Assembly (NCBI RefSeq): GCF_000014005.1
Contig: NC_008009.1
Coordinates: 496,001 to 560,000, forward strand
DNA from: Candidatus Koribacter versatilis Ellin345
GTDB taxonomy: Bacteria; Acidobacteriota; Terriglobia; Terriglobales; Acidobacteriaceae
DNA: 64,000 nucleotides
Direction of reading: 5' to 3'
Every line of letters starts with the position of its first letter. Positions within the stretch are counted from its first letter, which is position 1. Below, in pieces: positions 1 to 64,000 of the stretch. A model generated the notes under the pieces. That model saw only the letters and a program-made list of their open reading frames with translations, did not search any database and had not been told where the DNA came from. A program made the translations under genes and the position numbers.

Positions 1-1
1 G

Positions 2-1186
2 GCATCAAGCGCCGTGTGGTTCGATTACGACAACGATGGCCGTCTCGATCTCTTTGTCTGTCGTTTCGTCGATTTCAGCAAAGATAAAAACCTGCCCTGC
101 GAAGCCGAAGGCAAGCCGGGTTATTGCGTGCCGCGACTCTACAAGCCCATGGCCAGCTACCTGTTCCATAACAATGGCGATGGAACGTTCACCGACGTCA
201 GCAAGTCTTCTGGAATTGGGAACTTTCTCGGCAAGGCGTGGGGAGCGGTCGCGACCGACATCAACAACGACGGCAAACTCGATCTGTTTGTTGCGAACGA
301 TACCGTTGCAAACTTCCTGTTCGCTAATCGCGGCAATGGCAAGTTCGAAGAGATCGGCACGATGGCAGGAGTCGCATACAGCGACGCTGGCCGCCCGCGC
401 TCAGGCATGGGTGTAGATTCCGCCGACTTCGATCAGGACGGCTGGATGGACCTCTTCGTTGCCAACATCGACCACGAGCGGTTCTCACTTTACAAGAACA
501 ACAAAGACGAAACGTTCGACGATGCAGCAGAGAAGACAGGCATCGCGATGGCAACGCGACTGATGAGCGGCTGGGGCCTGAAGTTCTTCGATTACGACAA
601 CGATGGCAATCTCGACCTGATTCTCTGCAACGGAAACCCCGACGACCTGATCCAGGTCTATCACCACGATGTCAGCTACGAAGAACCGCTTCTCCTTTTT
701 CACAATGAGGGCAACACTCTGCGCGATGTCAGCGCCGAGAGTGGGCCTATATTTTCTAAGAAGATGAGCGCGCGTGGCCTCGCGCTCGGAGATTTTGACA
801 ACAACGGCGCAGTGGATGTGCTGATCTCGATGAACGACGGCGCACCGCTTCTGTTGCGCAATGCCGTGGGGGACAAGAACGCCTGGGTCGGGATTCATCT
901 CAAAGGCAAGAAGGCGAATCCGGACGCGATCGGCGCACGCGTCACCTACAAAGCTGACGATCTGACACGTACCCGGATGATTGTCGGCGGCGGCAGCTTC
1001 CTTTCCGCGCAAGATCCGCGACTCGTGCTCGGATTGGGTGCACGCAAAAAAATCGATTGGGTCGAAGTCCGCTGGCCCGCGCCGAGCGGACTGGTAGAAC
1101 GCTTTACAGATCTGCCGCTCGGTCGGTATACAACCATCGTCGAGGGCAGTGGAAAACAAGCCCCTCCATCCCAGCCTGCGCGCTAA
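2..1186 (+). CDS. CRTAC1 / ASPIC-UnbV FG-GAP repeat protein, 5' truncated by window edge
   Basis: The frame is already open at base 2, so the gene starts before the window; only about 394 C-terminal codons are present. The protein holds repeated FG-GAP/VCBS calcium-binding-like motifs of the form FDYDNDGxLDL (codons 7-15 here, and again around 60% of the fragment at FDYDNDGNLDL), plus DFDQDGWMDLF and DFDNNGAVDV. Such repeats build a beta-propeller. The last about 100 residues (GARVTYKADD through VEVRWPAPSG) match the ASPIC/UnbV domain that follows the propeller in CRTAC1-like proteins. The family is normally secreted, but its ligand is not known. It ends 12 bp from the convergent GH9 gene. 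Family call is firm; function cannot be stated. Confidence 0.85.
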   Translation, partial: ASSAVWFDYDNDGRLDLFVCRFVDFSKDKNLPCEAEGKPGYCVPRLYKPMASYLFHNNGDGTFTDVSKSSGIGNFLGKAWGAVATDINNDGKLDLFVANDTVANFLFANRGNGKFEEIGTMAGVAYSDAGRPRSGMGVDSADFDQDGWMDLFVANIDHERFSLYKNNKDETFDDAAEKTGIAMATRLMSGWGLKFFDYDNDGNLDLILCNGNPDDLIQVYHHDVSYEEPLLLFHNEGNTLRDVSAESGPIFSKKMSARGLALGDFDNNGAVDVLISMNDGAPLLLRNAVGDKNAWVGIHLKGKKANPDAIGARVTYKADDLTRTRMIVGGGSFLSAQDPRLVLGLGARKKIDWVEVRWPAPSGLVERFTDLPLGRYTTIVEGSGKQAPPSQPAR

Positions 1187-1198
1187 GTACCCGGGTGA

Positions 1199-3040
1199 TC
1201 AGCGAGGCGAGGTGTTGCCCGTTGAAACCGCAAGCAAATACCACGACGCATGTGGCAGCCACTGTTCCTGCCAACGCCAATCGTTGTCGGCCCCGGTCTG
1301 TTTGTACGTAAGGTTAAAGTCGATATCGTCTTCGTCGCGGAAGCCGCTGGTAATGCCGTTCGATATGCCGCCCGGGGCATTGGTGAATTCCCAGGAATCG
1401 AAAAACAGGTACTGCGGATTGTTATGGCCGACGCCGTTCAACATCGAGGAATCGAACGGATTCAGTCCAACGATCCAATTGAGCTGGTTCAGAGCATACG
1501 AATTGAGTTGCTTCGCGAACTCCGGATCGTCGGTGAATTGAAGCGCAGCAAGTCTGGCTGCTGAAGACAAAGATGCGAGCCGCGCATTTTCGCCCTGCCA
1601 CCACGGTGCCGCATCGCTGTTATGTGGGAAGAAGAAGCTGGTGCGACGGGCGCCGGTTTTGTCCTGAACAAACTCTCGGGCATAGCCAAAAGGATTTGGG
1701 ACCTCACGCGTAGTCGCAAGCTCGAAAGCGAGCGACTTCTTAACCGTTTCGAGAACCTTTGTGCGAGTTTGCGCGTCGGTAACCTCCGCGTAGTACAGCA
1801 AGCTAACCACAGGAAGACCGGCATCAGACGCATGAAAAAAGGGACGATCATGGTCGTCGGCGCGCCAGTAATTCTGGTGCTGACCATCGCTCGCCAGGCG
1901 CGACACTAGGCTTGACGCGCGGCGATCAGCTGCTTCCTTGTATATTGGCTTCTTCGTTGCGCGGAACAACTCAGTCGCTGCGGTGAGTGCACAGTAATCG
2001 TCAACGATGTTCTCTTTGCCATCGTTGACCATTTTCAGGTTGTTCTTCTCAAGGTAAGCGAAAGCGTCTTCGGCAGCCTTCAGGTAATCCGCATTCTTGT
2101 ATTCACCTGAGATAGGAGCAGTGCTAGCCATCGCCAAAGCAGCGATCGCAATGCCGCCGCCAGAACGATAGCTAACTTCGTACTCAAGATCGTTGTTCGC
2201 CTTCTCAATCATGTCAGGACGCTTGTCGTTCGACTGGTAGATCGCGAACTTCTTCATCTCGCCGGCGACCTTGCGCTCTTCGGGCACCTGCTTTACGCCG
2301 CCCGTCGAAATTGAGCGATAGAAAGAACCACTCGGATCTTTTACGCGCACGAGATAATCAGCACCAAACATCGCTTCGTCGAGAATGCGGTCTTTGTAGC
2401 GTGTAACCTCCGGGAGTCCCCGCCGAGTGAGTTGCCCGTAGCTCTTTAGCAGCGAGTACACGACGAGCGGGATCTGCTGCGGATTGAAGTAGGTTGAGAA
2501 TGAGAGGTGCGACAGATGCTTCCCGTAATCGCCTGTCGCGTCCCACCAGCCACCATGCGCATCGAGAGTGCCTTGCTTCGGAGGATCGAAGGGCAGGTGA
2601 CTGTCCGCCTTGTCCATTGGTCCCGAACTGCGTTCGTCTTTGAAGTAGTACAGGACATCAGAGAGAGTGCCTTGTTCCAGGAGATTGGCTTGAACGGCAA
2701 AGGGAAACGATCGCACTGCGCCTCGCGATGAGGCGCACTCAATGTAGTAGTGGCCTTCCTGCGTGAGGCTGTCGAAGTCCAATGTCCAAAAATACCAATC
2801 GCGCCACTTCTTCACTGGGCCGACCGCCACCGCCTTTATCGGCGCAACAACTCTGTCGTCGGTTGAATTCTTGATCGAGCATTCGGAAACACGGTCACCG
2901 GCTTTACCGAGAACGACAGCATGTTTCGCACCTGTGGTCTCATAACCAACGTGATCGGTTAGAACCTTGAGATCATTCGCGCAAAACGCAGACGCACAGA
3001 GAAGGAGGAGGACAGATGACATCTTCGCAGCGTGAAGCAT
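1199..3040 (-). CDS. Glycoside hydrolase family 9 (endoglucanase-like), secreted
   Basis: A 613-residue exported protein: hydrophobic signal MSSVLLLLCASAFCA, an N-terminal Ig-like domain typical of bacterial GH9 (about residues 24-115), then an alpha/alpha-barrel catalytic domain. The GH9 signature is present as GGWWDATGDYGKH, with the two acidic residues D167 and D171 in the places of the nucleophilic-water-binding aspartates. Near the C-terminus E592 (QEQW) sits where the family's catalytic acid is expected. GH9 enzymes hydrolyse beta-1,4-glucans or related chains with inversion; the exact substrate is not readable. AAGGA lies 6 bp before the chosen ATG. It is the last gene of a minus-strand run after a TonB receptor and a clan-A-like glycosidase, with 22 bp to the upstream gene, which suggests one transcript. 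Confidence 0.85.
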   Translation of the reverse strand: MLHAAKMSSVLLLLCASAFCANDLKVLTDHVGYETTGAKHAVVLGKAGDRVSECSIKNSTDDRVVAPIKAVAVGPVKKWRDWYFWTLDFDSLTQEGHYYIECASSRGAVRSFPFAVQANLLEQGTLSDVLYYFKDERSSGPMDKADSHLPFDPPKQGTLDAHGGWWDATGDYGKHLSHLSFSTYFNPQQIPLVVYSLLKSYGQLTRRGLPEVTRYKDRILDEAMFGADYLVRVKDPSGSFYRSISTGGVKQVPEERKVAGEMKKFAIYQSNDKRPDMIEKANNDLEYEVSYRSGGGIAIAALAMASTAPISGEYKNADYLKAAEDAFAYLEKNNLKMVNDGKENIVDDYCALTAATELFRATKKPIYKEAADRRASSLVSRLASDGQHQNYWRADDHDRPFFHASDAGLPVVSLLYYAEVTDAQTRTKVLETVKKSLAFELATTREVPNPFGYAREFVQDKTGARRTSFFFPHNSDAAPWWQGENARLASLSSAARLAALQFTDDPEFAKQLNSYALNQLNWIVGLNPFDSSMLNGVGHNNPQYLFFDSWEFTNAPGGISNGITSGFRDEDDIDFNLTYKQTGADNDWRWQEQWLPHASWYLLAVSTGNTSPR

Positions 3041-3062
3041 AGGGTTCCTTGGAATAGGTTGT

Positions 3063-5198
3063 TTACTGATGTGAAAGCGACCCGCGAATTACAGTCATGG
3101 ATGCTTTCGGCAATTCATAAACCGTGTCGGCCGATGCGTTAATGCTGGATTTTGCAACCGGCCCATCTGGATCGGGGAAGCCGCCTTCCCTTGTGGGATT
3201 CCACTTATATTGCGTGCTGCCGAAGGTCAGCAACTGCACTGGCCCTGCAAATCCAGTCTTGCCCCGCCCAGAATCAGAGAAATCGATCGTCACCTTATGC
3301 GCATTCTCCTGATCGCGATTCACAACGAGCAGCGACCATTGGCCATCAGGGCGCTTCACGGCGTAGGCGGTGATTAAGGCGTGCCCGGCGGCGTCCATGA
3401 GATCGCCAGTCGCGGCGTAGGTTTCGTGCACTCCGTCACCAGGCTGCACCCATTCGGTGTTGATTAACTGGCTCGAGAAGAACTGCGACGTCGGCTTGTC
3501 GACTTCGAAATTGCCCTTCGTCGTGAACATACCAAACGTACCGCCGGACTGATTACACCCCGGGTGCACACCCAGCGGTAAATAATGGAAGTAGTAAAGT
3601 CCCTTGCCGCCTGCGGTGAAAAACGAGCCAACATAATCCGCGAGCCAGAGCGCTCCGAAGATGTCTACCGACGACTCGCCACTGTTCCACGTGATGTTCG
3701 ATTCGGTAACGAACATTGGCACATCGGCAGGCAGACCGTCGTCACGCCAAACCTGCATGATGTGAGTCATGAGCTGCGGCTCGTCGTAAAGGCTGCTCCA
3801 ATTCACCTTGCACGGTTCGAATGGATAGTGTTCGAACGAGAAGAAGGCGAGCTCTCGCAGACCGCCGCGGGCCCTCAAATAGTTCAGGAACCGGCGCGTC
3901 CACGATGTCTGACCTTGCGCATCGGGCCACGACAAAATGTCTTCGTTCTGGCCCGTAAATACCGGCCCGCCAAGTTTCAGCTTCGGATCCACCTTGTGGA
4001 TTGCCCTCGCCCATTGCAGGTAGAGTTCAGCGTCGTCTTCCGGAAGCGTGTACTGGCCATCCGGCTCTTCGCCGAGTTCCACATAGGAGATCGGGTAGCC
4101 GCGCTTCTCGACGTACGCGATTTCAGCAGCGGAATCTTCGGGCGTGCCATAGAGCAACGCGGTTGGAATCATTGCCGGCAAGCCGCGTGTGTATCCGCTG
4201 CGATAAAACAGATCCATGCCAACGTGTTCGTGTTGCGTCGATCCCAAGTCCGAAGGCTCGTGCCAAGGGTCAATCGAAGAGCAGTAAGTCGTGGTCTGAT
4301 CCTGGTCGGGGGTGTGCCGCGCCACATCATGGAAGCCATTCCTGTCGGTCGTCCCGATGAACACCTCGCGGATTGCATAACCAACGCAATTGCGAATATC
4401 GGCCGAGCCATGTGTGTCGCAGGTATTCGATGGCTCCGTCATCCAGACGCGCAAGAAACGCACCGGCATCGGCGAATTCGAGAGTTGGTGGGTGACCGTC
4501 CCACCCTTGCCGGCGCTTACCACGCCCGCGGGGAACGCGACCCACGATCCTTTGCTCGGTAATTTGATCGCGTCGTCGCCGGTCCAATACTGAATTAGGT
4601 ATTGCTTGGCGTAAGGCTCTGCCCAGGCGATCCGCAAAGCGTTTATGGATTGTGTCGTTGCAAGATCAATCACGATCCACTGCGGATGTTCGGAATCTTC
4701 CTGGCCAGTGAAATGTTTCGTGAGATACGGATTGCTCTTCCAATAGGTGTTGAGATCGCCGTCGGTCATTCTACCGAAGCCGCTCGTGTCGGTTCCATCG
4801 TTACGCGTAAAGCCACGATGGGGCAAAACATATCCGTACGAATGCTTAATGATCTCCGGTCCCGGTTCGGCGCTACCGGTGAAGTATCCTTTGCCGCTCG
4901 GATCGCTCCACGTGCCCTGCGGATTCCAGTGCCAGGCCTCAACTGCCAACTCGGTGTTCTGCCGATAGGTCACAGGCTGCCAACCGGCATCCAGCACGGC
5001 TTTCGACGGAGGCTCGCTGAAGTACTTCGCCGCCGCTGCCGCTCCGATACGATCAATGCCAGCACCGAGAGATTCGTTTGGAACGAACGAATTGGTGGGG
5101 TGGCTGATATCTACCCGAATCGTTTGCCCGAGCCCAATGACGCTTGAGCAAATCGCAATCAGGGAGACGAAGAGACACTGCTTCCGAATACATTTCAT
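3063..5198 (-). CDS. Secreted clan GH-A-like glycosidase with discoidin (F5/8C-like) domain, paralogue 1
   Basis: The 711-residue product has a signal peptide (hydrophobic residues 8-24). Residues about 120-285 look like an F5/8 type C (discoidin) carbohydrate-binding module: MTDGDLNTYWKSNP and QWIVIDLATTQSINALRI are typical. The C-terminal half resembles a TIM-barrel glycosidase of clan GH-A: VELGEEPDG (E377/E378) would be the acid/base strand and MFVTESN (E499) the nucleophile strand, followed by a beta-sandwich. I cannot assign a CAZy family; GH39-, GH51- and GH79-like enzymes share this layout. It is homologous over its whole length to the gene at 10382-12517 on the other arm of this locus. 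It lies 65 bp after the TonB receptor and 22 bp before the GH9 gene. Enzyme fold is inferred; the domain order is visible. Confidence 0.7.
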   Translation of the reverse strand: MKCIRKQCLFVSLIAICSSVIGLGQTIRVDISHPTNSFVPNESLGAGIDRIGAAAAAKYFSEPPSKAVLDAGWQPVTYRQNTELAVEAWHWNPQGTWSDPSGKGYFTGSAEPGPEIIKHSYGYVLPHRGFTRNDGTDTSGFGRMTDGDLNTYWKSNPYLTKHFTGQEDSEHPQWIVIDLATTQSINALRIAWAEPYAKQYLIQYWTGDDAIKLPSKGSWVAFPAGVVSAGKGGTVTHQLSNSPMPVRFLRVWMTEPSNTCDTHGSADIRNCVGYAIREVFIGTTDRNGFHDVARHTPDQDQTTTYCSSIDPWHEPSDLGSTQHEHVGMDLFYRSGYTRGLPAMIPTALLYGTPEDSAAEIAYVEKRGYPISYVELGEEPDGQYTLPEDDAELYLQWARAIHKVDPKLKLGGPVFTGQNEDILSWPDAQGQTSWTRRFLNYLRARGGLRELAFFSFEHYPFEPCKVNWSSLYDEPQLMTHIMQVWRDDGLPADVPMFVTESNITWNSGESSVDIFGALWLADYVGSFFTAGGKGLYYFHYLPLGVHPGCNQSGGTFGMFTTKGNFEVDKPTSQFFSSQLINTEWVQPGDGVHETYAATGDLMDAAGHALITAYAVKRPDGQWSLLVVNRDQENAHKVTIDFSDSGRGKTGFAGPVQLLTFGSTQYKWNPTREGGFPDPDGPVAKSSINASADTVYELPKASMTVIRGSLSHQ

Positions 5199-5263
5199 CC
5201 TGGCTCTGCCCCGTATGTGGGCGGAGAGACTATGCCCTCCGCTCGCGATCGCAATGATGAATC

Positions 5264-8200
5264 TCAGAAAATGAACTTCGCGCCGACCTGCATGATTCGA
5301 GGGTCGCGCGCGTTTGTAACCAGTCCGAAGGTGTCGGAGTTGATTTCGCCTGATGGATTTGTGAATTGCGCATGGTTGAAGACGTTGAATGCTTCAAAGC
5401 GCAACTGCAGTTGTTTCGACTCCGTGAAGACCACGGTCTTCAACAGCGCCATGTTGAAGTTGTTGATCCCTGGACCGTGGAAATAACGGCGCCGGCAGTT
5501 GCCGAACTGGCCGAGTTGTTCGGGACTGAAGAGGGCAGTGTTGAAATACGGCTTGCCGCTGCGCGGGTCTGTGTCTCCCAAAACTGCGCCACTGTAGGAG
5601 CAGTTAGGAACATCTACTGGAGCTGCATTTGCGCCGATAAGCGAGTTGTCGTCGTTCTCGGAAAGGCTCACTGGCAGCCCTGTCGCAAACGATGTGATTC
5701 CGGAGAGCGCCCAACCGCCAATCAGAGCTCTTTCCCATCGCTTGCTCGCATATTTATCAAATGGCAGCAGCCAGTTGTAGCTGATCACGAAGTTGTGGGT
5801 CACATCAAAGTTGCAAAGCGCACGGCTCACCCGCGGATCATAGGGGTACACCGAGTCTTGCAGACCGGATGCGTTGTCCATACATTTCGAGAACGTGTAG
5901 GCGGCAAGGAAACTCAACGATGAGCTTTCGTAATTCGCGCTCATCTGCAGCGAGTTGTAGTTTGAGTTGGCGATCGTCGAGACCCACGGATTGGTGTCGA
6001 AGAGCGGTCCCAGCGGCCGTACCGAGTTAACAACTTTGCCGGTGCTCGTGACCCATGGCGTCGTGGTGCCGATCGATTCGCCGCCAACCACCGTCACCGT
6101 GAATGGCGGCGTTTCGCTAAACGGACCGCACGGTCCCGCGCTGTTCGGGCCTAGATTGGCTGAATCGCTTAGGAATAAGCAAGCCGCCTGGTTAGTCGGA
6201 TTGGATTCAACCGCTGCGACTAAGCGATGCGCCTGGTTGCCAACATAACTCGCGGTCACGACTGTGTCGGCTCCGATCTGCCGTTGCAATGATAGTTCGT
6301 AGTGCTCCGAGTAGGGGAGCTTGTTGTGTGAATTGAACGACCAGTCGTACGACAATGGCTCAACCTGTGCCCACGGAAATGTCGAGTCGGGATTCGACGG
6401 CGAGACATTCGTCGGAGGATATGGGAACGGGAAACGTTGTCCCACCGAATCGCCGCTGTAGCGTGCAAGATAAGGCGCTTCCAGAAGCGGTGGATTGGCG
6501 CTCCCGTAGTACAAGCCATACGGCGGATCGCCGACTTCGAGGAACTGCGATAAGTCTTCGACGGACGTGTAGTACAGTCCGCCGCCGATGCGAATGCTTG
6601 TTCGGCCCGGGCCGCCGAACACTTTGGCCCAGAACCCGGAGGTCGCGCTAGGAGAATATGCGAGACCTAACCGCGGCGAAAAGTTCGCCCATTGCGTCGG
6701 CGCCAACGTGCGCGGCACGCCCGGATCGCCGGCCACTACGTAGCCGGGAGGCGCGCCGGGAAACTTGACCGATTGCTTTCCCGGGATGATGGTTTCTGTT
6801 TTGTTCTGTGTGTCGTACCACGGCATACTCGCTTCCCAGCGCAGGCCGTAGTTGAAGACCAAGTTCGGCGTTACACGCCAACTGTCTTGTGCGAATAGCG
6901 CGTAGTACTTGCTGCGCGAGTCGAGAATCTGCGGGCTTGCCTGCGTCAGACTGTCCGGAGCACCGATCAAGAAGTCGGCGAAATCGATTCCAGTCTCCGA
7001 TCCGGAGAACCCGTATTGCCCGTTCTCGGCCGCGAGATTTCGTTCGTTGATCTGATCGTAGTGGAACTGACCGCCAAACTTAAGCGAGTGGGTTCCGATC
7101 ACCTTCGAAAAATTATCCAGCCACTGGAAAGAATTGTTGTACTGACGGGTACTCACCTGCGGCACGCCGATCCCAAAGCTGTTGAACGTGATGTAAGGCA
7201 CACCTTCCAAACCCGGCGCGATCGGACTAATGCCGCCAGAAGCCGCTCCCCAAGGTGTGACGAAACCAAGATTGGCCAGGCTGAAATTGGAACCAATTCC
7301 GCTGGTCGGCGTTGTGAGAGACAGCGTGTTTCGCACATAGCTAAATCGGAATTCGTTCACCGCCGTAGCGCCAAAACTCTTGGTGTCGCCGATATTCACC
7401 AGTTGAGCGCGCCCGGACGTGGTCGCGGAGTATGGGAACCCTTGCGCCGGCACGCTGGCGCCCCCACTCGGGAAGGGCGAATCCAGAAGGTAGTCGTCGG
7501 CAAAGTAGTAACCAAACAATTGCCCGAAGCGCCAATTCTGGTCAATGCGCACGCCACCCTTATCGTCACGCAACGTCTGTGCATACTGCGATGTCTCGTA
7601 ATTGAAATTCTGTGTCGAAACGTTCGGCTGCGGAATCAATCCCATCCCGACCATGGCGGTTGCTACAGGTGACCACGCCGCCTTCGGAACATCGGCATTT
7701 GGAAAAACGCACTGGGTGGCGTTCGTGCAGCCCGCCGTGTAGTAAGGCTCCTGGTCGTTGACGTTGTAGCCCAGTCTCTGCGAGAGAAGGTTCGCAAAAT
7801 AAGGCCCATTCACAACGCCGCTAAACGAATCCGCAGAGTCGCTGAAATTGCCGCCGAGATTATCGACGGTCGGCACCTGGGCAGTCACTGTTGGCGCAAG
7901 GGTCTGCCGCGTCCCTTGGTAGTCCACAAAGAAGAAGGTGGAGTTCTTCTTAATCGCGCCGCCAATGGTTCCCCCGAACTGATTTTGCCGGAAGACAGGA
8001 GTCGGATCGGAGTGCGCTGCAAAATAGTTCTTGGCATCGAGCGAAGTGTTACGCAGAAAATCAAACACCGTACCGTGGAGTGCATTAGTCCCCGACTTGG
8101 TCACGACGTTGATCTGCCCACCACTGTAATTGCCGTATTCCGCGTCGTAGTTATTCGTGATGATGCGAAATTCGCTGATCGAATCGAGGTTCGGAATGAT

Positions 8201-8854
8201 CGCAGCACCATTCGTCTTGCCTTCCTCGACATTCGACCCGTTAACCATGAAGCCGTTCGAAGCCTCCCGTTGCCCGTTCACCGACTGGTTGCCTGAATTC
8301 AAGCCACCATCCACCGGACGATCGTTCACGCCGGCCATCCCGGTATCACTCGAGTTGTAAGGCGACACGCCCGGCTGTAGCGCGAGCAGGTCTGTGAAGG
8401 CGCGGCCATTTAACGGGACCGCGGTCATAGTCTTGCCAGTGATGACCTCCCCCATTTGCGTGCTTTGCGTCTCGACGTGAACCGCTTCGCTGGTAACTTC
8501 GACTTTCTCGGAAGCTGCTCCCACAACCAGCGCAGCATCCAGGCGCAGAGCCGAGTTCGCGTTCACGACGAGGTCGGTCGTGCGGTACTGCTTGAATCCG
8601 GGCCGGCTGATCTCCACCGTGTAGTTGCCGACCGCTAGACTGGGGAAGTTGTAGAAACCCTTGCTGTCGGTGACGACCGTAGTATGGGTACCCGTTTGGG
8701 TATCAGTCGCCGTGACATTCGCACCGGCAACGACTGCACCACTTGAATCGGTGATCACGCCGGAGATACTTCCGGTGATGCTCGCCCAGAGCATGCTTGT
8801 CATGAGTAAAAGTGTGGACAAAAGGGATGCAGCGAACCAATTTGCGCGACGCAT
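5264..8854 (-). CDS. TonB-dependent receptor, Oar-like with carboxypeptidase-regulatory domain
   Basis: A 1196-residue outer-membrane receptor. After a signal peptide ending near MLWA, residues about 28-115 form a carboxypeptidase-regulatory-like beta-sandwich (SGVITDSSGAVVAGANV, GFYNFPSLAVGNYTVEI). A plug domain follows (VPLNGRAFTDLLALQPGV, then EFRIITNNYDAEYGNYSGGQ, INVVTKSGTNALHGTVFDF) and then a long beta-barrel ending in VGAKFIF with the terminal Phe expected for barrel assembly. This class is abundant in Acidobacteriota and imports oligosaccharides or other large ligands using TonB energy. GGAGG sits 8-9 bp before the ATG. The gene heads a minus-strand group with two glycosidases, so an oligosaccharide substrate is likely. 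No SusD partner is present. Confidence 0.9.
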   Translation of the reverse strand: MRRANWFAASLLSTLLLMTSMLWASITGSISGVITDSSGAVVAGANVTATDTQTGTHTTVVTDSKGFYNFPSLAVGNYTVEISRPGFKQYRTTDLVVNANSALRLDAALVVGAASEKVEVTSEAVHVETQSTQMGEVITGKTMTAVPLNGRAFTDLLALQPGVSPYNSSDTGMAGVNDRPVDGGLNSGNQSVNGQREASNGFMVNGSNVEEGKTNGAAIIPNLDSISEFRIITNNYDAEYGNYSGGQINVVTKSGTNALHGTVFDFLRNTSLDAKNYFAAHSDPTPVFRQNQFGGTIGGAIKKNSTFFFVDYQGTRQTLAPTVTAQVPTVDNLGGNFSDSADSFSGVVNGPYFANLLSQRLGYNVNDQEPYYTAGCTNATQCVFPNADVPKAAWSPVATAMVGMGLIPQPNVSTQNFNYETSQYAQTLRDDKGGVRIDQNWRFGQLFGYYFADDYLLDSPFPSGGASVPAQGFPYSATTSGRAQLVNIGDTKSFGATAVNEFRFSYVRNTLSLTTPTSGIGSNFSLANLGFVTPWGAASGGISPIAPGLEGVPYITFNSFGIGVPQVSTRQYNNSFQWLDNFSKVIGTHSLKFGGQFHYDQINERNLAAENGQYGFSGSETGIDFADFLIGAPDSLTQASPQILDSRSKYYALFAQDSWRVTPNLVFNYGLRWEASMPWYDTQNKTETIIPGKQSVKFPGAPPGYVVAGDPGVPRTLAPTQWANFSPRLGLAYSPSATSGFWAKVFGGPGRTSIRIGGGLYYTSVEDLSQFLEVGDPPYGLYYGSANPPLLEAPYLARYSGDSVGQRFPFPYPPTNVSPSNPDSTFPWAQVEPLSYDWSFNSHNKLPYSEHYELSLQRQIGADTVVTASYVGNQAHRLVAAVESNPTNQAACLFLSDSANLGPNSAGPCGPFSETPPFTVTVVGGESIGTTTPWVTSTGKVVNSVRPLGPLFDTNPWVSTIANSNYNSLQMSANYESSSLSFLAAYTFSKCMDNASGLQDSVYPYDPRVSRALCNFDVTHNFVISYNWLLPFDKYASKRWERALIGGWALSGITSFATGLPVSLSENDDNSLIGANAAPVDVPNCSYSGAVLGDTDPRSGKPYFNTALFSPEQLGQFGNCRRRYFHGPGINNFNMALLKTVVFTESKQLQLRFEAFNVFNHAQFTNPSGEINSDTFGLVTNARDPRIMQVGAKFIF

Positions 8855-8910
8855 GACCGGACCTCCGGAATCAGAATTCAGGGCCGTAACTTCATTCCAT
8901 CAGAATGCGA

Positions 8911-8961
8911 TGTGTCCTATTCTCCAGTGTTGAAACGTTTCAGCACGCAATTGAGGACACA
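8911..8961. promoter_or_regulatory. LacI-type operator palindrome between divergent PUL arms
   Basis: TGAAACGTTTCA at 8931-8942 is a perfect 12-bp palindrome with the central CG typical of LacI/GalR-family operators. With one mismatched pair it extends to GTG...CAC (8927-8946). A second, wider pair of arms, TGTGTCC (8911-8917) and GGACACA (8955-8961), is centred on nearly the same axis. The site lies in the 173-bp space between the start codons of the TonB receptor (minus) and the DUF4380-type gene (plus), so it can control both arms. Binding is inferred; the symmetry is direct. Confidence 0.65.
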
Positions 8962-9027
8962 TTCTATCTTCGACAAAGTGTTTTGGAGCAGGTATATTTC
9001 TCGGTCGTCAGAACGGTGGGACTAAAA

Positions 9028-10380
9028 ATGCGCTTGACGCACTCATTCGTGCTGTTCGCTCTCGCGGGCGCGCTCTCCGGCGCAATGTGTCGTGCCGAAT
9101 CCCCACGGAAGTGCCGCGTCGAACCGGTCCGCTTTGGAGGCTGGAACGCGCAGCAGGTGTCGAATGACTGGGTCGCGTTGACGATCGTTCCGCAACTCGG
9201 CGGCCGCCTCATGCAAGTTGCGTTTCACGGCCACAATTACCTCTTCGTCAATCCAAAGTTGGAAGGCAAATACTTCCCGCCAACTCCCAGCAAATGGTTC
9301 AACTATGGAGGCGACAAGATCTGGCCTCTGCCTGAGGGGAGCGGTGACGATCAACACTGGCCCGGCCCGATCGCCGATGTGCTGGACGATGGCGAGTACG
9401 CATTTACTGTCCTATCGCGAGGCGAGACTTGCAAAGTTCGCCTCGAAGGCCAATCCGATCCGAAGACTGGCTTGCAATACTCGCGTGACATCAGTCTGCA
9501 AAGCGATTCGCCGGGAATTCACTTCGACGCGACCATGAAGAACGCGAGCCAGCGAACGATTCGCTGGTCCATGCAGTCAGTCTCGCAGTACGACCTCGCC
9601 TCCGAAGAAAACCCGCTGAAACTCAATCCGAAGTTCTTCGCATTCACCGCTGCGAATCCGAAAACCGCCTACGAAGACGGCTACCGATTGCGGCTCGGGC
9701 AGGCAGAAGACACCGCGGTGGGCGTGAAAAACGGCCTCTTCACTTTGCACTACAACTCGTTCCAGCGCGAGATCTGGGTCGATTCAACTGACGGCTGGCT
9801 CGCCCTCGTGGATGGATCTTCAAAGTTCGCGATGGTCGAAAAATTCCCGCATGAAAACGAAGAGTACCCCGGCAAAGCAACGGTCATCTTCTACACCAAC
9901 GGTCCCGCGGTTGAATTCAATGCCGACGGCGTACCGCATCTCACCGCGTCCGATCCCGCGAACATGCCTTTCTACATGGAAGCAGAGGTCAACAGCCCGA
10001 TGATTTCACTACAACCAGGCGAGACCTACACCCTGCGCACTTCCTGGTTCCCCACTCGGAGCGGCGAAACCCTGCAGTCGGTCGCGCCAGCAGGAGTGGT
10101 GAACGAGCCGCTACGTGCCCAGTGGGAATCAAACGGGTTGCGATTAAGCGGACTGTTTGGAGTTTTTCAGTCCGGCGAACTCACAGCCTACTTTTACGAC
10201 GACAAGGACGGCGAAGCAGGCTTGGCTGGAGTGCAGCGGGTCTCACCTGCAGAGTTGGTCCAACTGCAATCCATCGTGACTCCGCCGCATGGCAGCACGC
10301 GAGTCGTGCTCCACGTAATGTCTAACCTCGTCGACCGCGGCGTTCTAGCCGAAACAAGTTTCGAACCTAGAGGAAACTGA
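9028..10380 (+). CDS. Secreted DUF4380-type protein (galactose-mutarotase-like fold suspected)
   Basis: The frame is open from 8905, but ATG 9028 gives a clean signal peptide (MRLTHSFVLFALAGALSGAMC) and keeps the operator at 8931-8942 outside the gene. The mature protein starts with the pattern seen in DUF4380 proteins: a short strand, VSNDWVALTIVPQLGGRLMQ, an LFVNP stretch, then WFNYGGDKIWPLPEG. These proteins look like aldose-epimerase-fold sugar-binding proteins, but no reaction is established. The C-terminal region (about residues 365-450) is beta-rich. The gene is followed after one base by the glycosidase paralogue at 10382, so the two are co-transcribed. Family call is moderate; a role in sugar recognition is inference from context. 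Confidence 0.7.
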   Translation: MRLTHSFVLFALAGALSGAMCRAESPRKCRVEPVRFGGWNAQQVSNDWVALTIVPQLGGRLMQVAFHGHNYLFVNPKLEGKYFPPTPSKWFNYGGDKIWPLPEGSGDDQHWPGPIADVLDDGEYAFTVLSRGETCKVRLEGQSDPKTGLQYSRDISLQSDSPGIHFDATMKNASQRTIRWSMQSVSQYDLASEENPLKLNPKFFAFTAANPKTAYEDGYRLRLGQAEDTAVGVKNGLFTLHYNSFQREIWVDSTDGWLALVDGSSKFAMVEKFPHENEEYPGKATVIFYTNGPAVEFNADGVPHLTASDPANMPFYMEAEVNSPMISLQPGETYTLRTSWFPTRSGETLQSVAPAGVVNEPLRAQWESNGLRLSGLFGVFQSGELTAYFYDDKDGEAGLAGVQRVSPAELVQLQSIVTPPHGSTRVVLHVMSNLVDRGVLAETSFEPRGN

Positions 10381-10381
10381 A

Positions 10382-12517
10382 ATGATCTCGCGATTTGCTT
10401 CCATCTCGTGCGCAATGTTTCTTGCCGCTGCAAGTTTGGGTGCTCAAACGATCGTCGTCGACGCCGATCCCGCACACGTCGTGAATCGCTTCCGGCCGCA
10501 ATACGCGCTGGGAACCACGGTAGATCGCGTCCCGAGCAACGCAACCGATACTTTCTTTCGCCCCGATCAAGTGCAACAAGTGCTGAGCGCGGGATGGGGC
10601 GTCGTCAGTTATCGCCAGAACACTGAGCTCTTCATTCAAGCGTGGCATTGGAACCCTAAGGGCAAGTGGAGCGATCCGAGCGGCAAGGGCTATTTCGTCG
10701 GCGACGCCACGCCTACGAGTGAGCCGATTCGCCACTCGTTCGGATACTCGCTCCAGCATCGTGGCTTTACCCGCAACGGGGGCTCCGAGTTCGACGGCTT
10801 CTCTCGTCTTGATGATGGCGACATCAAAACTTATTGGAAGAGCAATCCCTACCTTACACAGACGTTCACTGGCGAACCGGATTCCGCGCATGCGCAATGG
10901 ATCGTGATTGATTTGGAAAAGCCGCAGGACATCAACGCGATCCGCATCGCATGGGCCGAACCGTATGCGCGCGAATACAACGTGCAGTACTGGGAAGGTT
11001 CGGGCGACGCGATGGATGAACAGGATAAAGGCACGTGGAAGAACTTTTCATCTGGGGCTGTCGCGAACGGTGAGGGTGGCACTCCGACGATCAAGCTCAG
11101 CACCTCAACGGTCCAAGCGCGATACGTGCGTGTGCTGATGACCGGTTCCTCCAATACCTGCGACACCCACGGATCCAGTGACAAGAGAAATTGTGTTGGT
11201 TACGCCATTCGCGAGGTCTATCTGGGTACAGTCGATCAGAGCGGCGATTTCCACGACCTGCTCAAACACACTCCGGGACAGCAGCAAACATTGACGTATT
11301 GCTCCTCCGTTGATCCCTGGCATGAACCGTCCGACCTGTACGTCGCACCAGACCGGATGGAATCGGGAGATCAGCCCGGCTTCGACTTGTTCTTCACCAG
11401 CGGCATCACCCGCGGACTTCCTGCAATCGTACCGATTGCGTTGATCTATGGAACGCCAGAAGATTCCGCGGCCCAAATGGCTTACCTCAAAGCTCGCAAA
11501 TATCCGATCTCATACATCGAGATGGGTGAAGAGGCCGATGGTCAGTACATGCAGCCCGAGGACAACGCGGCTCTGTACATTCAGTGGGCGACAGCCATTC
11601 ACAAGGTCGACCCCACATTCAAGCTGGGCGGCCCGTCGTTCCAGGGCGTGACTGAAGACATCAAGGCGTGGGCTGACCCGAAGGGCAGAACCTCGTGGTT
11701 CGCGCGTTTCCTTGACTACTTAAAAACCCACGGCCATCTCGACGATTTCGCATTCATGTCGTTCGAACACTATCCCTATGACGGATGCGAAACGCCGTGG
11801 GAGAACCTTTATCAGGAACCTGAGCTAATCATGCACGTTATGGATGTCTGGCGAGCGGATGGATTGCCGCCAAATATTCCGCTGCTCGACACCGAAACCA
11901 ACGATCACGGTGGGGAAGCGGCGGTGGACATCTTCGGCGCGCTTTGGCTCGGCGATTCTTTCGCCGGTTTCCTTACCGCCGGCGGACAATCCACCCACTA
12001 CTATCACGCACTTTCGTACTCCCCGCCGCATCCGGCGTGTCCGAACAGCTGGGGCACTTATCACATGTTCATGGTCGATAAAAACTATGTGATTCAACGG
12101 AAGACCTCGCAATATTTTGGCGCGAAAATGCTGACCCAGGAGTGGGTGCAGCCCGGCGATGCTGAACATCAACTCTTCCGCGCCACGAGCGACATCAAAG
12201 ACGCCGCAGGACACACGCTGGTGACTGCCTACCCGCTACTTCGCCCGGACGGCAAATGGTCGATTTTGCTGATCAACAAAGATCGCGATCATCCACACGA
12301 AGTGCAGATCACATTCCGAAACAGCGGAGCGGGAGGCCTTCGCGGCGCCGTAGAGATGGTCACGTTTGGAAAAGCCCAATACCAGTGGCATCCTGACCGA
12401 AAGAATGGTTACGCCGACCCGGACGGGCCGCCCGTCACCAGCAAGTTGACGGCGGGCGAGCAAACTCGCTACACGCTGCCGCCCGCTTCGATCAATGTGC
12501 TTCGCGAGGTGCACTGA
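10382..12517 (+). CDS. Secreted clan GH-A-like glycosidase with discoidin (F5/8C-like) domain, paralogue 2
   Basis: Also 711 residues, and collinear with the protein encoded at 3063-5198; long stretches are near-identical (AWHWNPKGKWSDPSGKGYF, YWKSNPYL, QWIVIDL, IRIAWAEPYA, CDTHGSSDKRNCVGYAIREV). Signal peptide at residues 1-21. Discoidin-like module about residues 120-285, then the putative TIM barrel with MGEEADG (E383/E384) and LLDTETN (E505) as candidate acid/base and nucleophile. The nucleophile loop differs from its paralogue (LLDTETNDHGG versus MFVTESNITWN), which hints at different specificity. It starts one base after the DUF4380-type gene. Fold and catalysis are inference; the duplication is plain. 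Confidence 0.7.
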   Translation: MISRFASISCAMFLAAASLGAQTIVVDADPAHVVNRFRPQYALGTTVDRVPSNATDTFFRPDQVQQVLSAGWGVVSYRQNTELFIQAWHWNPKGKWSDPSGKGYFVGDATPTSEPIRHSFGYSLQHRGFTRNGGSEFDGFSRLDDGDIKTYWKSNPYLTQTFTGEPDSAHAQWIVIDLEKPQDINAIRIAWAEPYAREYNVQYWEGSGDAMDEQDKGTWKNFSSGAVANGEGGTPTIKLSTSTVQARYVRVLMTGSSNTCDTHGSSDKRNCVGYAIREVYLGTVDQSGDFHDLLKHTPGQQQTLTYCSSVDPWHEPSDLYVAPDRMESGDQPGFDLFFTSGITRGLPAIVPIALIYGTPEDSAAQMAYLKARKYPISYIEMGEEADGQYMQPEDNAALYIQWATAIHKVDPTFKLGGPSFQGVTEDIKAWADPKGRTSWFARFLDYLKTHGHLDDFAFMSFEHYPYDGCETPWENLYQEPELIMHVMDVWRADGLPPNIPLLDTETNDHGGEAAVDIFGALWLGDSFAGFLTAGGQSTHYYHALSYSPPHPACPNSWGTYHMFMVDKNYVIQRKTSQYFGAKMLTQEWVQPGDAEHQLFRATSDIKDAAGHTLVTAYPLLRPDGKWSILLINKDRDHPHEVQITFRNSGAGGLRGAVEMVTFGKAQYQWHPDRKNGYADPDGPPVTSKLTAGEQTRYTLPPASINVLREVH

Positions 12518-12613
12518 GTCCGGCAAACCTATTTTTTCCGTCCTCGGGTTGAATCCGTTATCCAATCGCTCAGTTTGGGTAGAAACTACAGGCACCGGAT
12601 TCTAGCGAACCTA

Positions 12614-12644
12614 GGGAGGCAGGCGCTCGCCTGATCAAAACATG
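12614..12644 (+). promoter_or_regulatory. Distant Shine-Dalgarno with intervening hairpin before start codon
   Basis: GGGAGG at 12614-12619 is too far from ATG 12642 to act directly (22 bases between). The gap holds a hairpin, CAGGC (12620-12624) pairing with GCCTG (12629-12633). When folded it leaves only 8 bases (12634-12641) between helix and start codon, which would bring the site to normal spacing. No closer ribosome-binding site is visible. Confidence 0.4.
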
Positions 12645-14033
12645 GAAAACGTGACGAACGCTTCACCCGGCCAGATCGTCATCATCCCTCCTGCGGAGAA
12701 GCTGGATGCGCATCGCAAAGCACTCACGCTAAACCTCGATACAACGGCGTTCGGTTCTTTCGCCGAAATTGGTGCCGGACAGGAAGTCGCCCGGTGGTTC
12801 CTCATTGTTGGTGGCGCCTCTGGGACGGTCGCAAAAACTATCTCCGCGTACGACAAACAAGTCAGCGACGATCTCTACGGTGCCGGTTCGCGCTATGTCT
12901 CCAGGGAACGGCTGGAGGCGATGCTGGAGAACGAGTGGGCCCAGTTGCTTACGCAATTGCAAAGCACCCGGGGCTCGAACACTCGCTTTTTCTCCTTTGT
13001 AGACACCGTTTCGGCGCGAAACCACGCCGGCACTAACGACCCCCATGGCTGGGTCGGCCTGCGGTTCCAGTCGGCGCCGGGTGGTCCCTTCAATGACATT
13101 CTGCTGCATATCAACATGCGGGACCCTTCCAATGTCCTTCAGCAGGAAGTAATCGGCGTCCTCGGCGTCAATCTTATTTTTGCCGCGTTTTATCAACTCA
13201 CAGCCCAGGAGTCGTTTTTCGGTGGAGTAACCCAGGACCTTCCCAAGGAACGAGTTGAAATTGACTTCGTCGATTTTCGCGGACCTGCGTTTGAGGGCTG
13301 GAACCGACACGAAGTGCAGGTATATCTCGTACACGCGGGATTCGCAGAAGCGGTCTTCTTCTCCTCTAAGGGCACTTGTTCTCCACCCACCGAGGCGTTG
13401 TACAAGAAAGCGGTTGTACTGGCGCCGGGTACTTTCGTTCATCTGGATCCCATTCACAGTGAGATTCATCTGCATTTGTTGGCGGCAGGAGTCCAGGAAC
13501 TCGGCCGGGAATTGGGGCAGTCCAGCGCCGCTCCAATGGGTTTCTTTGCTCTTTCTGCGGCGCCGCTCAGCCCCGAAGGTCCGGCCCCCGACGTTTCCGA
13601 CTTGCTGCGGCGAATTGATGGGCTGTTAGCTCAAGGCGGCGATGTGCTCCTGTTTCGAGAACGAGAGCTCTACGCCATGACAACCCTCGTGAATCGCTAC
13701 ACCAAGGCGCCGATGCGGTTCGTCGTTGGTCTTTCACTTTCGATTCGAGCCTTTACTGATCCTTACTACCATCTGCAAGGCTCACTTCTTGAAGCCCTCT
13801 CGCGTCTGTTTGTACAAAACGTGCGCATTTACGCCTATCCGATGCGGGCGTCCGAATTACAGGAAGCAATCAAAGACTTTGCGCCCGCCGGACTGAAGTG
13901 GGATGAAACAGACGGGTGGGTGACGGCCGATCAACTGCGCTTTGCGTCTCCTCTCTGCCACCTTCACGCCTATCTCTTGGCGAGCAATTTCCTCGTTCCT
14001 ATGAAAGTGGATCCAGAGAGCGCTTCCACATAA
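12642..14033 (+). CDS. Conserved protein of unknown function
   Basis: A 463-residue protein without signal peptide or membrane segment. The N-terminal half is highly patterned: TTAFGSFAEIGAGQEVARWF, GGASGTVAKTISAYD, RYVSRERLEAMLENE, and VGLRFQSAPGG. I recognise these as a widely distributed conserved family found in Bacteroidota and Acidobacteriota, sometimes labelled nicotinate-nucleotide adenylyltransferase or TonB receptor. I see no nucleotidyltransferase HxGH motif and no barrel, so neither label is supported here. The protein is probably cytosolic. It stands alone after the glycosidase gene, separated by 124 bp, and is followed by a 339-bp repeat-bearing gap. Translation start is discussed under the hairpin at 12614-12644. 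Confidence 0.75.
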   Translation: MENVTNASPGQIVIIPPAEKLDAHRKALTLNLDTTAFGSFAEIGAGQEVARWFLIVGGASGTVAKTISAYDKQVSDDLYGAGSRYVSRERLEAMLENEWAQLLTQLQSTRGSNTRFFSFVDTVSARNHAGTNDPHGWVGLRFQSAPGGPFNDILLHINMRDPSNVLQQEVIGVLGVNLIFAAFYQLTAQESFFGGVTQDLPKERVEIDFVDFRGPAFEGWNRHEVQVYLVHAGFAEAVFFSSKGTCSPPTEALYKKAVVLAPGTFVHLDPIHSEIHLHLLAAGVQELGRELGQSSAAPMGFFALSAAPLSPEGPAPDVSDLLRRIDGLLAQGGDVLLFRERELYAMTTLVNRYTKAPMRFVVGLSLSIRAFTDPYYHLQGSLLEALSRLFVQNVRIYAYPMRASELQEAIKDFAPAGLKWDETDGWVTADQLRFASPLCHLHAYLLASNFLVPMKVDPESAST

Positions 14034-14372
14034 CGCGTTGAATCAGTTCGCCCGAGTTCCGACGTGGGACCGATATCACGAGCATCCGTGTTCGCGATCA
14101 CATAAATCGCCTCGCAACCCAAGATATCGTGTCCCACTGGGGCATTCCCAATCGCAACTTGAGCTCTTTGACAGTTCGCAACATTGCTCTGTTCGCGGGG
14201 TTGTCCATACTCAGCAACTCATTTGTTTTGAATATTTTGCCTATAACTCTTTTGAATTGAATATTTTGCGAACCATGCAATAGCGAAGTCCCGTGTTTTG
14301 AAGATTTTGCGTTTTTTAAAGGGGAGGGGGTACCCACCGTTCAGCGGTATGGACGGGGAGGAAATGCGTTAT
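14034..14372. repeat. Non-coding gap with three TTTTGAA[T/G]ATTTTGC repeats and a long-range inverted repeat
   Basis: No gene is visible. Two kinds of structure are. GTGGGACCGATATC (14064-14077) pairs with GATATCG-T-GTCCCAC (14123-14137): fourteen base pairs with one bulged base across a 45-base loop. Further on, TTTTGAATATTTTGC at 14226-14240 recurs as TTGAATATTTTGC at 14257-14269 (preceded by a partial copy from 14250) and as TTTTGAAGATTTTGC at 14296-14310. After them comes a purine run with GGGGAGGGGG at about 14321-14330. Such AT-rich repeats may be dispersed elsewhere in the genome. Confidence 0.6.
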
Positions 14373-15593
14373 CTATTTGGAGCTGCTTGATGCGGGGCGG
14401 GCGAACGCGTCAGCAGGATCGAACCAGCATTGAGCTAGAAAACTGGGATCGGTCAATGTACCGGCGATCCACTGACGAAGCATAGGGGTCGTGGCTGCTG
14501 CCATCCCGCCTTCCGCAGCATCGAAGACGACCACCACACCGTCCACGCCCGTCGCGTTCGCTTGCTTCTTGAATACCGACTCCGCGTAGCTCAACCGTGC
14601 CTTCTGTGTGGACTTCCCATTCGGTTGCACCCAGATGATCTTCACGTTCTTGCCACGCAATGGCGCCCAATCACCGGGGAAGGTGGAAGTCTCTTCTTTG
14701 GTCAGGCGAAATTCTTCTCCGGCCGTGGATGCAGCGGTTTGCGCGGCTTTCGTTCCGATTTGCTCGACTTGTGCGGAGCGGATCCAGCCGCGATTGAGCC
14801 CGGAAATTTGAACGTGCGTCCACTCGCCTTCGGTCTTCAAATATTGAAACTCGTCTTCGGCATCGGCATACATCACAACGCGCGCGGCATCGGTTGGCGT
14901 CGCCACGATCGGCGTGTGCGGTGCCTTCACCGCCACGAGATCGCTCGGATGCTGCTGCGCTGCGATGACCTCGTTGAGGCTCTTCTCCTCCTGGACCAAG
15001 CGCTGGTAGCGCGGGTTCTGTTCAGGTGGAACCAGCGGTCCAGCAGGCGCTGCATAGGCTCTAAAGCTCGGTGGTGCGCTCGACAACGTGGGTGCTGGCG
15101 TCACCGATGGCCCCGCGTCCACCACCATCGGCGCCGTCCCCATTAACTTCGGTGAAACCAGCGGCGTGCGGGAAGCCGCGATGTCCGCCGCGTGCTGCGA
15201 TAAACGGGCGCGCAGCCGGTCGAACAGGTCAGTCTCGAGTCGTCCATTGGACGGCAGTTCGCGATAGCCCGACTTCGTTGCGTCCTTGTCTTCGTACCAG
15301 GCGCTGATCTTCGCGTTGACGCTGACCGTTACCTCGGACTCCGACGCTTGTTGAAGGTTGATCGCATATTGGTACGACGGGCGCTGGAACCCCTTCAAAG
15401 GCGCGTCAATCGAGCCTACGAAGCCTTCGACAAAGGGCAACCGGCCGGGCTGATAAGCACTGAGATCTTTCAGCGCCTGCTCGATGTCACCTTTCGGCGC
15501 ATGAAAGGTCTGGCGCAAGGCCTCGGTTTCCTGCGCGAAGGAAATTGCACAGAGAACGAAAAGCAGCGCGAATTGTGCGAGGGCACGCTTCAC
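14373..15593 (-). CDS. Secreted protein with SH3-like domain, unknown function
   Basis: GTG 15593 overlaps the stop of the upstream gene in a GTGA (4 bp), with GGAG about 10 bases before it, so translation is coupled; the frame continues further upstream but those codons belong to the neighbour. The 406-residue product begins with a signal peptide (VKRALAQFALLFVLCAISFA). Residues about 55-150 form a domain rich in short strands. A low-complexity Pro/Ala linker follows, then a coil (PRYQRLVQEEKSLNEVIAAQ) and an SH3-like module (VVMYADAEDEFQYLKTEGEW, THVQISGLNRGWIRSAQVE). The C-terminal about 110 residues end with a Ser tail. SH3-like modules in secreted proteins often bind cell wall. No enzyme motif seen. 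Confidence 0.6.
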   Translation of the reverse strand: MKRALAQFALLFVLCAISFAQETEALRQTFHAPKGDIEQALKDLSAYQPGRLPFVEGFVGSIDAPLKGFQRPSYQYAINLQQASESEVTVSVNAKISAWYEDKDATKSGYRELPSNGRLETDLFDRLRARLSQHAADIAASRTPLVSPKLMGTAPMVVDAGPSVTPAPTLSSAPPSFRAYAAPAGPLVPPEQNPRYQRLVQEEKSLNEVIAAQQHPSDLVAVKAPHTPIVATPTDAARVVMYADAEDEFQYLKTEGEWTHVQISGLNRGWIRSAQVEQIGTKAAQTAASTAGEEFRLTKEETSTFPGDWAPLRGKNVKIIWVQPNGKSTQKARLSYAESVFKKQANATGVDGVVVVFDAAEGGMAAATTPMLRQWIAGTLTDPSFLAQCWFDPADAFARPASSSSK

Positions 15594-16489
15594 GGCAGGT
15601 TCTCCACTTCGGCGTGATAGACCCACCCGCGATGTCCATCGGCGGTTTGCACGCCATACCAAAACGGCGTAACGATGAGCACCACGACATCCGTGTACGG
15701 CGATAACGATTGCAGACTGGCAGCGCCCTTGTAAGGTGCGGACTTCAGCTGCGTTCCCGACGCCTTCACCCGCAGTTCCGCTTTGCGCCGCAATTGCACG
15801 ACTCGTTGTTCGAGATCGATGGGTGCAGCCGCCGCAGCCTTGGCGGCTTCCTGGCGCGCGGCGAGGTCGAGTTCGGCTTGCTTTTCATTGCGCTCACGCG
15901 CGATCCGCTCGGCCTCCATGCGGTCCGTTTCATGGCGTGCCATTATCTGTTCGACCCGCTGCCGAATCTCGCCGAATTCTGCCGCCTCCACCGATCCATC
16001 GGACTCGTGAACGTGTTTCGATGAGTTCTCGATGAATACAGCATCGATGCGGACGTTGGTGTTCTTTTCGTCGAACCTGCTGACCACGTAGCGCACGGTA
16101 ATAGTGCCCATATCGGCGGTATTCTTGAAGTTGGTTGGCGCGAGCACTCCTTCGGCGATCTTGTAGATCACTGTTCCGGCGGGAGCCGCGTCACCAAACG
16201 CCTTCGAAGATTCCGCACGGCGAGCGCCCATCAAGTTCTTTTCGCGCTGATACGACTGCGTGCCGTAAATCACGGTGTCGCCCGAAACCTGCTGCACTGC
16301 GTCAATCACATCTTTGAGCGGAGCGTTGACCAGCACCTGGAGCGCATTCGGCGATTCGTGGATATCTTTCCGCGTACCGGCCACCAGATGCGGCGCGGTA
16401 AAGCAGGAAAGCACGAACATGGCGAGCACGATGTGCGTAACGCGACGTACGTGGAGCGAACGGTAGACCGGGAGATGAGACAAGGGCAT
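15590..16489 (-). CDS. Membrane-anchored or secreted protein with coiled coil and SH3-like domain
   Basis: I place the start at ATG 16489 because TTGACA (16535-16540, minus) and TACGAAT (16510-16516) form a plausible promoter inside the longer open frame that reaches 16540. The 299-residue product has an N-terminal hydrophobic segment (VTHIVLAMFVLSCFTAP) and a small domain starting ALQVLVNAPLKDVIDAVQQV that recalls secretin/STN-type repeats. A charged coiled coil follows (ARHETDRMEAERIARERNEK), then a C-terminal SH3-like module (YTDVVVLIVTPFWYGVQTAD, GWVYHAEVE). It is translationally coupled to the following SH3-like protein, so the two probably act together at the envelope. The function is not known. 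Confidence 0.6.
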   Translation of the reverse strand: MPLSHLPVYRSLHVRRVTHIVLAMFVLSCFTAPHLVAGTRKDIHESPNALQVLVNAPLKDVIDAVQQVSGDTVIYGTQSYQREKNLMGARRAESSKAFGDAAPAGTVIYKIAEGVLAPTNFKNTADMGTITVRYVVSRFDEKNTNVRIDAVFIENSSKHVHESDGSVEAAEFGEIRQRVEQIMARHETDRMEAERIARERNEKQAELDLAARQEAAKAAAAAPIDLEQRVVQLRRKAELRVKASGTQLKSAPYKGAASLQSLSPYTDVVVLIVTPFWYGVQTADGHRGWVYHAEVENLP

Positions 16490-16965
16490 GAGGGCGTCGA
16501 CTTGCTGCCATTCGTACTCCCGGACGCGAGGCACTGTCAAGCGTCCACAAACGTGCGGCGCGCAAGCGTTCGAAAATGGCGACTAGATGACGACGTGTTC
16601 ATCTAAGTCTTTTGTTTGCACACAATTTTACTAATTTAGGCACGAAAGAGCTATTTGCTTTTGCTTTCGCGAGGGCGTAGTATCCGCAACCGTTTGGGGA
16701 ATTCACAACCAAACTATTGCTGTCAAGGATTAGGCGCCAATTATTCGGGGAACATTCCCGTTTAGGTAAAGCCAGATGGCATGAGCGTTCGCTCGACGCT
16801 CGCCAGAAAGAATGAGCGCTTCGTGCTAATCGTTTTGCGAAGCTACGTTCCAAGGTTCGCTCGCAGATCGGACGAAAAAGCCCGATGAAACCTTGGGATA
16901 GAGACGTACAGGGCCCCTAGCTTCTTGCAATTTTTGAAGAGACCAAACTCGTCAGAGGAGCTGCT
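16490..16965. promoter_or_regulatory. Divergent intergenic region: minus promoter near 16510-16540; dyad at 16748-16759
   Basis: The 476-bp space separates the SH3-like pair from the respiratory operon. TTGACA-18-TACGAAT reads on the minus strand (16540-16510). GGGAA-CA-TTCCC at 16748-16759 is a short dyad that could be a regulator site for the cytochrome operon. An 84-codon minus frame (16599-16853) has no recognisable features and I do not call it a gene. No sigma-54 or FNR consensus with correct spacing was found. The plus gene has GAGGAG a few bases before its ATG at 16966. Confidence 0.35.
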
Positions 16966-18345
16966 ATGCGGATAGATGTGATCGGGCGTTTTCAGCGCCT
17001 GCGCTCGGCAATCGCTTCCTACCTCGCCATGGGGATGCTGCTCGGCATCTTCCTTGCGGCAAGCAGCCAATCCAGTTTTGCGATCGCGGCTTTCGCACGC
17101 AAGTACGGATTGCCGTGTTCCGCGTGTCACGATGCATGGCCCAAACTCAATAATTTCGGCCAGACGTTCAAGGACAACGGATACCAGTTGATGAACGACC
17201 GCGACGCTCCGATCTGGCAGAATCCGAGCTACTGGCCGGTGGCGTTCCGTATCACACCGAATTGGGACCTCGAGAACACTGGCAGGGTGGCAACCGACCA
17301 GGCGCCCAACGGACAGTCGGTCACAACTCACGGTTTCAATCTAAGCGGCCTCGACATTCTCACCGCGGGCACGCTCAACAAAGACATCTCCTTCCTGCTA
17401 GTCCCTTCTGCCGATGAAACGGGCGCCTTCCATTTCGAATCAGCTTGGGTACGGTTCGACAACCTGTTCCACAGCTCGTGGGCGAATTTGAAGGTCGGCA
17501 AGTTCGAGCTCGACAACCTGATCTCGGAAAAACGAGGTCTCACCCTCTCAGCGAACGGCGGCTCTTACCAGCTTTACCACTTCCTGCCGTTTGGCGACTC
17601 GAACCCCTACCAGTTCGGTATCGGCGACAACCAGATGGGAATCGAGTTCGCCGGCCACTCGAAGAACGACTACACGCGTTTCTCGGCCTCGCTGCTCAGC
17701 AGTAATGACGGCAACGTGGACGTTCCTTACGGCAGCACGTATGACGGGAGCTTCACCTTCAGCACCGCCTTCAACGCGGGCAGTTTAGGTCTACAGCGAA
17801 TTGGGGCGCAGGCTTACATCGGGCAGGCCCCGACGTACTACCTCACATCCGGTGGCGGCGATATCCCAGGCACCGGCAAGGGCAATCACGGCTTCAGCCG
17901 TGAAGCGGTTTTTGCCCTGCTCTACTTCGGCAAATTCGACGTTACGCCGCTGTTCGGGCACGGTAGCGAGAGCGCATACCTGGCGAATTACGTTTCGACC
18001 GGCGGCATGCCCCCGGTATTGCCAGCGGGCTCGCGCGATCCATCGTGGAACAACTTCATGGTGGAATCTCACTACCTGTTCAACCCGCAGTTCATCATGA
18101 CGTATCGCTACGACGCCATCTACATGACGCAGCAGGCGAGCACCGCGTATCCGGATGATGCCGGCAACACCACGGCGAATACGATTGCTGCCCGCTATTA
18201 CCCGTTCATGCATAGCCGCGCGGGTTTCGCGCTGCATGGCGAGTTCTCGCACCTGAACCAGAAACACGTTTTCTCAACCACAACCGGAACGTTGCAGGAC
18301 GTTAGCTACTACAGCGTCTTTGGCGGCATGGACTTCATTTTCTAA
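16966..18345 (+). CDS. Outer-membrane monohaem cytochrome-porin fusion, Cyc2-like
   Basis: The 459-residue product has a signal sequence (hydrophobic about 24-42), then one haem site C51-S-A-C54-H55 in the context FARKYGLPCSACH, followed by PKLNNFGQTFKDNGY. That context (FAR, CxxCH, P.LN.FG..F...GY) is what I know from the N-terminal plug of Cyc2 iron oxidases. The remaining about 390 residues alternate polar and hydrophobic with many aromatic residues and end in MDFIF, as outer-membrane beta-barrels do. Length fits Cyc2 (about 450-490). Such fusions move electrons across the outer membrane. It leads an operon with a dihaem cytochrome, a cupredoxin and cytochrome oxidase. The barrel is inferred from pattern only; Fe(II) as donor is a hypothesis. 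Confidence 0.7.
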   Translation: MRIDVIGRFQRLRSAIASYLAMGMLLGIFLAASSQSSFAIAAFARKYGLPCSACHDAWPKLNNFGQTFKDNGYQLMNDRDAPIWQNPSYWPVAFRITPNWDLENTGRVATDQAPNGQSVTTHGFNLSGLDILTAGTLNKDISFLLVPSADETGAFHFESAWVRFDNLFHSSWANLKVGKFELDNLISEKRGLTLSANGGSYQLYHFLPFGDSNPYQFGIGDNQMGIEFAGHSKNDYTRFSASLLSSNDGNVDVPYGSTYDGSFTFSTAFNAGSLGLQRIGAQAYIGQAPTYYLTSGGGDIPGTGKGNHGFSREAVFALLYFGKFDVTPLFGHGSESAYLANYVSTGGMPPVLPAGSRDPSWNNFMVESHYLFNPQFIMTYRYDAIYMTQQASTAYPDDAGNTTANTIAARYYPFMHSRAGFALHGEFSHLNQKHVFSTTTGTLQDVSYYSVFGGMDFIF

Positions 18346-18351
18346 ACGGTG

Positions 18352-19302
18352 ATGACTATGAATGCGATCACGAAAACTCTGGTTTCCATGAGCTTCAGCC
18401 TCGCCATAGCGATCGCCGTCCCGGCGCTCGCACAGGAACCTCCGGGAAGTGGCATGCCGCAGCCGATTCCGCAAACGCCAGCGACGCATGACTTCACGTC
18501 CCACATCGGCAAAGTGACGGGCCATGCCGACCACGGCAAGCAGGACTACCGGCGCTGGTGTGTGGGATGCCATGGACCATATGGCGATGGCAACGGAGAA
18601 AATGCCCCGTGGATTGATCCCAAGCCTCGCGACTTCACAGCCGCGACCTTCAAGTGCCGATCAACGCCGACCGGTACCCTTCCTACCGACGACGATCTCT
18701 TCAACGCGATCACCCGCGGCTTCAATACCAGTAACATGCCGCAATGGCGTCCGCTGACACCACAAACGCGCGCCGACTTGATTGCGTACGTGAAGACCTT
18801 CTCGCCGCGGTGGAAGTCAGAAAAGCCGGGCACACCGATCACGATCACGCCTGAAACGCCGGTGACGATTGACAGCATCGCGCGCGGCAAAGCGTTGTTC
18901 GTCAAGTTGGAATGCTGGAAGTGCCACGGACCTCTCGGCCGGAGCGACGGCCCCTCGGCAGCAACCCTTACCGATAGCAAAGACCAGCCGATCAAGCCCT
19001 ACAACTTCTCGACCGGCGGACGCTTGAAGTGTGGCGAGGCCAACGCCGATATCTATCGCGACTTCATGACCGGATTGGACGGGACGCCAATGCCGTCGTT
19101 TGCAGACAACGTGAAGCCGGAGGAAGCGTGGGACCTAGTGCACTTCCTGCGTACACTCCAAACCACTCGTCCGAGCAAAGAGAATGAAGTATTGAAGGCG
19201 GCAGGCGGTAAGATTCCTGACGTTCCGCCTCCTGCCGCTCCGGCGCAGGAGAACAACCAAGCTCCGCAGCAGGAGCAGAAGTCTCCGAGCAGCGGGAAAT
19301 AA
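18352..19302 (+). CDS. Periplasmic dihaem cytochrome c
   Basis: Signal peptide at the N-terminus (SMSFSLAIAIAVPALA). Two class-I cytochrome c domains follow: C70-V-G-C73-H74 with axial-Met candidate in NTSNMPQWRPL, and C188-W-K-C191-H192 with candidate Met in GTPMPSFADNV. Each domain ends with the helix typical of the fold (ADLIAYVKTFS and AWDLVHFLRTLQ). The C-terminal tail is Pro/Gln-rich. The gene follows the cytochrome-porin by only 6 bp, so the protein would be the periplasmic shuttle between outer membrane and oxidase, like Cyc1 in the rus operon of Acidithiobacillus. GTG 18349 and ATG 18358 are alternative starts. Confidence 0.85.
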   Translation: MTMNAITKTLVSMSFSLAIAIAVPALAQEPPGSGMPQPIPQTPATHDFTSHIGKVTGHADHGKQDYRRWCVGCHGPYGDGNGENAPWIDPKPRDFTAATFKCRSTPTGTLPTDDDLFNAITRGFNTSNMPQWRPLTPQTRADLIAYVKTFSPRWKSEKPGTPITITPETPVTIDSIARGKALFVKLECWKCHGPLGRSDGPSAATLTDSKDQPIKPYNFSTGGRLKCGEANADIYRDFMTGLDGTPMPSFADNVKPEEAWDLVHFLRTLQTTRPSKENEVLKAAGGKIPDVPPPAAPAQENNQAPQQEQKSPSSGK

Positions 19303-19330
19303 ATTGAGTTTTCTATCCCAGGAGAAACGG

Positions 19331-20044
19331 ATGCGAACGAAACAAGTCTGTACCGCAGCAGCGCTCGCACTGCTGATTGCACCAGCAAGCGTGTGGGCAG
19401 GAACAATCAGTGGCAAGGTGACGGTAGATGGCCCGGTTCCGAAGCAAAAGGTTATTGATATGTCGAAGGAGCCGGCGTGCGCGAAGGACTATCCAGCGAG
19501 TGATCCGCCGAAAACGGAAACGGCCACTGTAGGTGCGGGCAATTCCTTGTCTGACGTCGTGGTGTATATCTCCGCGGGCGCCAACGACGAGGGCACTGTA
19601 CCTCCACAAGCGGTAACGCTGGACCAGCACGGCTGCCGATACATCAAACACGTGACCGCTTTACATGTGAATCAGGACATGAAGGTCACGAACAGCGATC
19701 CGACCTCGCACAACATCCATCCGCTGGCGAAAACCAACCGCGAATGGAACAAGTCGCAGCCACCCGGATCGCCTGCGCTCGATGCGAAGTTCGACCAGGC
19801 GGAATTCATTCCGGTCAAATGCAACATCCATCCGTGGATGCACGGTTACATCGTAGTGCTGAAGACGAACCACTTCGGTGTAACAGGTGCTGACGGCGGG
19901 TTCTCCCTGAAGGACCTGCCACCGGGCAAGTACACGGTGACAGCGTGGCAGGAGACGCTCGGGAGTTCGCAGCAAGACGTGACGATCGGTGGCGCCAACG
20001 AAACGAAGACGATCAACTTCGTATTCAAAGGCAAGGCGTACTAA
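19331..20044 (+). CDS. Periplasmic cupredoxin (amicyanin-type site) with carboxypeptidase-regulatory domain
   Basis: ATG 19331 is chosen for its AGGAG 8-9 bases upstream and the signal peptide that follows (MRTKQVCTAAALALLIAPAS). A beta-sandwich holds a type-1 copper ligand set: H127 in TSHNIHP, then C164-N-I-H167-P-W-M170, which reproduces the C-x2-H-P-x-M loop of amicyanin. After it, GADGGFSLKDLPPGKYTVTA is a carboxypeptidase-regulatory-like segment. In this position the protein would carry electrons between the c-type cytochromes and the CuA centre, a part played by rusticyanin in iron oxidisers. It is 28 bp after the dihaem cytochrome gene. Copper binding is inferred from ligands; partner choice is inference. 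Confidence 0.75.
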   Translation: MRTKQVCTAAALALLIAPASVWAGTISGKVTVDGPVPKQKVIDMSKEPACAKDYPASDPPKTETATVGAGNSLSDVVVYISAGANDEGTVPPQAVTLDQHGCRYIKHVTALHVNQDMKVTNSDPTSHNIHPLAKTNREWNKSQPPGSPALDAKFDQAEFIPVKCNIHPWMHGYIVVLKTNHFGVTGADGGFSLKDLPPGKYTVTAWQETLGSSQQDVTIGGANETKTINFVFKGKAY

Positions 20045-20052
20045 AACCAGTC

Positions 20053-20080
20053 AGGGCCTGTAGCGGGACGCTACGGCCCT
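20053..20080 (+). terminator. Strong hairpin after cupredoxin gene, possible attenuator or mRNA processing site
   Basis: AGGGCC-T-GTAGCG (20053-20065) pairs with CGCTACGGCCCT (20069-20080): twelve pairs with one bulged T and a GGA loop. No T-run follows, only CCTTATCTATTTA, so it is more likely a partial terminator or an RNA-stability element setting cytochrome/cupredoxin levels above oxidase levels. Confidence 0.5.
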
Positions 20081-20088
20081 CCTTATCT

Positions 20089-20111
20089 ATTTACTACTCG
20101 AAGTAGTAAAT
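20089..20111. promoter_or_regulatory. BlaI/CopY-like operator palindrome before coxB
   Basis: ATTTACTACT-CGA-AGTAGTAAAT is a perfect inverted repeat with 10-bp arms. Its TACTAC...GTAGTA core resembles operators of the BlaI/MecI/CopY repressor family. It ends 12 bp before the coxB start codon. No BlaI-type regulator gene is in this window, so the binder is unknown. Confidence 0.55.
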
Positions 20112-20123
20112 GAAGGACGACGC

Positions 20124-20927
20124 ATGGGCAAACTCTTCGCAGTGGTGCTGGTGTTGATCGCAATCGGATCGGCGATCCCGATCGTCATGCACTGGTACCC
20201 GATGGCGCAGGACATCTCCACGCACGGTCATCTGATTGACGATCAGATGGGCGAGACGATGGCGGAAGCGGGTATTGCCTTCCTTGCCGCGCAGTTCGTG
20301 CTCGCGTTTTTCGTCTTTCGATACTCCGACCGCAAAGATCCTGGCAAAATCAGGACTTTCCCGGGCGGCGCCCGGACGATGGTAGTCGCTGCCGTACTGC
20401 TTGTCGGGTCAGAAGTGCTGGCGCTGGGAATCTTCGGACAGCGCGCGTGGGCGGGGCAGTACTTCACACCTCCCGGTGCAGATGCCATGACGATCCAAAC
20501 GCAGGCGGGCCAATTTGCTTTTTACTTCCGCTATCCCGGCGCCGACGGCAAGCTTGGCCAGCAGCATCCGGACAAGATTGATGAAGGCAACCAGAACTTT
20601 TTTGGTCTCGATCCGGCGAATGATGTTGAGTCACGCGACGATGTCGTAACTGCCGAGCTCGGCATTCCTGCGAATCGAGAGATCCGACTCCTGATGCACT
20701 CCAAGGATGTGGGACATTCGTTCTACGTACGCGAACTGCGGGTGCAGCAGGACTTCGTTCCAGGACTCGACCTGATGGTGCACTTCACTGCGACGAAGCC
20801 GGGGAGATACGAAATTGTGTGCACGCAGCTCTGCGGATTGGGCCACTACAACATGAAGGCCTATCTGAATGTGATGACGCAGGAAGATTTCGACGCTTGG
20901 ATGAAGCAGAAGACGTCGGAGCAATAG
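20124..20927 (+). CDS. coxB: Cytochrome c oxidase subunit II
   Basis: The 267-residue protein has two N-terminal transmembrane helices (residues about 4-24 and 50-66) with a third hydrophobic stretch near 88-108, then a periplasmic cupredoxin domain. The CuA site is complete: H198 in VGHSFYVREL and C233-TQL-C237-GLG-H241-YN-M244. There is no C-terminal CxxCH, so this is an aa3-type and not a caa3-type subunit, and it depends on a separate electron donor such as the cytochrome or cupredoxin encoded upstream. GAAGGA precedes the ATG. It starts the cox part of the operon, after a hairpin and a palindrome that may uncouple it from the three upstream genes. Confidence 0.92.
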   Translation: MGKLFAVVLVLIAIGSAIPIVMHWYPMAQDISTHGHLIDDQMGETMAEAGIAFLAAQFVLAFFVFRYSDRKDPGKIRTFPGGARTMVVAAVLLVGSEVLALGIFGQRAWAGQYFTPPGADAMTIQTQAGQFAFYFRYPGADGKLGQQHPDKIDEGNQNFFGLDPANDVESRDDVVTAELGIPANREIRLLMHSKDVGHSFYVRELRVQQDFVPGLDLMVHFTATKPGRYEIVCTQLCGLGHYNMKAYLNVMTQEDFDAWMKQKTSEQ

Positions 20928-20938
20928 GGAATCGAAAC

Positions 20939-20955
20939 GCCGCGTAACGCGCGGC
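20939..20955 (+). other. Short hairpin between coxB and coxA
   Basis: GCCGCG (20939-20944) pairs with CGCGGC (20950-20955) around a TAACG loop. No T-run follows. It may be an RNA-stability element. Confidence 0.35.
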
Positions 20956-20990
20956 TCGCTCAACATGACGAGAAAAAGCGGGGAGAGCAA

Positions 20991-22778
20991 ATGAGCGGAT
21001 TGGGTTCAGCAGAAGCATCTCACCAGCACGTGGCACCAACTGGGTTCATTCGGAAGTATGTATTCAGCCTTGATCACAAGGTGATTGGCCTCCAGTATTA
21101 CGGGTTGGCAGTGGTGGCGGTGTTCATCGGGATGGTTCTTTCCTGGCTGATGCGCATTCACCTCGTGTGGCCGAATTCGCCTATTCCGGGCCTGCACCTG
21201 CTAAGCAAGAACGGCGCGCCCGGCGACGTGATGACGCCAGAATATTACCTCTCTCTGCTCACCATGCACGGAACACTGATGGTCTTCTTTGTGCTGACCA
21301 ATGCTCCGTTTGCCGCGTTCGGTAACTACTTCCTGCCGATCCAGATCGGCGCGGAGGACATGGCCTTCCCGCGCTTCAACATGATGTCGTTCTGGACGAC
21401 CTTTGCAGCGTTCTGCGTGTTGATTGCAGCGTTCTTCATCCCCGATGGGCCTCCGATTTCCGGCTGGACTGCCTACGCAACGCTCAGCGCGGTGGGAGGC
21501 GATGCGGGACCGGGGATGGCTTATGGGCAAACGCTCTGGGGAATTTCGATTGCGATCTTCTGTATCGCGTCGCTATTAGGTTCGCTGAACTTCATCGCGA
21601 CCACTCTCGACCTTCGTACCAAAGGCATGAGCTTGATGCGGATGCCAATCTGCACGTGGGCATGGTTTATCACGTCGTGCATCGCGTTGCTCGCGTTCGC
21701 AGTGCTGCTCCCGGCTTGCATTCTCCTCTGTCTGGATCGGGTTGCGGGAACCAGCTTCTTCATCCCTTCGGGACTGGTTTTCAACGATCACGTCATTCCC
21801 CATGGCGGTGGTTCGGCCCTGTTGTGGCAGCATCTCTTCTGGTTCTTCGGACATCCCGAGGTATACATTGCGATCCTGCCGGCGATGGGCATCGTGTCGC
21901 ACATTTTGATCAATAGCATGCGGCGGCCGCTGCTGAGTCACAGAGTCGTTATCGGCAGTATGATATCGATCGGATTCCTGAGCTACGTAGTTTGGGGACA
22001 CCATATGTTCGTCAGCGGAATGAACCCGCTGTCTTCGCTGGTGTTCTCGTTCCCGACGCTGATTATTACGATTCCCGCGACAGTGCTGACGCTTATCTGG
22101 CTCGGGAGTCTGTATGGCTCGCGGCTTCGGATTAACAGCGCATCGCTGTTTGCACTCGGGTTTATTTCGATGTTCGTAAGCGGCGGCGTGAGCGGGTTTT
22201 TCCTGGCTCAGCCTTCCATTGACATCTATCTGCACGCGACCTATTTCGTGGTCGGGCACTTCCACTTGGTAATGGGCGTAGCGGCGATCTTCGGTGTGTT
22301 CGCGGGAACATATTTCTGGTTCCCGAAAATGACCGGGCACATGATGAACGAGACGCTTGGGAAGATCCACTTCTGGGGAACGTTCATCGGGGCCTATTGC
22401 ATTTTCATGCCGTTCCACTATCTCGGCATGGTCGGCAATGTGCGGCGGTATTCGTCGTTTGTGGACGACTTCCTACAGCCCTATCTTCCCCTGCACAAAT
22501 TCATCACCTTCGCGGCCCTGACCACTGGGGCCTTCCAGATCCTTTTCCTACTCAACTTGCTTTACAGCCGCTTCAAGGGGCCGAAGGCGCCGGTGAATCC
22601 GTGGGAATGCACGTCTCTCGAGTGGACGGTTCCATCACCACCGCCGTTCGACAACTTCGGCGGAGTGCACCCGGTGGTCTACCACGATCCGTACCAGTAC
22701 GGTATAGAGGGCTCGACCGGAGACTACGTGATGCAGTCTTCACCCGAGACGATCGCGGTGGAACGCGACGAGAAGTAA
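20991..22778 (+). CDS. coxA: Cytochrome c oxidase subunit I (haem-copper oxidase, type A)
   Basis: The 595-residue polytopic protein begins in the usual way (SLDHKVIGLQYYGLAVVAVF) and carries the low-spin haem region (TMHGTLMVFFVLTN). It also has the CuB/tyrosine motif H288-PEVY in WFFGHPEVYIAILPAMG, and the late double histidine in LHATYFVVGHFHLVMG that binds high- and low-spin haem. The glutamate of HPEVY's preceding helix pattern and the Tyr of HPEVY place it in type A oxidases. It reduces O2 to water and pumps protons. GGGGAGAG lies just before the ATG. It is followed after 10 bp by a subunit III gene. Confidence 0.95.
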   Translation: MSGLGSAEASHQHVAPTGFIRKYVFSLDHKVIGLQYYGLAVVAVFIGMVLSWLMRIHLVWPNSPIPGLHLLSKNGAPGDVMTPEYYLSLLTMHGTLMVFFVLTNAPFAAFGNYFLPIQIGAEDMAFPRFNMMSFWTTFAAFCVLIAAFFIPDGPPISGWTAYATLSAVGGDAGPGMAYGQTLWGISIAIFCIASLLGSLNFIATTLDLRTKGMSLMRMPICTWAWFITSCIALLAFAVLLPACILLCLDRVAGTSFFIPSGLVFNDHVIPHGGGSALLWQHLFWFFGHPEVYIAILPAMGIVSHILINSMRRPLLSHRVVIGSMISIGFLSYVVWGHHMFVSGMNPLSSLVFSFPTLIITIPATVLTLIWLGSLYGSRLRINSASLFALGFISMFVSGGVSGFFLAQPSIDIYLHATYFVVGHFHLVMGVAAIFGVFAGTYFWFPKMTGHMMNETLGKIHFWGTFIGAYCIFMPFHYLGMVGNVRRYSSFVDDFLQPYLPLHKFITFAALTTGAFQILFLLNLLYSRFKGPKAPVNPWECTSLEWTVPSPPPFDNFGGVHPVVYHDPYQYGIEGSTGDYVMQSSPETIAVERDEK

Positions 22779-22788
22779 AGGGGACCCG

Positions 22789-23478
22789 ATGAGTGCGTTG
22801 AATGAACCACTGAATCTAGCGCAAGCCGTCGAAGTTGAACGCCAAGAGCGGCGTAAGACGAGCGGCGGGTCGACAGTACCGCCGAGTTCTACGAGCGGAC
22901 GCTTGCCGTCTATAGCGGATCCAGCGGGCGAATCGGTACGTACGGGCGTGTGGGTCGGTCTGGCGACGATCGCGATGATGTTTGCGGCGTTCACCAGCGC
23001 CGTCGTCGTGCGCAAGGGCGCTTCCAATGATTGGACCCACATCGTACTGCCGAACATCCTCCTGCTGAATTCGGCAGTGCTGGTGGCAAGCAGCATCACA
23101 TTGGAGATTGCACGCAAGAAGGTCAAGGCGTATGCGAAGGGAACCGCTCCATCGCAGAGTGTGCCGCTTGCGTGGCTCGGCTCCACACTGGCGCTCGGCT
23201 TGATTTTTGTAGTCGGACAGTTCGTAGCGTGGTCGCAGTTGAAAGCCCAGGGCGTATATCTCGCCACTAGCCCGAATGCTTCGTTCTTCTATGTGTTGAC
23301 GGTGATTCATGCCATCCACGTCGCCGGCGGCTTAGGAGGTTTGACGCGGGTGATCTTGAAGACGAGCGGATCGGTATTCACGCTTCGGCGCAGCACACTC
23401 GACGGCACTGCCTACTACTGGCACTTCATGGGTGCGCTTTGGATTTACGTGGTCTCGCTTCTCTATTTGAAGTTCTAG
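22789..23478 (+). CDS. Cytochrome c oxidase subunit III-like protein
   Basis: A 229-residue membrane protein. A hydrophilic N-terminus of about 45 residues is followed by five likely membrane segments (WVGLATIAMMFAAFTSAVVV; NILLLNSAVLVASSITLEI; WLGSTLALGLIFVVGQFVAW; SFFYVLTVIHAIHVAGGLGG; YYWHFMGALWIYVVSLLYL). The HAIHVAGG and YYWHFMGALWIYV motifs are those of subunit III, which stabilises the proton-pumping core. AAGGGG precedes the ATG. The next gene encodes a second subunit III-like protein. Confidence 0.85.
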   Translation: MSALNEPLNLAQAVEVERQERRKTSGGSTVPPSSTSGRLPSIADPAGESVRTGVWVGLATIAMMFAAFTSAVVVRKGASNDWTHIVLPNILLLNSAVLVASSITLEIARKKVKAYAKGTAPSQSVPLAWLGSTLALGLIFVVGQFVAWSQLKAQGVYLATSPNASFFYVLTVIHAIHVAGGLGGLTRVILKTSGSVFTLRRSTLDGTAYYWHFMGALWIYVVSLLYLKF

Positions 23479-23503
23479 TACAGCCACGATTCGGGGAGGA
23501 ATT

Positions 23504-24130
23504 GTGAGTCAAGCTGATATCGCACAGGTTGGGCATGGACCGGCCTATGAGGCGCCACCATTTGCGATTCCGTCGAAGAAATTGGTGATGTGGCTGTTCA
23601 TCATCTCGGATGCCGTGACCTTTGGCGCCATGTTGTATGGATATGGGTATCTGCGGAACGCGTCTTCGGATTGGCCGACACCGTTCAAGTTCTCGCCGAG
23701 CATCGTGAACGTAATGATCATGACTTTCGTGCTCATTACCAGCAGTCTGACCATGCTGATCGGCGTACGAAAGGCGCAGTCTGGCGATAGGTTTGGCGCG
23801 ATCAACTGGACGTTCATCACTGTACTTCTTGGACTCGTTTTCGCGGGGCTACATATTCGCGAGTGGATCGGATTGATTCACGAAGGTGTCACACTCTCTG
23901 CGAATCCATGGGGTTCGAAGCAGTTTGGTGCATTGTTCTTTTCGATCACCGGATTACACCTAACGCACGTGTTCGGCGGAGTGATTGCTTTGACTGTCGT
24001 CGCCCTCGGCTTTAAGCGAGGACGATATAAAGCCGCCGACATCGAGATCTGGGGCCTGTACTGGCACTTCGTGGACTTGGTGTGGATGTTCGTAGTGCCG
24101 CTCGTGTACCTGTTGAACCTCGAGAAATAG
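23504..24130 (+). CDS. coxC: Cytochrome c oxidase subunit III, second copy
   Basis: GTG start at 23504 with GGGGAGGAA just upstream. The 208-residue product has five likely helices and the subunit III hallmarks GLHLTHVFGG and WGLYWHFVDLVWMFVVPLVY. The N-terminal PSKKLVMWLFIISDAVTFGA is close to canonical CoxC/CyoC sequences, more so than the gene before it. Two adjacent subunit-III-type genes with similar topology suggest duplication and division of roles, or a two-protein subunit III. It lies 25 bp after the first and 12 bp before the subunit IV gene. Confidence 0.88.
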   Translation: MSQADIAQVGHGPAYEAPPFAIPSKKLVMWLFIISDAVTFGAMLYGYGYLRNASSDWPTPFKFSPSIVNVMIMTFVLITSSLTMLIGVRKAQSGDRFGAINWTFITVLLGLVFAGLHIREWIGLIHEGVTLSANPWGSKQFGALFFSITGLHLTHVFGGVIALTVVALGFKRGRYKAADIEIWGLYWHFVDLVWMFVVPLVYLLNLEK

Positions 24131-24142
24131 GGAGAAACGACA

Positions 24143-24451
24143 ATGGAACAGACTGCGCGTCAGGAGAGCCTCAAAACCGACATCCTGATCTATGTCGTTA
24201 TTTTGATCATCGCGGGACTGCAGATCCTGCTCGCCTATCGGCCGGGAACAATCGGAAAGCATGTATTGGAGATGCTGGCGCTCGCAATCGTTCAAGCCGG
24301 GCTTGGGATCATGTTTTTCATGCATCTCTTTCAGGAGAAGCGTTTACTGATGATCGCGCTCATCCCCGTGACGATTTTCGTTCTTTTGATGATGAACATG
24401 TTCTGGAGCGACAGCTTCCGGCTGATCCACATGAAGCCGTGGGCGAACTGA
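24143..24451 (+). CDS. coxD: Cytochrome c oxidase subunit IV, prokaryotic type
   Basis: The 102-residue protein has three hydrophobic segments (ILIYVVILIIAGLQILLAY; LEMLALAIVQAGLGIMFFMH; LLMIALIPVTIFVLLMMNMF) and the FMHLFQEKRLL stretch typical of the prokaryotic subunit IV family. This small subunit helps assemble the CuB centre and is last among the core cox genes. AGGGAGAAAC precedes the ATG. It is 7 bp from the next small gene. Confidence 0.85.
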   Translation: MEQTARQESLKTDILIYVVILIIAGLQILLAYRPGTIGKHVLEMLALAIVQAGLGIMFFMHLFQEKRLLMIALIPVTIFVLLMMNMFWSDSFRLIHMKPWAN

Positions 24452-24458
24452 GCCGACG

Positions 24459-24746
24459 ATGAAAAATTTTGCTCGAGTGTTGCTATTTCAAGCAGTCCTG
24501 CTCGCTGCTACAGGACTGTTTGGCCAGGGTTGTGCCCTTTGCTATACGCAGGCCGCAGCTTCAGGCCCGAAAATGATTAGTGCATTGAAAAGCGGAATCA
24601 TCGTGCTCATGGTTCCGCCATTCTTTATCTGCCTTCTCATTACCAATCTGAGCTACAAGAAGCGAAATCAGTTTCGTTCCTCACGCCTGTCCGGAGCGGC
24701 AGGATCCTCAGCGATCGAATCTGAGAATGCCGACCTCGGCTGGTAA
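24459..24746 (+). CDS. Small membrane protein with GCALCYTQAAASG motif, unknown
   Basis: A 95-residue protein with an N-terminal signal or membrane helix (VLLFQAVLLAATGLFG), then GCALCYTQAAASG, then a second helix (GIIVLMVPPFFICLLITNLS) and a basic/Ser tail. The Cys-x-x-Cys pair just outside the membrane could bind copper or act in thiol chemistry, which would fit oxidase assembly, but nothing proves this. It starts 7 bp after coxD, so it is very probably the last gene of the operon. Confidence 0.7.
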   Translation: MKNFARVLLFQAVLLAATGLFGQGCALCYTQAAASGPKMISALKSGIIVLMVPPFFICLLITNLSYKKRNQFRSSRLSGAAGSSAIESENADLGW

Positions 24747-24760
24747 GCCACCCGACTCCG

Positions 24761-25468
24761 TCACTTGGAAGCGCTTGCGGACGATGTCAGCACGTAAGTT
24801 GTCATCCTATCGACTTCCACATTGAATTTCGCCGCTGAGAGTGTGATGCGGTTGTTTGAATCGTAGCTTTCAACGACGCCTTTCATCATCACCCGATGCT
24901 TGGAAATCTGTGAGGATGGCGAGGAAGCTTGCGGTCCGGAATCGCGGTCAGAATCGCGTCCCGGAAATTTCTCTTGCGATACCGGATTATTTGGATCGGG
25001 GTATGCGCCGCCTCCATTCCACTTTCCTGGGCTATTAGCCGCGTCGGGCGGCTCAAAGGAGAGGTCCTGAGGACGGGTCGACGCCATGGGATAGATCCAT
25101 GCGCAAAGGTCAACTTCGAGCGGAGTTGATTTGTCGCGCCATTGCAGCGAATGCATCCGGACCGCAAGGTGAGAAGGGGCGTCGCCGTTACGGGCGACCG
25201 ACTCCGTCACTTCTCCCGAGAAGATCGCGTTGCGAGGGTAGACAAATCCATTTACCAGGGTTGCGACGACGAGTTTCGCCAGGACCTTGGTTCCGACCGG
25301 AGTTTTGCCGGCCTGAATTTTCTGCTGCATGACAACTGGATATTCCTGGACCGGCGCTCGCACCGCAGACGATGCCGTTGTCGAGGATTGCGCGATGGCG
25401 CCGCAGGGAAAAAGCAGGAGCAGAGAAAACAACCTGAGCGACGAAAAAATCTGAGGACTGCGCAGCAT
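24761..25468 (-). CDS. Secreted protein of unknown function
   Basis: ATG 25468 is chosen for the strong GGGAGGTGGAG before it and for the signal peptide that follows (hydrophobic LRLFSLLLLFPCGAIA); the frame itself extends further upstream. The 235-residue product has a beta-rich middle (PVGTKVLAKLVVATLVNGFV, FSGEVTESVARNGDAP, LQWRDKSTPLEVDLCAW). These resemble the barrel-like domains of secreted or conjugation-type TrbI/VirB10-like proteins, but the match is too loose to use. A Pro/Asp-rich linker and a C-terminal domain (VMMKGVVESYDSNNRITLSA) follow. It faces the cox operon tail to tail with 14 bp between. Confidence 0.6.
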   Translation of the reverse strand: MLRSPQIFSSLRLFSLLLLFPCGAIAQSSTTASSAVRAPVQEYPVVMQQKIQAGKTPVGTKVLAKLVVATLVNGFVYPRNAIFSGEVTESVARNGDAPSHLAVRMHSLQWRDKSTPLEVDLCAWIYPMASTRPQDLSFEPPDAANSPGKWNGGGAYPDPNNPVSQEKFPGRDSDRDSGPQASSPSSQISKHRVMMKGVVESYDSNNRITLSAAKFNVEVDRMTTYVLTSSASASK

Positions 25469-25764
25469 GCTCCACCTCCCGTGTGCGCTCACCGTGGGCC
25501 CCACTCCGAACCGCAATATACGCCCTTCTGAATCGGGCTGCTCCCCCTTGACGGGTTAGGGGTCTCGAAAAATACTCGCGAAGCATGGTTGCTATCTCCG
25601 GGTAAGACGCTAAAATGCGCGGCACGGCAAATTGCCGTCGACGTACACGACGCGGGTTCAAACTTACGCTACCTCGATTTTTAGAGAAATTCCGAGTGCC
25701 AGCACTTTATGATGCTGTGAAATCAAAAGAAATTTCAAGCGAGTCGCGTGCGGGGTGACGAGCA
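25469..25764. promoter_or_regulatory. Divergent gap upstream of LacI gene with possible promoter
   Basis: TTGACG (25548-25553) and AATACT (25571-25576) are separated by 17 bp and read toward the LacI-family gene, leaving a leader of about 180 bases. The rest shows no gene. GGGTTCAAAC near 25652 looks like a tRNA T-loop but has no matching stem. Confidence 0.3.
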
Positions 25765-26871
25765 TTGACCAGGAAGAGACGCGGGATTCATCTCATCGCG
25801 GAGATGGCGCAGGTGTCCATCGGCACGGTGGACCGTGCGCTGCACGGGCGAAACGGAATCAGCCACGCGACGCGCGAACGGATCCTCCAGATCGCGCGGG
25901 AAATTGGATACACGCCGAACCTTGCTGCTCGCGCTCTCTCGGCAGGGAAAGCCGGAGTGCGCATCGGAGTTTGCATTCCGCGCGAAATCCATTTCTTCTA
26001 CGACCAACTCTGGGGCGGAGTGCTCGAAGAAGCCCGCCGCCTGGAGCATATGGGCGTTGCATTCGAGTTCCGGCCGGTACGAAATCTCGGCGAGGGCGAT
26101 ACCGAGGCGCTGCGTGAATTGATCGAGGACGGCGTGGATGGCGTCATTCTCACCGCAGGAAATCCAGATGGATTGACGCCCCTGGTGAATGAGGCTGAGG
26201 GCCGGAACATTCCTGTCGTCTGTGTATCTACCGACGCTCCGGAGAGCCTGCGTTCCAGCATCGTTTGCGTTGAGCCGAGACTCAATGGCCAGCTTGCCGG
26301 CGAGTTGATGGGAAAGTTCGTGCCCGCAGGATCGAAGGTTGCCGTGGTTGCCGGCATGCTCACTGCCATGGACCATCTCAGCAAGACGGAGGGCTTCTCG
26401 GTAACGTTCCCGAAACACTGCCATGGCGGCCAAATCGTGGGCGTTATCGAGGGCCACGAGGACGAGGACGAAAGCTTCCAGAAGACCTTCGATCTACTGG
26501 GTAGAGTTCCGGACTTGGCTGGTCTTTACGTCAACACCGTGAACTGTCTTCCCGTGTGTCGAGCACTTGGGGCGCGCCAACTCGCAGGGAGAGTCAAACT
26601 GATTACGACCGACTTGTTTGCGGAGATGGCGACCTATTTCGCCAAGGGCACAATCACCGCATCGATCTACCAGCAACCCCACCGACAAGGCCAACTGGCG
26701 GTCAGATTACTCGCCGACAACCTCACGGCAAACCAGCCATTTCCGCCTACTGTGCACTTAAGTCCTGGGGTTGTCATGTCTTCGAATTTGCACCTTTTCC
26801 GCGAGATGCGTCGCAGTGAAACGAAGCTTCCGGACGTGGTGCGCGTGGCCTCTCTCGCCACGAAGGTGTAG
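25765..26871 (+). CDS. LacI/GalR-family transcriptional regulator
   Basis: TTG start at 25765; no ATG lies near. The 368-residue protein has an N-terminal helix-turn-helix with the LacI pattern (LIAEMAQVSIGTVDRALHGR, then ATRERILQIAREIGYTPN and ARALSAGK as hinge helix). A periplasmic-binding-protein-like effector domain follows (about residues 66-340; VDGVILTAGNP, PVVCVSTDAPES, GMLTAMDHLSKTEGF, LITTDLF, TASIYQQPHRQGQLAVRLL). The effector domain is of the sugar-binding type. A perfect 20-bp palindrome lies 97 bp after this gene, in front of the TonB receptor gene it precedes, so that receptor is the likely target. A similar site at 8931-8942 could be another. Confidence 0.9.
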   Translation: MTRKRRGIHLIAEMAQVSIGTVDRALHGRNGISHATRERILQIAREIGYTPNLAARALSAGKAGVRIGVCIPREIHFFYDQLWGGVLEEARRLEHMGVAFEFRPVRNLGEGDTEALRELIEDGVDGVILTAGNPDGLTPLVNEAEGRNIPVVCVSTDAPESLRSSIVCVEPRLNGQLAGELMGKFVPAGSKVAVVAGMLTAMDHLSKTEGFSVTFPKHCHGGQIVGVIEGHEDEDESFQKTFDLLGRVPDLAGLYVNTVNCLPVCRALGARQLAGRVKLITTDLFAEMATYFAKGTITASIYQQPHRQGQLAVRLLADNLTANQPFPPTVHLSPGVVMSSNLHLFREMRRSETKLPDVVRVASLATKV

Positions 26872-26924
26872 GAACTTTCCTTAGCACTAAGCCCGAACAG
26901 CTACAACAAATAACTCGAAACAAC

Positions 26925-26988
26925 TTGACAATGATTCCCGAAAAGGATTAAAAGCGATGACGCTTGCTTTCCGTTAACGTTAACGGAA
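26925..26988 (+). promoter_or_regulatory. Promoter with perfect 20-bp LacI-type operator
   Basis: TTGACA at 26925-26930 is followed after 18 bp by TAAAAG. TTCCGTTAACGTTAACGGAA at 26969-26988 is a perfect 20-bp palindrome with the central CG of LacI-family operators. It lies downstream of the likely transcription start and 34 bp before the receptor's ATG at 27023, so a bound repressor would block elongation. Confidence 0.7.
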
Positions 26989-27022
26989 CTTTGCTTTGCA
27001 GATTGCTGTGCTCGGAGGTTTC

Positions 27023-30000
27023 ATGTACTGTGCGTTAACTCGGGTGCCAGAGCTGTGTCTGCGCGCCGTGCATCGATCGCGTTTTGCGATCCTGTGCGCG
27101 CTAGTGCTTTTCTTTTCAGCTCACGTTTTCGGACAAGAAGCGACCGTGGTCGGGACAGTTACCGATCCTACCGGCGCGAATGTTCCTAACGTGACGATCA
27201 CCATCACCCATATCGAAACGGGTCAAGTCCGTAACGTCACGACTAACAGCGAAGGACAGTTCGCAGCGGCAGCGCTGCCCATCGGACACTACAACATCAC
27301 TGCGCAGTCCGAAGGCTTCGGTGTCGCGCAGAAAACCAACGTCGCCCTCAACGTGGGCGATCGTACCCGCATTGACTTTGCTCTTGCCGTGGGGTCCACG
27401 AAGCAGACCGTAACGGTGGAAGCGAATGCAGTTCAAGTGCAAACCCAGACCGGCGAAGTCAGCACGGTCATCGACGGTAAACAAGTTGCGCAACTGTCTA
27501 CCAATGGCAGAAGCGTTTACACCCTATACGCATTGACTCCGGGCGCCTCGAGTGTGCAAGGAGACTTCATCACGCCAACGCCGGTAAGCGGCGACAGTAA
27601 CGTGAGCATCAACGGCCAGCGGCCAGGCCACAACCTGCAGATCCTCGATGGCGGCGAGAACCTCGATCGCGGCGGCAGCAGCGCGAGTGTGATGCCTTCG
27701 CTCGAAGCGATCGCAGAATTCACGAACATGACGTCGAACTACAGCGCCGAGTATGGCCTGTCGTCCGCCGCAACCATTACCACCGCAGTCAAGTCGGGCA
27801 CCAACCGGTTCCACGCGTCGGCGTGGGAGTTCCTCCGCAACGATGCTTTGGACGCACGTAACTACTTCAACCCGGCGCCGGCGAAAGTTGCCGAACTCCG
27901 CTACAACAACTTCGGCTTCAATGTCGGCGGTCAAGTGCCGCTCTGGAAAGACCATCCGACATTCTTCTTCTACAACCAGGAATGGCGCCGGTTGGTGCAG
28001 GGTGGACAGTTGAACCAGACTGTGCCGCTCGCGAGCGCGTATCCGGATGCGAACGGAACGGGAACGGGCGCAGTGATTCCGACAACCCTGCCGAACGGGG
28101 ACCCGAACATCATCACCGTTCCGACGGGCATTGCGAACTTCGGGGCGAATTGTTCCGGCGCCGTGCGTGCATCGTTGATTCCGGGCCAACCGTTCCCCGC
28201 GAATACCATCCCAGATTGCCTGATCGATCCGAACTCGCAATCGTTGCTGAAGGCAGGTATTTTCCCCTTGCCGACGAACGGCGTGCAGTTCCAAGGCGGA
28301 AACAACTCGCCGACGAACGTGACGGAAGAGATCGTTCGTATTGACCACCAGTTCTCGTCCAAGTTCTCGATCTTCGGGCACTGGATTGCTGAGCAGGTGT
28401 CGCAGACGTATGGCACCACGCAGTGGAGCGGCGACAACGTCCCGACGATCAGCGACGTTTTCGGCAACCCGTCATTCAGCGGGGTGATCCACACCACATA
28501 CACGATCAGCCCAACCCTGCTCAACGAGGCGTCGTTTAACTACAACGGCAACCGCATCCACATCATCCCGCAGGGACTGGTTTCGGCGCCCGGCGACTTC
28601 ACCTTCAATCGCTTGTTTACCGGTCCGAACGATCAGACCCGTATTCCGTCCATCGCGCTGAGCGGCAGCACGGGCACCAACTACACCTCCAACTGGACGC
28701 CATGGAACAACGCCGCAAACGACTACCAGGTTCGCGACGATGTCACGTGGTCCAAGGGCGCTCACCAGCTCAAGATGGGCGGCAGCTGGGCCTTGTACAC
28801 CAAGGTTCAGGATGCTTTCGCCAATACCCAGGGCAATTTCTCTTTCAACGGTGGATTTAGCGGCAATGACTTTGCCGACTTCCTCCTCGGATATGCACAG
28901 CAGTACACCGAGGATGCGGTGAAGATCAGTGGGAATTGGAACAACGTATCCTGGGCAGCCTATGTTCAAGACAACTGGCGCGTAACTCACCGGTTGACCC
29001 TGAACCTCGGACTTCGTTGGGACGGTGTACCTCACACCTACGAAGCGAACAATCAATCGTCCAACTTCTACCGCAACCTCTACGATCCCGCGAATGCGGC
29101 GACGTTCGATGCGAACGGGAACATCTGCAGCGCAAACTCGGTTCCTGCTTGTCCAGGTGGACCCAGCCCGGGCTTGGGTACAAGTTCGAACCCAATCCTC
29201 AGCGGTGTGGGGTTCTATGTGAACGGCATCGGCATCGGTGGTTTGAACGGCGTTCCCAATGGACTGGTGAACAACCATTGGGCAGCGTTCGGACCTCGTC
29301 TGGGCTTCGCCTATGACCTTACTGGACAGGGCAAGAGCGTGGTTCGTGGCGGCTTCGGCATCATGTATGAGCGCATTCAGGGCAACGATATGTACAACGG
29401 TGCCGTGAACCCGCCCAACGACTTGCAGCCACTGCTAAACAGTGTCTCCCTCTCTAACCCGGGATACAACATTAAGACTGGCAATTCGATCACAGCAGCG
29501 GCCCTGCCGGTGTTGCCACTCGTGGTGAGCGGTATTGATTCGGAAAACTACAAACTTCCCGTCAACTACCAGTACAGCTTCGGGTTCCAGCAGTCGCTCG
29601 GTGAAGCGTCGGTCCTCGGTATCTCGTATGTTGGCAGCCAGTCACGCCATCAGAACGATTATCGCCAGATCAATCTTCCGGCGATCACCTCGTTGCCCGC
29701 TCTGTTAGCGAGCAACGGCGCCGGCATCAATCAACAAATGCCCTACCTCGGTTTCGGCGATATTCGCCTGGCCGAGAACGAGGCGAACGCCAGCTACAAC
29801 TCCCTGCAGGTCGACCTGCGAGGTAACTTGAAGCGGGACTTCCAGTATCAGTTCGGCTACACATGGTCGAAGGCCATTGACGCAGCCACCAGCAACGGAA
29901 GCGGCGGCGATCTCAACAACGTAACCAACCCGTACGTCGGATGGCAGTACGATAAAGGACCCTCTCCGTTCGATCGTACGCATATCGCGTTCGCAAACTT

Positions 30001-30544
30001 CGTGTACTCGATTCCTCTGTTCAACAACAACGACAGCCGTGCAGTAAGAACGATTCTCGGCGGCTGGCAGGTGTCGGGAATTGTGACCATGGAGTCGGGT
30101 GCGCCCTTGGCAATCGGCTTGAGCGGTAGCAATGTCTCGAGTTTGTTCAACGGCGGCTTCGTAACGAACAGTGGTAATCGGCCCAACGTGAATGGAGCGG
30201 TCACCTACCCGCAATCCGTGAACGAATGGTTCGACACCTCCGCATTCTCGGCTCCCACTTGCACGACCGGACCGGACTGCTGGGGCGACCTCGGCCACAA
30301 TACGGTCCGCGGTCCTGGGCGTGACAACTGGAACCTCTCACTGTTCAAGAGCTTCACTCTGAACGATCGCGGCAGTCGGATCGAATTCCGGGCAGATTCG
30401 TTTAACACCTGGAACCACACGCAGTTTAAGGGTGATTACAACAACGGCGGCATCAGCACAAACTTCGGCTCCGGTAACTTCGGGGCGGTAACCGCCGCAT
30501 TCGACCCGCGCGAATTTCAGTTCGGGCTCAAACTCGTGTTTTAA
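27023..30544 (+). CDS. TonB-dependent receptor, Oar-like with carboxypeptidase-regulatory domain
   Basis: ATG 27023 has GGAGG 5 bases upstream; an earlier in-frame start at 26996 would lack a ribosome-binding site. The 1173-residue product has a signal peptide (FAILCALVLFFSAHVFG), a carboxypeptidase-regulatory domain (VGTVTDPTGANVPNVTITIT, AAALPIGHYNITAQSEGFGV), and a plug (STNGRSVYTLYALTPGASSV, EAIAEFTNMTSNYSAEYGLS, TTAVKSGTNRFHASAWEFLR). A large barrel ends in FQFGLKLVF. It imports an unknown ligand with TonB energy. The upstream LacI gene and operator point to a sugar. It is followed by an intrinsic terminator, so it is a single-gene unit. Confidence 0.9.
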   Translation: MYCALTRVPELCLRAVHRSRFAILCALVLFFSAHVFGQEATVVGTVTDPTGANVPNVTITITHIETGQVRNVTTNSEGQFAAAALPIGHYNITAQSEGFGVAQKTNVALNVGDRTRIDFALAVGSTKQTVTVEANAVQVQTQTGEVSTVIDGKQVAQLSTNGRSVYTLYALTPGASSVQGDFITPTPVSGDSNVSINGQRPGHNLQILDGGENLDRGGSSASVMPSLEAIAEFTNMTSNYSAEYGLSSAATITTAVKSGTNRFHASAWEFLRNDALDARNYFNPAPAKVAELRYNNFGFNVGGQVPLWKDHPTFFFYNQEWRRLVQGGQLNQTVPLASAYPDANGTGTGAVIPTTLPNGDPNIITVPTGIANFGANCSGAVRASLIPGQPFPANTIPDCLIDPNSQSLLKAGIFPLPTNGVQFQGGNNSPTNVTEEIVRIDHQFSSKFSIFGHWIAEQVSQTYGTTQWSGDNVPTISDVFGNPSFSGVIHTTYTISPTLLNEASFNYNGNRIHIIPQGLVSAPGDFTFNRLFTGPNDQTRIPSIALSGSTGTNYTSNWTPWNNAANDYQVRDDVTWSKGAHQLKMGGSWALYTKVQDAFANTQGNFSFNGGFSGNDFADFLLGYAQQYTEDAVKISGNWNNVSWAAYVQDNWRVTHRLTLNLGLRWDGVPHTYEANNQSSNFYRNLYDPANAATFDANGNICSANSVPACPGGPSPGLGTSSNPILSGVGFYVNGIGIGGLNGVPNGLVNNHWAAFGPRLGFAYDLTGQGKSVVRGGFGIMYERIQGNDMYNGAVNPPNDLQPLLNSVSLSNPGYNIKTGNSITAAALPVLPLVVSGIDSENYKLPVNYQYSFGFQQSLGEASVLGISYVGSQSRHQNDYRQINLPAITSLPALLASNGAGINQQMPYLGFGDIRLAENEANASYNSLQVDLRGNLKRDFQYQFGYTWSKAIDAATSNGSGGDLNNVTNPYVGWQYDKGPSPFDRTHIAFANFVYSIPLFNNNDSRAVRTILGGWQVSGIVTMESGAPLAIGLSGSNVSSLFNGGFVTNSGNRPNVNGAVTYPQSVNEWFDTSAFSAPTCTTGPDCWGDLGHNTVRGPGRDNWNLSLFKSFTLNDRGSRIEFRADSFNTWNHTQFKGDYNNGGISTNFGSGNFGAVTAAFDPREFQFGLKLVF

Positions 30545-30560
30545 GCATGCACACCTTCTC

Positions 30561-30600
30561 CCCCGACTCGCAGACCTCCTGGCGAGTCGGGGTTTTTTTT
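30561..30600 (+). terminator. Intrinsic terminator after TonB receptor
   Basis: CCCCGACTCGC (30561-30571) pairs perfectly with GCGAGTCGGGG (30582-30592), 10-base loop, followed by eight T residues. Confidence 0.93.
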
Positions 30601-30678
30601 GATTCGCACAAGTAAAGGGTGCGTGCACACAGCAGTTAGAATGAACCGCACGCACACTGACCGGATAGGCGTTTGAGA

Positions 30679-31827
30679 ATGGGGAACCTGATTGTGGCGC
30701 GGGGCTGTTTTGTCGTCGTATCGCTTTTTTTTCTTCCGTATTTCGTATTCGCCCAGGCCCCCGATCCTTCCGCAGCCATCGCCTTTGAACAACAAGGGAA
30801 ACTCCAGGAAGCGGAGAGGACCTGGCGCGAGGTCATCAAGCAAAATCCCAAAGATGCGGGTGCCTTTGCCAGTCTGGGTGTAGTCCTGTCGAAGGAACAG
30901 AAATATCAGGAGGCCGCTGCAGCTGATCGCAAAGCGCTCACGCTTGATCCTTCTCTGCCGGGGGTGCAACTCAATCTTGGACTGGCGGAGTTCAAGCGAA
31001 ATAACTTCGTAGCAGCCATACCGCCACTCAAAGCCGCCTACGCCGCGGATCCAGCCAGTAAGCAGGCGGTGACTTTACTTGGTTTGAGTTACTACGGGTC
31101 GAAGCAATTTGCCGAGGCAAGCAAGTATCTCGGAATCGCCGCCAAGGCAGATCCAGCCAACATTGAATTGCATCAGGTGCTGGCGCAAAGCTGTCTCTCC
31201 GCCCGGAATTACGACTGTGCGCTCGAGGAATTCCGCCAAATCTCCGCCCAGAATCCGCAATCGGCCGCGGTTCATATGCTCACCGGCGAGGCGCTCGATG
31301 GAACAGGACACACCGCTGCCGCCATTGAGGAATTCAAAGCCGCGGTCAACATCTCACCGCGCGAGCCTAATCTGCACTTTGGGCTCGGTTATCTTTTCTG
31401 GAAGTCGCACCAATATGACGACGCCAAAGCCGAATTTGAGAAAGAACTCGCGATCGATTCGGATCACGCTCTCGCCTTGGGCTATCTTGGCGATATCGCC
31501 ATGAAACAGAATCGGCTGGAAGAAGCCTCAAAGTTCCTCCGCAAGGCGATCAGTGCCAAGCCTGATCTTCGAATGGCATATGTAGATCTCGGTTCCGTGC
31601 TGACCGAACAAAAGCAGTATGAGGAAGCCATGGAAGCTCTCAAGCACGCCATCAAACTCGATCCGAGCCAACCGGATGCACACTTTAAACTCGGCCGAGT
31701 TCTGCAGCGACTCGGGCGGTCCGAGGAATCGCGCAAAGAGCTGGCCAAGGTGCGCGAACTTCATGAGCAGGCCGACGCCCCGCTTGCCACACAATTGCCG
31801 GAGTCTGCCGCCCCGCTGCCGAAATGA
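30679..31827 (+). CDS. Secreted tetratricopeptide-repeat protein
   Basis: A 382-residue protein with a signal peptide (VVVSLFFLPYFVFA) and about ten consecutive 34-residue TPR units covering residues about 28-365. Typical units include DAGAFASLGVVLSKEQKYQE, PNLHFGLGYLFWKSHQYDDA, and MAYVDLGSVLTEQKQYEEAM. TPR arrays are protein-interaction scaffolds, so it is probably a periplasmic adaptor; no catalytic domain is fused. TTG 30673 is an alternative start. It is separated from the efflux genes by 368 bp and need not be part of them. Confidence 0.85.
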   Translation: MGNLIVARGCFVVVSLFFLPYFVFAQAPDPSAAIAFEQQGKLQEAERTWREVIKQNPKDAGAFASLGVVLSKEQKYQEAAAADRKALTLDPSLPGVQLNLGLAEFKRNNFVAAIPPLKAAYAADPASKQAVTLLGLSYYGSKQFAEASKYLGIAAKADPANIELHQVLAQSCLSARNYDCALEEFRQISAQNPQSAAVHMLTGEALDGTGHTAAAIEEFKAAVNISPREPNLHFGLGYLFWKSHQYDDAKAEFEKELAIDSDHALALGYLGDIAMKQNRLEEASKFLRKAISAKPDLRMAYVDLGSVLTEQKQYEEAMEALKHAIKLDPSQPDAHFKLGRVLQRLGRSEESRKELAKVRELHEQADAPLATQLPESAAPLPK

Positions 31828-32195
31828 TGTCGGGGATTCTGGCCGTAAATGCTGGCGTGCACATACACGAAGGTGCCATTCGAACGGACTTCCCCACCCA
31901 CTGTCTTCAACAAATAAATAATAAGGAAGGGCCGACTTAGTTTTGGCCCGACAAAATGGGAAAGGCTGGTTCACAAACTCAGGATTGGAAAACGCGGGGC
32001 ATGGCGACTCGATTGGAGATCTCCGAAGGCCGTATTCAACTCAACCCGAGAAGCTGCCGCGTTCGGGTAGCCGGCACAGACGTGGGCTGTTTTCGGCGGG
32101 GAGATACAATTGTTTCTCGGCGTGCTCTGCGCTTCTTTACACAGGCGAGGGGCAGTGTCGACGTAGAGTAGCGTAAACTTTCTCTTCCACTAATA
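31828..32195. other. Intergenic region without a convincing gene
   Basis: A 71-codon plus frame at 31956-32171 encodes a basic, cysteine-containing peptide with no recognisable family and no clear ribosome-binding site; I leave it uncalled. The stretch TCTTCAACAAATAAATAATA at 31904-31923 is AT-rich and could hold a promoter, but no good -35/-10 pair is seen. Confidence 0.3.
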
Positions 32196-33512
32196 ATGCG
32201 ACCGCGGCATCGATGCAATCAACCCGTTTCAGATTCAACTACATCCCCCTCATTTCATTTTCAGGCATTTGCTCTGTCAGCACTTCTCTTGCTCCTCCTC
32301 GGCGCTGGGATGGGGCAGACTGCGACTCGCATCACCCTCGATGAGGCGGTGGATCTCGCCCTTGCGAAAAGCCCTGCGTTACAGGCGCAGCGCACGCTGA
32401 TCTTGCAGAACGAGGCACAGGAGATTACTGCCAATCTTCGACCAAATCCCACGTTAGGGGCGGACAGCCAATTCGTTCCGATTTTCAGCCCGCAGGACTT
32501 TTCCGGAGACTACCTCGATCAAGCACAGCAGTTCGATATTGGCGTCGGGTATCTCTTCGAACGCGGTCACAAGCGGCAGAGGCGTTTACAAGCGGCCCGT
32601 GATCAGACGGCCGTCACGAAGGCTCAGGTGGCCGACGCCGAGCGCACCCTCGCTTTCAACATAGGGCAGCAATTCGTAAGCGTATTGCTCGCAGAATCCA
32701 CCTTGGACTTCGCTTCGCAGGACTTGAAGAGCTTTCAGCAGACGGTCGATATCAGCGAAACGCAATATAAGGCTGGATACATCAGCGAAGGCGATTACCT
32801 GAAGATCAAGCTGCAATTGTTGCAGTTTCAGACGGACGTCTCTTCTGCACGACTTGCTAAGGTTCAAGCGCTCGCGGGATTGCGGCAATCGCTCGGATAC
32901 AACACGGTTCCCGTCGACTTTGACGTAGCCGGCGACCTAGCTTTTCAGCCGCTGAAGGGGAGAGTGGAGGATCTGCAGATTCTGGCCATGCGCGAGCGGC
33001 CTGATTTCCGAGCCTCTCAGCTAGGCGTGACCGCAGCACAAAGCCAGATTCAACTCGCCAAGGCCAACGCCAAAGTAGACGTAAATGGCACCTACGACGT
33101 CTCACATGTCGCCGGCGCGACGAGCGGGTCCATCTTCGTGAGTTTCGATCTTCCCATCTTTAATCGGAACCAGGGAGAAATCGCGCGCACCCGGTATGCT
33201 CTCACTCAGGCGCAGGCGCAGGAACAAGCAGCGAATGACACGGTCATGACAGATGTATTGAATGCTTACGAGGCAGTCGGCAGCAACGAGCAGGTGGTGC
33301 AGTTGTACATTTCCGGATACCTCAAGGAATCGCAGGATTCTCGTGACATCAGCGAGTATGCCTACAAGCGCGGTGCCGCCAGCCTGTTGGATTACCTCGA
33401 CGCCGAGCGCAGTTTTCGCTCAGTGCAACTGGCGTATCGCCAATCACTGGCGTCTTACATGACGGCAATCGAACAACTTAAGGAAGCTGTAGGGACGAGG
33501 AAGCTGCCATGA
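32196..33512 (+). CDS. TolC-family outer-membrane efflux channel (CzcC/CusC type)
   Basis: The 438-residue product has a hydrophobic signal (AFALSALLLLLLGAGMG) and the double-repeat alpha-helical layout of outer-membrane efflux proteins: ITLDEAVDLALAKSPALQAQ at the start of repeat one, NIGQQFVSVLLAESTLDFAS, and repeat two from DLQILAMRERPDFRASQLGV to AYKRGAASLLDYLDAERSFR. It would form the trimeric exit duct of a tripartite pump. Its stop overlaps the start of the adaptor gene by 4 bp (ATGA at 33509), so the two are translated in coupling. The following RND gene fixes the pump as a metal exporter of the HME class. Confidence 0.88.
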   Translation: MRPRHRCNQPVSDSTTSPSFHFQAFALSALLLLLLGAGMGQTATRITLDEAVDLALAKSPALQAQRTLILQNEAQEITANLRPNPTLGADSQFVPIFSPQDFSGDYLDQAQQFDIGVGYLFERGHKRQRRLQAARDQTAVTKAQVADAERTLAFNIGQQFVSVLLAESTLDFASQDLKSFQQTVDISETQYKAGYISEGDYLKIKLQLLQFQTDVSSARLAKVQALAGLRQSLGYNTVPVDFDVAGDLAFQPLKGRVEDLQILAMRERPDFRASQLGVTAAQSQIQLAKANAKVDVNGTYDVSHVAGATSGSIFVSFDLPIFNRNQGEIARTRYALTQAQAQEQAANDTVMTDVLNAYEAVGSNEQVVQLYISGYLKESQDSRDISEYAYKRGAASLLDYLDAERSFRSVQLAYRQSLASYMTAIEQLKEAVGTRKLP

Positions 33513-34675
33513 TGATTTTCAATCGAACGTGGCAGCGATTGGCGCCGGCGGCGATTCTTGCCGCGCTCGCGCTCGTGCTGTCGAGTTGCCAGGGTGGCGG
33601 AGCGAAGAGCAGCAACACTCGTGAGGGGGGCAATCCCACGAATCCAGAGCTGTTCACCGTTCCTAGCGACCAACTATCCCACGTCCAGATCATCACCGTT
33701 GAACCGACTGCGCTCACTCGCTCGCTACGTTTAACAGGTGCGGTCGCGTACAACAGCTTCCACACGACCCCAGTGATCACACAGGTAAGCGGCCCAGTGA
33801 GCCGAGTCGTTGTGGTTCCCGGACAGAACGTGCACCAGGGCGAACCGATGCTCTATGTAGCGAGCCCGGATTTTTCGCAGCTCCGCACCAATTACCTGAA
33901 GGCGAAGGATGCTTACGCGCTGTCGCAAAAGGCATTTGCACGCGCGAAAGACCTCTACGATCACCACGCCATCTCGGAACAAAACCTGGAGCAGGCGGAA
34001 TCGGCAGAAGTGCAGGCGGGGGGTGACCTGGTTGCGGCGCAATCGGCTCTCAAGGTGTTAGGCATTACCGACCCGGATGAGCTGGTCAGGACTGCGCCGA
34101 CCTTCGAAGTTCCAGTGAAGGCTCCTATCAGCGGCTTGGTAGTGGAGCAAAACGTCGCTGTTGGACAACTCATCCAGCCGGGATCCACACAATGCTTCAC
34201 GATTTCCGACGTAAGCACCGTGTGGGTGTTGGTAAATGTCTATCAAAAAGACTTGCCGTACGTGCGTGTCGGCGACACGGTTGAGATCCAGACCGATGCT
34301 TATCCCGACGTGTTTCACGGCCGCATCTCGTACATTGCAGCCTCGTTGGATCCCAACACGCGGACGTTGCAAGCTCGTATCGAGACGAACAATCCGGGCG
34401 GGAAATTGAAGAAAGACATGTACGTGACAGCAACTGTCAATGCGGGCGAGATTAAGAATGCACTGGTTTTGCCTGATGCGGCGATTCTCCGAGATAACGA
34501 GAATCAACCATTCGTGTATACCGAGACCGCCTCGGAACAGTTTGGCAGGCGACCGGTGACGCTTGGCGAAAGCGTGAATGGAAAAACTGAAATCACCAGC
34601 GGCCTCAAAACCGGCGACAAAGTTGTGGGGAACGGGAGCTTGTTCTTGCAGTTTGCGAACTCGCTGCAACGCTAA
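33509..34675 (+). CDS. RND efflux membrane-fusion lipoprotein (CzcB/CusB type)
   Basis: A 388-residue periplasmic adaptor with lipoprotein signal LALVLSSC (Cys at about residue 27). It has a lipoyl-like/barrel-sandwich half (VSGPVSRVVVVPGQNVHQGE and the matching second half VPVKAPISGLVVEQNVAVGQ) around an alpha-hairpin (YLKAKDAYALSQKAFARAKD; SEQNLEQAESAEVQAGGDLV), then beta-barrel and membrane-proximal domains (VQTDAYPDVFHGRISYIAAS-like segment, VLPDAAILRDNENQPFVYTE). It links the RND pump to the outer-membrane duct. No Met-rich or His-rich metal-binding N-terminus is visible, so the metal cannot be named. Confidence 0.9.
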   Translation: MMIFNRTWQRLAPAAILAALALVLSSCQGGGAKSSNTREGGNPTNPELFTVPSDQLSHVQIITVEPTALTRSLRLTGAVAYNSFHTTPVITQVSGPVSRVVVVPGQNVHQGEPMLYVASPDFSQLRTNYLKAKDAYALSQKAFARAKDLYDHHAISEQNLEQAESAEVQAGGDLVAAQSALKVLGITDPDELVRTAPTFEVPVKAPISGLVVEQNVAVGQLIQPGSTQCFTISDVSTVWVLVNVYQKDLPYVRVGDTVEIQTDAYPDVFHGRISYIAASLDPNTRTLQARIETNNPGGKLKKDMYVTATVNAGEIKNALVLPDAAILRDNENQPFVYTETASEQFGRRPVTLGESVNGKTEITSGLKTGDKVVGNGSLFLQFANSLQR

Positions 34676-34732
34676 CTCTATGGTTCGATCATCCGTGAAG
34701 GCGCTCTACATAAAGTCGAATAGAACGAATTA

Positions 34733-37700
34733 ATGATTCATAGAATCGTCCACGCAGCTCTGCGGCAAAAATTTTTTGTACTGATGCTTACCGCTTTTAT
34801 CACGGTGGCAGGAATTCTCTCGTTCCAACGGATGCCGGTAGATGCCTATCCGGATCTCGCCCCGCCGCAGGTTGAGATCATCACCCAGTGGCCCGATCAC
34901 GCCGCCGAAGAAGTCGAGCGCTTGGTCACCTTGCCGCTGGAACTGGAAATGAATGGCGTGCCGCATCTCGTGGTGATGCGGTCGATCTCTCTCTATGGCC
35001 TTTCCGATGTCCGACTGACCTTCACGGATACAACCAACGACTACTTCGCACGACAGATCGTGTTTGAGCGGCTCGCGCAAGCCACTCTACCTACCGGTGT
35101 CACCCCGTCTCTCGCTCCACTCTTCAGCCCGAGCGGCCTGGTTTATCGCTATGTGCTCGAGAGTCCCGATCGAAGTCCACAGGAACTGAAGACCATTGAG
35201 GACTGGGTGGTTGAGAGGGCGTATCGGGCCGTTCCCGGTGTTGCCGACGACTCCGGCTTCGGCGGAACCACCATGCAGTATCAGGTGCTCCTGGATCCGG
35301 CACGGATTTACGGATACCACCTGACCGTTCCCCAAGTTACGGCTGCCTTGACAGCCAATAACTCGAACGCCGGCGGCGGATTCTACTCGCAGGGAGGCCA
35401 GTTTTACTACGTTCGCGGAATCGGCCTCTTACGCAACACAGAAGATATCGGCAACGTCGTTGTCGGGGCGAATAAAGGTGTACCGATTCGTGTCCGCGAC
35501 GTTGGGGACGTCATAATTGGGCACGCGCCCCGCCTTGGCCAGTTCGGATTCCAGAGAAACGATGACGCCGTTGAGGGCGTCATCCTGATGCTTCGCGGAG
35601 AACAGACTCAGAATGTCCTGAAGGATGTTGAGGCAAAGACGCAGGAGTTGAACAGTCGGATTCTGCCGCCCGACGTAAAGGTTCACCCCTTCTACGATCG
35701 CAGCGATCTCGTCGATCTCACGACCGACACGGTCGAGGCAAACTTGCTTCGCGGTATGGTGCTGGTCCTGGTTGTCTTGATCTTCTTCCTGGTCAGCTTC
35801 CGGGCCGCGGTGATCGTTGCACTCACTATTCCCCTCTCGCTCCTGTTCGCCTTCATCGTTCTCCACGCACACGATGTAGCTGCCAACCTCCTTTCGATCG
35901 GCGCCATCGACTTCGGTATTGTTATCGACGGAACCGTCGTGATGGTGGAGAACATCTATCGCGAGCTCTCGCTGCGCGAAGGGCAGACGTACAGCCTCCA
36001 TGAAGTGATCCTCACCGCCGCGAGAGACGTCGATCGTCCTATCTTCTATTCTGTCGCGGTCATTCTTGCCGGTTACTTGCCGATTTACGCGTTGAGCGGT
36101 CCATCGGGAAAACTCTTTCATCCGATGGCCGAGACCATGTGTTTTGCTCTGGTTGGAGCGCTCATTCTCACCCTTACCCTGGTCCCGGTGCTGGCTTCCT
36201 ACTGGTTCAAGAAGGGCGTCCGCGAAAAATCGAATCGCGCCTTCGAGTGGATGAAGCGCATCTACGCCGTGCAACTCGACTGGGCACTCGAACGGCCGAA
36301 AACCACGATTGTGATTGCCGCTCTCATTTTCGGAGCGACGTTGTTGCTCGTTCCTTTTATCGGCGGCGAATTCATGCCGCACCTGGATGAAGGCGCGCTC
36401 TGGGTACGCGCCACCATGCCGTACACGATCTCCTTCGAAGAAGCGAGCAGCATCGCTCCCCAGATACGCAACATATTGATGTCGTATCCGCAAGTCACCG
36501 TAGTTGGATCTGAACTGGGGCGCCCTGACGATGGCACCGACCCCACCGGATTTTTTAACTGCGAGTTCTATGTCGGTTTGAAACCGTACAAGAACAAGGC
36601 GTGGGAAGGCGACATAAGCGACAAGCAGGAACTCATTGATTCGATCAATAAGAAGCTGACTGCGTTTCCGGGAATCATTTTCAATTACACGCAGCCGGCC
36701 GAAGATGCCGTGGACGAAGCGCTTACTGGGCTGAAGAGTTCGCTGGCTGTCAAGATTTACGGCGACGATCTCAACGTACTTCAGGACAAGGCCATCCAGA
36801 TCAAGAACACGCTATCGAAGGTTCGAGGGTTTACGAATCTCACGGTCGTTCGAGAATTGGGCCAGCCGAGCCTGCTCGTAGAAGTTGACCGCGACAAGAT
36901 CGCACGCTATGGAATCAACGTCTCGGATGTGCAGGCTGTGATTTCGGCGGCGGTCGGTGGCCAAGCGGTCACGCAGGTCATCCAGGGAGAAAAGCTTTTT
37001 GATCTTGTCGTGCGAATGCAGCCACAATTCCGCAGCAGCGCCGGCGAGATTGGCAACCTTCTCGTTGGTACGCCGGATGGTCAACAGATTCCGCTAAGCC
37101 AACTCGCGAACATCCGGCAAGGCAACGGCGCCGCATTCATCTATCGCGAAAACAACTCGCGCTACATCGGCGTGCAGTACAGCATAGAAGGTCGAGATCT
37201 CGAGCGCGCCGTCCGCGACGGGCAGAGAGCTGTCAAACAGGCCGTGACCCTGCCCCAGGGCTACTCGATGGAATGGGGTGGTGAGTACAGCCAATTCCTC
37301 GATGCGCGCTCCCAGATGTATTTCATCGGGCCGCTTGCGGTTGTACTGATTTTCTTGATCTTGTTCGCCCTCTACGGCAATTTCAAGTTCCCCATGACGA
37401 TCGCTATTGGCGTGATTATCACCGAACCAGTCGGCGCCCTCATCGCGCTGAAGATCACAAACACGCCTTTCAGCGTTTCCTCTGTTCTGGGATTGCTCGC
37501 GTTGCTTGGCGTCTCGGTCGAGACCGCGGTGATCCTCGTTTCCTATATCAACAAGCTGCGCAAGGAAGGCCTCGAAATCCGTCCGGCAATCCGCGAAGCG
37601 TCTCTGCTGAGACTGCGCCCGATCATGATGACCGCCTTGGTTGCATGCCTCGGACTGTTGCCCGCCGCGCTCTCGACCGGTATCGGTTCGGACACGCAGA

Positions 37701-37816
37701 GACCGTTCGCCATCGTCATTGTTGCAGGCTTGATCTCAAGACTCTTCATTGGATTCTTCGTCAATCCTGTGCTCTATGAGATGGTCGCGCGCAAGGGCGA
37801 TGTTTTACAGGTGTAG
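34733..37816 (+). CDS. Heavy-metal efflux RND transporter (CzcA/CusA family)
   Basis: A 1027-residue inner-membrane pump, near the usual length for HME-RND proteins, with 12 expected helices and two large periplasmic loops. Its start (RIVHAALRQKFFVLMLTAF) and the sequence RMPVDAYPDLAPPQVEIITQ are typical. The proton-relay helix reads IDFGIVIDGTVVMVENIYRE, with the acidic residues that separate metal pumps from multidrug RND pumps. Substrate is a metal cation such as Co/Zn/Cd or Cu/Ag; the sequence alone does not let me choose. It sits 57 bp after the adaptor gene in a czcCBA order. No sensor-regulator pair is next to it. Confidence 0.92.
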   Translation: MIHRIVHAALRQKFFVLMLTAFITVAGILSFQRMPVDAYPDLAPPQVEIITQWPDHAAEEVERLVTLPLELEMNGVPHLVVMRSISLYGLSDVRLTFTDTTNDYFARQIVFERLAQATLPTGVTPSLAPLFSPSGLVYRYVLESPDRSPQELKTIEDWVVERAYRAVPGVADDSGFGGTTMQYQVLLDPARIYGYHLTVPQVTAALTANNSNAGGGFYSQGGQFYYVRGIGLLRNTEDIGNVVVGANKGVPIRVRDVGDVIIGHAPRLGQFGFQRNDDAVEGVILMLRGEQTQNVLKDVEAKTQELNSRILPPDVKVHPFYDRSDLVDLTTDTVEANLLRGMVLVLVVLIFFLVSFRAAVIVALTIPLSLLFAFIVLHAHDVAANLLSIGAIDFGIVIDGTVVMVENIYRELSLREGQTYSLHEVILTAARDVDRPIFYSVAVILAGYLPIYALSGPSGKLFHPMAETMCFALVGALILTLTLVPVLASYWFKKGVREKSNRAFEWMKRIYAVQLDWALERPKTTIVIAALIFGATLLLVPFIGGEFMPHLDEGALWVRATMPYTISFEEASSIAPQIRNILMSYPQVTVVGSELGRPDDGTDPTGFFNCEFYVGLKPYKNKAWEGDISDKQELIDSINKKLTAFPGIIFNYTQPAEDAVDEALTGLKSSLAVKIYGDDLNVLQDKAIQIKNTLSKVRGFTNLTVVRELGQPSLLVEVDRDKIARYGINVSDVQAVISAAVGGQAVTQVIQGEKLFDLVVRMQPQFRSSAGEIGNLLVGTPDGQQIPLSQLANIRQGNGAAFIYRENNSRYIGVQYSIEGRDLERAVRDGQRAVKQAVTLPQGYSMEWGGEYSQFLDARSQMYFIGPLAVVLIFLILFALYGNFKFPMTIAIGVIITEPVGALIALKITNTPFSVSSVLGLLALLGVSVETAVILVSYINKLRKEGLEIRPAIREASLLRLRPIMMTALVACLGLLPAALSTGIGSDTQRPFAIVIVAGLISRLFIGFFVNPVLYEMVARKGDVLQV

Positions 37817-38073
37817 ACGGTAATGGGGTTCCCCTCAGGGCCCACATCGCTTGTTTCGCGACCCCGTATCTCGCAAGAGCACTTTTCGCGTTCGTCCCAC
37901 AAAATATCGAGCACAGATGTTTCGTGGTTCAAAAGGGATTTGACCGCACGTTATACTCGGCAACCAGAAATCCAGCTGCTCTGAAAGTGCTGGCTCCCCC
38001 GAGCCAGTGACGCAATTCTCATCTCGCCGCGGGTCTTGAGATATCGCTTGCCCGCCACGTCCAGGGGATATTC
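37817..38073 (+). promoter_or_regulatory. Leader of S53 protease gene with motif TTCGTCCCACAnnATAT
   Basis: TTCGTCCCACAAAATAT at 37891-37907 lies 167 bp before the protease start. The second S53 gene has TTCGTCCCACATGATAT on its own coding strand, 134 bp before its start (15 of 17 bases alike, same orientation). The rest of the gap shows no gene. Confidence 0.5.
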
Positions 38074-41000
38074 ATGTCCATTCGAAATCGGCTCTTAAGC
38101 GCGACAACACGCGTTGCGCTCTTGCTGTGTGCATGCTCCATGGTTTTCGCCCAAGCGCCCTTAATTCAAAATCGCGTCACAGCCCCTATCGAAAACAGTA
38201 AGACAATCAAGATTCGTCAGACAGTCTCGCCGTTGGTCGCGAAGAGTGCAGACAAAGGCCGACTCGCTGGCGATCGTAATCTCGGGCAGATGCTGCTCAT
38301 GCTGTCCCCGACGAAGGAACAGAACACCGCGCTGGAAGCCGTCATTAAAGCGGAGCACACTCCGGGATCGGCCAAGTACCATCACTGGCTCAAGGCTTCG
38401 GAGATTGCGACGAAGTATGGCGTCTCCGAACCGGACACGACTGCGGTTCGGGGATGGCTGGCGTCGCAGGGATTCGAGGTGAAGCACGTCGCCAACAGCC
38501 GACGTTTTGTGGTTTTCAGCGGTACGGTGGCGCAAGTGGAAGCGGCATTCCACACCCAGATGCACCAGTACGAGCTCTCAGGGAACTCGTTTATTGCAAA
38601 CTCCCAGGAAGTCCAGATCCCTGCGGCGTTGGCGCCGGTGGTTCGTGGCGTCGTCCGCCTGACCAGCACGCCGAAAAACAACAACGTGAAGATCGTAGGC
38701 AAGGCCGCGTTCGATAAAGAGAAAGGCCAGATCACCTTCACGAACGGTGAGCATGCAATCACGCCCGCGGATTTCGCGACGATCTACAACCTCAATCCGC
38801 TTTATCAGGCAGGCATCAACGGCGCAGGGCAGTCGATTGCGATCGTGGCGCGCAGTGATATTTATTCGCGCGATGTCTTCGACTTCATGAGCATCTTTGG
38901 AGTTTCGTTTGGCGGCTTCTACTACACCATCAACGGAGACGATCCGGGCTATGTTTCGGGATCGGACGTTGAGGCCACCCTCGACCTCACCTGGGCGGCT
39001 GCAATTGCACCGGGTGCAACCCCAAACATCGTGATTTCGCAGAGCAACTTCGCTGACGGCGTCGATATCTCCGCCGCATTCATTGTGGACAACAATCTCG
39101 CGCCGGTAATGAGCACGAGCTTCAGCTCCTGCGAGCAGCAGATGGGGCCGGTCGGCACTGAGTTCTATTACTCGCTCTGGGCGCAGGCAGCCGCCGAGGG
39201 CATTACCGCCGTGGTCTCCAGTGACGACAGTGGCGGCGCAGGTTGCGATCTTCCGGGAAGCGGTACCTTCGCGCAGAACGGCCTCGCCGTGAATGCGCTC
39301 GCGTCCACGCCGTTCAACGTCGCCGTCGGTGGTACGCAGTTCGACGACACAGCGGATCCGAGCAAGTATTGGTCCTCCACGAACGATTCCACGACCAAAG
39401 CGTCCGTGCTTTCCTACATCCCCGAAAAAGCCTGGAACGAGAGCAGCATTGATTCGGGCAACGTCAGCCTATGGGCGGGCGGTGGTGGTGTAAGCACGCT
39501 TTGGACGAAGCCTGAATGGCAGATCGGAACTGGCGTTCCCGCCGATGGAATGCGTGACTTGCCCGACGTCTCGCTGACTGCGGCCGGTCACGACGGATAC
39601 GTATTGTGCTTCGGTGGTTCTTGCGAGAGTGGAGGCATTTATACGGTGGGCGGAACATCGGCGTCGGCGCCGGCGTTTGCCGCGATCATGGCACTGGTCA
39701 ACCAGCAGACCGGATCTCCGCAAGGAAATCCGAACTACGTGATCTACCAACTCGCGGCGCAGCACCCGGAATTCTTCCACGACACCACAGTTGGAGATAA
39801 CAAAGTTCCGGATATGAACGGCGAGTTCACTGTCGGATATTCGACCGGTGTGGGCTACGACCTTGCGACCGGCTTGGGATCATTCGATGCGAACTCGCTG
39901 GTGACGAACTGGAACAACGTCACCTTCAGCGGAACCAACACGACGTTGAGTGGCCCGGCGGGCGGCTTGACCTTCGTGCATGGCGCAGGCGTGCCGGTCA
40001 CGGCGAGCGTCAGCGCAGCGTCAGGCAGCAAACTCCCGACCGGCAATGTCGCATTCTTTACGGACAACCCGCTCGGCCTCGCCACTCCATTCGGCGTCGG
40101 TGCCGCTGCGCTGGATAACACGGGCGACGCGACTACCTCCCTCGCCGCGATTCCCGGCGGCACGCACTCGCTTACAGCTCGGTACGGAGGCGACGCAACC
40201 TTCACGGCCAGTACCTCGAACGCGGTTACAGTGACGGTTACGCCCGAGCCTTCGAATACGTATTTCGTGGCTGGCGTGGGTGGAAGCACCGTCACCTCGG
40301 CTGAAGCAAAGTACGGCGACCCTCTGGTGATGGCCGTTCTTGTGCAAGGCAATTCGCTCGTCGGACACCCGACTGGCTCCGTTTCGCTGAGTGAAGGCAG
40401 CACCGACCTTGGCACGCGCTACCTTAATTATGGTGAACACGAGGATGCGGAGCAGGGATCGAGTTCGGTCTTCGGAGTGATCGGTTTCCCAGTCGGCGTA
40501 CACCAATTGACCGCGAGCTACACCGGCGATCCCAGCTTCAATCCGAGTACGTCCACGAACTTCCAACTCACCATCGTTAAAAGCGATTCAACCATCTCAT
40601 CCCTGCAATTCCAGGGCTCGGCACTCTCCGGTGCGCCACTCCCTGTCTTCGGACAGGTCTCCCTGGCGTCGGGCACTCTCATGCCGATCTCCGGTTCGGT
40701 AACTTTCACAGCAGCTTCCGACAAAACAACTGTGAACCTCGGGAGCTTAACCATCGATGCGACCAGCGGCACGTTCGCAGGCAGGGTCAGCTTCCCATCT
40801 GCTGGAAGCTGGGTGTTGACTGCGGTTTATGGCGGTGACAGTAACGTAACCGGCACTCAAACCCAGACTCGCGTCGCCGTCGACAGCAGCGAAGCCACGA
40901 CGATGTCGCTGAGTTCAAATGCACCCTCAGTTCCTGCCGGAGGTTCGGTGACATTCACCGCGCAGGTAAGTTCTCCCGTGGTGCTCCGGCTACCGACCGG

Positions 41001-41697
41001 CACGGTGACATTCATGGACGGCACGGCTTCGCTCGGCACCGCAACGTTGGATGGATACGGAATCGGAAAATTCACGACCACCAGCCTGACCGGTGGATCA
41101 CACTCGATTACCGCGAACTACGGTGGCGATGCGATCTTCCGTGCTACCTCGGCAAGTGTCAGTCAGTCGATCAGTGACTTTGCGGTGCAGCCAACGACCG
41201 CGGCTGTGTCCATCAAGGTCGGACAATCCGGCACTGCGTTGATCGCACTCACTCCGCAAGGTGGGTTTAATCAAGCCGTCACCTTTAGCTGTTCTGGTCT
41301 GCCTTCCGGCGCAAGTTGCACGTTTGCACCAGCAACGCTAACGCCAACAGGCACGGATGTTGCGACTGACACGATGACAATTGCGACCAGCGGAAGTGGC
41401 GCGGCTGCACATCGTGCTGAGAACCGACGGATGAATTGGCTCGCTAGTTCCGGCTTTGGTCTGGCTGGCGTGCTGTTGCTGGTACCGATCTGCAATCGCA
41501 AGCGGCGGGCGCGTCTCGTCGTTCTGGCGGGACTCATGCTGATGCTCGGACTGTGGGGATGCGGTGGCAGTTCCTCCTCATCGCCCAAGCCGCCGCCTCC
41601 GAACCCGATGGTCGGAACTTACAGCGTAACGGTGACAGCGACCTCAGGCACTGGATCTGCGCATGCGGCAGATCTGTCGGTCACCATCACTCAGTAG
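38074..41697 (+). CDS. S53 serine-carboxyl protease with pro-domain, Ig-like repeats and C-terminal hairpin module
   Basis: The 1207-residue product has a signal peptide, an S53 activation pro-domain (about residues 40-220; KYHHWLKASEIATKYGVSEP) and a sedolisin/kumamolisin catalytic domain. The triad is E300 and D304 in SDVEATLDLTW and S529 in GGTSASAPAF, with the oxyanion Asp in SSDDSGGAG. Four or five Ig-like/Big3-type repeats follow (residues about 620-1080), each near 95 residues with GxxxxTAxYxGD cores. The C-terminus holds two hydrophobic helices split by CNRKRRAR, then LGLWGCGGSSSS (Cys 1163) and a Pro linker. It would digest protein outside the cell at low pH. Its own terminator-like hairpin is at 41718. 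Confidence 0.88.
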   Translation: MSIRNRLLSATTRVALLLCACSMVFAQAPLIQNRVTAPIENSKTIKIRQTVSPLVAKSADKGRLAGDRNLGQMLLMLSPTKEQNTALEAVIKAEHTPGSAKYHHWLKASEIATKYGVSEPDTTAVRGWLASQGFEVKHVANSRRFVVFSGTVAQVEAAFHTQMHQYELSGNSFIANSQEVQIPAALAPVVRGVVRLTSTPKNNNVKIVGKAAFDKEKGQITFTNGEHAITPADFATIYNLNPLYQAGINGAGQSIAIVARSDIYSRDVFDFMSIFGVSFGGFYYTINGDDPGYVSGSDVEATLDLTWAAAIAPGATPNIVISQSNFADGVDISAAFIVDNNLAPVMSTSFSSCEQQMGPVGTEFYYSLWAQAAAEGITAVVSSDDSGGAGCDLPGSGTFAQNGLAVNALASTPFNVAVGGTQFDDTADPSKYWSSTNDSTTKASVLSYIPEKAWNESSIDSGNVSLWAGGGGVSTLWTKPEWQIGTGVPADGMRDLPDVSLTAAGHDGYVLCFGGSCESGGIYTVGGTSASAPAFAAIMALVNQQTGSPQGNPNYVIYQLAAQHPEFFHDTTVGDNKVPDMNGEFTVGYSTGVGYDLATGLGSFDANSLVTNWNNVTFSGTNTTLSGPAGGLTFVHGAGVPVTASVSAASGSKLPTGNVAFFTDNPLGLATPFGVGAAALDNTGDATTSLAAIPGGTHSLTARYGGDATFTASTSNAVTVTVTPEPSNTYFVAGVGGSTVTSAEAKYGDPLVMAVLVQGNSLVGHPTGSVSLSEGSTDLGTRYLNYGEHEDAEQGSSSVFGVIGFPVGVHQLTASYTGDPSFNPSTSTNFQLTIVKSDSTISSLQFQGSALSGAPLPVFGQVSLASGTLMPISGSVTFTAASDKTTVNLGSLTIDATSGTFAGRVSFPSAGSWVLTAVYGGDSNVTGTQTQTRVAVDSSEATTMSLSSNAPSVPAGGSVTFTAQVSSPVVLRLPTGTVTFMDGTASLGTATLDGYGIGKFTTTSLTGGSHSITANYGGDAIFRATSASVSQSISDFAVQPTTAAVSIKVGQSGTALIALTPQGGFNQAVTFSCSGLPSGASCTFAPATLTPTGTDVATDTMTIATSGSGAAAHRAENRRMNWLASSGFGLAGVLLLVPICNRKRRARLVVLAGLMLMLGLWGCGGSSSSSPKPPPPNPMVGTYSVTVTATSGTGSAHAADLSVTITQ

Positions 41698-41717
41698 CGT
41701 GAACCCAGACTTAACCC

Positions 41718-41736
41718 GGCCTCTCCGAGAGAGGCC
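41718..41736 (+). terminator. Hairpin after S53 protease gene
   Basis: GGCCTCTC (41718-41725) and GAGAGGCC (41729-41736) form eight pairs around a CGA loop. There is no T-run, and the next gene begins 45 bp later, so read-through is possible. Confidence 0.5.
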
Positions 41737-41781
41737 AGGCAGTCCGGGGGATGCCGGGCTGCACTCTTTGAAGGGGAAAAG

Positions 41782-44094
41782 ATGATGAAGCAGCATGGTA
41801 GGAAACAGTCGGTTCGATGGCAGCTGTTGCTGGTTGTCGCACTACTCGCAGTTCTCTCGGCCTGTGGCGGAAGCAGTTCCAAGACAATCGTACCGCCTCC
41901 CACGGTGGCGGTTGCGGTCACACCCGGATCTGCGACCGTTCCCGTGGGAACGTCGCAACAGTTTTCGGCAACGGTTACCGGATCGTCGAACACCGCCGTC
42001 ACATGGGCAGTGCAGGAGAGCGACGGTGGGACGATCGATGCCGCGGGTAATTACACGGCGCCGATGAAGTCAGGCAGTTTTCATGTTGTAGCGACCAGCC
42101 AAGCCGATACATCGAAGTCGGCAAATGTCGGAGTCAGTGTAACGGCTCCCGCGCCGGTGTTCAGCACGACGGCACCGACGGCATCGGCCGAAGGAACGCT
42201 GTACTCGTACGTGCTCTCGGCCAGCGATCCAGCGGGAACGCCGGTCACCCTAGCACTTACCTCTGCACCGGATGGCGCAGTGTTCTCCGCCGGAACAATC
42301 TCGTGGACGCCCACCTGGAACCAGTCACGCAAGTCGAACAACTTCGTCGTCACCGCAACGTCAGACGCGGGCGGCACCTCCACGCAAGAGTGGACGCTCG
42401 CCCCGGATGGCACGGTGTACGGCCACTACTTTCTGCATTTCTGGGGAAGTGGGAGCGATGTGGTCATCCCGGAGCGTGACTTCTCGGTTCCTCCCATTAG
42501 CCGCGATCCCGGAATACTTCTCGTCTGGGCTCCCCAATCTGATGGCTCTCTTTTGCCCATTCCCGGAGTTGGTTTCGCCGACGGTACTTTCAAGTTTTCG
42601 GGCGTTCCCCCGGGAAACTACATCGTGTCGCTCGAAGGACACGCTGATCAAGTCCAGGGCATTTGGGCGAACACCAGCACCTTCTATTGGGACGCCGATG
42701 AGAACGGATACCCGCCACTCGATCCTTCGCAATGGTGGCCGGAGGCACTAGTCATCAATACCACCGGGCTTGATCCGTTTGTACTCGCGACCGATCAGTT
42801 CAGTCTTTATGACCGCGATGGCTATTGGGATTTCACAGGCTGGCTGCCTGACGGCGAAACAACCTACACCTTCGCGACTCCGTACCTGCTGGAAAACGCC
42901 CCCAGCCGAACAGACCGCTGGGTAGCCGTTGACGTGGAGGGTGTGCCGGGTACCGACCCGTTCACTTCCCACGTGATGGGACCGGCATGGGTGCAGCCCT
43001 TCTCGGCGATTGACGACGGAACGACGGTGAACTTCTCCGGAGAACTCGTTCGCACCGTGCCTCAAAGCATGGATCTGAACGTTTCTTTCTCGAGCTTCGC
43101 AAGTGCATTCACTTCGGCTGGGCCCGGACCCTCGACTCCGTACATCTTCGAGGCCATGGCGACGTCGGAGGTCAAGGTCCCAAAGAGTACCCTGTCAGAT
43201 CCTTCGATCGGTCAGGATACCCCGATCTTCGCCGATGCAGCCATTTATGGCCCAACCGTCGAAGGCGATCCCGATCCCTGGCCCAAGGACGCGAAAGGCA
43301 ACGACATCTGGCCGGATGACAAGAGCTACGGCACTCTGAACTACAACAATCCTTTTGGAGACGGAGAAAAAACGGTCTACATCGTTGATGCTCGTGCCAA
43401 CTTCTCGATCCCATTTCCTGACTCGTCCGATCCGCTTCCGTGGGCCGTGGACATAAGTTACGCCACAACCGCTCCACTGAGTGGTCCTATATCTTCGATC
43501 CTCTCTCCGCCGACAAACGGCAAGGCTGACGACGTAGACTTCCTCACCGGTGGAACCGTCGCGAGCACGACTCCAACCCTGCAGTGGGACACCCCCGCGA
43601 CGCGTCCCAATGAAGCAACCGATGCTGTGACCTACGACATTTTCATTTGCGAGCCGCAGAGCGCTGGAGGTAAAGGAGGGAAGGGCGGCGGCGGAGGAGT
43701 CACTTGTGTCCTGTCGCTTTACGTCAGTAATGTGGACACAAATTCGTTCGTAGTGCCCACAGGTATCCTCCAGGCGGGCCACTCCTACATCGTCACTCTC
43801 ACGGCGGTGTCGCAGAGGGATTACGATCCGATCAACGAGCAGCGATTCAGCTATCCAGTGGCGACCTCGCAACTCGCTTCCGCCGCAATCACCGTCGCAG
43901 GTTCCACGAAGAACTCAGCCCACTCTCAAGCGAACAAAACCGCGCATCCGATTGTTGGCGTCAACACCGCGCAAAGCAGGACAGTGCTTCCGACGGTACG
44001 TGGCAGCGCTCACTCCATGCGCTTCCGCTCACCCGCAGGATATGCTCCCGGCTTCGTGGAAAAGCAACAACCCAAACTGCCAGCCAAGCAATAG
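41782..44094 (+). CDS. Large lipoprotein with Ig-like domains, unknown function
   Basis: The 770-residue product starts with a lipoprotein signal, VVALLAVLSACGGSSS (Cys near residue 31). A Big2-like domain follows (VAVAVTPGSATVPVGTSQQF; NYTAPMKSGSFHVVATSQ), then a cadherin/putative-Ig-like domain (GTPVTLALTSAPDGAVFSAG). The remaining about 560 residues are unlike anything I can name: aromatic- and Pro-rich, with PPGNYIVSLEGHADQVQG (a carboxypeptidase-regulatory-like turn), and near residue 635 the run GGKGGKGGGGG. A fibronectin-like segment precedes a Lys/Gln tail. Probably surface-anchored. It lies 84 bp after the S53 gene and may share its transcript. It ends before a shared terminator. Confidence 0.75.
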   Translation: MMKQHGRKQSVRWQLLLVVALLAVLSACGGSSSKTIVPPPTVAVAVTPGSATVPVGTSQQFSATVTGSSNTAVTWAVQESDGGTIDAAGNYTAPMKSGSFHVVATSQADTSKSANVGVSVTAPAPVFSTTAPTASAEGTLYSYVLSASDPAGTPVTLALTSAPDGAVFSAGTISWTPTWNQSRKSNNFVVTATSDAGGTSTQEWTLAPDGTVYGHYFLHFWGSGSDVVIPERDFSVPPISRDPGILLVWAPQSDGSLLPIPGVGFADGTFKFSGVPPGNYIVSLEGHADQVQGIWANTSTFYWDADENGYPPLDPSQWWPEALVINTTGLDPFVLATDQFSLYDRDGYWDFTGWLPDGETTYTFATPYLLENAPSRTDRWVAVDVEGVPGTDPFTSHVMGPAWVQPFSAIDDGTTVNFSGELVRTVPQSMDLNVSFSSFASAFTSAGPGPSTPYIFEAMATSEVKVPKSTLSDPSIGQDTPIFADAAIYGPTVEGDPDPWPKDAKGNDIWPDDKSYGTLNYNNPFGDGEKTVYIVDARANFSIPFPDSSDPLPWAVDISYATTAPLSGPISSILSPPTNGKADDVDFLTGGTVASTTPTLQWDTPATRPNEATDAVTYDIFICEPQSAGGKGGKGGGGGVTCVLSLYVSNVDTNSFVVPTGILQAGHSYIVTLTAVSQRDYDPINEQRFSYPVATSQLASAAITVAGSTKNSAHSQANKTAHPIVGVNTAQSRTVLPTVRGSAHSMRFRSPAGYAPGFVEKQQPKLPAKQ

Positions 44095-44124
44095 ATGCTC
44101 ACAAAGCTGGTCCAAAGTCCGAAG

Positions 44125-44154
44125 AAAAGGCCACCGATTGCCGGTGGCCTTTTT
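44125..44154. terminator. Bidirectional intrinsic terminator
   Basis: AAAAGGCCACCG (44125-44136) pairs with CGGTGGCCTTTT (44142-44153), loop ATTGC, with T-runs on both strands. It serves the lipoprotein gene (plus) and the cytochrome gene (minus). Confidence 0.93.
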
Positions 44155-44174
44155 GTTCACGTTTTGTACTCGCG

Positions 44175-45611
44175 TCATTTTCGCTGAAGAGCGGAAATGC
44201 GCTCGGCGATGCCAAGCTTCTGAAGAATTTCCGGAGATGCCTCGTCCATCGCCAGGGGTTCGTGACAGCTGTTGCAATCCTGCGGAATGGTTTTGCCTGA
44301 ACTTGAAGTGTGCGAGCCATCGTGACAGCGGAAGCAGCCGGGGGACTCAGTGTGGCCGAGATTGTTCGGATAGGTTCCCCATGTAACTCCAAGCTCCGGA
44401 AAAACGTTGCGGTTGTAAATCGCGAGGACCGCTTTCCCGGCACGATCGACTTCTGCCCCACGCTGGCTGTAAACGCTGGGATAGTTTTGCTGATAGTAGG
44501 CGTTTAATTGGGAAGGAATCTTCTCCGACGCCTCTGCCTGGCTCGTGTAAGTCGCCTGCAGCAATTGCGCGCTCTCCTTCTTGACATAAGGCAGGGTCAC
44601 GGCAATCTCTCCGAGCGCGAGTGCTTTGTCCAGTCCAGGCTCGGGCATTTCGAACGTGTGAGTCGGACGGTTGTGGCAATCCACGCACTGCATCTCGATC
44701 GTCGCCGTGCCATCCGGCGCCGCCTTCTGGCTGTCGGATGCGACGAACTCTTCTTTTAGGCCGGAAGACTCATTCTCATACTGTACCCGTGTAATCGTCT
44801 GTCTCTTAGGATCGGATGCAGCAAACCGGATGTGAATTCCGGGGCCGACATGTGCGCCGTGAATGCCCTTATATTTGTCCCCCCCCACCATCATTAGGAG
44901 GACGGTCTGCGTCCTTGTATTGGTTTCGTCCGGCGCATATTTCGTCAGAACTCGTAGATTCACGCCTGAGAATTTCTCCGGCCAATGGCAGTGTTCGCAT
45001 GTCTCCCGCGCAGGCACGAGGCGGTTGGTTTCGATTGCGGAAGGAATCGGCTTGGGGCTGGATTTTAGAATTGTCTCTACGAGCTGGCGCGTGCCCGCCG
45101 CTTTACTGCTGACCCAGCCCGAAGCGCCGGGAGCAACGTGACACCCGACACATTCCACCCTGGAGTGGGGCGAGTTCTGGTATGCCGCGTACTCCGGCGC
45201 CATTACGTGGCACGTCCCCCCGCAGAATTGAGGTGTCTCCATGTGGCTCACGGCGCGATAGGAAACCTGTGTGCCTATTAGGATGTTCAGGACTGTCGTC
45301 ACGCCCACGACGATGGCGATGCGGCGCAGTGCGTTCTTCCGATCGAACCCACCTGACGAAAAACCGTGACGGATCCGGCGTTTTGCCAGAAAGAGCCCGA
45401 TTGGGGTGAGGACGAGCCCCCCGAAAAACACCACGGGAAGAAGAACGAACGCAACCAGTCCCGCATACGGATTATCCACATGCCCGCGCAATTGAACTGG
45501 CAGGATGAATATCCACGTGAGCACTGCGGTGATAACGAGCACGACCCCGGTCACGCTCAGCCAGTGCTGCGAAATCAAAAACCACGTTGGTCGCTGATTC
45601 GGTTCAGGCAC
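44175..45611 (-). CDS. Membrane-bound hexahaem NapC/NirT-like cytochrome c
   Basis: GTG start at 45611. The 478-residue protein has three hydrophobic segments at the N-terminus (about 17-37, 49-75, 97-113), then a periplasmic domain with six haem sites: the unusual CGGTCH (CX3CH) followed by VM, then CVGCH, CEHCH, CVDCH, CFRCH and CNSCH. NapC/NirT proteins take electrons from quinol and hand them to periplasmic partners. The extra membrane helices and C-terminal pair of haems make it longer than NapC. It is divergent from the formate dehydrogenase operon, sharing a 287-bp promoter region, so the two may work on the same quinone pool. No terminal reductase is next to it, so the direction of electron flow is not determined. 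Confidence 0.85.
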   Translation of the reverse strand: MPEPNQRPTWFLISQHWLSVTGVVLVITAVLTWIFILPVQLRGHVDNPYAGLVAFVLLPVVFFGGLVLTPIGLFLAKRRIRHGFSSGGFDRKNALRRIAIVVGVTTVLNILIGTQVSYRAVSHMETPQFCGGTCHVMAPEYAAYQNSPHSRVECVGCHVAPGASGWVSSKAAGTRQLVETILKSSPKPIPSAIETNRLVPARETCEHCHWPEKFSGVNLRVLTKYAPDETNTRTQTVLLMMVGGDKYKGIHGAHVGPGIHIRFAASDPKRQTITRVQYENESSGLKEEFVASDSQKAAPDGTATIEMQCVDCHNRPTHTFEMPEPGLDKALALGEIAVTLPYVKKESAQLLQATYTSQAEASEKIPSQLNAYYQQNYPSVYSQRGAEVDRAGKAVLAIYNRNVFPELGVTWGTYPNNLGHTESPGCFRCHDGSHTSSSGKTIPQDCNSCHEPLAMDEASPEILQKLGIAERISALQRK

Positions 45612-45898
45612 GGTTCCCCACTGACCTCGTTTTACGAGCTTTCCTGAGAGTGTAGGAAATCTCAGGCTGCCGACATACTGTCAAAACGCGCAGGATGGCG
45701 TTTACAAAACTCTACCCGGATTCGGGTCTACCAACGTCCCGACAGGTAGGGTCGTGATGCTGACAGAAGTGACAGTTTCGTGGGCAGTTGACTCTGTGCG
45801 AATTTATGTCGCAAGGGAAGTTGTGACCGCTCGAAAGTGAACGGTGGGGAGCGCAGACTCATCTGCGCAACACAAGCAAGCGAACCAGGGGGAGGCGC
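45612..45898. promoter_or_regulatory. Divergent promoter region between NapC-like cytochrome and formate dehydrogenase
   Basis: No gene fits here. The plus gene has GGGGGAGG just before ATG 45899. Repeated CTGACAG/GTGACAG words occur at about 45759-45776. TTGACT near 45788 lacks a convincing -10. I found no good FNR or sigma-54 site. Confidence 0.3.
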
Positions 45899-48800
45899 AT
45901 GGCCGCGTCCGAAACGCCCAAGCACGACGATGTCAACGTCCCGCAAGATCGCGTTCAGACAGCTCTCAGCCGTCGCGATTGGCTGCGGCTCACGATTGGA
46001 GCAAGCGCCGGTCTCGCGCTCGGCTCACTGGTCGACGTGAAGGCTGTGCGTGCCGCGAATGAGAGTCTAAAACTCTCGAACGTCCGCGAATTTACAACCT
46101 CCTGCAACTTCTGTTCGTGCGGATGCGGTATGGTCGCGACCGTGCGCGACAACAAGCTCATCACTCTCGAGGGCGATTACGACCACGTCGTAAACGAGGG
46201 GTCATTGTGCGTGAAGGGGATGTCTATGTTTCCCACGCACGCGTCTCCGCAGCGCAATCAAGTGCCCCGCTATCGAGCTCCCGGGAGCGATCACTGGGAA
46301 GACATTACGTGGGAGGATGCGGTTGAGCGCATCTCGCAGAAAATCCGCAAGACTCGCGACACCACTTGGATCGCAAACGAGAAGGCAGGCGACACCGAAG
46401 TCCCAGTGAATCGTACCGACGCCATCGCCTTCCTAGGCGGCGCCCAAAATACCAACGAAGAGTGCTACCTCTTCCAAAAGTTCGCTCGACTGCTCGGAAC
46501 GGCCTACGTGGAACACCAGGCCAGACTTTGACACAGCCCCACCGTCCCCGGTCTGGGGGCATCATTCGGTCGCGGCGCTATGACGAACCACTGGGCCGAC
46601 ATGCAGCATTGCAAGGCGATCCTGGTGGAAGGCAGCAACGCAGCCGAAAACCACGTCATGGCCATGAAGTGGATCCGTAAAGCGCAGGAAAACGGCGCCA
46701 TCATTATCCACGTGGACCCGCGGTTCACACGAACCTCCGCTGGAGCCGATATTTTCGCCCGCATTCGGCCGGGGGCAGATGCAGCGTTCTTGAACGCGAT
46801 GATTAACCACATCCTGGAGAACAAACTCTACGATCAGGATTATGTGGAGACACACACCAATGCTTTGATGATCGGGAACGCCGACTTCGACTTCAAAGAC
46901 GGCCTGTTCAGCGGATACGACGAAGAAGGTCACAAGTACAAAACGGACACCTGGGGCTATCAACTGGATGGTTCCGGGAAACCACGTCACGCGACAAGCC
47001 TCGACGATCCCCATTGTGTGTTCTCGACGCTGCGCAAGTTCTTCGCGCGTTACACGCTCGAAGTCGGCGAGCGCATGTCCGGCATTCCCGCGGCACAGAT
47101 CAAGCTGATTGCCGAGACCATGGCAAAGCACCGCCCTGGGACGATTCTCTATGCCCTTGGCATGACGCAGCACACGACTGCTGTCCAAGGCATCCGCGCC
47201 TTCACCATCTTCCAACTTCTTCTCGGAAATATTGGGAAGCCGGGCGGCGGCGTGAATGCGCTCCGCGGCGAGCCAAACGTTCAGGGCGCCTGCGACATGG
47301 CGGTTCTGAACAACTACATGCCGGGCTATCTCAACTACCCGGTGCATACCGAGCCGACACTCGCGGCATGGACCGTGAACAACGGCAGCTTGCGGCGTAA
47401 ATATCTGGTCAATACGTTGAAGGCGTTCTACGGCGACGCAGCCACCGCAGAGAACGAGTTCTGCTACGCGTGGCTGCCGAAGCGAAATAGTGCAAAGGAT
47501 TACAGCGCCTACGGAATCTTCGAGAGTGCCCTCGCCGGCAACATGAAGCTGCTGTGGATCGCGGGTCAAAATCCCGCAGTGAGCTCTCCCAATCTCAAGC
47601 TGGTTTTTGAAGCGCTTGGAAATCTGGAAACGCTGGTTGTGCAGGAATTGTGGGAGACCGAAACCGCCGCGTTCTGGAAACGCCCCGGAGTTGATCCGAA
47701 GTCCGTGAAAACGGAAGTATTCCTGCTTCCGGCCGCGTTCTTCATGGAGAAGCAGGGCACCATTACCAACTCGGGCGCCATGGTGCAGTGGAGATACAAA
47801 GCCGTTCCACCTCCCGGACAGGCCAAGCCTGATGGCGAAATCGTGGATATCGTCTATCGCCGAGTGCGTGATCTGCTGAAGGATTCGACCGATCCCAAAG
47901 ACCAAATCGTGAAGCGTGCGTTCTGGACGTACACCACTCCCGAGGATGTCTTGCGGGAGATCAACGGCCGCGCCCTGCACGATATTCCAGGCACCGACCT
48001 GAAAGCCGGTACCCTCGCGAGCCGCATCGCCGACCTGAAAGCCGATGGTTCAACCTCTTCTGGCTGCTGGATCTACGCCGGGGTCTTTTCAAAAGGCGAG
48101 AACCTCTCGAAGCGGCGTGACCACCGCACCGACCCCGGCAAACTTGGCCTCTATCCGAACTTCGGATGGACCTGGCCGAACAACATGCGGGTGCTTTACA
48201 ACCGTGCTTCCTGCGATCGCCATGGTAAGCCCTATCCCGGTTCGAAACCGATCGTATGGTGGGACGAAGAAGCGAAGCGCTGGACTGGCTATGACGTTCC
48301 CGATGTGCCGGTAATCACTGACGGTCCCAACACGCCGAATGGACAGCGAGCGTTCCATATGAATGCCGAGGGCGTAGCGCGCCTCTTCGCTGCCGTTTAC
48401 AAGGATCCAGAACCTGCCAGCGATGATCTGTGGCGCGACGCCAGTTACGTCCCCAAGGACGGTCCGCTGCCGGAAATGTACGAACCCGTGGAGAGTCCGG
48501 TAGAGAACCCGATGCACCCGAAGGTGCGGAATAACCCCATGCTGAAGTATCCGCGTGTCGGTAGCATCCATCAACCCATCGGCACCGCGAAAGATTTTCC
48601 TTACGTCCTTATGACCTCAACCGTAGCCGAACATTGGTGCGGCGGCTCCACGACTCGCAACAATCCCTGGCTGAACGAGTTGATGCCGGAACCTGTTTGC
48701 GAGATCCCAGAGGTCCTAGGGTCGAAGCTTTCCGTTAAATCCGGTGACTGGGTGAAGGTCTCGTCGGCTCGAGGAGAAGTTGAAGTGAAGGCTGTCGTCA

Positions 48801-49030
48801 CACCGCGCATGCAGCCGCTCCAAATCGCGGGACAGCAAGTCATCATTGTCTGGATGCCCTACAACTGGGGCTTCCAGGGCCTCTCCACTGGCCCGAGTGT
48901 GAACCACCTCACAATCGACGCCGTGGATCCGGGGGCAGGTACGCAGGAGACGAAAGCGTGTCTCGTAAATGTCGTCAAGGTTCGTGACGCCAGCGCAAGG
49001 CGTTCCGATCCCAGAGGGAGGCGCGCATGA
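45899..49030 (+). CDS. fdnG: Selenocysteine-containing periplasmic formate dehydrogenase, catalytic alpha subunit
   Basis: One reading frame interrupted by a single TGA at 46529-46531, codon 211, which I read as selenocysteine. The flanking residues EHQARL-U-HSPTVPG...GRGAMTNHW match the active site of FdnG/FdoG enzymes. A hairpin with the GGTCT loop follows. The 1043-residue product has a Tat signal (SRRDWLRLTIGASAGLALG, R25-R26), a [4Fe-4S] site C69-x2-C72-x3-C76 with the fourth Cys in GSLCVKG, and the full molybdopterin oxidoreductase domains including the C-terminal dinucleotide-binding part. It oxidises formate to CO2 in the periplasm with Mo or W bis-MGD. Its stop overlaps the next start (ATGA at 49027). 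Confidence 0.93.
46529..46560 (+). promoter_or_regulatory. UGA codon and bacterial SECIS element
   Basis: After TGA 46529-46531 come 18 bases, then the loop GGTCT (46550-46554). It is closed by GTCCCC (46544-46549) with GGGGGC (46555-46560), five Watson-Crick pairs and one T-G. The GGUCU loop and its distance of 18 bases from the UGA match what I recall of the E. coli formate dehydrogenase SECIS. Confidence 0.85.
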
Positions 49031-51216
49031 CCGAACCCGCTGGTGGAATTCACACGAAGACGACCCTGGTAGACATCACGAAGTGCATCGGCTGCCGCGC
49101 TTGCCAGGTGGCGTGTAAGCATTGGAATGAGGGCGAGGGGGAAGCAACCGAGCTCGAATACAATCTTGGCTTCCAGAACCCCGCCACGCTCTCTGCCAAA
49201 ACCCTTACGCTTATTACTTTCCATGAACTGCCCAACGAGCAGGCGCAGGGTGGATTGAATTACCTCTTCACCATGAGGCGCTGCCTGCACTGCCTCGAGC
49301 CCGCTTGCACTTCTGCCTGCCCGACGACGGCGCTAGCCCGGATGGCAGACGGCCCAGTGGGTTACGACGCAGACAAGTGCATCGGGTGCAGATATTGCGT
49401 TTGGGCATGCCCTTGGGGAGTGCCGACCCCCGAGTGGGACTCGCTAACTCCGAAGATCAAGAAGTGCACGCATTGCGCCGATCGTGAGGACCAGCCGGTA
49501 CCACTGGAACGGAACAGCGTGCCGCTTACAGCGGATGAAACCGACCGCTACAAAAAGTCCATTACCACGCCTGCATGTGTGAAGGCCTGTCCCGCCGACG
49601 CCCTCACCTTCGGCGATCGCGACAGCATTCTCCAGGACGCCCACGCGCGGATTGCTGCCCATCCCGACAAGTACGTTGACCACATCTACGGAGAAAAAGA
49701 GGCAGGCGGCACTACCGTTGTATATCTGTCCTCTGTTCCCTTCGAGAAAATCGGCTTTCCAGATGTAGGCACAAAGCCATATCCCGGATTCTCGCGAACG
49801 GCACTGCATGCAGTGCCGCCTGCAGTCATCGCAGTCGGCGCAATGCTGGGAGGCGTGTACTCCTTCATGAAGCGACGCACTGTGGCGCTCATCGCCGCAG
49901 CGGAGAACAACTCCGCACTGGCTTCAAAACCGAAATTCGCTCCGCTGGACGCGCCGCTCCTGACACCTTTTAACTGGGGTCTCCTGGCGCTGATGGCGTT
50001 CGGTGTCATCTCTTTGATCACGCGCTTTGTCCTCGGACTCGGCGGAAGCACGCATCTATCAAACACCTACCCATGGGGTCTCTGGATTGTGTTCGACCTC
50101 GTGTGGATCGCCGTGGCCGCGGGCGCATTCGCCACAGCCGGCATCATTTATGTCTTCCAGAGAAAAGACCTTTATTCGCTGGGAAGATCGGCCGTCCTGA
50201 TGGGGCTGCTCAGTTATTCCTTCGTCACCGTGACGCTTATCGCCGACCTTGGCTTGCCGTGGAATTCGTATCAACTCGCATTGCAATCGCCGGAACAATC
50301 CGCGATGTTCGAAGTCTCGTGGTGCGTTGGTTTGTACGTCACGATTCTCTTGCTGGAATTCCTGCCGGTTCCGTTTGAACGCTGGGGGTTGGCAAGAGCA
50401 ATGGCCATCTGGCAGAAGTGGTCGGGCGCTTATGTTGCCGGTGCCGTAACGCTTTTCGTATTCCTGCTCTCGAGGAACTACGTCTACGCAGCGCTCGCGG
50501 CCGTTGTGTTCTCCGCGCTCGCATGGCTATTCCGCGCCAAGGACAAGAAACCCGAACCGATCATCCTTGCGATTGCGGCGGTCACCTTGTCCACCATGCA
50601 CCAGAGCTCTCTGGGATCGCTCTTCCTGCTGATGCCGGACAAACTCGCTCCGCAGTGGTGGTCGCCGGTCATGCCGATCTCGTTCTTCCTCTCGTCGATC
50701 GCAGCCGGAACAGGCTTGGTGATCGTGATTGAGATGTGGATCGCAAGGGGCTGGAATCGACCCACCCCCATGCGCCAACTGGCGGCGATGGGTCAGATCA
50801 CGTTTTGGTCTCTGCTCGTCTACGCCATCTTCCGACTGGCGGACATGGGTGTTCGCGGGCAATTCGCCGGCGCCTTCGGCGGCACCATGGGCGCTCTGTT
50901 TATCGCGGAGTTGGTTGTAGGTTTCGTGATTCCGCTCGCGTTGCTCGCCCGACAGTCTTCTCGAATGCTCCCAAGAACATTGTTCCTCGGGGCGAGCCTG
51001 ACGACTGCCGGTGTGGTATTCAATCGCATCAATGTTGTTTATTTTGCGATGCATGTAAAAGGCGCGATGCCGCAGGTCGCACCCGAGCACTACGCTCCAT
51101 CGATCTTTGAGTGGGGTATCTCGGTCGGCTTGATCGCGACGACGATTTTCCTCTTCGGACTCGGCGTGCGCCTGATGCCGGTTTTGCCCGCGAAAGAGAC
51201 AATCCAGGGTGACTGA
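49027..51216 (+). CDS. Formate dehydrogenase FeS subunit fused to NrfD/HybB-type membrane subunit
   Basis: A 729-residue fusion. Residues 1-240 are an FdnH-like electron-transfer subunit with four [4Fe-4S] motifs (C20-IGCRACQVAC, CLHCLEPACTSACP, CIGCRYCVWACP, and CTHC...CVKACP). Residues about 250-285 form the single helix that anchors FdnH. From about residue 315 an NrfD/HybB-like polytopic domain of about ten helices follows (NWGLLALMAFGVISLITRFV, YPWGLWIVFDLVWIAVAAGA). In E. coli FDH-N the third subunit is a cytochrome b; here a haem-free NrfD-type quinone reductase replaces it and is joined to the FeS subunit. The 4-bp overlap with fdnG implies equal synthesis. It passes electrons from formate to quinone. 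Confidence 0.9.
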   Translation: MTEPAGGIHTKTTLVDITKCIGCRACQVACKHWNEGEGEATELEYNLGFQNPATLSAKTLTLITFHELPNEQAQGGLNYLFTMRRCLHCLEPACTSACPTTALARMADGPVGYDADKCIGCRYCVWACPWGVPTPEWDSLTPKIKKCTHCADREDQPVPLERNSVPLTADETDRYKKSITTPACVKACPADALTFGDRDSILQDAHARIAAHPDKYVDHIYGEKEAGGTTVVYLSSVPFEKIGFPDVGTKPYPGFSRTALHAVPPAVIAVGAMLGGVYSFMKRRTVALIAAAENNSALASKPKFAPLDAPLLTPFNWGLLALMAFGVISLITRFVLGLGGSTHLSNTYPWGLWIVFDLVWIAVAAGAFATAGIIYVFQRKDLYSLGRSAVLMGLLSYSFVTVTLIADLGLPWNSYQLALQSPEQSAMFEVSWCVGLYVTILLLEFLPVPFERWGLARAMAIWQKWSGAYVAGAVTLFVFLLSRNYVYAALAAVVFSALAWLFRAKDKKPEPIILAIAAVTLSTMHQSSLGSLFLLMPDKLAPQWWSPVMPISFFLSSIAAGTGLVIVIEMWIARGWNRPTPMRQLAAMGQITFWSLLVYAIFRLADMGVRGQFAGAFGGTMGALFIAELVVGFVIPLALLARQSSRMLPRTLFLGASLTTAGVVFNRINVVYFAMHVKGAMPQVAPEHYAPSIFEWGISVGLIATTIFLFGLGVRLMPVLPAKETIQGD

Positions 51217-51219
51217 CGC

Positions 51220-52068
51220 ATGCTGAACCGAGATGCCTGGCTCGCTCGTCATCCTTATCTCGTTGCACTCGCAGACCTCGATGCCAACGTGCGCAGTACC
51301 CTTGACGGCATTGGCATTGCGCCAGCAGCCACGCCCAACTTCGAGGACTATCGCGCCGAGTACAAATCCGGTGTGCCGCTGCTTCACAGCTCCGCTCTCG
51401 TTTTCGATGTCGAAGCTCCAACCAGCTTTCTGCTGGAGCTCATCGAACGCCTATCGCGACGCTCCGATATCGGAGAACTAGCCCCGCAATGCTGGGAGCT
51501 GCATGCGCAGTTCTCGATGGATCATGGCAGTGCTGCGCGAGCCATGGCTGCACTGCTTCATCGGACAGACGAATCGGAAGCCCAGATCGGTGTACTTCGC
51601 TTCCTCGCATGGAAACTCATGCGAGTTTATTTCTCGCCAATGTTGAGGTCCTTCGATGCCTGGCGCCCTGAAGAGCAATGGCTTCTCAGCTACTGCCCCG
51701 TATGCGCGTCGCTTCCAACTATGGCTCAACTCACCGGCCAGGAGCCAGGCCGAATGCGGCACCTGCATTGTCCATGCTGCGGCACGCGTTGGCGGTTCCG
51801 GCGGACCGGCTGCCCCTTCTGCGAACGAGAAGATGATCATCGACTGGCGGTGATTGCAATCGAAGGCGAAGGCGGGCTGCGCCTGGACCACTGCGATTCA
51901 TGCCAGGGCTATCTCAAGACTTACGATGGAGAGGGAAACGAAGCCTTGCTTTTGTCCGATTGGGCGTCCCTGCACATTGATGTGCTGGCAAACGACCGGG
52001 GACTGCGAAGCTTGGGTGCGCCTCTCTTCGACCTCGCGGCACTGAGTCAAATCGCGAGCGGCACCTAG
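51220..52068 (+). CDS. fdhE: Formate dehydrogenase accessory protein FdhE
   Basis: The 282-residue protein has four zinc-ribbon/rubredoxin-like Cys pairs (YCPVCASLP, HCPCCGTRW, CPFCERED, CDSCQGYLK) in the order and spacing of FdhE. That protein binds exported formate dehydrogenases before Tat transport and is needed for their activity. C-terminal LLLSDWASLHIDVLANDRGL is also typical of the family. It starts 3 bp after the stop of the FeS/NrfD gene, so it is the third gene of the fdh operon. Its presence supports the reading of fdnG as a genuine exported selenoenzyme. Cytoplasmic. Confidence 0.9.
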   Translation: MLNRDAWLARHPYLVALADLDANVRSTLDGIGIAPAATPNFEDYRAEYKSGVPLLHSSALVFDVEAPTSFLLELIERLSRRSDIGELAPQCWELHAQFSMDHGSAARAMAALLHRTDESEAQIGVLRFLAWKLMRVYFSPMLRSFDAWRPEEQWLLSYCPVCASLPTMAQLTGQEPGRMRHLHCPCCGTRWRFRRTGCPFCEREDDHRLAVIAIEGEGGLRLDHCDSCQGYLKTYDGEGNEALLLSDWASLHIDVLANDRGLRSLGAPLFDLAALSQIASGT

Positions 52069-52091
52069 TTCACCAGAATTACTGGTCGTCC

Positions 52092-52127
52092 TATCCTGCC
52101 ACTGTTCGCTCGCATCTCCTGAATGCA
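52092..52127. repeat. 36-base element shared with 62061-62096 (copy 1)
   Basis: TATCCTG...TGAATGCA, 29 of 36 bases the same as copy 2. It lies between fdhE and the porin gene, 169 bp before the porin start. Its meaning is unknown; a regulatory role is possible. Confidence 0.45.
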
Positions 52128-52140
52128 GTCAAAGTTCTAG

Positions 52141-53862
<1,722 letters not shown>

Positions 53863-53936
53863 CACTCAGTCTCACGCTGGGCAAAACGAACTGCGCCCAA
53901 GCTAACTTGAATGTGGCTAATGTGTTCTCAGGCTTT

Positions 53937-54455
53937 CTACTTTTTTCGATCGGCTTTTCGCTTGGCCGGTCGAGACGTCCCTTTTTTCTTGGGGATGGGC
54001 AGCGATGTGGAGTATTTAATGCGCTCAAGAGAAATATTGGAGTGGGTGGCGAAGATACTCGGAACTCCGATTAAGCTTCCTTGCATCCAGGAGTTGAATT
54101 CCTTCACCCCCGGAGTGCGCACGTGCAGCAGGAAGTCTGAGTCTCCGGTCAGCGCGTAGCACTCCACAACTTCAGGCATGCGAGCGACAAGTTCTTTAAA
54201 CTCGTCCATGGCTTTCAATGTCTGTGTGTTGAGTCGAACGCTAATAAAAACGTCCAGATCGAGGCCGAGGGCAGAGGGATTCAGAAGGGCAACATAGCGT
54301 TCGATCACACCATGCTCCTCGAGTCGCTTCACCCGTCTCGCGCATGACGGCATCGATATCCCCACGCAGTCGGCTAGTTCATGGATCGGCCGTCCTGAGT
54401 CTTGCTGCAATTCGTTGAGGATCATCAGGTCCGCTTCATCAACTTTGAACGTCAA
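53937..54455 (-). CDS. Lrp/AsnC-family transcriptional regulator
   Basis: TTG start at 54455. The 172-residue product has an N-terminal helix-turn-helix of the Lrp type (VDEADLMILNELQQDSGRPI, ELADCVGISMPSCARRVKRL) and a RAM effector domain (FISVRLNTQTLKAMDEFKEL, VVECYALTGDSDFLLHVRTP). A basic tail rich in Lys and Arg follows, ending RKADRKK. Lrp-type regulators respond to amino acids. Placed next to an S53 protease gene read from the same strand, it could sense products of protein breakdown; this is inference. It converges on the porin gene with a 74-bp gap. Confidence 0.88.
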   Translation of the reverse strand: MTFKVDEADLMILNELQQDSGRPIHELADCVGISMPSCARRVKRLEEHGVIERYVALLNPSALGLDLDVFISVRLNTQTLKAMDEFKELVARMPEVVECYALTGDSDFLLHVRTPGVKEFNSWMQGSLIGVPSIFATHSNISLERIKYSTSLPIPKKKGTSRPAKRKADRKK

Positions 54456-54540
54456 AACCCGCCCCCACAGTGAAGAATCCAGTGCTCAAATTTGAACTGG
54501 AGCAAAAATAAGCGTGGGGTCGCCGCGTGTAAAGAAGGAA

Positions 54541-54581
54541 ATGGCCAGCAATCAACCCTTCAGTGGGGGACTGCCGGCCAT
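54541..54581 (-). terminator. Terminator-like hairpin after second S53 gene
   Basis: ATGGCCAGCA (54541-54550) against TGCCGGCCAT (54572-54581), nine of ten pairs. On the minus strand the hairpin is followed by TTTCCTTCTTTA, a weak T-rich tail. Confidence 0.5.
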
Positions 54582-54591
54582 CGAAGGTGCA

Positions 54592-57500
54592 CTACTGAAC
54601 GGTAATCGGTATTTGAATCGTGGTGGTATTGCCCAATGAGTCAGAGGCCCGGACAGCAAGGGTGGTCTGGTATTGGACGTCGACGGATGCTGCTGCGGAA
54701 GACGATGGCAGATTGTGAGCGTCCCCACCATATTGCGCAACCGCAGAATGCTGCCCGTATGCAAGTGTCGTGGTGGTGAACGTGGCTGTACCGTTGCTAA
54801 CGGAAGCCGTGCCTAATTGCGATGAGCCGTCGATGAACGTGACCGTGCCTCCCGCTCCCTGACCAGAAACCGTCGCCTTGAAGGTGAAAGTACTGCCATA
54901 CCCTCCGGCGGTTGGCGTTGCGCTGAGAGTAGTTGTGCTTGCCGCCGGAGAATGACTGTCATTCCCGCACCCGAAAGTGACCAAGCAGAACGCCATGAAC
55001 ACAATGAGCGAAGCAAGACGCGGTTTGCGTCCGACTGGCAGGCAGAGGAAAACGACAGCAAATGCCGCACCTGTTCCGGAGATAAGCTCAAGGTGAAGAT
55101 TTGCCTTGTGTGCGGGCGCCGAACGATGCGTACCGTTCGTTGCCGGAAAGACAGCATTCACTGTGAGCGTAGACGAAGCGGTGGAGGATCCCGCTCCGAG
55201 CGTAGCCGGGCTGAAGGAACAGGAAATCCCAGCAGGGGTTGGAGAAGGACAGGACAAGGTAATGTCGGCTGGAAATGGGCCGCCATTCGCGGTGAGAGAA
55301 AGGGCAGCGGTGGCAGATGATCCGGAAGTCACAGTCACGACCGAGGCCGTTGAGGCGAGCGTAAATGGAGGCGTGTACGTGACCGAAACTGCCGAGGCCG
55401 AGGACGCATTATAGTTCCCGTCTCCGCTGTAGTCGGCCACCACACTGTTGGCTCCCTGGTTGAGGGCCTTCCCGTCGACATTGATGGCGGCCCTCCCAAT
55501 GGAGTAGCCGCTGGCGTCAGTATCGGCATGGACGGATGTCGTGCCGAGGGTTGCCCCCGTAGTGGAATCGGTGAACGTCACCGTTCCCGTGGGGTTCATC
55601 GCTTTGCTCGAGGTCGCAAGCATGACTTGGAACGTGACGCTTTCGCCGGCGGAGATAGCGGCCTTGCTCGCATTCAATGTTGCCGAAGTCGATGCCTTCG
55701 CGATGGTGATGGACGTAGGATCGGAACTGCTTGGCGCAAACGTCGCATCACCGGCGTAATGCGCTGTCACGGAGTAAGTGCCGGGAGCCGTTCCGGTGAC
55801 AGAAAAGGCAGCATCGCCGTTTCTGAGAGCGAATGGCCCAAAGCCCACACCAGTCGTGCCAGCCGCAGTGATCAGCGAAGCGTCACCAGAAGGTGTTGCC
55901 CCTCCACTCGATGCACCGACAGCAATACTTCCGGTGAGCGTGGAACCGTATGCGATCGAGTTAGAGTCCAGCGTGAGGGTCGTAGTTGAGGAAGAGAAAG
56001 TTGTGGTTGCATCGGACCACGAATCCACCAGATTGAACGCATTGATGGTGCCGAGGCCCGAAGTGAGATCGTATCCCGCGTTCGAACTATACGAAGGCAG
56101 CACTCCAAGGAAATGAGAGGAGTCGTTCAGCGTGCAATCGAGAGTGCCGGAAGCGCATGGCATGGCATTACTGCCAAGTGAAACATCATAAAACGTGCAT
56201 GCGTTGACGGTAGTTGCTGCCGAAGTGTCGCAGGCTGCTGCGCCTGATCCGCTGTACTGCTTTCCTGCAAGTTTGTAGAGGTCGTAGTTGGCGTTTCCTT
56301 GCGAAGAATTGGTCTTCTGATTTACCAACGCCATGACACCGGCAAATGCCGGCGAAGCGAAGGAAGTTCCGCCCGCAGCCAGCATTTGGACGTCGTCGCC
56401 GGAGTCGAGGTTGCACGCGAGATCGGGTGTTACATCAGATTCGCAGAAGACGTAGAAGCTGCCCCACAATCCGCTGCCGGCAAAAAGCGAAACGTCCGGG
56501 ATGTCGCGCACCGTGTCTGCAGGTATGCCGGGAACGCCAGACTGCCATGCTGGTTTCGTGTATCCGTCTGTGCAGGTGGTGGGGTCTCCCCCACTGGAAT
56601 TCGTGCAGGCACTCGCGCCGCCGCCTCCACCTACAACATTCGCGACGTACGGAGCCAAGTCGACGTCGTTACAAAGATCTTCGGTCGTTTTGTCCGGATA
56701 CCCAAGCGATTGGTAAGCCGCTAGCAGCTGTGGATTGCCGCAACTGTTGTTCCAGGGGAGCTCCGGCATGTACGACTTCGCCGACTGTTTCGATGTGGGA
56801 TCGTTTGTGGCGTTCCAGTAATTGCTCGCGTTGAGATAGGTGCCGTAGAGATCGGTCCCGCCAACAGCGACGTTATAAGGAGTTGACCCGAGCCCGTTGA
56901 CCGCAATTCCATACCCCGCGAAGGGCTGTCCTTGATCGCACGCGGCGGAACCGGCATCGCCCGCAGAGACCATTACGGTGATACCTTCTGCTGCGGCCTG
57001 GCGCCACAATTCGTTGATCAAAGCATTTCCAGCATCGCCCAGACCGACTTCGCACTCACCGTAACTCAAGCTCATCACGGGAGCGAGCGCATTGTCGATG
57101 ATGTATTGCGCGGAGAGTTCAACGCCATCCGACGTCGTCGTGCTGGCAGAGGCCACAAAATTGATGGTGGCATTCTTCGCGATTGCACCCGACCACTCGA
57201 TATCGAGATCGGATTCACCCTCGTCGCCGAATTGGAACCCCGGATTCCCGCCGTTGTAAATCACGTTGAGTTTCTTAGCGGGCAAGCCGAAGTACGAGCG
57301 AAAGGCATCGACGTCGGCCGGGTTGATGTCACTGCGTCCCGCAATGGCGATGTTCTGGCCGGTGCCATCAATGCCGGCGTCCCAAAGAGGCTTCACGTTG
57401 TAGATCTCGGCGAAGTCCGCGGGCCCTACCGCAAAGAAGTCGCTACCCGAAATTTTCGTGTTGAACTGCGGTGCTCCCTTCGAAGGTCGCCACTTCGCAT

Positions 57501-58173
57501 CGCCCTTGTGACGGGTGACCCCACCGAAATTGGCATGCATGGGCATCAGTGGAAAATCGTTCAACTTGGCAATCCCAACCACCGCGAGCGCCAGTGCCGC
57601 TGGAATCTGTGGGTTGGTGGCGTTCGCGATCTGCAGCTTCCCGTTCACTTTGTACTGGTGAAGGGAAGTGTGAAATGCCGCGGAGAGCTGCGCATGCGTA
57701 CCGGAAAACAGAATGACATTGTTGCCCTTGGCTACGCTGTCAATGGTAAACCCGTGGGAACGAAGCCACTGCGTGATCGTGGCGACATCATGACCGTTGC
57801 TACCGAAGCGCTCTCCGAACTGTTGCGGGGTAAGCCAGTGGTGATAGGCAGTTGCCTTCGGGTTCTTCTGATCATCGAGGTATTTCTGCAGCTCGAGCTC
57901 CTGAGCGGGGCTGCGTCTCAGAATCAAAATCATTCGGCTCAACGCAAGACTTCCATCCGCCACGCCTTGATCGACGGAGGCGCGCGCCGCCGGGTAGACG
58001 TTGCCCTTCAACTCCACGAGGTTGCCGTCATCGATTGGCTGAGTAATCAGTGCAGCCGCTGAATTATTTGAAGATTGGCCGAAGGCTGTGAGAGACAGGC
58101 TGAGGATGACTAGCAGCGAAAATCGAAGGCGGTCGCAATTTCTATAAATACCCGCCGAGATCGAGCGACCCAT
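54592..58173 (-). CDS. S53 serine-carboxyl protease with pro-domain, Ig-like repeats and C-terminal hairpin module
   Basis: The 1193-residue product has a signal peptide (FSLLVILSLSLTAFG), a pro-domain (TAYHHWLTPQQFGERFGSNG) and the S53 catalytic domain. It has the acidic pair in EGESDLDIEWSGAIA, oxyanion Asp in SAGDAGSAACD, and Ser in GGTSFASPAFAGV. Extra Cys pairs occur between them. Big3-type Ig repeats follow (GTAPGTYSVTAHYAGDATF). Then come two helices around VGRKPR, FGCGNDSHSPA, and a last Ig repeat. Domain order equals that of the protein encoded at 38074-41697. GGAG lies 5 bases before the ATG. The leader carries the shared TTCGTCCCACAnnATAT motif. Secreted, acid-active protease expected. 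Confidence 0.88.
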   Translation of the reverse strand: MGRSISAGIYRNCDRLRFSLLVILSLSLTAFGQSSNNSAAALITQPIDDGNLVELKGNVYPAARASVDQGVADGSLALSRMILILRRSPAQELELQKYLDDQKNPKATAYHHWLTPQQFGERFGSNGHDVATITQWLRSHGFTIDSVAKGNNVILFSGTHAQLSAAFHTSLHQYKVNGKLQIANATNPQIPAALALAVVGIAKLNDFPLMPMHANFGGVTRHKGDAKWRPSKGAPQFNTKISGSDFFAVGPADFAEIYNVKPLWDAGIDGTGQNIAIAGRSDINPADVDAFRSYFGLPAKKLNVIYNGGNPGFQFGDEGESDLDIEWSGAIAKNATINFVASASTTTSDGVELSAQYIIDNALAPVMSLSYGECEVGLGDAGNALINELWRQAAAEGITVMVSAGDAGSAACDQGQPFAGYGIAVNGLGSTPYNVAVGGTDLYGTYLNASNYWNATNDPTSKQSAKSYMPELPWNNSCGNPQLLAAYQSLGYPDKTTEDLCNDVDLAPYVANVVGGGGGASACTNSSGGDPTTCTDGYTKPAWQSGVPGIPADTVRDIPDVSLFAGSGLWGSFYVFCESDVTPDLACNLDSGDDVQMLAAGGTSFASPAFAGVMALVNQKTNSSQGNANYDLYKLAGKQYSGSGAAACDTSAATTVNACTFYDVSLGSNAMPCASGTLDCTLNDSSHFLGVLPSYSSNAGYDLTSGLGTINAFNLVDSWSDATTTFSSSTTTLTLDSNSIAYGSTLTGSIAVGASSGGATPSGDASLITAAGTTGVGFGPFALRNGDAAFSVTGTAPGTYSVTAHYAGDATFAPSSSDPTSITIAKASTSATLNASKAAISAGESVTFQVMLATSSKAMNPTGTVTFTDSTTGATLGTTSVHADTDASGYSIGRAAINVDGKALNQGANSVVADYSGDGNYNASSASAVSVTYTPPFTLASTASVVTVTSGSSATAALSLTANGGPFPADITLSCPSPTPAGISCSFSPATLGAGSSTASSTLTVNAVFPATNGTHRSAPAHKANLHLELISGTGAAFAVVFLCLPVGRKPRLASLIVFMAFCLVTFGCGNDSHSPAASTTTLSATPTAGGYGSTFTFKATVSGQGAGGTVTFIDGSSQLGTASVSNGTATFTTTTLAYGQHSAVAQYGGDAHNLPSSSAAASVDVQYQTTLAVRASDSLGNTTTIQIPITVQ

Positions 58174-58468
58174 GGGTTCTCCGTCAAAAACAAAAGTAAT
58201 CGTCCCGAGACCTCCCCGCCGCCTGTATATCTTGAGACGATGCGAATTTCACTCGCACGAGGAGTTCGCACATTTTATTCGAGAAAAACAGATACTACGT
58301 AAAAAAATATCATGTGGGACGAAAAATATTGAAAAAACTCTCAACTGTCCTTAGTCTAACGAACCATAGATCAGGGTCTCAGAAAAAGTCGTGTAACGAT
58401 GTTTCGATGCCGAGTCCTGGTTCTGCCACCGTTGTCATGATTCATAAGAAATAACCCAGGAGAGTCCC
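58174..58468. promoter_or_regulatory. Divergent leader between S53 protease and FG-GAP gene; holds shared motif
   Basis: The complement of 58307-58323 reads TTCGTCCCACATGATAT, the same word as upstream of the first S53 gene. The middle (58268-58340) is strongly AT-rich compared with the genes around it, as promoters are. AGGAG stands before the GTG at 58469. No gene is present. Confidence 0.5.
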
Positions 58469-61400
58469 GTGGGTCACTGCGTTCGTCCCCACTATTACCT
58501 CGCAGTCATTCTGTTTGCATGCTCTTTCGTATCGGTCTGCAGCGCAGCCGGCAATTCAAAGCGTGAGACCAACGCTTATACGAAGCAGGACCTAGCGCGT
58601 ATGCGCAATGGCGTGCGTACTCATTTGCCCGCGCAACCGAGCTTCAAGGGAAAGATATTTCCCTTCAATCGCCCACCCTCGTCAGATTCATCGGAGAGAA
58701 TTCGTAACTCCGCATTGGCCCGAGCGAGTAGTTCAACCGCGTCCATGCCAGGACTACTTGGCGCACCTTATGTCCCCGCAACGATCGACAGCGACACTTC
58801 TGGCGTGTACTCATCGGCGTCCACTGATGTCGATGGCAAGAGTGGAATCGATCTGGTGACCGTGGACTATGACGGAACCTTGAACGTGCTTCTGAATGAC
58901 GGTCATGGGAAGCTGGCTCTGTCCTCCAGCAACACCTCCGCCGTGGCGCTCAATCCAGGCATCGTTTACATCGAAGTCGCTGACCTCAACCACGACGGAC
59001 ATCCCGACGTGGTTGCGATGGATGCCTCAAACAGCGCCTTCCTCGTGTTTCTGAACAATGGCGACGGAACGTTTGGCGATGCGTCGAGCGTGTCGGTGGC
59101 TCCTGCAAGTGGCGCCAACTATTTGAACGGGGGCTCCTTCGCGGTTGGCGATGTCAATGGTGACGGCATCCCAGACGTCGTGGCCATCTCGAACCTTCAA
59201 AACGGAAGCTATCCCACCTACACCACGGTTTTCTCGCAGCAGACTTTCCTTGGAAATGGCGACGGGACTTTCGCTGTTCCTGGGAGCAGTACGGACGTGA
59301 CCTTGCCGGGTTTCCAGTTCGTGCAATACGGGCAGGGAGTCGTCATCGCTGATCTGAACGGCGATAAGAAGGCCGATATTGTGACCGAGTATTACGACGC
59401 GATCAATTACTGGGTGACCGTGGCGGGTAGCCTAGGTAACGGGGACGGCTCATTCGCCGCGATCGGATCCGGTTCGGCAGTGCGCGCTGTTCTCGGCATT
59501 CATTCGGCTTTGCGCGTTCTTGATCTCAATGGCGACAAGAATCCAGACGCGGTCTTCATGGTTGGTGATGGGAACGCGTATGTTGCCCTCGGAAACGGCG
59601 ACGGTACCTTCCGCTCCTCAAACACCGTACTGCATGGTCTTCCGGCGGCCCAGGCATTTCAACTGGGCGACTTCAACGCCGACGGTTATCTCGATTTACT
59701 TGTCTTCAACATCGGCAGCCAAGCCGTCTATGCGGGGCGCGGCGATGGGACGTTTAATCCAGAGCCAAAAGCTCAGTACGGTGGAAACCAGGCTGGCACT
59801 CAGGAGCCCTCACCCGCGGACTTTGACGGCGATGGCTTCGTCGACTTCGTGATTGTGGACCCCGCGTATGGAACCGCGTCGCTCTACTACGGAAATGGCG
59901 ACGGAACGTTTGTCGCCCAGCGTGCGATTGCTCCGTCGAACTCATCTTCGACGATCCCAAACGCGCAGGAGGCTCCGAGCAACTTTGTCGCAGTGGCGAC
60001 CGGCGACGTCAACAACGATGGCCTGGCCGATGTGCTCGCTTACGACTACACGAGTCCGTTTTACACCGACTTTCGCATGTACCCGGATGTGGTGCTTGGC
60101 ATCGGCGATGGCAAAGGTGGGTTCAGCTTCACAAAGCTGGTGTCGGGTTACCAGTTGTGGATTGCAAAGGGGTTCGCGGTGGCCCCCATTGTTTCCGACT
60201 TCGACCACGACGGAAAGTTCGATTTGGTGCTTGAGACTGACACTGGCCTGTCGATTGCACTGGGGAACGCGGATGGCACGATGGGAGCGTTCAAGGCGAT
60301 CTCGCTGCCCGTCGCGAGTTCCGGCTGTTCTTTCGGAAACTTCGACGTCGGCAATATCGATAACGACTCGAACGGAAACCTCGACATGTTGATCGCATAC
60401 AACGGTGAAGGTCCGAATTGTATCGGCAACGACACCCCCTCCGGCTACTTCGTCCTGCTTGGCGATGGCAAAGGCGGTTTCGATGCCGCGTTTACCCCAT
60501 ATGGCGGATACGTGTCTGAGACCAAATTGATCGACTTCGACGGAGATGGCATTCTCGATATGGCGGTCGACGACGGTTACCAGACCGGCATCCTCATCTG
60601 CAATAGTTGCCCCACGCCCATCACGGTTCTGAAAGGACACGGCGACGGCACCTTTGATACCGACGGCGCGCACCTGGTGCTGGATGGTTGGCGCATTTCA
60701 TGGCTAGTTGTGGGTGACTACGATCACGATGGCAAGCAGGACCTGACGCTCTTGTCGCGAGGCCAGCGCGATGATGCGTCGGGTGGCCTCGTGGACGATA
60801 CCGAAGGCATACTCCTGCTAAAAGGCAACGGCGATTTTACGTTTAAAGATCCGGTGCTAATTGCGAAAGATACTTTTGCGACCCAGGCGCGATACGTCGA
60901 TTTAAATGGCGATGGGTTTCCTGACCTCATCTTTGCACTCGACATGTCATTCGAAGCGGTGCCAACTTACAGCGGCTTGGTATTGATGCAGAATCTTGGC
61001 GACGGCTCTTTCTCCGAGCCGATGAACTACCTTGAACCATTCGGTACCGAGCAAATCTCCATCGCTGACTTTAACGGCGATGGCGCGCCCGATGTGTTGG
61101 TAGCGCCCTATTTCTACGACGGATTCACTCCCTCTGTGCTGTTCTTGAACCAGGGTGGAGACTCCCTGAGCTTGACAGCAACACCGAACTCCGTGACGCA
61201 GGGCGAAGACGTGGTGCTGCGCGCTACGTTGAACGCCGTTTTAAGTGGAGCCTCTGGCTCTGTAACGTTCACGTCGAACGGCGCGGTGATCGGAACCGCT
61301 GAGTTGAGCACAGGTTCGGTCGCCGAACTTACTACATCGGAGTTACCCGCAGGAACCGACACCGTGACGGCCACCTACGCCGGAGATGCGAACCATAACG

Positions 61401-61975
61401 CAGCGACCTCGGCGGTCGCGAGTGTCTCGGTGCAAAGCTTGGCGCCTTCGTTCAGCATCAACGCCACTCCACCCTCACTGAATTTGAAGGCTGGGCAATC
61501 TGGATCGGTGACGTTGAACCTTGCGGCGAACGCCATGTTCAGTGGATCAGTCAGCTTTACCTGTTCCGGGCTGCCTGCCAGTGCGAGCTGCTCATTCTCG
61601 CCGGCTTCGGTGGCACTCGATAGCGGAAAAACTGGCACCGTTACTCTACAAATAAAGACAGCTGGCACCAGTCAGGCGCGCGCAATTACCAACCGCTCGC
61701 TGTGGACTTCTGCTGCGGGACTCGCGCTGATGCAGTGCCTGTTGCTGGTGCTGCCGATCCGGCGTCGCAAGCTCGCACGATTGTTCGCGAGATACTCCGC
61801 GGGCCTGCTCTGCCTTCTGATGTTGGTTGGCATTTCTGCGTGCGGCGGGAGCAGCCATGACAGTTCAGGTGGAACACCAACCGGCAATTCGACAATCACT
61901 GTTACAGGGAGCGCCAGTTCTGGCTCCACGACAGTGACGCAGACTGCCTTGATTTCTGTCTCAGTAACCAACTAG
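58469..61975 (+). CDS. Large secreted FG-GAP/VCBS repeat protein with Ig-like domain and C-terminal hairpin module
   Basis: GTG start with AGGAG upstream. The 1168-residue product has a signal peptide (YLAVILFACSFVSVCSAAG). About a dozen FG-GAP/VCBS units run from residue about 110 to 890 (DLNHDGHPDVVAMD, DVNGDGIPDVVAIS, DFDGDGFVDFVIVD, DYDHDGKQDLTLLS), each with the DxNxDGxxD loop of calcium-binding propeller blades. A Big3-like Ig domain and a second Ig segment follow. The C-terminus has two helices split by PIRRRKLARLF, then VGISACGGSSHDSS. Likely surface protein that binds polymers or calcium; no catalytic domain. It is head to head with the S53 gene and shares its C-terminal module. Confidence 0.82.
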   Translation: MGHCVRPHYYLAVILFACSFVSVCSAAGNSKRETNAYTKQDLARMRNGVRTHLPAQPSFKGKIFPFNRPPSSDSSERIRNSALARASSSTASMPGLLGAPYVPATIDSDTSGVYSSASTDVDGKSGIDLVTVDYDGTLNVLLNDGHGKLALSSSNTSAVALNPGIVYIEVADLNHDGHPDVVAMDASNSAFLVFLNNGDGTFGDASSVSVAPASGANYLNGGSFAVGDVNGDGIPDVVAISNLQNGSYPTYTTVFSQQTFLGNGDGTFAVPGSSTDVTLPGFQFVQYGQGVVIADLNGDKKADIVTEYYDAINYWVTVAGSLGNGDGSFAAIGSGSAVRAVLGIHSALRVLDLNGDKNPDAVFMVGDGNAYVALGNGDGTFRSSNTVLHGLPAAQAFQLGDFNADGYLDLLVFNIGSQAVYAGRGDGTFNPEPKAQYGGNQAGTQEPSPADFDGDGFVDFVIVDPAYGTASLYYGNGDGTFVAQRAIAPSNSSSTIPNAQEAPSNFVAVATGDVNNDGLADVLAYDYTSPFYTDFRMYPDVVLGIGDGKGGFSFTKLVSGYQLWIAKGFAVAPIVSDFDHDGKFDLVLETDTGLSIALGNADGTMGAFKAISLPVASSGCSFGNFDVGNIDNDSNGNLDMLIAYNGEGPNCIGNDTPSGYFVLLGDGKGGFDAAFTPYGGYVSETKLIDFDGDGILDMAVDDGYQTGILICNSCPTPITVLKGHGDGTFDTDGAHLVLDGWRISWLVVGDYDHDGKQDLTLLSRGQRDDASGGLVDDTEGILLLKGNGDFTFKDPVLIAKDTFATQARYVDLNGDGFPDLIFALDMSFEAVPTYSGLVLMQNLGDGSFSEPMNYLEPFGTEQISIADFNGDGAPDVLVAPYFYDGFTPSVLFLNQGGDSLSLTATPNSVTQGEDVVLRATLNAVLSGASGSVTFTSNGAVIGTAELSTGSVAELTTSELPAGTDTVTATYAGDANHNAATSAVASVSVQSLAPSFSINATPPSLNLKAGQSGSVTLNLAANAMFSGSVSFTCSGLPASASCSFSPASVALDSGKTGTVTLQIKTAGTSQARAITNRSLWTSAAGLALMQCLLLVLPIRRRKLARLFARYSAGLLCLLMLVGISACGGSSHDSSGGTPTGNSTITVTGSASSGSTTVTQTALISVSVTN

Positions 61976-61985
61976 GCCGTCAATA

Positions 61986-62018
61986 ACCGGCGCTCAATGG
62001 GTTCATTGCAGCGCCGGT
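61986..62018 (+). terminator. Terminator-like hairpin after FG-GAP gene
   Basis: ACCGGCGCT (61986-61994) pairs with AGCGCCGGT (62010-62018), extended inward by CAATG/CATTG past one bulged C. No T-run follows, so termination strength is uncertain. Confidence 0.55.
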
Positions 62019-62663
62019 CAGTCCTGGAAACTCACATTTCGCAGATCGTTTAGCTGTTCTTATCCTGTCACTCTTCGTACGAATCCCATGAATGCAAGCT
62101 CCGTAACTTGCGGAGATTGCGTTCGTCTGAGCGAGCCAAATCGTCCAGATTTACACCGGTTTTGTACACCGGTTGTACACACCAATCGCAGGGTTCCCGC
62201 TGTTCGCAATGCACTCTACGAGATCCGAGGACGGTTGTTTGTCGACCTCTCGTTGCGTTCGCCATCATCCTGGATCAAGTTTTCTTACAGCTCTCACATC
62301 TCAACATTGCTAATCGGGAGCGTGAAGCAGTGACATTGGATTCCCATAACGAGACCGGTCGTGAAAAGACGTGCGCTCGTTCGATCGGGCGAGACTACAC
62401 TTCGTGTGCTGAAACAGGGAGCTCAATCTGGTTTCCCTTATACCGATGGATTGATTGCTCACATTAGAACCATTCAACGTGCTCAGGTTCAAGACTCCCT
62501 CGTCAGTCGAACGGTTGAACAAGAATTGGCGTGGTTAGCGTTTTTTGGTTCTTTTATACGTGCACCGCTCTTCTAGCTCTGCTTGATCCGGAACGCCAGT
62601 TCCGTTCGAAGTTCGCGATCGATATCAAAGGCAAGTCAAAGTCTTCTGCGAAGAAGGTGCAGC
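62019..62663. promoter_or_regulatory. Long non-coding gap before FeS oxidoreductase gene
   Basis: Several short frames here have no recognisable content. Visible signals are copy 2 of a 36-base element (62061-62096), and TGTACA-CCGGT-TGTACA (62163-62179) next to a repeated ACACCGGTT. The rest, to the weak AAGAAGGTG ribosome-binding site before 62664, shows nothing I can name. Confidence 0.4.
62061..62096. repeat. 36-base element shared with 52092-52127 (copy 2)
   Basis: Same orientation as copy 1; contains TTCGTACGAA, a perfect 10-bp palindrome at 62074-62083 that copy 1 lacks. It lies about 570 bp before the FeS oxidoreductase gene. Confidence 0.45.
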
Positions 62664-64000
62664 ATGAGCGCCCCCCTGCCTCTAGCTCACGCTCATTACG
62701 CGAACGTTTCCGGTTATGTCCTGTTCACGGCGATCTCGCTGATTGCCCTCTCTTTGTTTGCCTACACCATCGTGCGCAGGGCAATCCCGCTGTTGAAGGC
62801 GCAAGCTGATCCGCGTTTCAATCGCGCGGGAGAACGCCTCTGGGTCGCCTTCCGATGTTGGTTATTGCAGTGGAAGCACCCACGCTACCGCTGGGCCGGA
62901 TTATTACACGTCATCATTTTCGCGGGCTTCCTGTCGCTTTCTCTACGCTCGACCGAATTGGTCATGTCGGGCGTTTTCGACGCGGTCTCACTGGAGCGGC
63001 ATCTCGGGGAATGGTTCGCCGTTGGCTACGGTGTGCTGAAGGACTACGCCGCCACGGCTGCGCTGATTGCCGTGGTACTTGCCGCGGTTCGTCGCTTCTT
63101 TTTCCGACCGGCACGTTACGAGCCACGGCCCGGAGACGCACATCACCATATGGCCGAGGCCCTGACGGTTCTCGGTTTTATCGCGGCGCTGATGATTTCC
63201 GAGAGCGTGTTTGGCGCGAGCACGTATCGATTGTCGGGTGGTGAGGCGCCGGCAACGTACTCGTTGGCGAGCGGAGTCAGCCATCTTCTAGGGGCGTTGG
63301 GTCCCGGTAGGCTGGAAAGTATTCGCCAATATTCTTTCCTCGCGCACGAGATTACGTTCTTTGGCTTCCTTTGTTTCTTGCCGTTTGCCAAGCACTTCCA
63401 TGTCCTGACCTCGCTTCTGAACATTTACTTCAGCAGATTGGATCGAGGGACGGTGAAGCCGGTGCGATGGAACGTGCCTGAGTCCGACCTCGATAAGCTT
63501 CCGTCCCTCGGCGTTCGCTACTTGTCTGATTTCACCTGGAAGCACTTACTGGACTTCTACTCGTGCGCCGATTGCGGGCGCTGCTCGGACAACTGTCCGG
63601 CGAATGCTGCCGGGCGACGGCTGTCGCCGCGATTCCTGACAATTCAGGCTCGCGATTACATTTTTGCGAGGTACACAATTTTCGGTAAGCCCGTTCCAGA
63701 TATGGCGCTCGTCGGGAATGTCTATTCGGCTGATGAAATCTGGTCCTGTACGACATGCGGGGCTTGTGAAGAAGAATGCCCGATGCAGATCGAGTACATC
63801 GACAAGATCGTCGACATGCGGCGTGCCTTGGTGGAAGACGGTGAAGTTCCGTCCACGTTGAAGAAGCCCATGAAGGCGCTAGAGAGCCGCGGCAATCCGT
63901 TTGGCAAGCTCGAGAAGAAGCGCGCGGATTGGGCGAAAGTCAATGATGGCGAAGCGTCGTTGGACGTAAAGGTCTTGAGCGGGACGACCGCCGCAAAGAC
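62664..64000 (+). CDS. Membrane iron-sulfur oxidoreductase (NarI-like plus HdrD/GlpC-like), 3' end beyond window
   Basis: The frame is open from ATG 62664 to the window edge (445 codons). About six hydrophobic segments come first (VLFTAISLIALSLFAYTIV; RWAGLLHVIIFAGFLSLSLR; AATAALIAVVLAAV; ALTVLGFIAALMISESVFG; EITFFGFLCFLPFAKHFHVL). Several have histidines placed as in NarI-type cytochrome b (H in LLHVIIFAG, AKHFH). A ferredoxin-like domain follows with two [4Fe-4S] motifs: C301-ADCGRCSDNCP and C362-TTCGACEEECP. CCG domains of the HdrD/GlpC type would be expected in the missing part. Such proteins exchange electrons between quinone and cytoplasmic redox partners. The partner is probably encoded downstream. 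Confidence 0.88.
   Translation, partial: MSAPLPLAHAHYANVSGYVLFTAISLIALSLFAYTIVRRAIPLLKAQADPRFNRAGERLWVAFRCWLLQWKHPRYRWAGLLHVIIFAGFLSLSLRSTELVMSGVFDAVSLERHLGEWFAVGYGVLKDYAATAALIAVVLAAVRRFFFRPARYEPRPGDAHHHMAEALTVLGFIAALMISESVFGASTYRLSGGEAPATYSLASGVSHLLGALGPGRLESIRQYSFLAHEITFFGFLCFLPFAKHFHVLTSLLNIYFSRLDRGTVKPVRWNVPESDLDKLPSLGVRYLSDFTWKHLLDFYSCADCGRCSDNCPANAAGRRLSPRFLTIQARDYIFARYTIFGKPVPDMALVGNVYSADEIWSCTTCGACEEECPMQIEYIDKIVDMRRALVEDGEVPSTLKKPMKALESRGNPFGKLEKKRADWAKVNDGEASLDVKVLSGTTAAK

Follow-up and report, generated by a model that had tools for sequence, protein, structure and literature searches.

Does Candidatus Koribacter versatilis, a heterotroph, keep a dedicated route for electrons from outside the cell to O2? 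A gene cluster of strain Ellin345 raises the question; it occupies positions 16966–24746 of the window, by which we mean the whole 64,000-bp stretch of DNA analyzed (NC_008009.1, 496,001–560,000). An earlier note, made from the sequence alone, had read the cluster as an operon laid out like the rus iron-oxidation operon, with a cytochrome-porin, a dihaem cytochrome, a blue copper protein, and coxBACD. The operon proves to be real, borne out by nine open reading frames, Pfam domains, a gene order that recurs in relatives, and a predicted barrel. We regard the chances as evenly balanced that it would carry electrons from an extracellular donor, dissolved Fe(II) being the likeliest, to O2 through a self-contained branch without the quinone pool.

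Layout of the operon

All nine reading frames lie on the forward strand, with intergenic gaps of 3, 1, 79, 63, 10, 25, 12, and 7 bp. The Cyc2-like cytochrome-porin (16966–18345, 459 aa) is followed by a dihaem cytochrome c in the Cyc1 position (18349–19302, 317 aa) and, in the Cup position, a protein that its ligand motif assigns to the type 1 copper proteins and that has a carboxypeptidase-regulatory-like domain at its C-terminus (19304–20044, 246 aa; its frame opens with TTG, then an in-frame ATG). The oxidase genes are coxB for the CuA subunit II (20124–20927), coxA for a family A subunit I (20991–22778), two COX3-type subunits recognized by Pfam and NCBIfam (22789–23478 and 23504–24130), and coxD for subunit IV (24143–24451); a family-less small membrane protein (24459–24746), also at the operon end in relatives, closes the unit. 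Across the nine products, the Pfam matches that pass the family cut-offs are two cytochrome c domains (both in the second product, dihaem as in the earlier note), COX2, COX1, COX3 twice, and COX4_pro; the cytochrome-porin and the last product have no family. The coxBACD of the earlier note holds in that coxB, coxA, a COX3-type gene, and coxD are present, but the COX3-type genes number two, not one. On the 3′ side lies an opposite-strand gene without a Pfam family (24764–25516) and then, by eye, a LacI-type regulator. An Rfam search gave nothing of use for the operon.

Two divergent upstream genes on the reverse strand (14373–16540) belong with the unit and are an addition to the operon as first described. 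Partner a (14373–15662, 429 aa) matches SH3_3 weakly, short of the Pfam cut-off, and has homologues in 64 of 80 loci. Partner b (15590–16540, 316 aa) is without a Pfam family and is kept divergent upstream in relatives, within 3 kb in 58 of the 74 loci with room; its structure model has a mixed N-terminal domain, START/Bet v1-like at best by weak matches, followed by a long helix, with an SH3-like domain at the C-terminus, and Foldseek with this model returned no match at E 0.001. These SH3-like partners track the oxidase, being present in 47/47 loci with coxA versus 2/11 without. The 425 bp between the divergent transcription units (16541–16965) may, by position, hold a two-way promoter region.

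The cytochrome-porin

As the earlier note had seen in the translation, the first product has a sole CxxCH, at residue 51 within FARKYGLPCSACHDAWPKLNNFGQTFKDNGY, and ends in Phe; its N-terminus bears a hydrophobic stretch that looks by eye like a signal peptide. A single CxxCH is found in all 58 aligned rows, as is the PxL downstream of it, window protein included. The published Cyc2 motif AXPXFAR[Q/K][T/Y] reads AIAAFARKY in the window protein, which has A for P and does not pass the published Cyc2 screen; its nearest relative, L056, carries the same replacement. The full motif is present in 53 of the 58 rows (one of the misses, L135, being a row cut at its start), and the screened part, PXFAR[Q/K][T/Y], in 55. 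H205 and H231 are invariant (58/58), and either might be a haem or metal ligand.

In the Cyc2 profile comparison that the earlier note had proposed, the haem domain aligned with Cyc2-like proteins over 61 columns (hhalign probability 98.2, E 3.2e-14). The comparison set comprised six Pseudomonadota proteins, one of them encoded on a plasmid of Acidithiobacillus ferrooxidans, named Cyc2-like by motif and taxa, not by functional test; four hold the CxxCH, and two are cut just past the haem motif. On this sequence comparison, the haem domain is homologous to that of the Pseudomonadota proteins. The porin part has no sequence match to the same set, the likeness there being in fold alone, and Pfam, NCBIfam, and PDB sequence searches with the cytochrome-porin found no relative. 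In an AlphaFold2 model (pTM 0.77), residues 92 to 458 form 16 predicted strands; with its 459 residues the protein thereby resembles Cyc2 proteins, which have at least 365 residues and a 16-strand porin. Porins dominate among the PDB matches listed for the model, including PorB, OprO, and OprP, the last two being porins named in the Cyc2 paper (PMC8406198). Of the three findings that the earlier note had named as speaking against its reading, two concern this protein, a model lacking a barrel and closest relatives among unrelated soluble cytochromes; the former falls away because a barrel is predicted, and the latter was not seen, the protein having no sequence relative in the PDB and its haem domain being Cyc2-like.

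Periplasmic carriers

Both CxxCH motifs of the dihaem cytochrome are kept in 82/82 rows, as is M130, and M248 in 81/81. Its nearest PDB entry is 6h5l, to whose chain B both haem domains align (residues 61–271, E 1.7e-53). As to the cytochrome c4 type of the rus Cyc1, none of the 20 PDB matches of the dihaem protein with E up to 10 bears the name c4, though such an absence is no proof.

That the third product is a type 1 copper protein is suggested by its loop, CNIHPWM, and by the conservation of H136, C173, H176, and M179 among relatives; its profile also points, weakly, to amicyanin (E 0.02). Neither Pfam nor NCBIfam gave a copper-protein family match, Pfam returning only sub-cut-off matches to the regulatory domain. 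The best of the 24 PDB matches of the profile fall on the C-terminal domain, and no rusticyanin or acidophile Cup entry is among the 24, which shows no difference in fold. The earlier assignment to amicyanin and not rusticyanin type stands insofar as amicyanin is weakly the nearest and TIGR03095 finds no rusticyanin in the genome at E 0.001. A rusticyanin search in plasmids gave nothing of use. The row sets for ligand conservation (77, 82, and 61 rows) also draw on loci L034–L038.

The oxidase and the rest of the respiratory chain

CoxB has a COX2 domain and no CxxCH, in agreement with the claim of an aa3-type oxidase lacking its own cytochrome domain. CoxA aligns with the Rhodobacter sphaeroides oxidase (1m56) over residues 10–556 of subunit I (E 7.5e-104). 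D132, N139, E286, and Y288 are kept in 51/51 operon-type CoxA rows, and H284 in 50, with one X. The K-channel lysine, K362, is absent from all 51 (V 17, I 15, L 11, M 7, A 1). This row set draws on loci L034–L038, and two contigs are counted twice in it (L034 = L063, L036 = L105). Both subunits score under the NCBIfam equivalog cut-offs (CoxA 538 of 671 bits, CoxB 111 of 148 bits). The helix I motif is preceded by 25 residues in the operon CoxA, in which no two additional N-terminal membrane helices were found, and by 21 in the second aa3 oxidase of the genome.

That second oxidase, of caa3 type, lies away from the operon and adjoins genes like those of alternative complex III (ACIII). The genome gave no match to PF00033, the one cytochrome b model searched, whereas the same control search has matches in 8/14 genomes. 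On this one model, a bc1-linked branch, which the earlier note had named in its third finding against its reading together with constitutive expression, is disfavored. The large subunit of RuBisCO was not found in the genome; any energy gained would therefore be mixotrophic and not a matter of autotrophy by that route.

Conservation across acidobacterial loci

The seven downstream genes tested follow in the same order in 47 of the 58 acidobacterial loci with room, and the dihaem gene lies within 600 bp downstream of the cytochrome-porin in 74/76. Because this order recurs and a 16-strand barrel is predicted, we take the operon to be more than chance and reject a chance run of cytochrome genes. 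In the remaining 11 of the 58 the carriers are present without cox genes, and in a distant acidobacterium the trio of cytochrome-porin, dihaem, and copper genes adjoins a cbb3 oxidase. Among general Terriglobia genomes, 50/399 have the cytochrome-porin. A good part of the loci come from records titled palsa, bog, or fen. On a tree the loci without cox are mixed among the others, with 6 changes (52 of 500 shuffles as low); this tree, from a quick search with long branches flagged, holds hand-picked loci, 14 with cox and 10 without, and leaves off L010 and L013, which the motif pattern did not find. The alignment sets, 57 of 80 loci (A2) and, for the partner gene, 40 of the 64 loci that have it (A4), were picked by no fixed rule, for the sake of small sets.

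Proposed function and alternatives

In the reading that we favor, the cytochrome-porin's haem domain, at or inside the predicted 16-strand barrel and probably in the outer membrane, would accept an electron from outside; the dihaem cytochrome and the type 1 copper protein would relay it through the periplasm to the CuA of CoxB, and CoxA would reduce O2, the branch bypassing the quinone pool. Flow would run inward. We infer Fe(II) as donor, and likewise the potential.

The same wiring from outside to O2 could instead serve a natural donor other than Fe(II), such as Mn(II) or Cu(I), humic substances in the reduced state, or electrons supplied by minerals or by other cells. We think this fairly unlikely, although the gene anatomy names no donor and many of the loci come from palsa, bog, or fen, where reduced organic matter is plentiful. 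The Cyc2 authors, too, call the function of divergent homologues uncertain and allow additional functions, but the Cyc2 members with tested function oxidize Fe(II) (PMC8406198), and so does the pathway served by the rus operon, which has the same order (PMC10654088). It is improbable, to a similar degree, that the oxidase belongs to an ordinary aa3 branch, from the quinone pool through ACIII to the dihaem cytochrome, with the cytochrome-porin left to another job, such as redox gating of a pore or metal handling. The ACIII-like genes of the genome could feed the operon oxidase too, the cytochrome-porin does occur in general Terriglobia genomes, and the loci without cox indicate that the carriers can do without the operon oxidase. 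Yet the cytochrome-porin lies 3 bp ahead of the dihaem gene and stays close upstream of it in nearly all loci with room, the ACIII-like genes adjoin their own caa3-type oxidase, and the trio is found next to a cbb3 oxidase as well. Very unlikely, in our judgment, is an outward chain in which, at low O2, the cytochrome-porin would release electrons to Fe(III) or some other acceptor outside the cell, the oxidase serving the same carriers when O2 is present. PMC8790237 implicates Cyc2 and a Cyc2B when A. ferrooxidans reduces Fe(III), and it describes Fe(III) reduction by cultured acidobacteria; against this, the gene unit has an O2 reductase and no quinol-oxidizing module, and so strong an electron sink next to the carriers speaks for flow inward.

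Returning to inward transfer from Fe(II), our literature searches found no report of a dedicated iron-oxidation operon in the acidobacterial phylum. If the reading is true, lithotrophic iron oxidation by such an operon reaches a major soil phylum, and overlooked organisms join the iron cycle of peat, permafrost, and acid soil. It would also offer a test case for convergence, one gene order having been reached by two lineages with different parts. In the oxidase, where the K-channel lysine is missing, nature has set up an experiment on the proton route to the oxygen site, and in metatranscriptomes the gene unit can serve as a concrete marker to search for.

Comparison with known systems

The dihaem cytochrome shares both of its haem domains with 6h5l chain B, a Kuenenia protein whose partner is a hydroxylamine-oxidoreductase-like complex; none of the operon's nine genes codes for such a partner. 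Like the A1-type cytochrome c oxidases (1m56), the operon CoxA has the D-channel residues and E286; unlike them, it has V, I, L, M, or A in place of K362. For archaea, PMC8239418 discusses K-channel loss within the family A oxidases.

With the Cyc2 family (PMC8406198) the cytochrome-porin shares one CxxCH in an N-terminal haem domain, the FARKY upstream and the PxL downstream of it, a length above 365 residues, and, by its model, a 16-strand porin. It differs in the P-to-A replacement of the motif and in a porin part without sequence similarity to the Pseudomonadota set compared, and a long branch sets the Cyc2-like set apart (2.51 changes per column, midpoint root). A Mariprofundus Cyc2 has been produced in E. 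coli carrying the ccm genes. According to PMC10715153, cyc2 often adjoins a mono- or dihaem cytochrome gene.

In the rus operon of Acidithiobacillus, Acidiferrobacter, and Acidihalobacter, a copper gene, cup, lies between cyc1 and coxB (PMC10654088). The earlier note had missed this slot, and the layout match is therefore closer than it knew: cytochrome-porin, small c-type cytochrome, copper protein, coxB, coxA, coxC, and coxD come in a common order, by function and position, not by orthology. The parts themselves differ. Koribacter has no rusticyanin detectable with TIGR03095, a copper protein weakly nearest amicyanin among copper proteins, a dihaem protein nearest 6h5l, two COX3-type genes, and no ctaA/ctaB at the operon end; the two divergent SH3-like partners are a feature of its side, and its CoxA lacks the two extra N-terminal membrane helices that PMC8239418 reports for iron oxidizers. 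Descent as a block from the rus operon is rejected on the missing rusticyanin, the different copper and dihaem proteins, and the CoxA without extra helices, and the independent assembly that the earlier note had suspected fits the same findings. With somewhat less assurance than we give the electron route itself, we suggest that part of the Terriglobia, a class of bacteria from acid soils, has a convergent second rus-type chain for an extracellular donor, most likely Fe(II), with an aa3 oxidase lacking the K-channel lysine and two START/SH3-like accessory proteins, and that these bacteria may be cryptic iron oxidizers. The likeness to the rus operon is one of layout, independently assembled from mostly different parts.

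An operon headed by a Cyc2-like cytochrome-porin

Nine plus-strand genes lie in window 16966-24746, with intergenic gaps of 1 to 79 bp by ORF reading, in the order cytochrome-porin, dihaem cytochrome c, copper protein, coxB, coxA, two COX3-type genes, coxD, and a small membrane protein gene. In a Pfam search of their products, the oxidase subunits and the dihaem cytochrome scored above cut-offs; the first, copper, and last proteins had no family. The identity of the copper protein is tentative, based on its ligands (CNIHPWM, H136) together with a weak amicyanin profile match (E 0.02). In the metal-ligand alignments, where two contigs are counted twice among the rows, its H136 and C173 occur in 77/77 rows and H176 and M179 in all 76 ungapped rows. 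The dihaem cytochrome keeps both CxxCH motifs (82/82), M130 (82/82), and M248 (81/81), and CoxB keeps the CuA ligands C233, C237, H241, and M244 in 60/60 rows and H198 in 61/61.

The first product (16966-18345, 459 aa) has a hydrophobic N-terminal stretch, a single CxxCH at residue 51, and a terminal Phe, and had no match in Pfam, NCBIfam, or PDB sequence searches. The relevant sections of Keffer et al. (2021, PMC8406198) describe Cyc2 as a fusion of a monohaem cytochrome and a 16-strand porin, with OprO and OprP as structural homologues, and define it by the motif AXPXFAR[Q/K][T/Y] plus PXL. The 16-strand barrel named as a check in the earlier note is indeed predicted: AlphaFold2, given a 58-row alignment, placed 16 strands within residues 92-458 (pLDDT 81, pTM 0.77), with residues 34-64, including the haem motif, at pLDDT <50. 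Among the matches listed for this model by Foldseek and VIA-align, most are porins (PorB, Z 24.6; OprO, 23.1; OprP, 22.9), many rows being tied. All 58 alignment rows contain PxL, and 53 of the 58 have the complete upstream motif; the window protein and its nearest relative differ from it in having A for P. Compared as a profile against six Cyc2-like proteins of Pseudomonadota (plasmid-encoded, one from A. ferrooxidans, two of the rows ending just after the haem motif), the haem domain matched with probability 98.2 and E 3.2e-14, and the porin parts gave no sequence alignment. Because its haem domain is homologous and its predicted build is the same, yet it falls one residue short in the published screen, we call the 16966 product Cyc2-like.

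Conservation of the unit

A scan of an 84,980-species genome collection found 163 cytochrome-porin relatives. We retained the best 80, every one from a MAG labelled as acidobacterial; as these are the closest half, conservation may be overstated in the counts drawn from them. Among these best 80 of 163, the dihaem gene starts at most 600 bp downstream in 74 of the 76 loci whose downstream sequence reaches 1.2 kb, the exceptions being L124, where it lies 2.6 kb on, and L104, which has none. Where at least 7.5 kb is available downstream, 47 of 58 loci from the same best 80 carry the genes for dihaem cytochrome, copper protein, coxB, coxA, second COX3, coxD, and small protein in this order, the first COX3 not being demanded. 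The other 11 keep the dihaem gene and have no cox genes; the copper protein follows the dihaem gene in eight of them, and in L075, L076, and L115 its gene is directly upstream instead. Of 399 Terriglobia genomes sampled separately, 50 have the cytochrome-porin at E 1e-50; phylum-wide, a threshold of E 0.01 gives a match in 82/297, often over the N-terminal part only. A quick tree search groups the window-type proteins in a supported clade, in which rows with and without cox genes are intermixed, distant from the Pseudomonadota set.

A second, broader cytochrome-porin family occurs near a small copper protein without the cox set (L053:1691-10030, L044, L046, L047, L048, L049, L051, L052); L048 has a short coxB-like match, and L053 also encodes a cytochrome with eight CxxCH and an Fe-S/FAD oxidoreductase. 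Downstream of a cox-less cytochrome-porin locus, L115:17195-18889 is a 565-residue open frame with 22 CxxCH.

Upstream of the operon and divergent from it, two minus-strand SH3-like genes (15590-16540 and 14373-15662) each have homologues in 64/80 loci of the best 80 of 163, that of 15590-16540 being divergent and at most 3 kb upstream in 58 of the 74 with room. In the 58 loci that extend 5 kb or more downstream and at least 2.5 kb upstream, this gene occurs in 47/47 with coxA versus 2/11 without (Fisher p 5e-9, kinship ignored). The model of the 15590-16540 product combines an SH3-like domain with a long helix and an N-terminal domain; its Foldseek matches, to SH3 and START/Bet v1 types among others, are weak. 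We read the pair as putative accessory factors of the operon oxidase. L124:10001-20673 is rearranged, the SH3-like pair lying on the same strand between the cytochrome-porin and the dihaem-cox genes.

Oxidases of the genome

The operon CoxA aligns over nearly its full length with R. sphaeroides subunit I. In all 51 operon-type rows (window 20991-22778 and 50 related), D132, N139, E286, and Y288 are present and the K-channel position K362 is V, I, L, M, or A; the relevant part of PMC8239418 discusses K-channel losses among family A oxidases for archaea. The genome's other aa3 oxidase has K362, with A for E286 and the motif YSHPAVY, and adjoins CtaC with CxxCH and ActB-like and ActC-like genes; partly by eye, we assign the two Act-like genes to alternative complex III (ACIII) and the neighbour to SCO. 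Since this oxidase lies elsewhere with Act-like genes, the genome keeps an ACIII-like chain and, apart from it, the window unit. Searches of the genome (one contig, 5,650,368 bp) found no PF00033 cytochrome b by profile and no RuBisCO large subunit. The window also encodes an NrfH-like cytochrome with five CxxCH (44178-45611) and a formate dehydrogenase-N type alpha subunit (45899-49027) whose reading frame is interrupted by TGA (...QARL*HSPTVPGLGASFGRGAM), which probably encodes selenocysteine.

Proposed electron path and donor

A donor outside the cell would reduce the haem in the barrel of the cytochrome-porin, from which electrons would pass through the dihaem cytochrome and copper carriers to CuA, and then via haem a to O2. 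Sequence or model shows the make-up of each station; the carrier order, flow direction, and donor we infer. Fe(II) is our best guess, because tested Cyc2 family members oxidize it, as stated in part of PMC8406198. Against Fe(II) stand the divergence of the window family and the involvement of Cyc2 in Fe(III) reduction reported in a section of PMC8790237. Literature on Cyc2 or iron oxidation in Acidobacteria, Koribacter, Acidoferrum, and Terriglob- yielded no description of the operon; cyc2 may have been reported there for individual acidobacterial MAGs, and relatives may already be in the 1,593-sequence Cyc2 tree.

Comparison with the rus operon

The rus-type layout proposed in the earlier note holds, the first seven rus slots being matched by function; these run cytochrome-porin, small c-type cytochrome, copper protein (Cup), coxB, coxA, coxC, coxD in Acidithiobacillus, Acidiferrobacter, and Acidihalobacter. 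The section of the rus-operon paper on relatives of Cyc2, Cyc1, and Cox does not mention Acidobacteria (PMC10654088). The trio of copper protein, cytochrome-porin, and dihaem cytochrome has a second association with an O2 reductase in a distant acidobacterium (L037, G278:C59), where it lies beside a cbb3-type oxidase consisting of a COX1 gene and a FixO/cytochrome c fusion with EF-hand matches. That the cupredoxin is of amicyanin and not rusticyanin type stands in part: its nearest PDB copper protein is amicyanin, weakly (E 0.02), and a profile search found no rusticyanin in the genome. The window operon further differs from rus in having no adjoining ctaAB and a dihaem protein nearest, in the PDB, to 6h5l (E 1.7e-53), and its CoxA is without the two extra N-terminal helices that part of PMC8239418 reports for iron oxidizers. 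These differences, with the missing rusticyanin and the other nearest relatives of the carriers, agree with the independent assembly suggested earlier; the likeness to the rus operon is one of layout and work, not of block descent.
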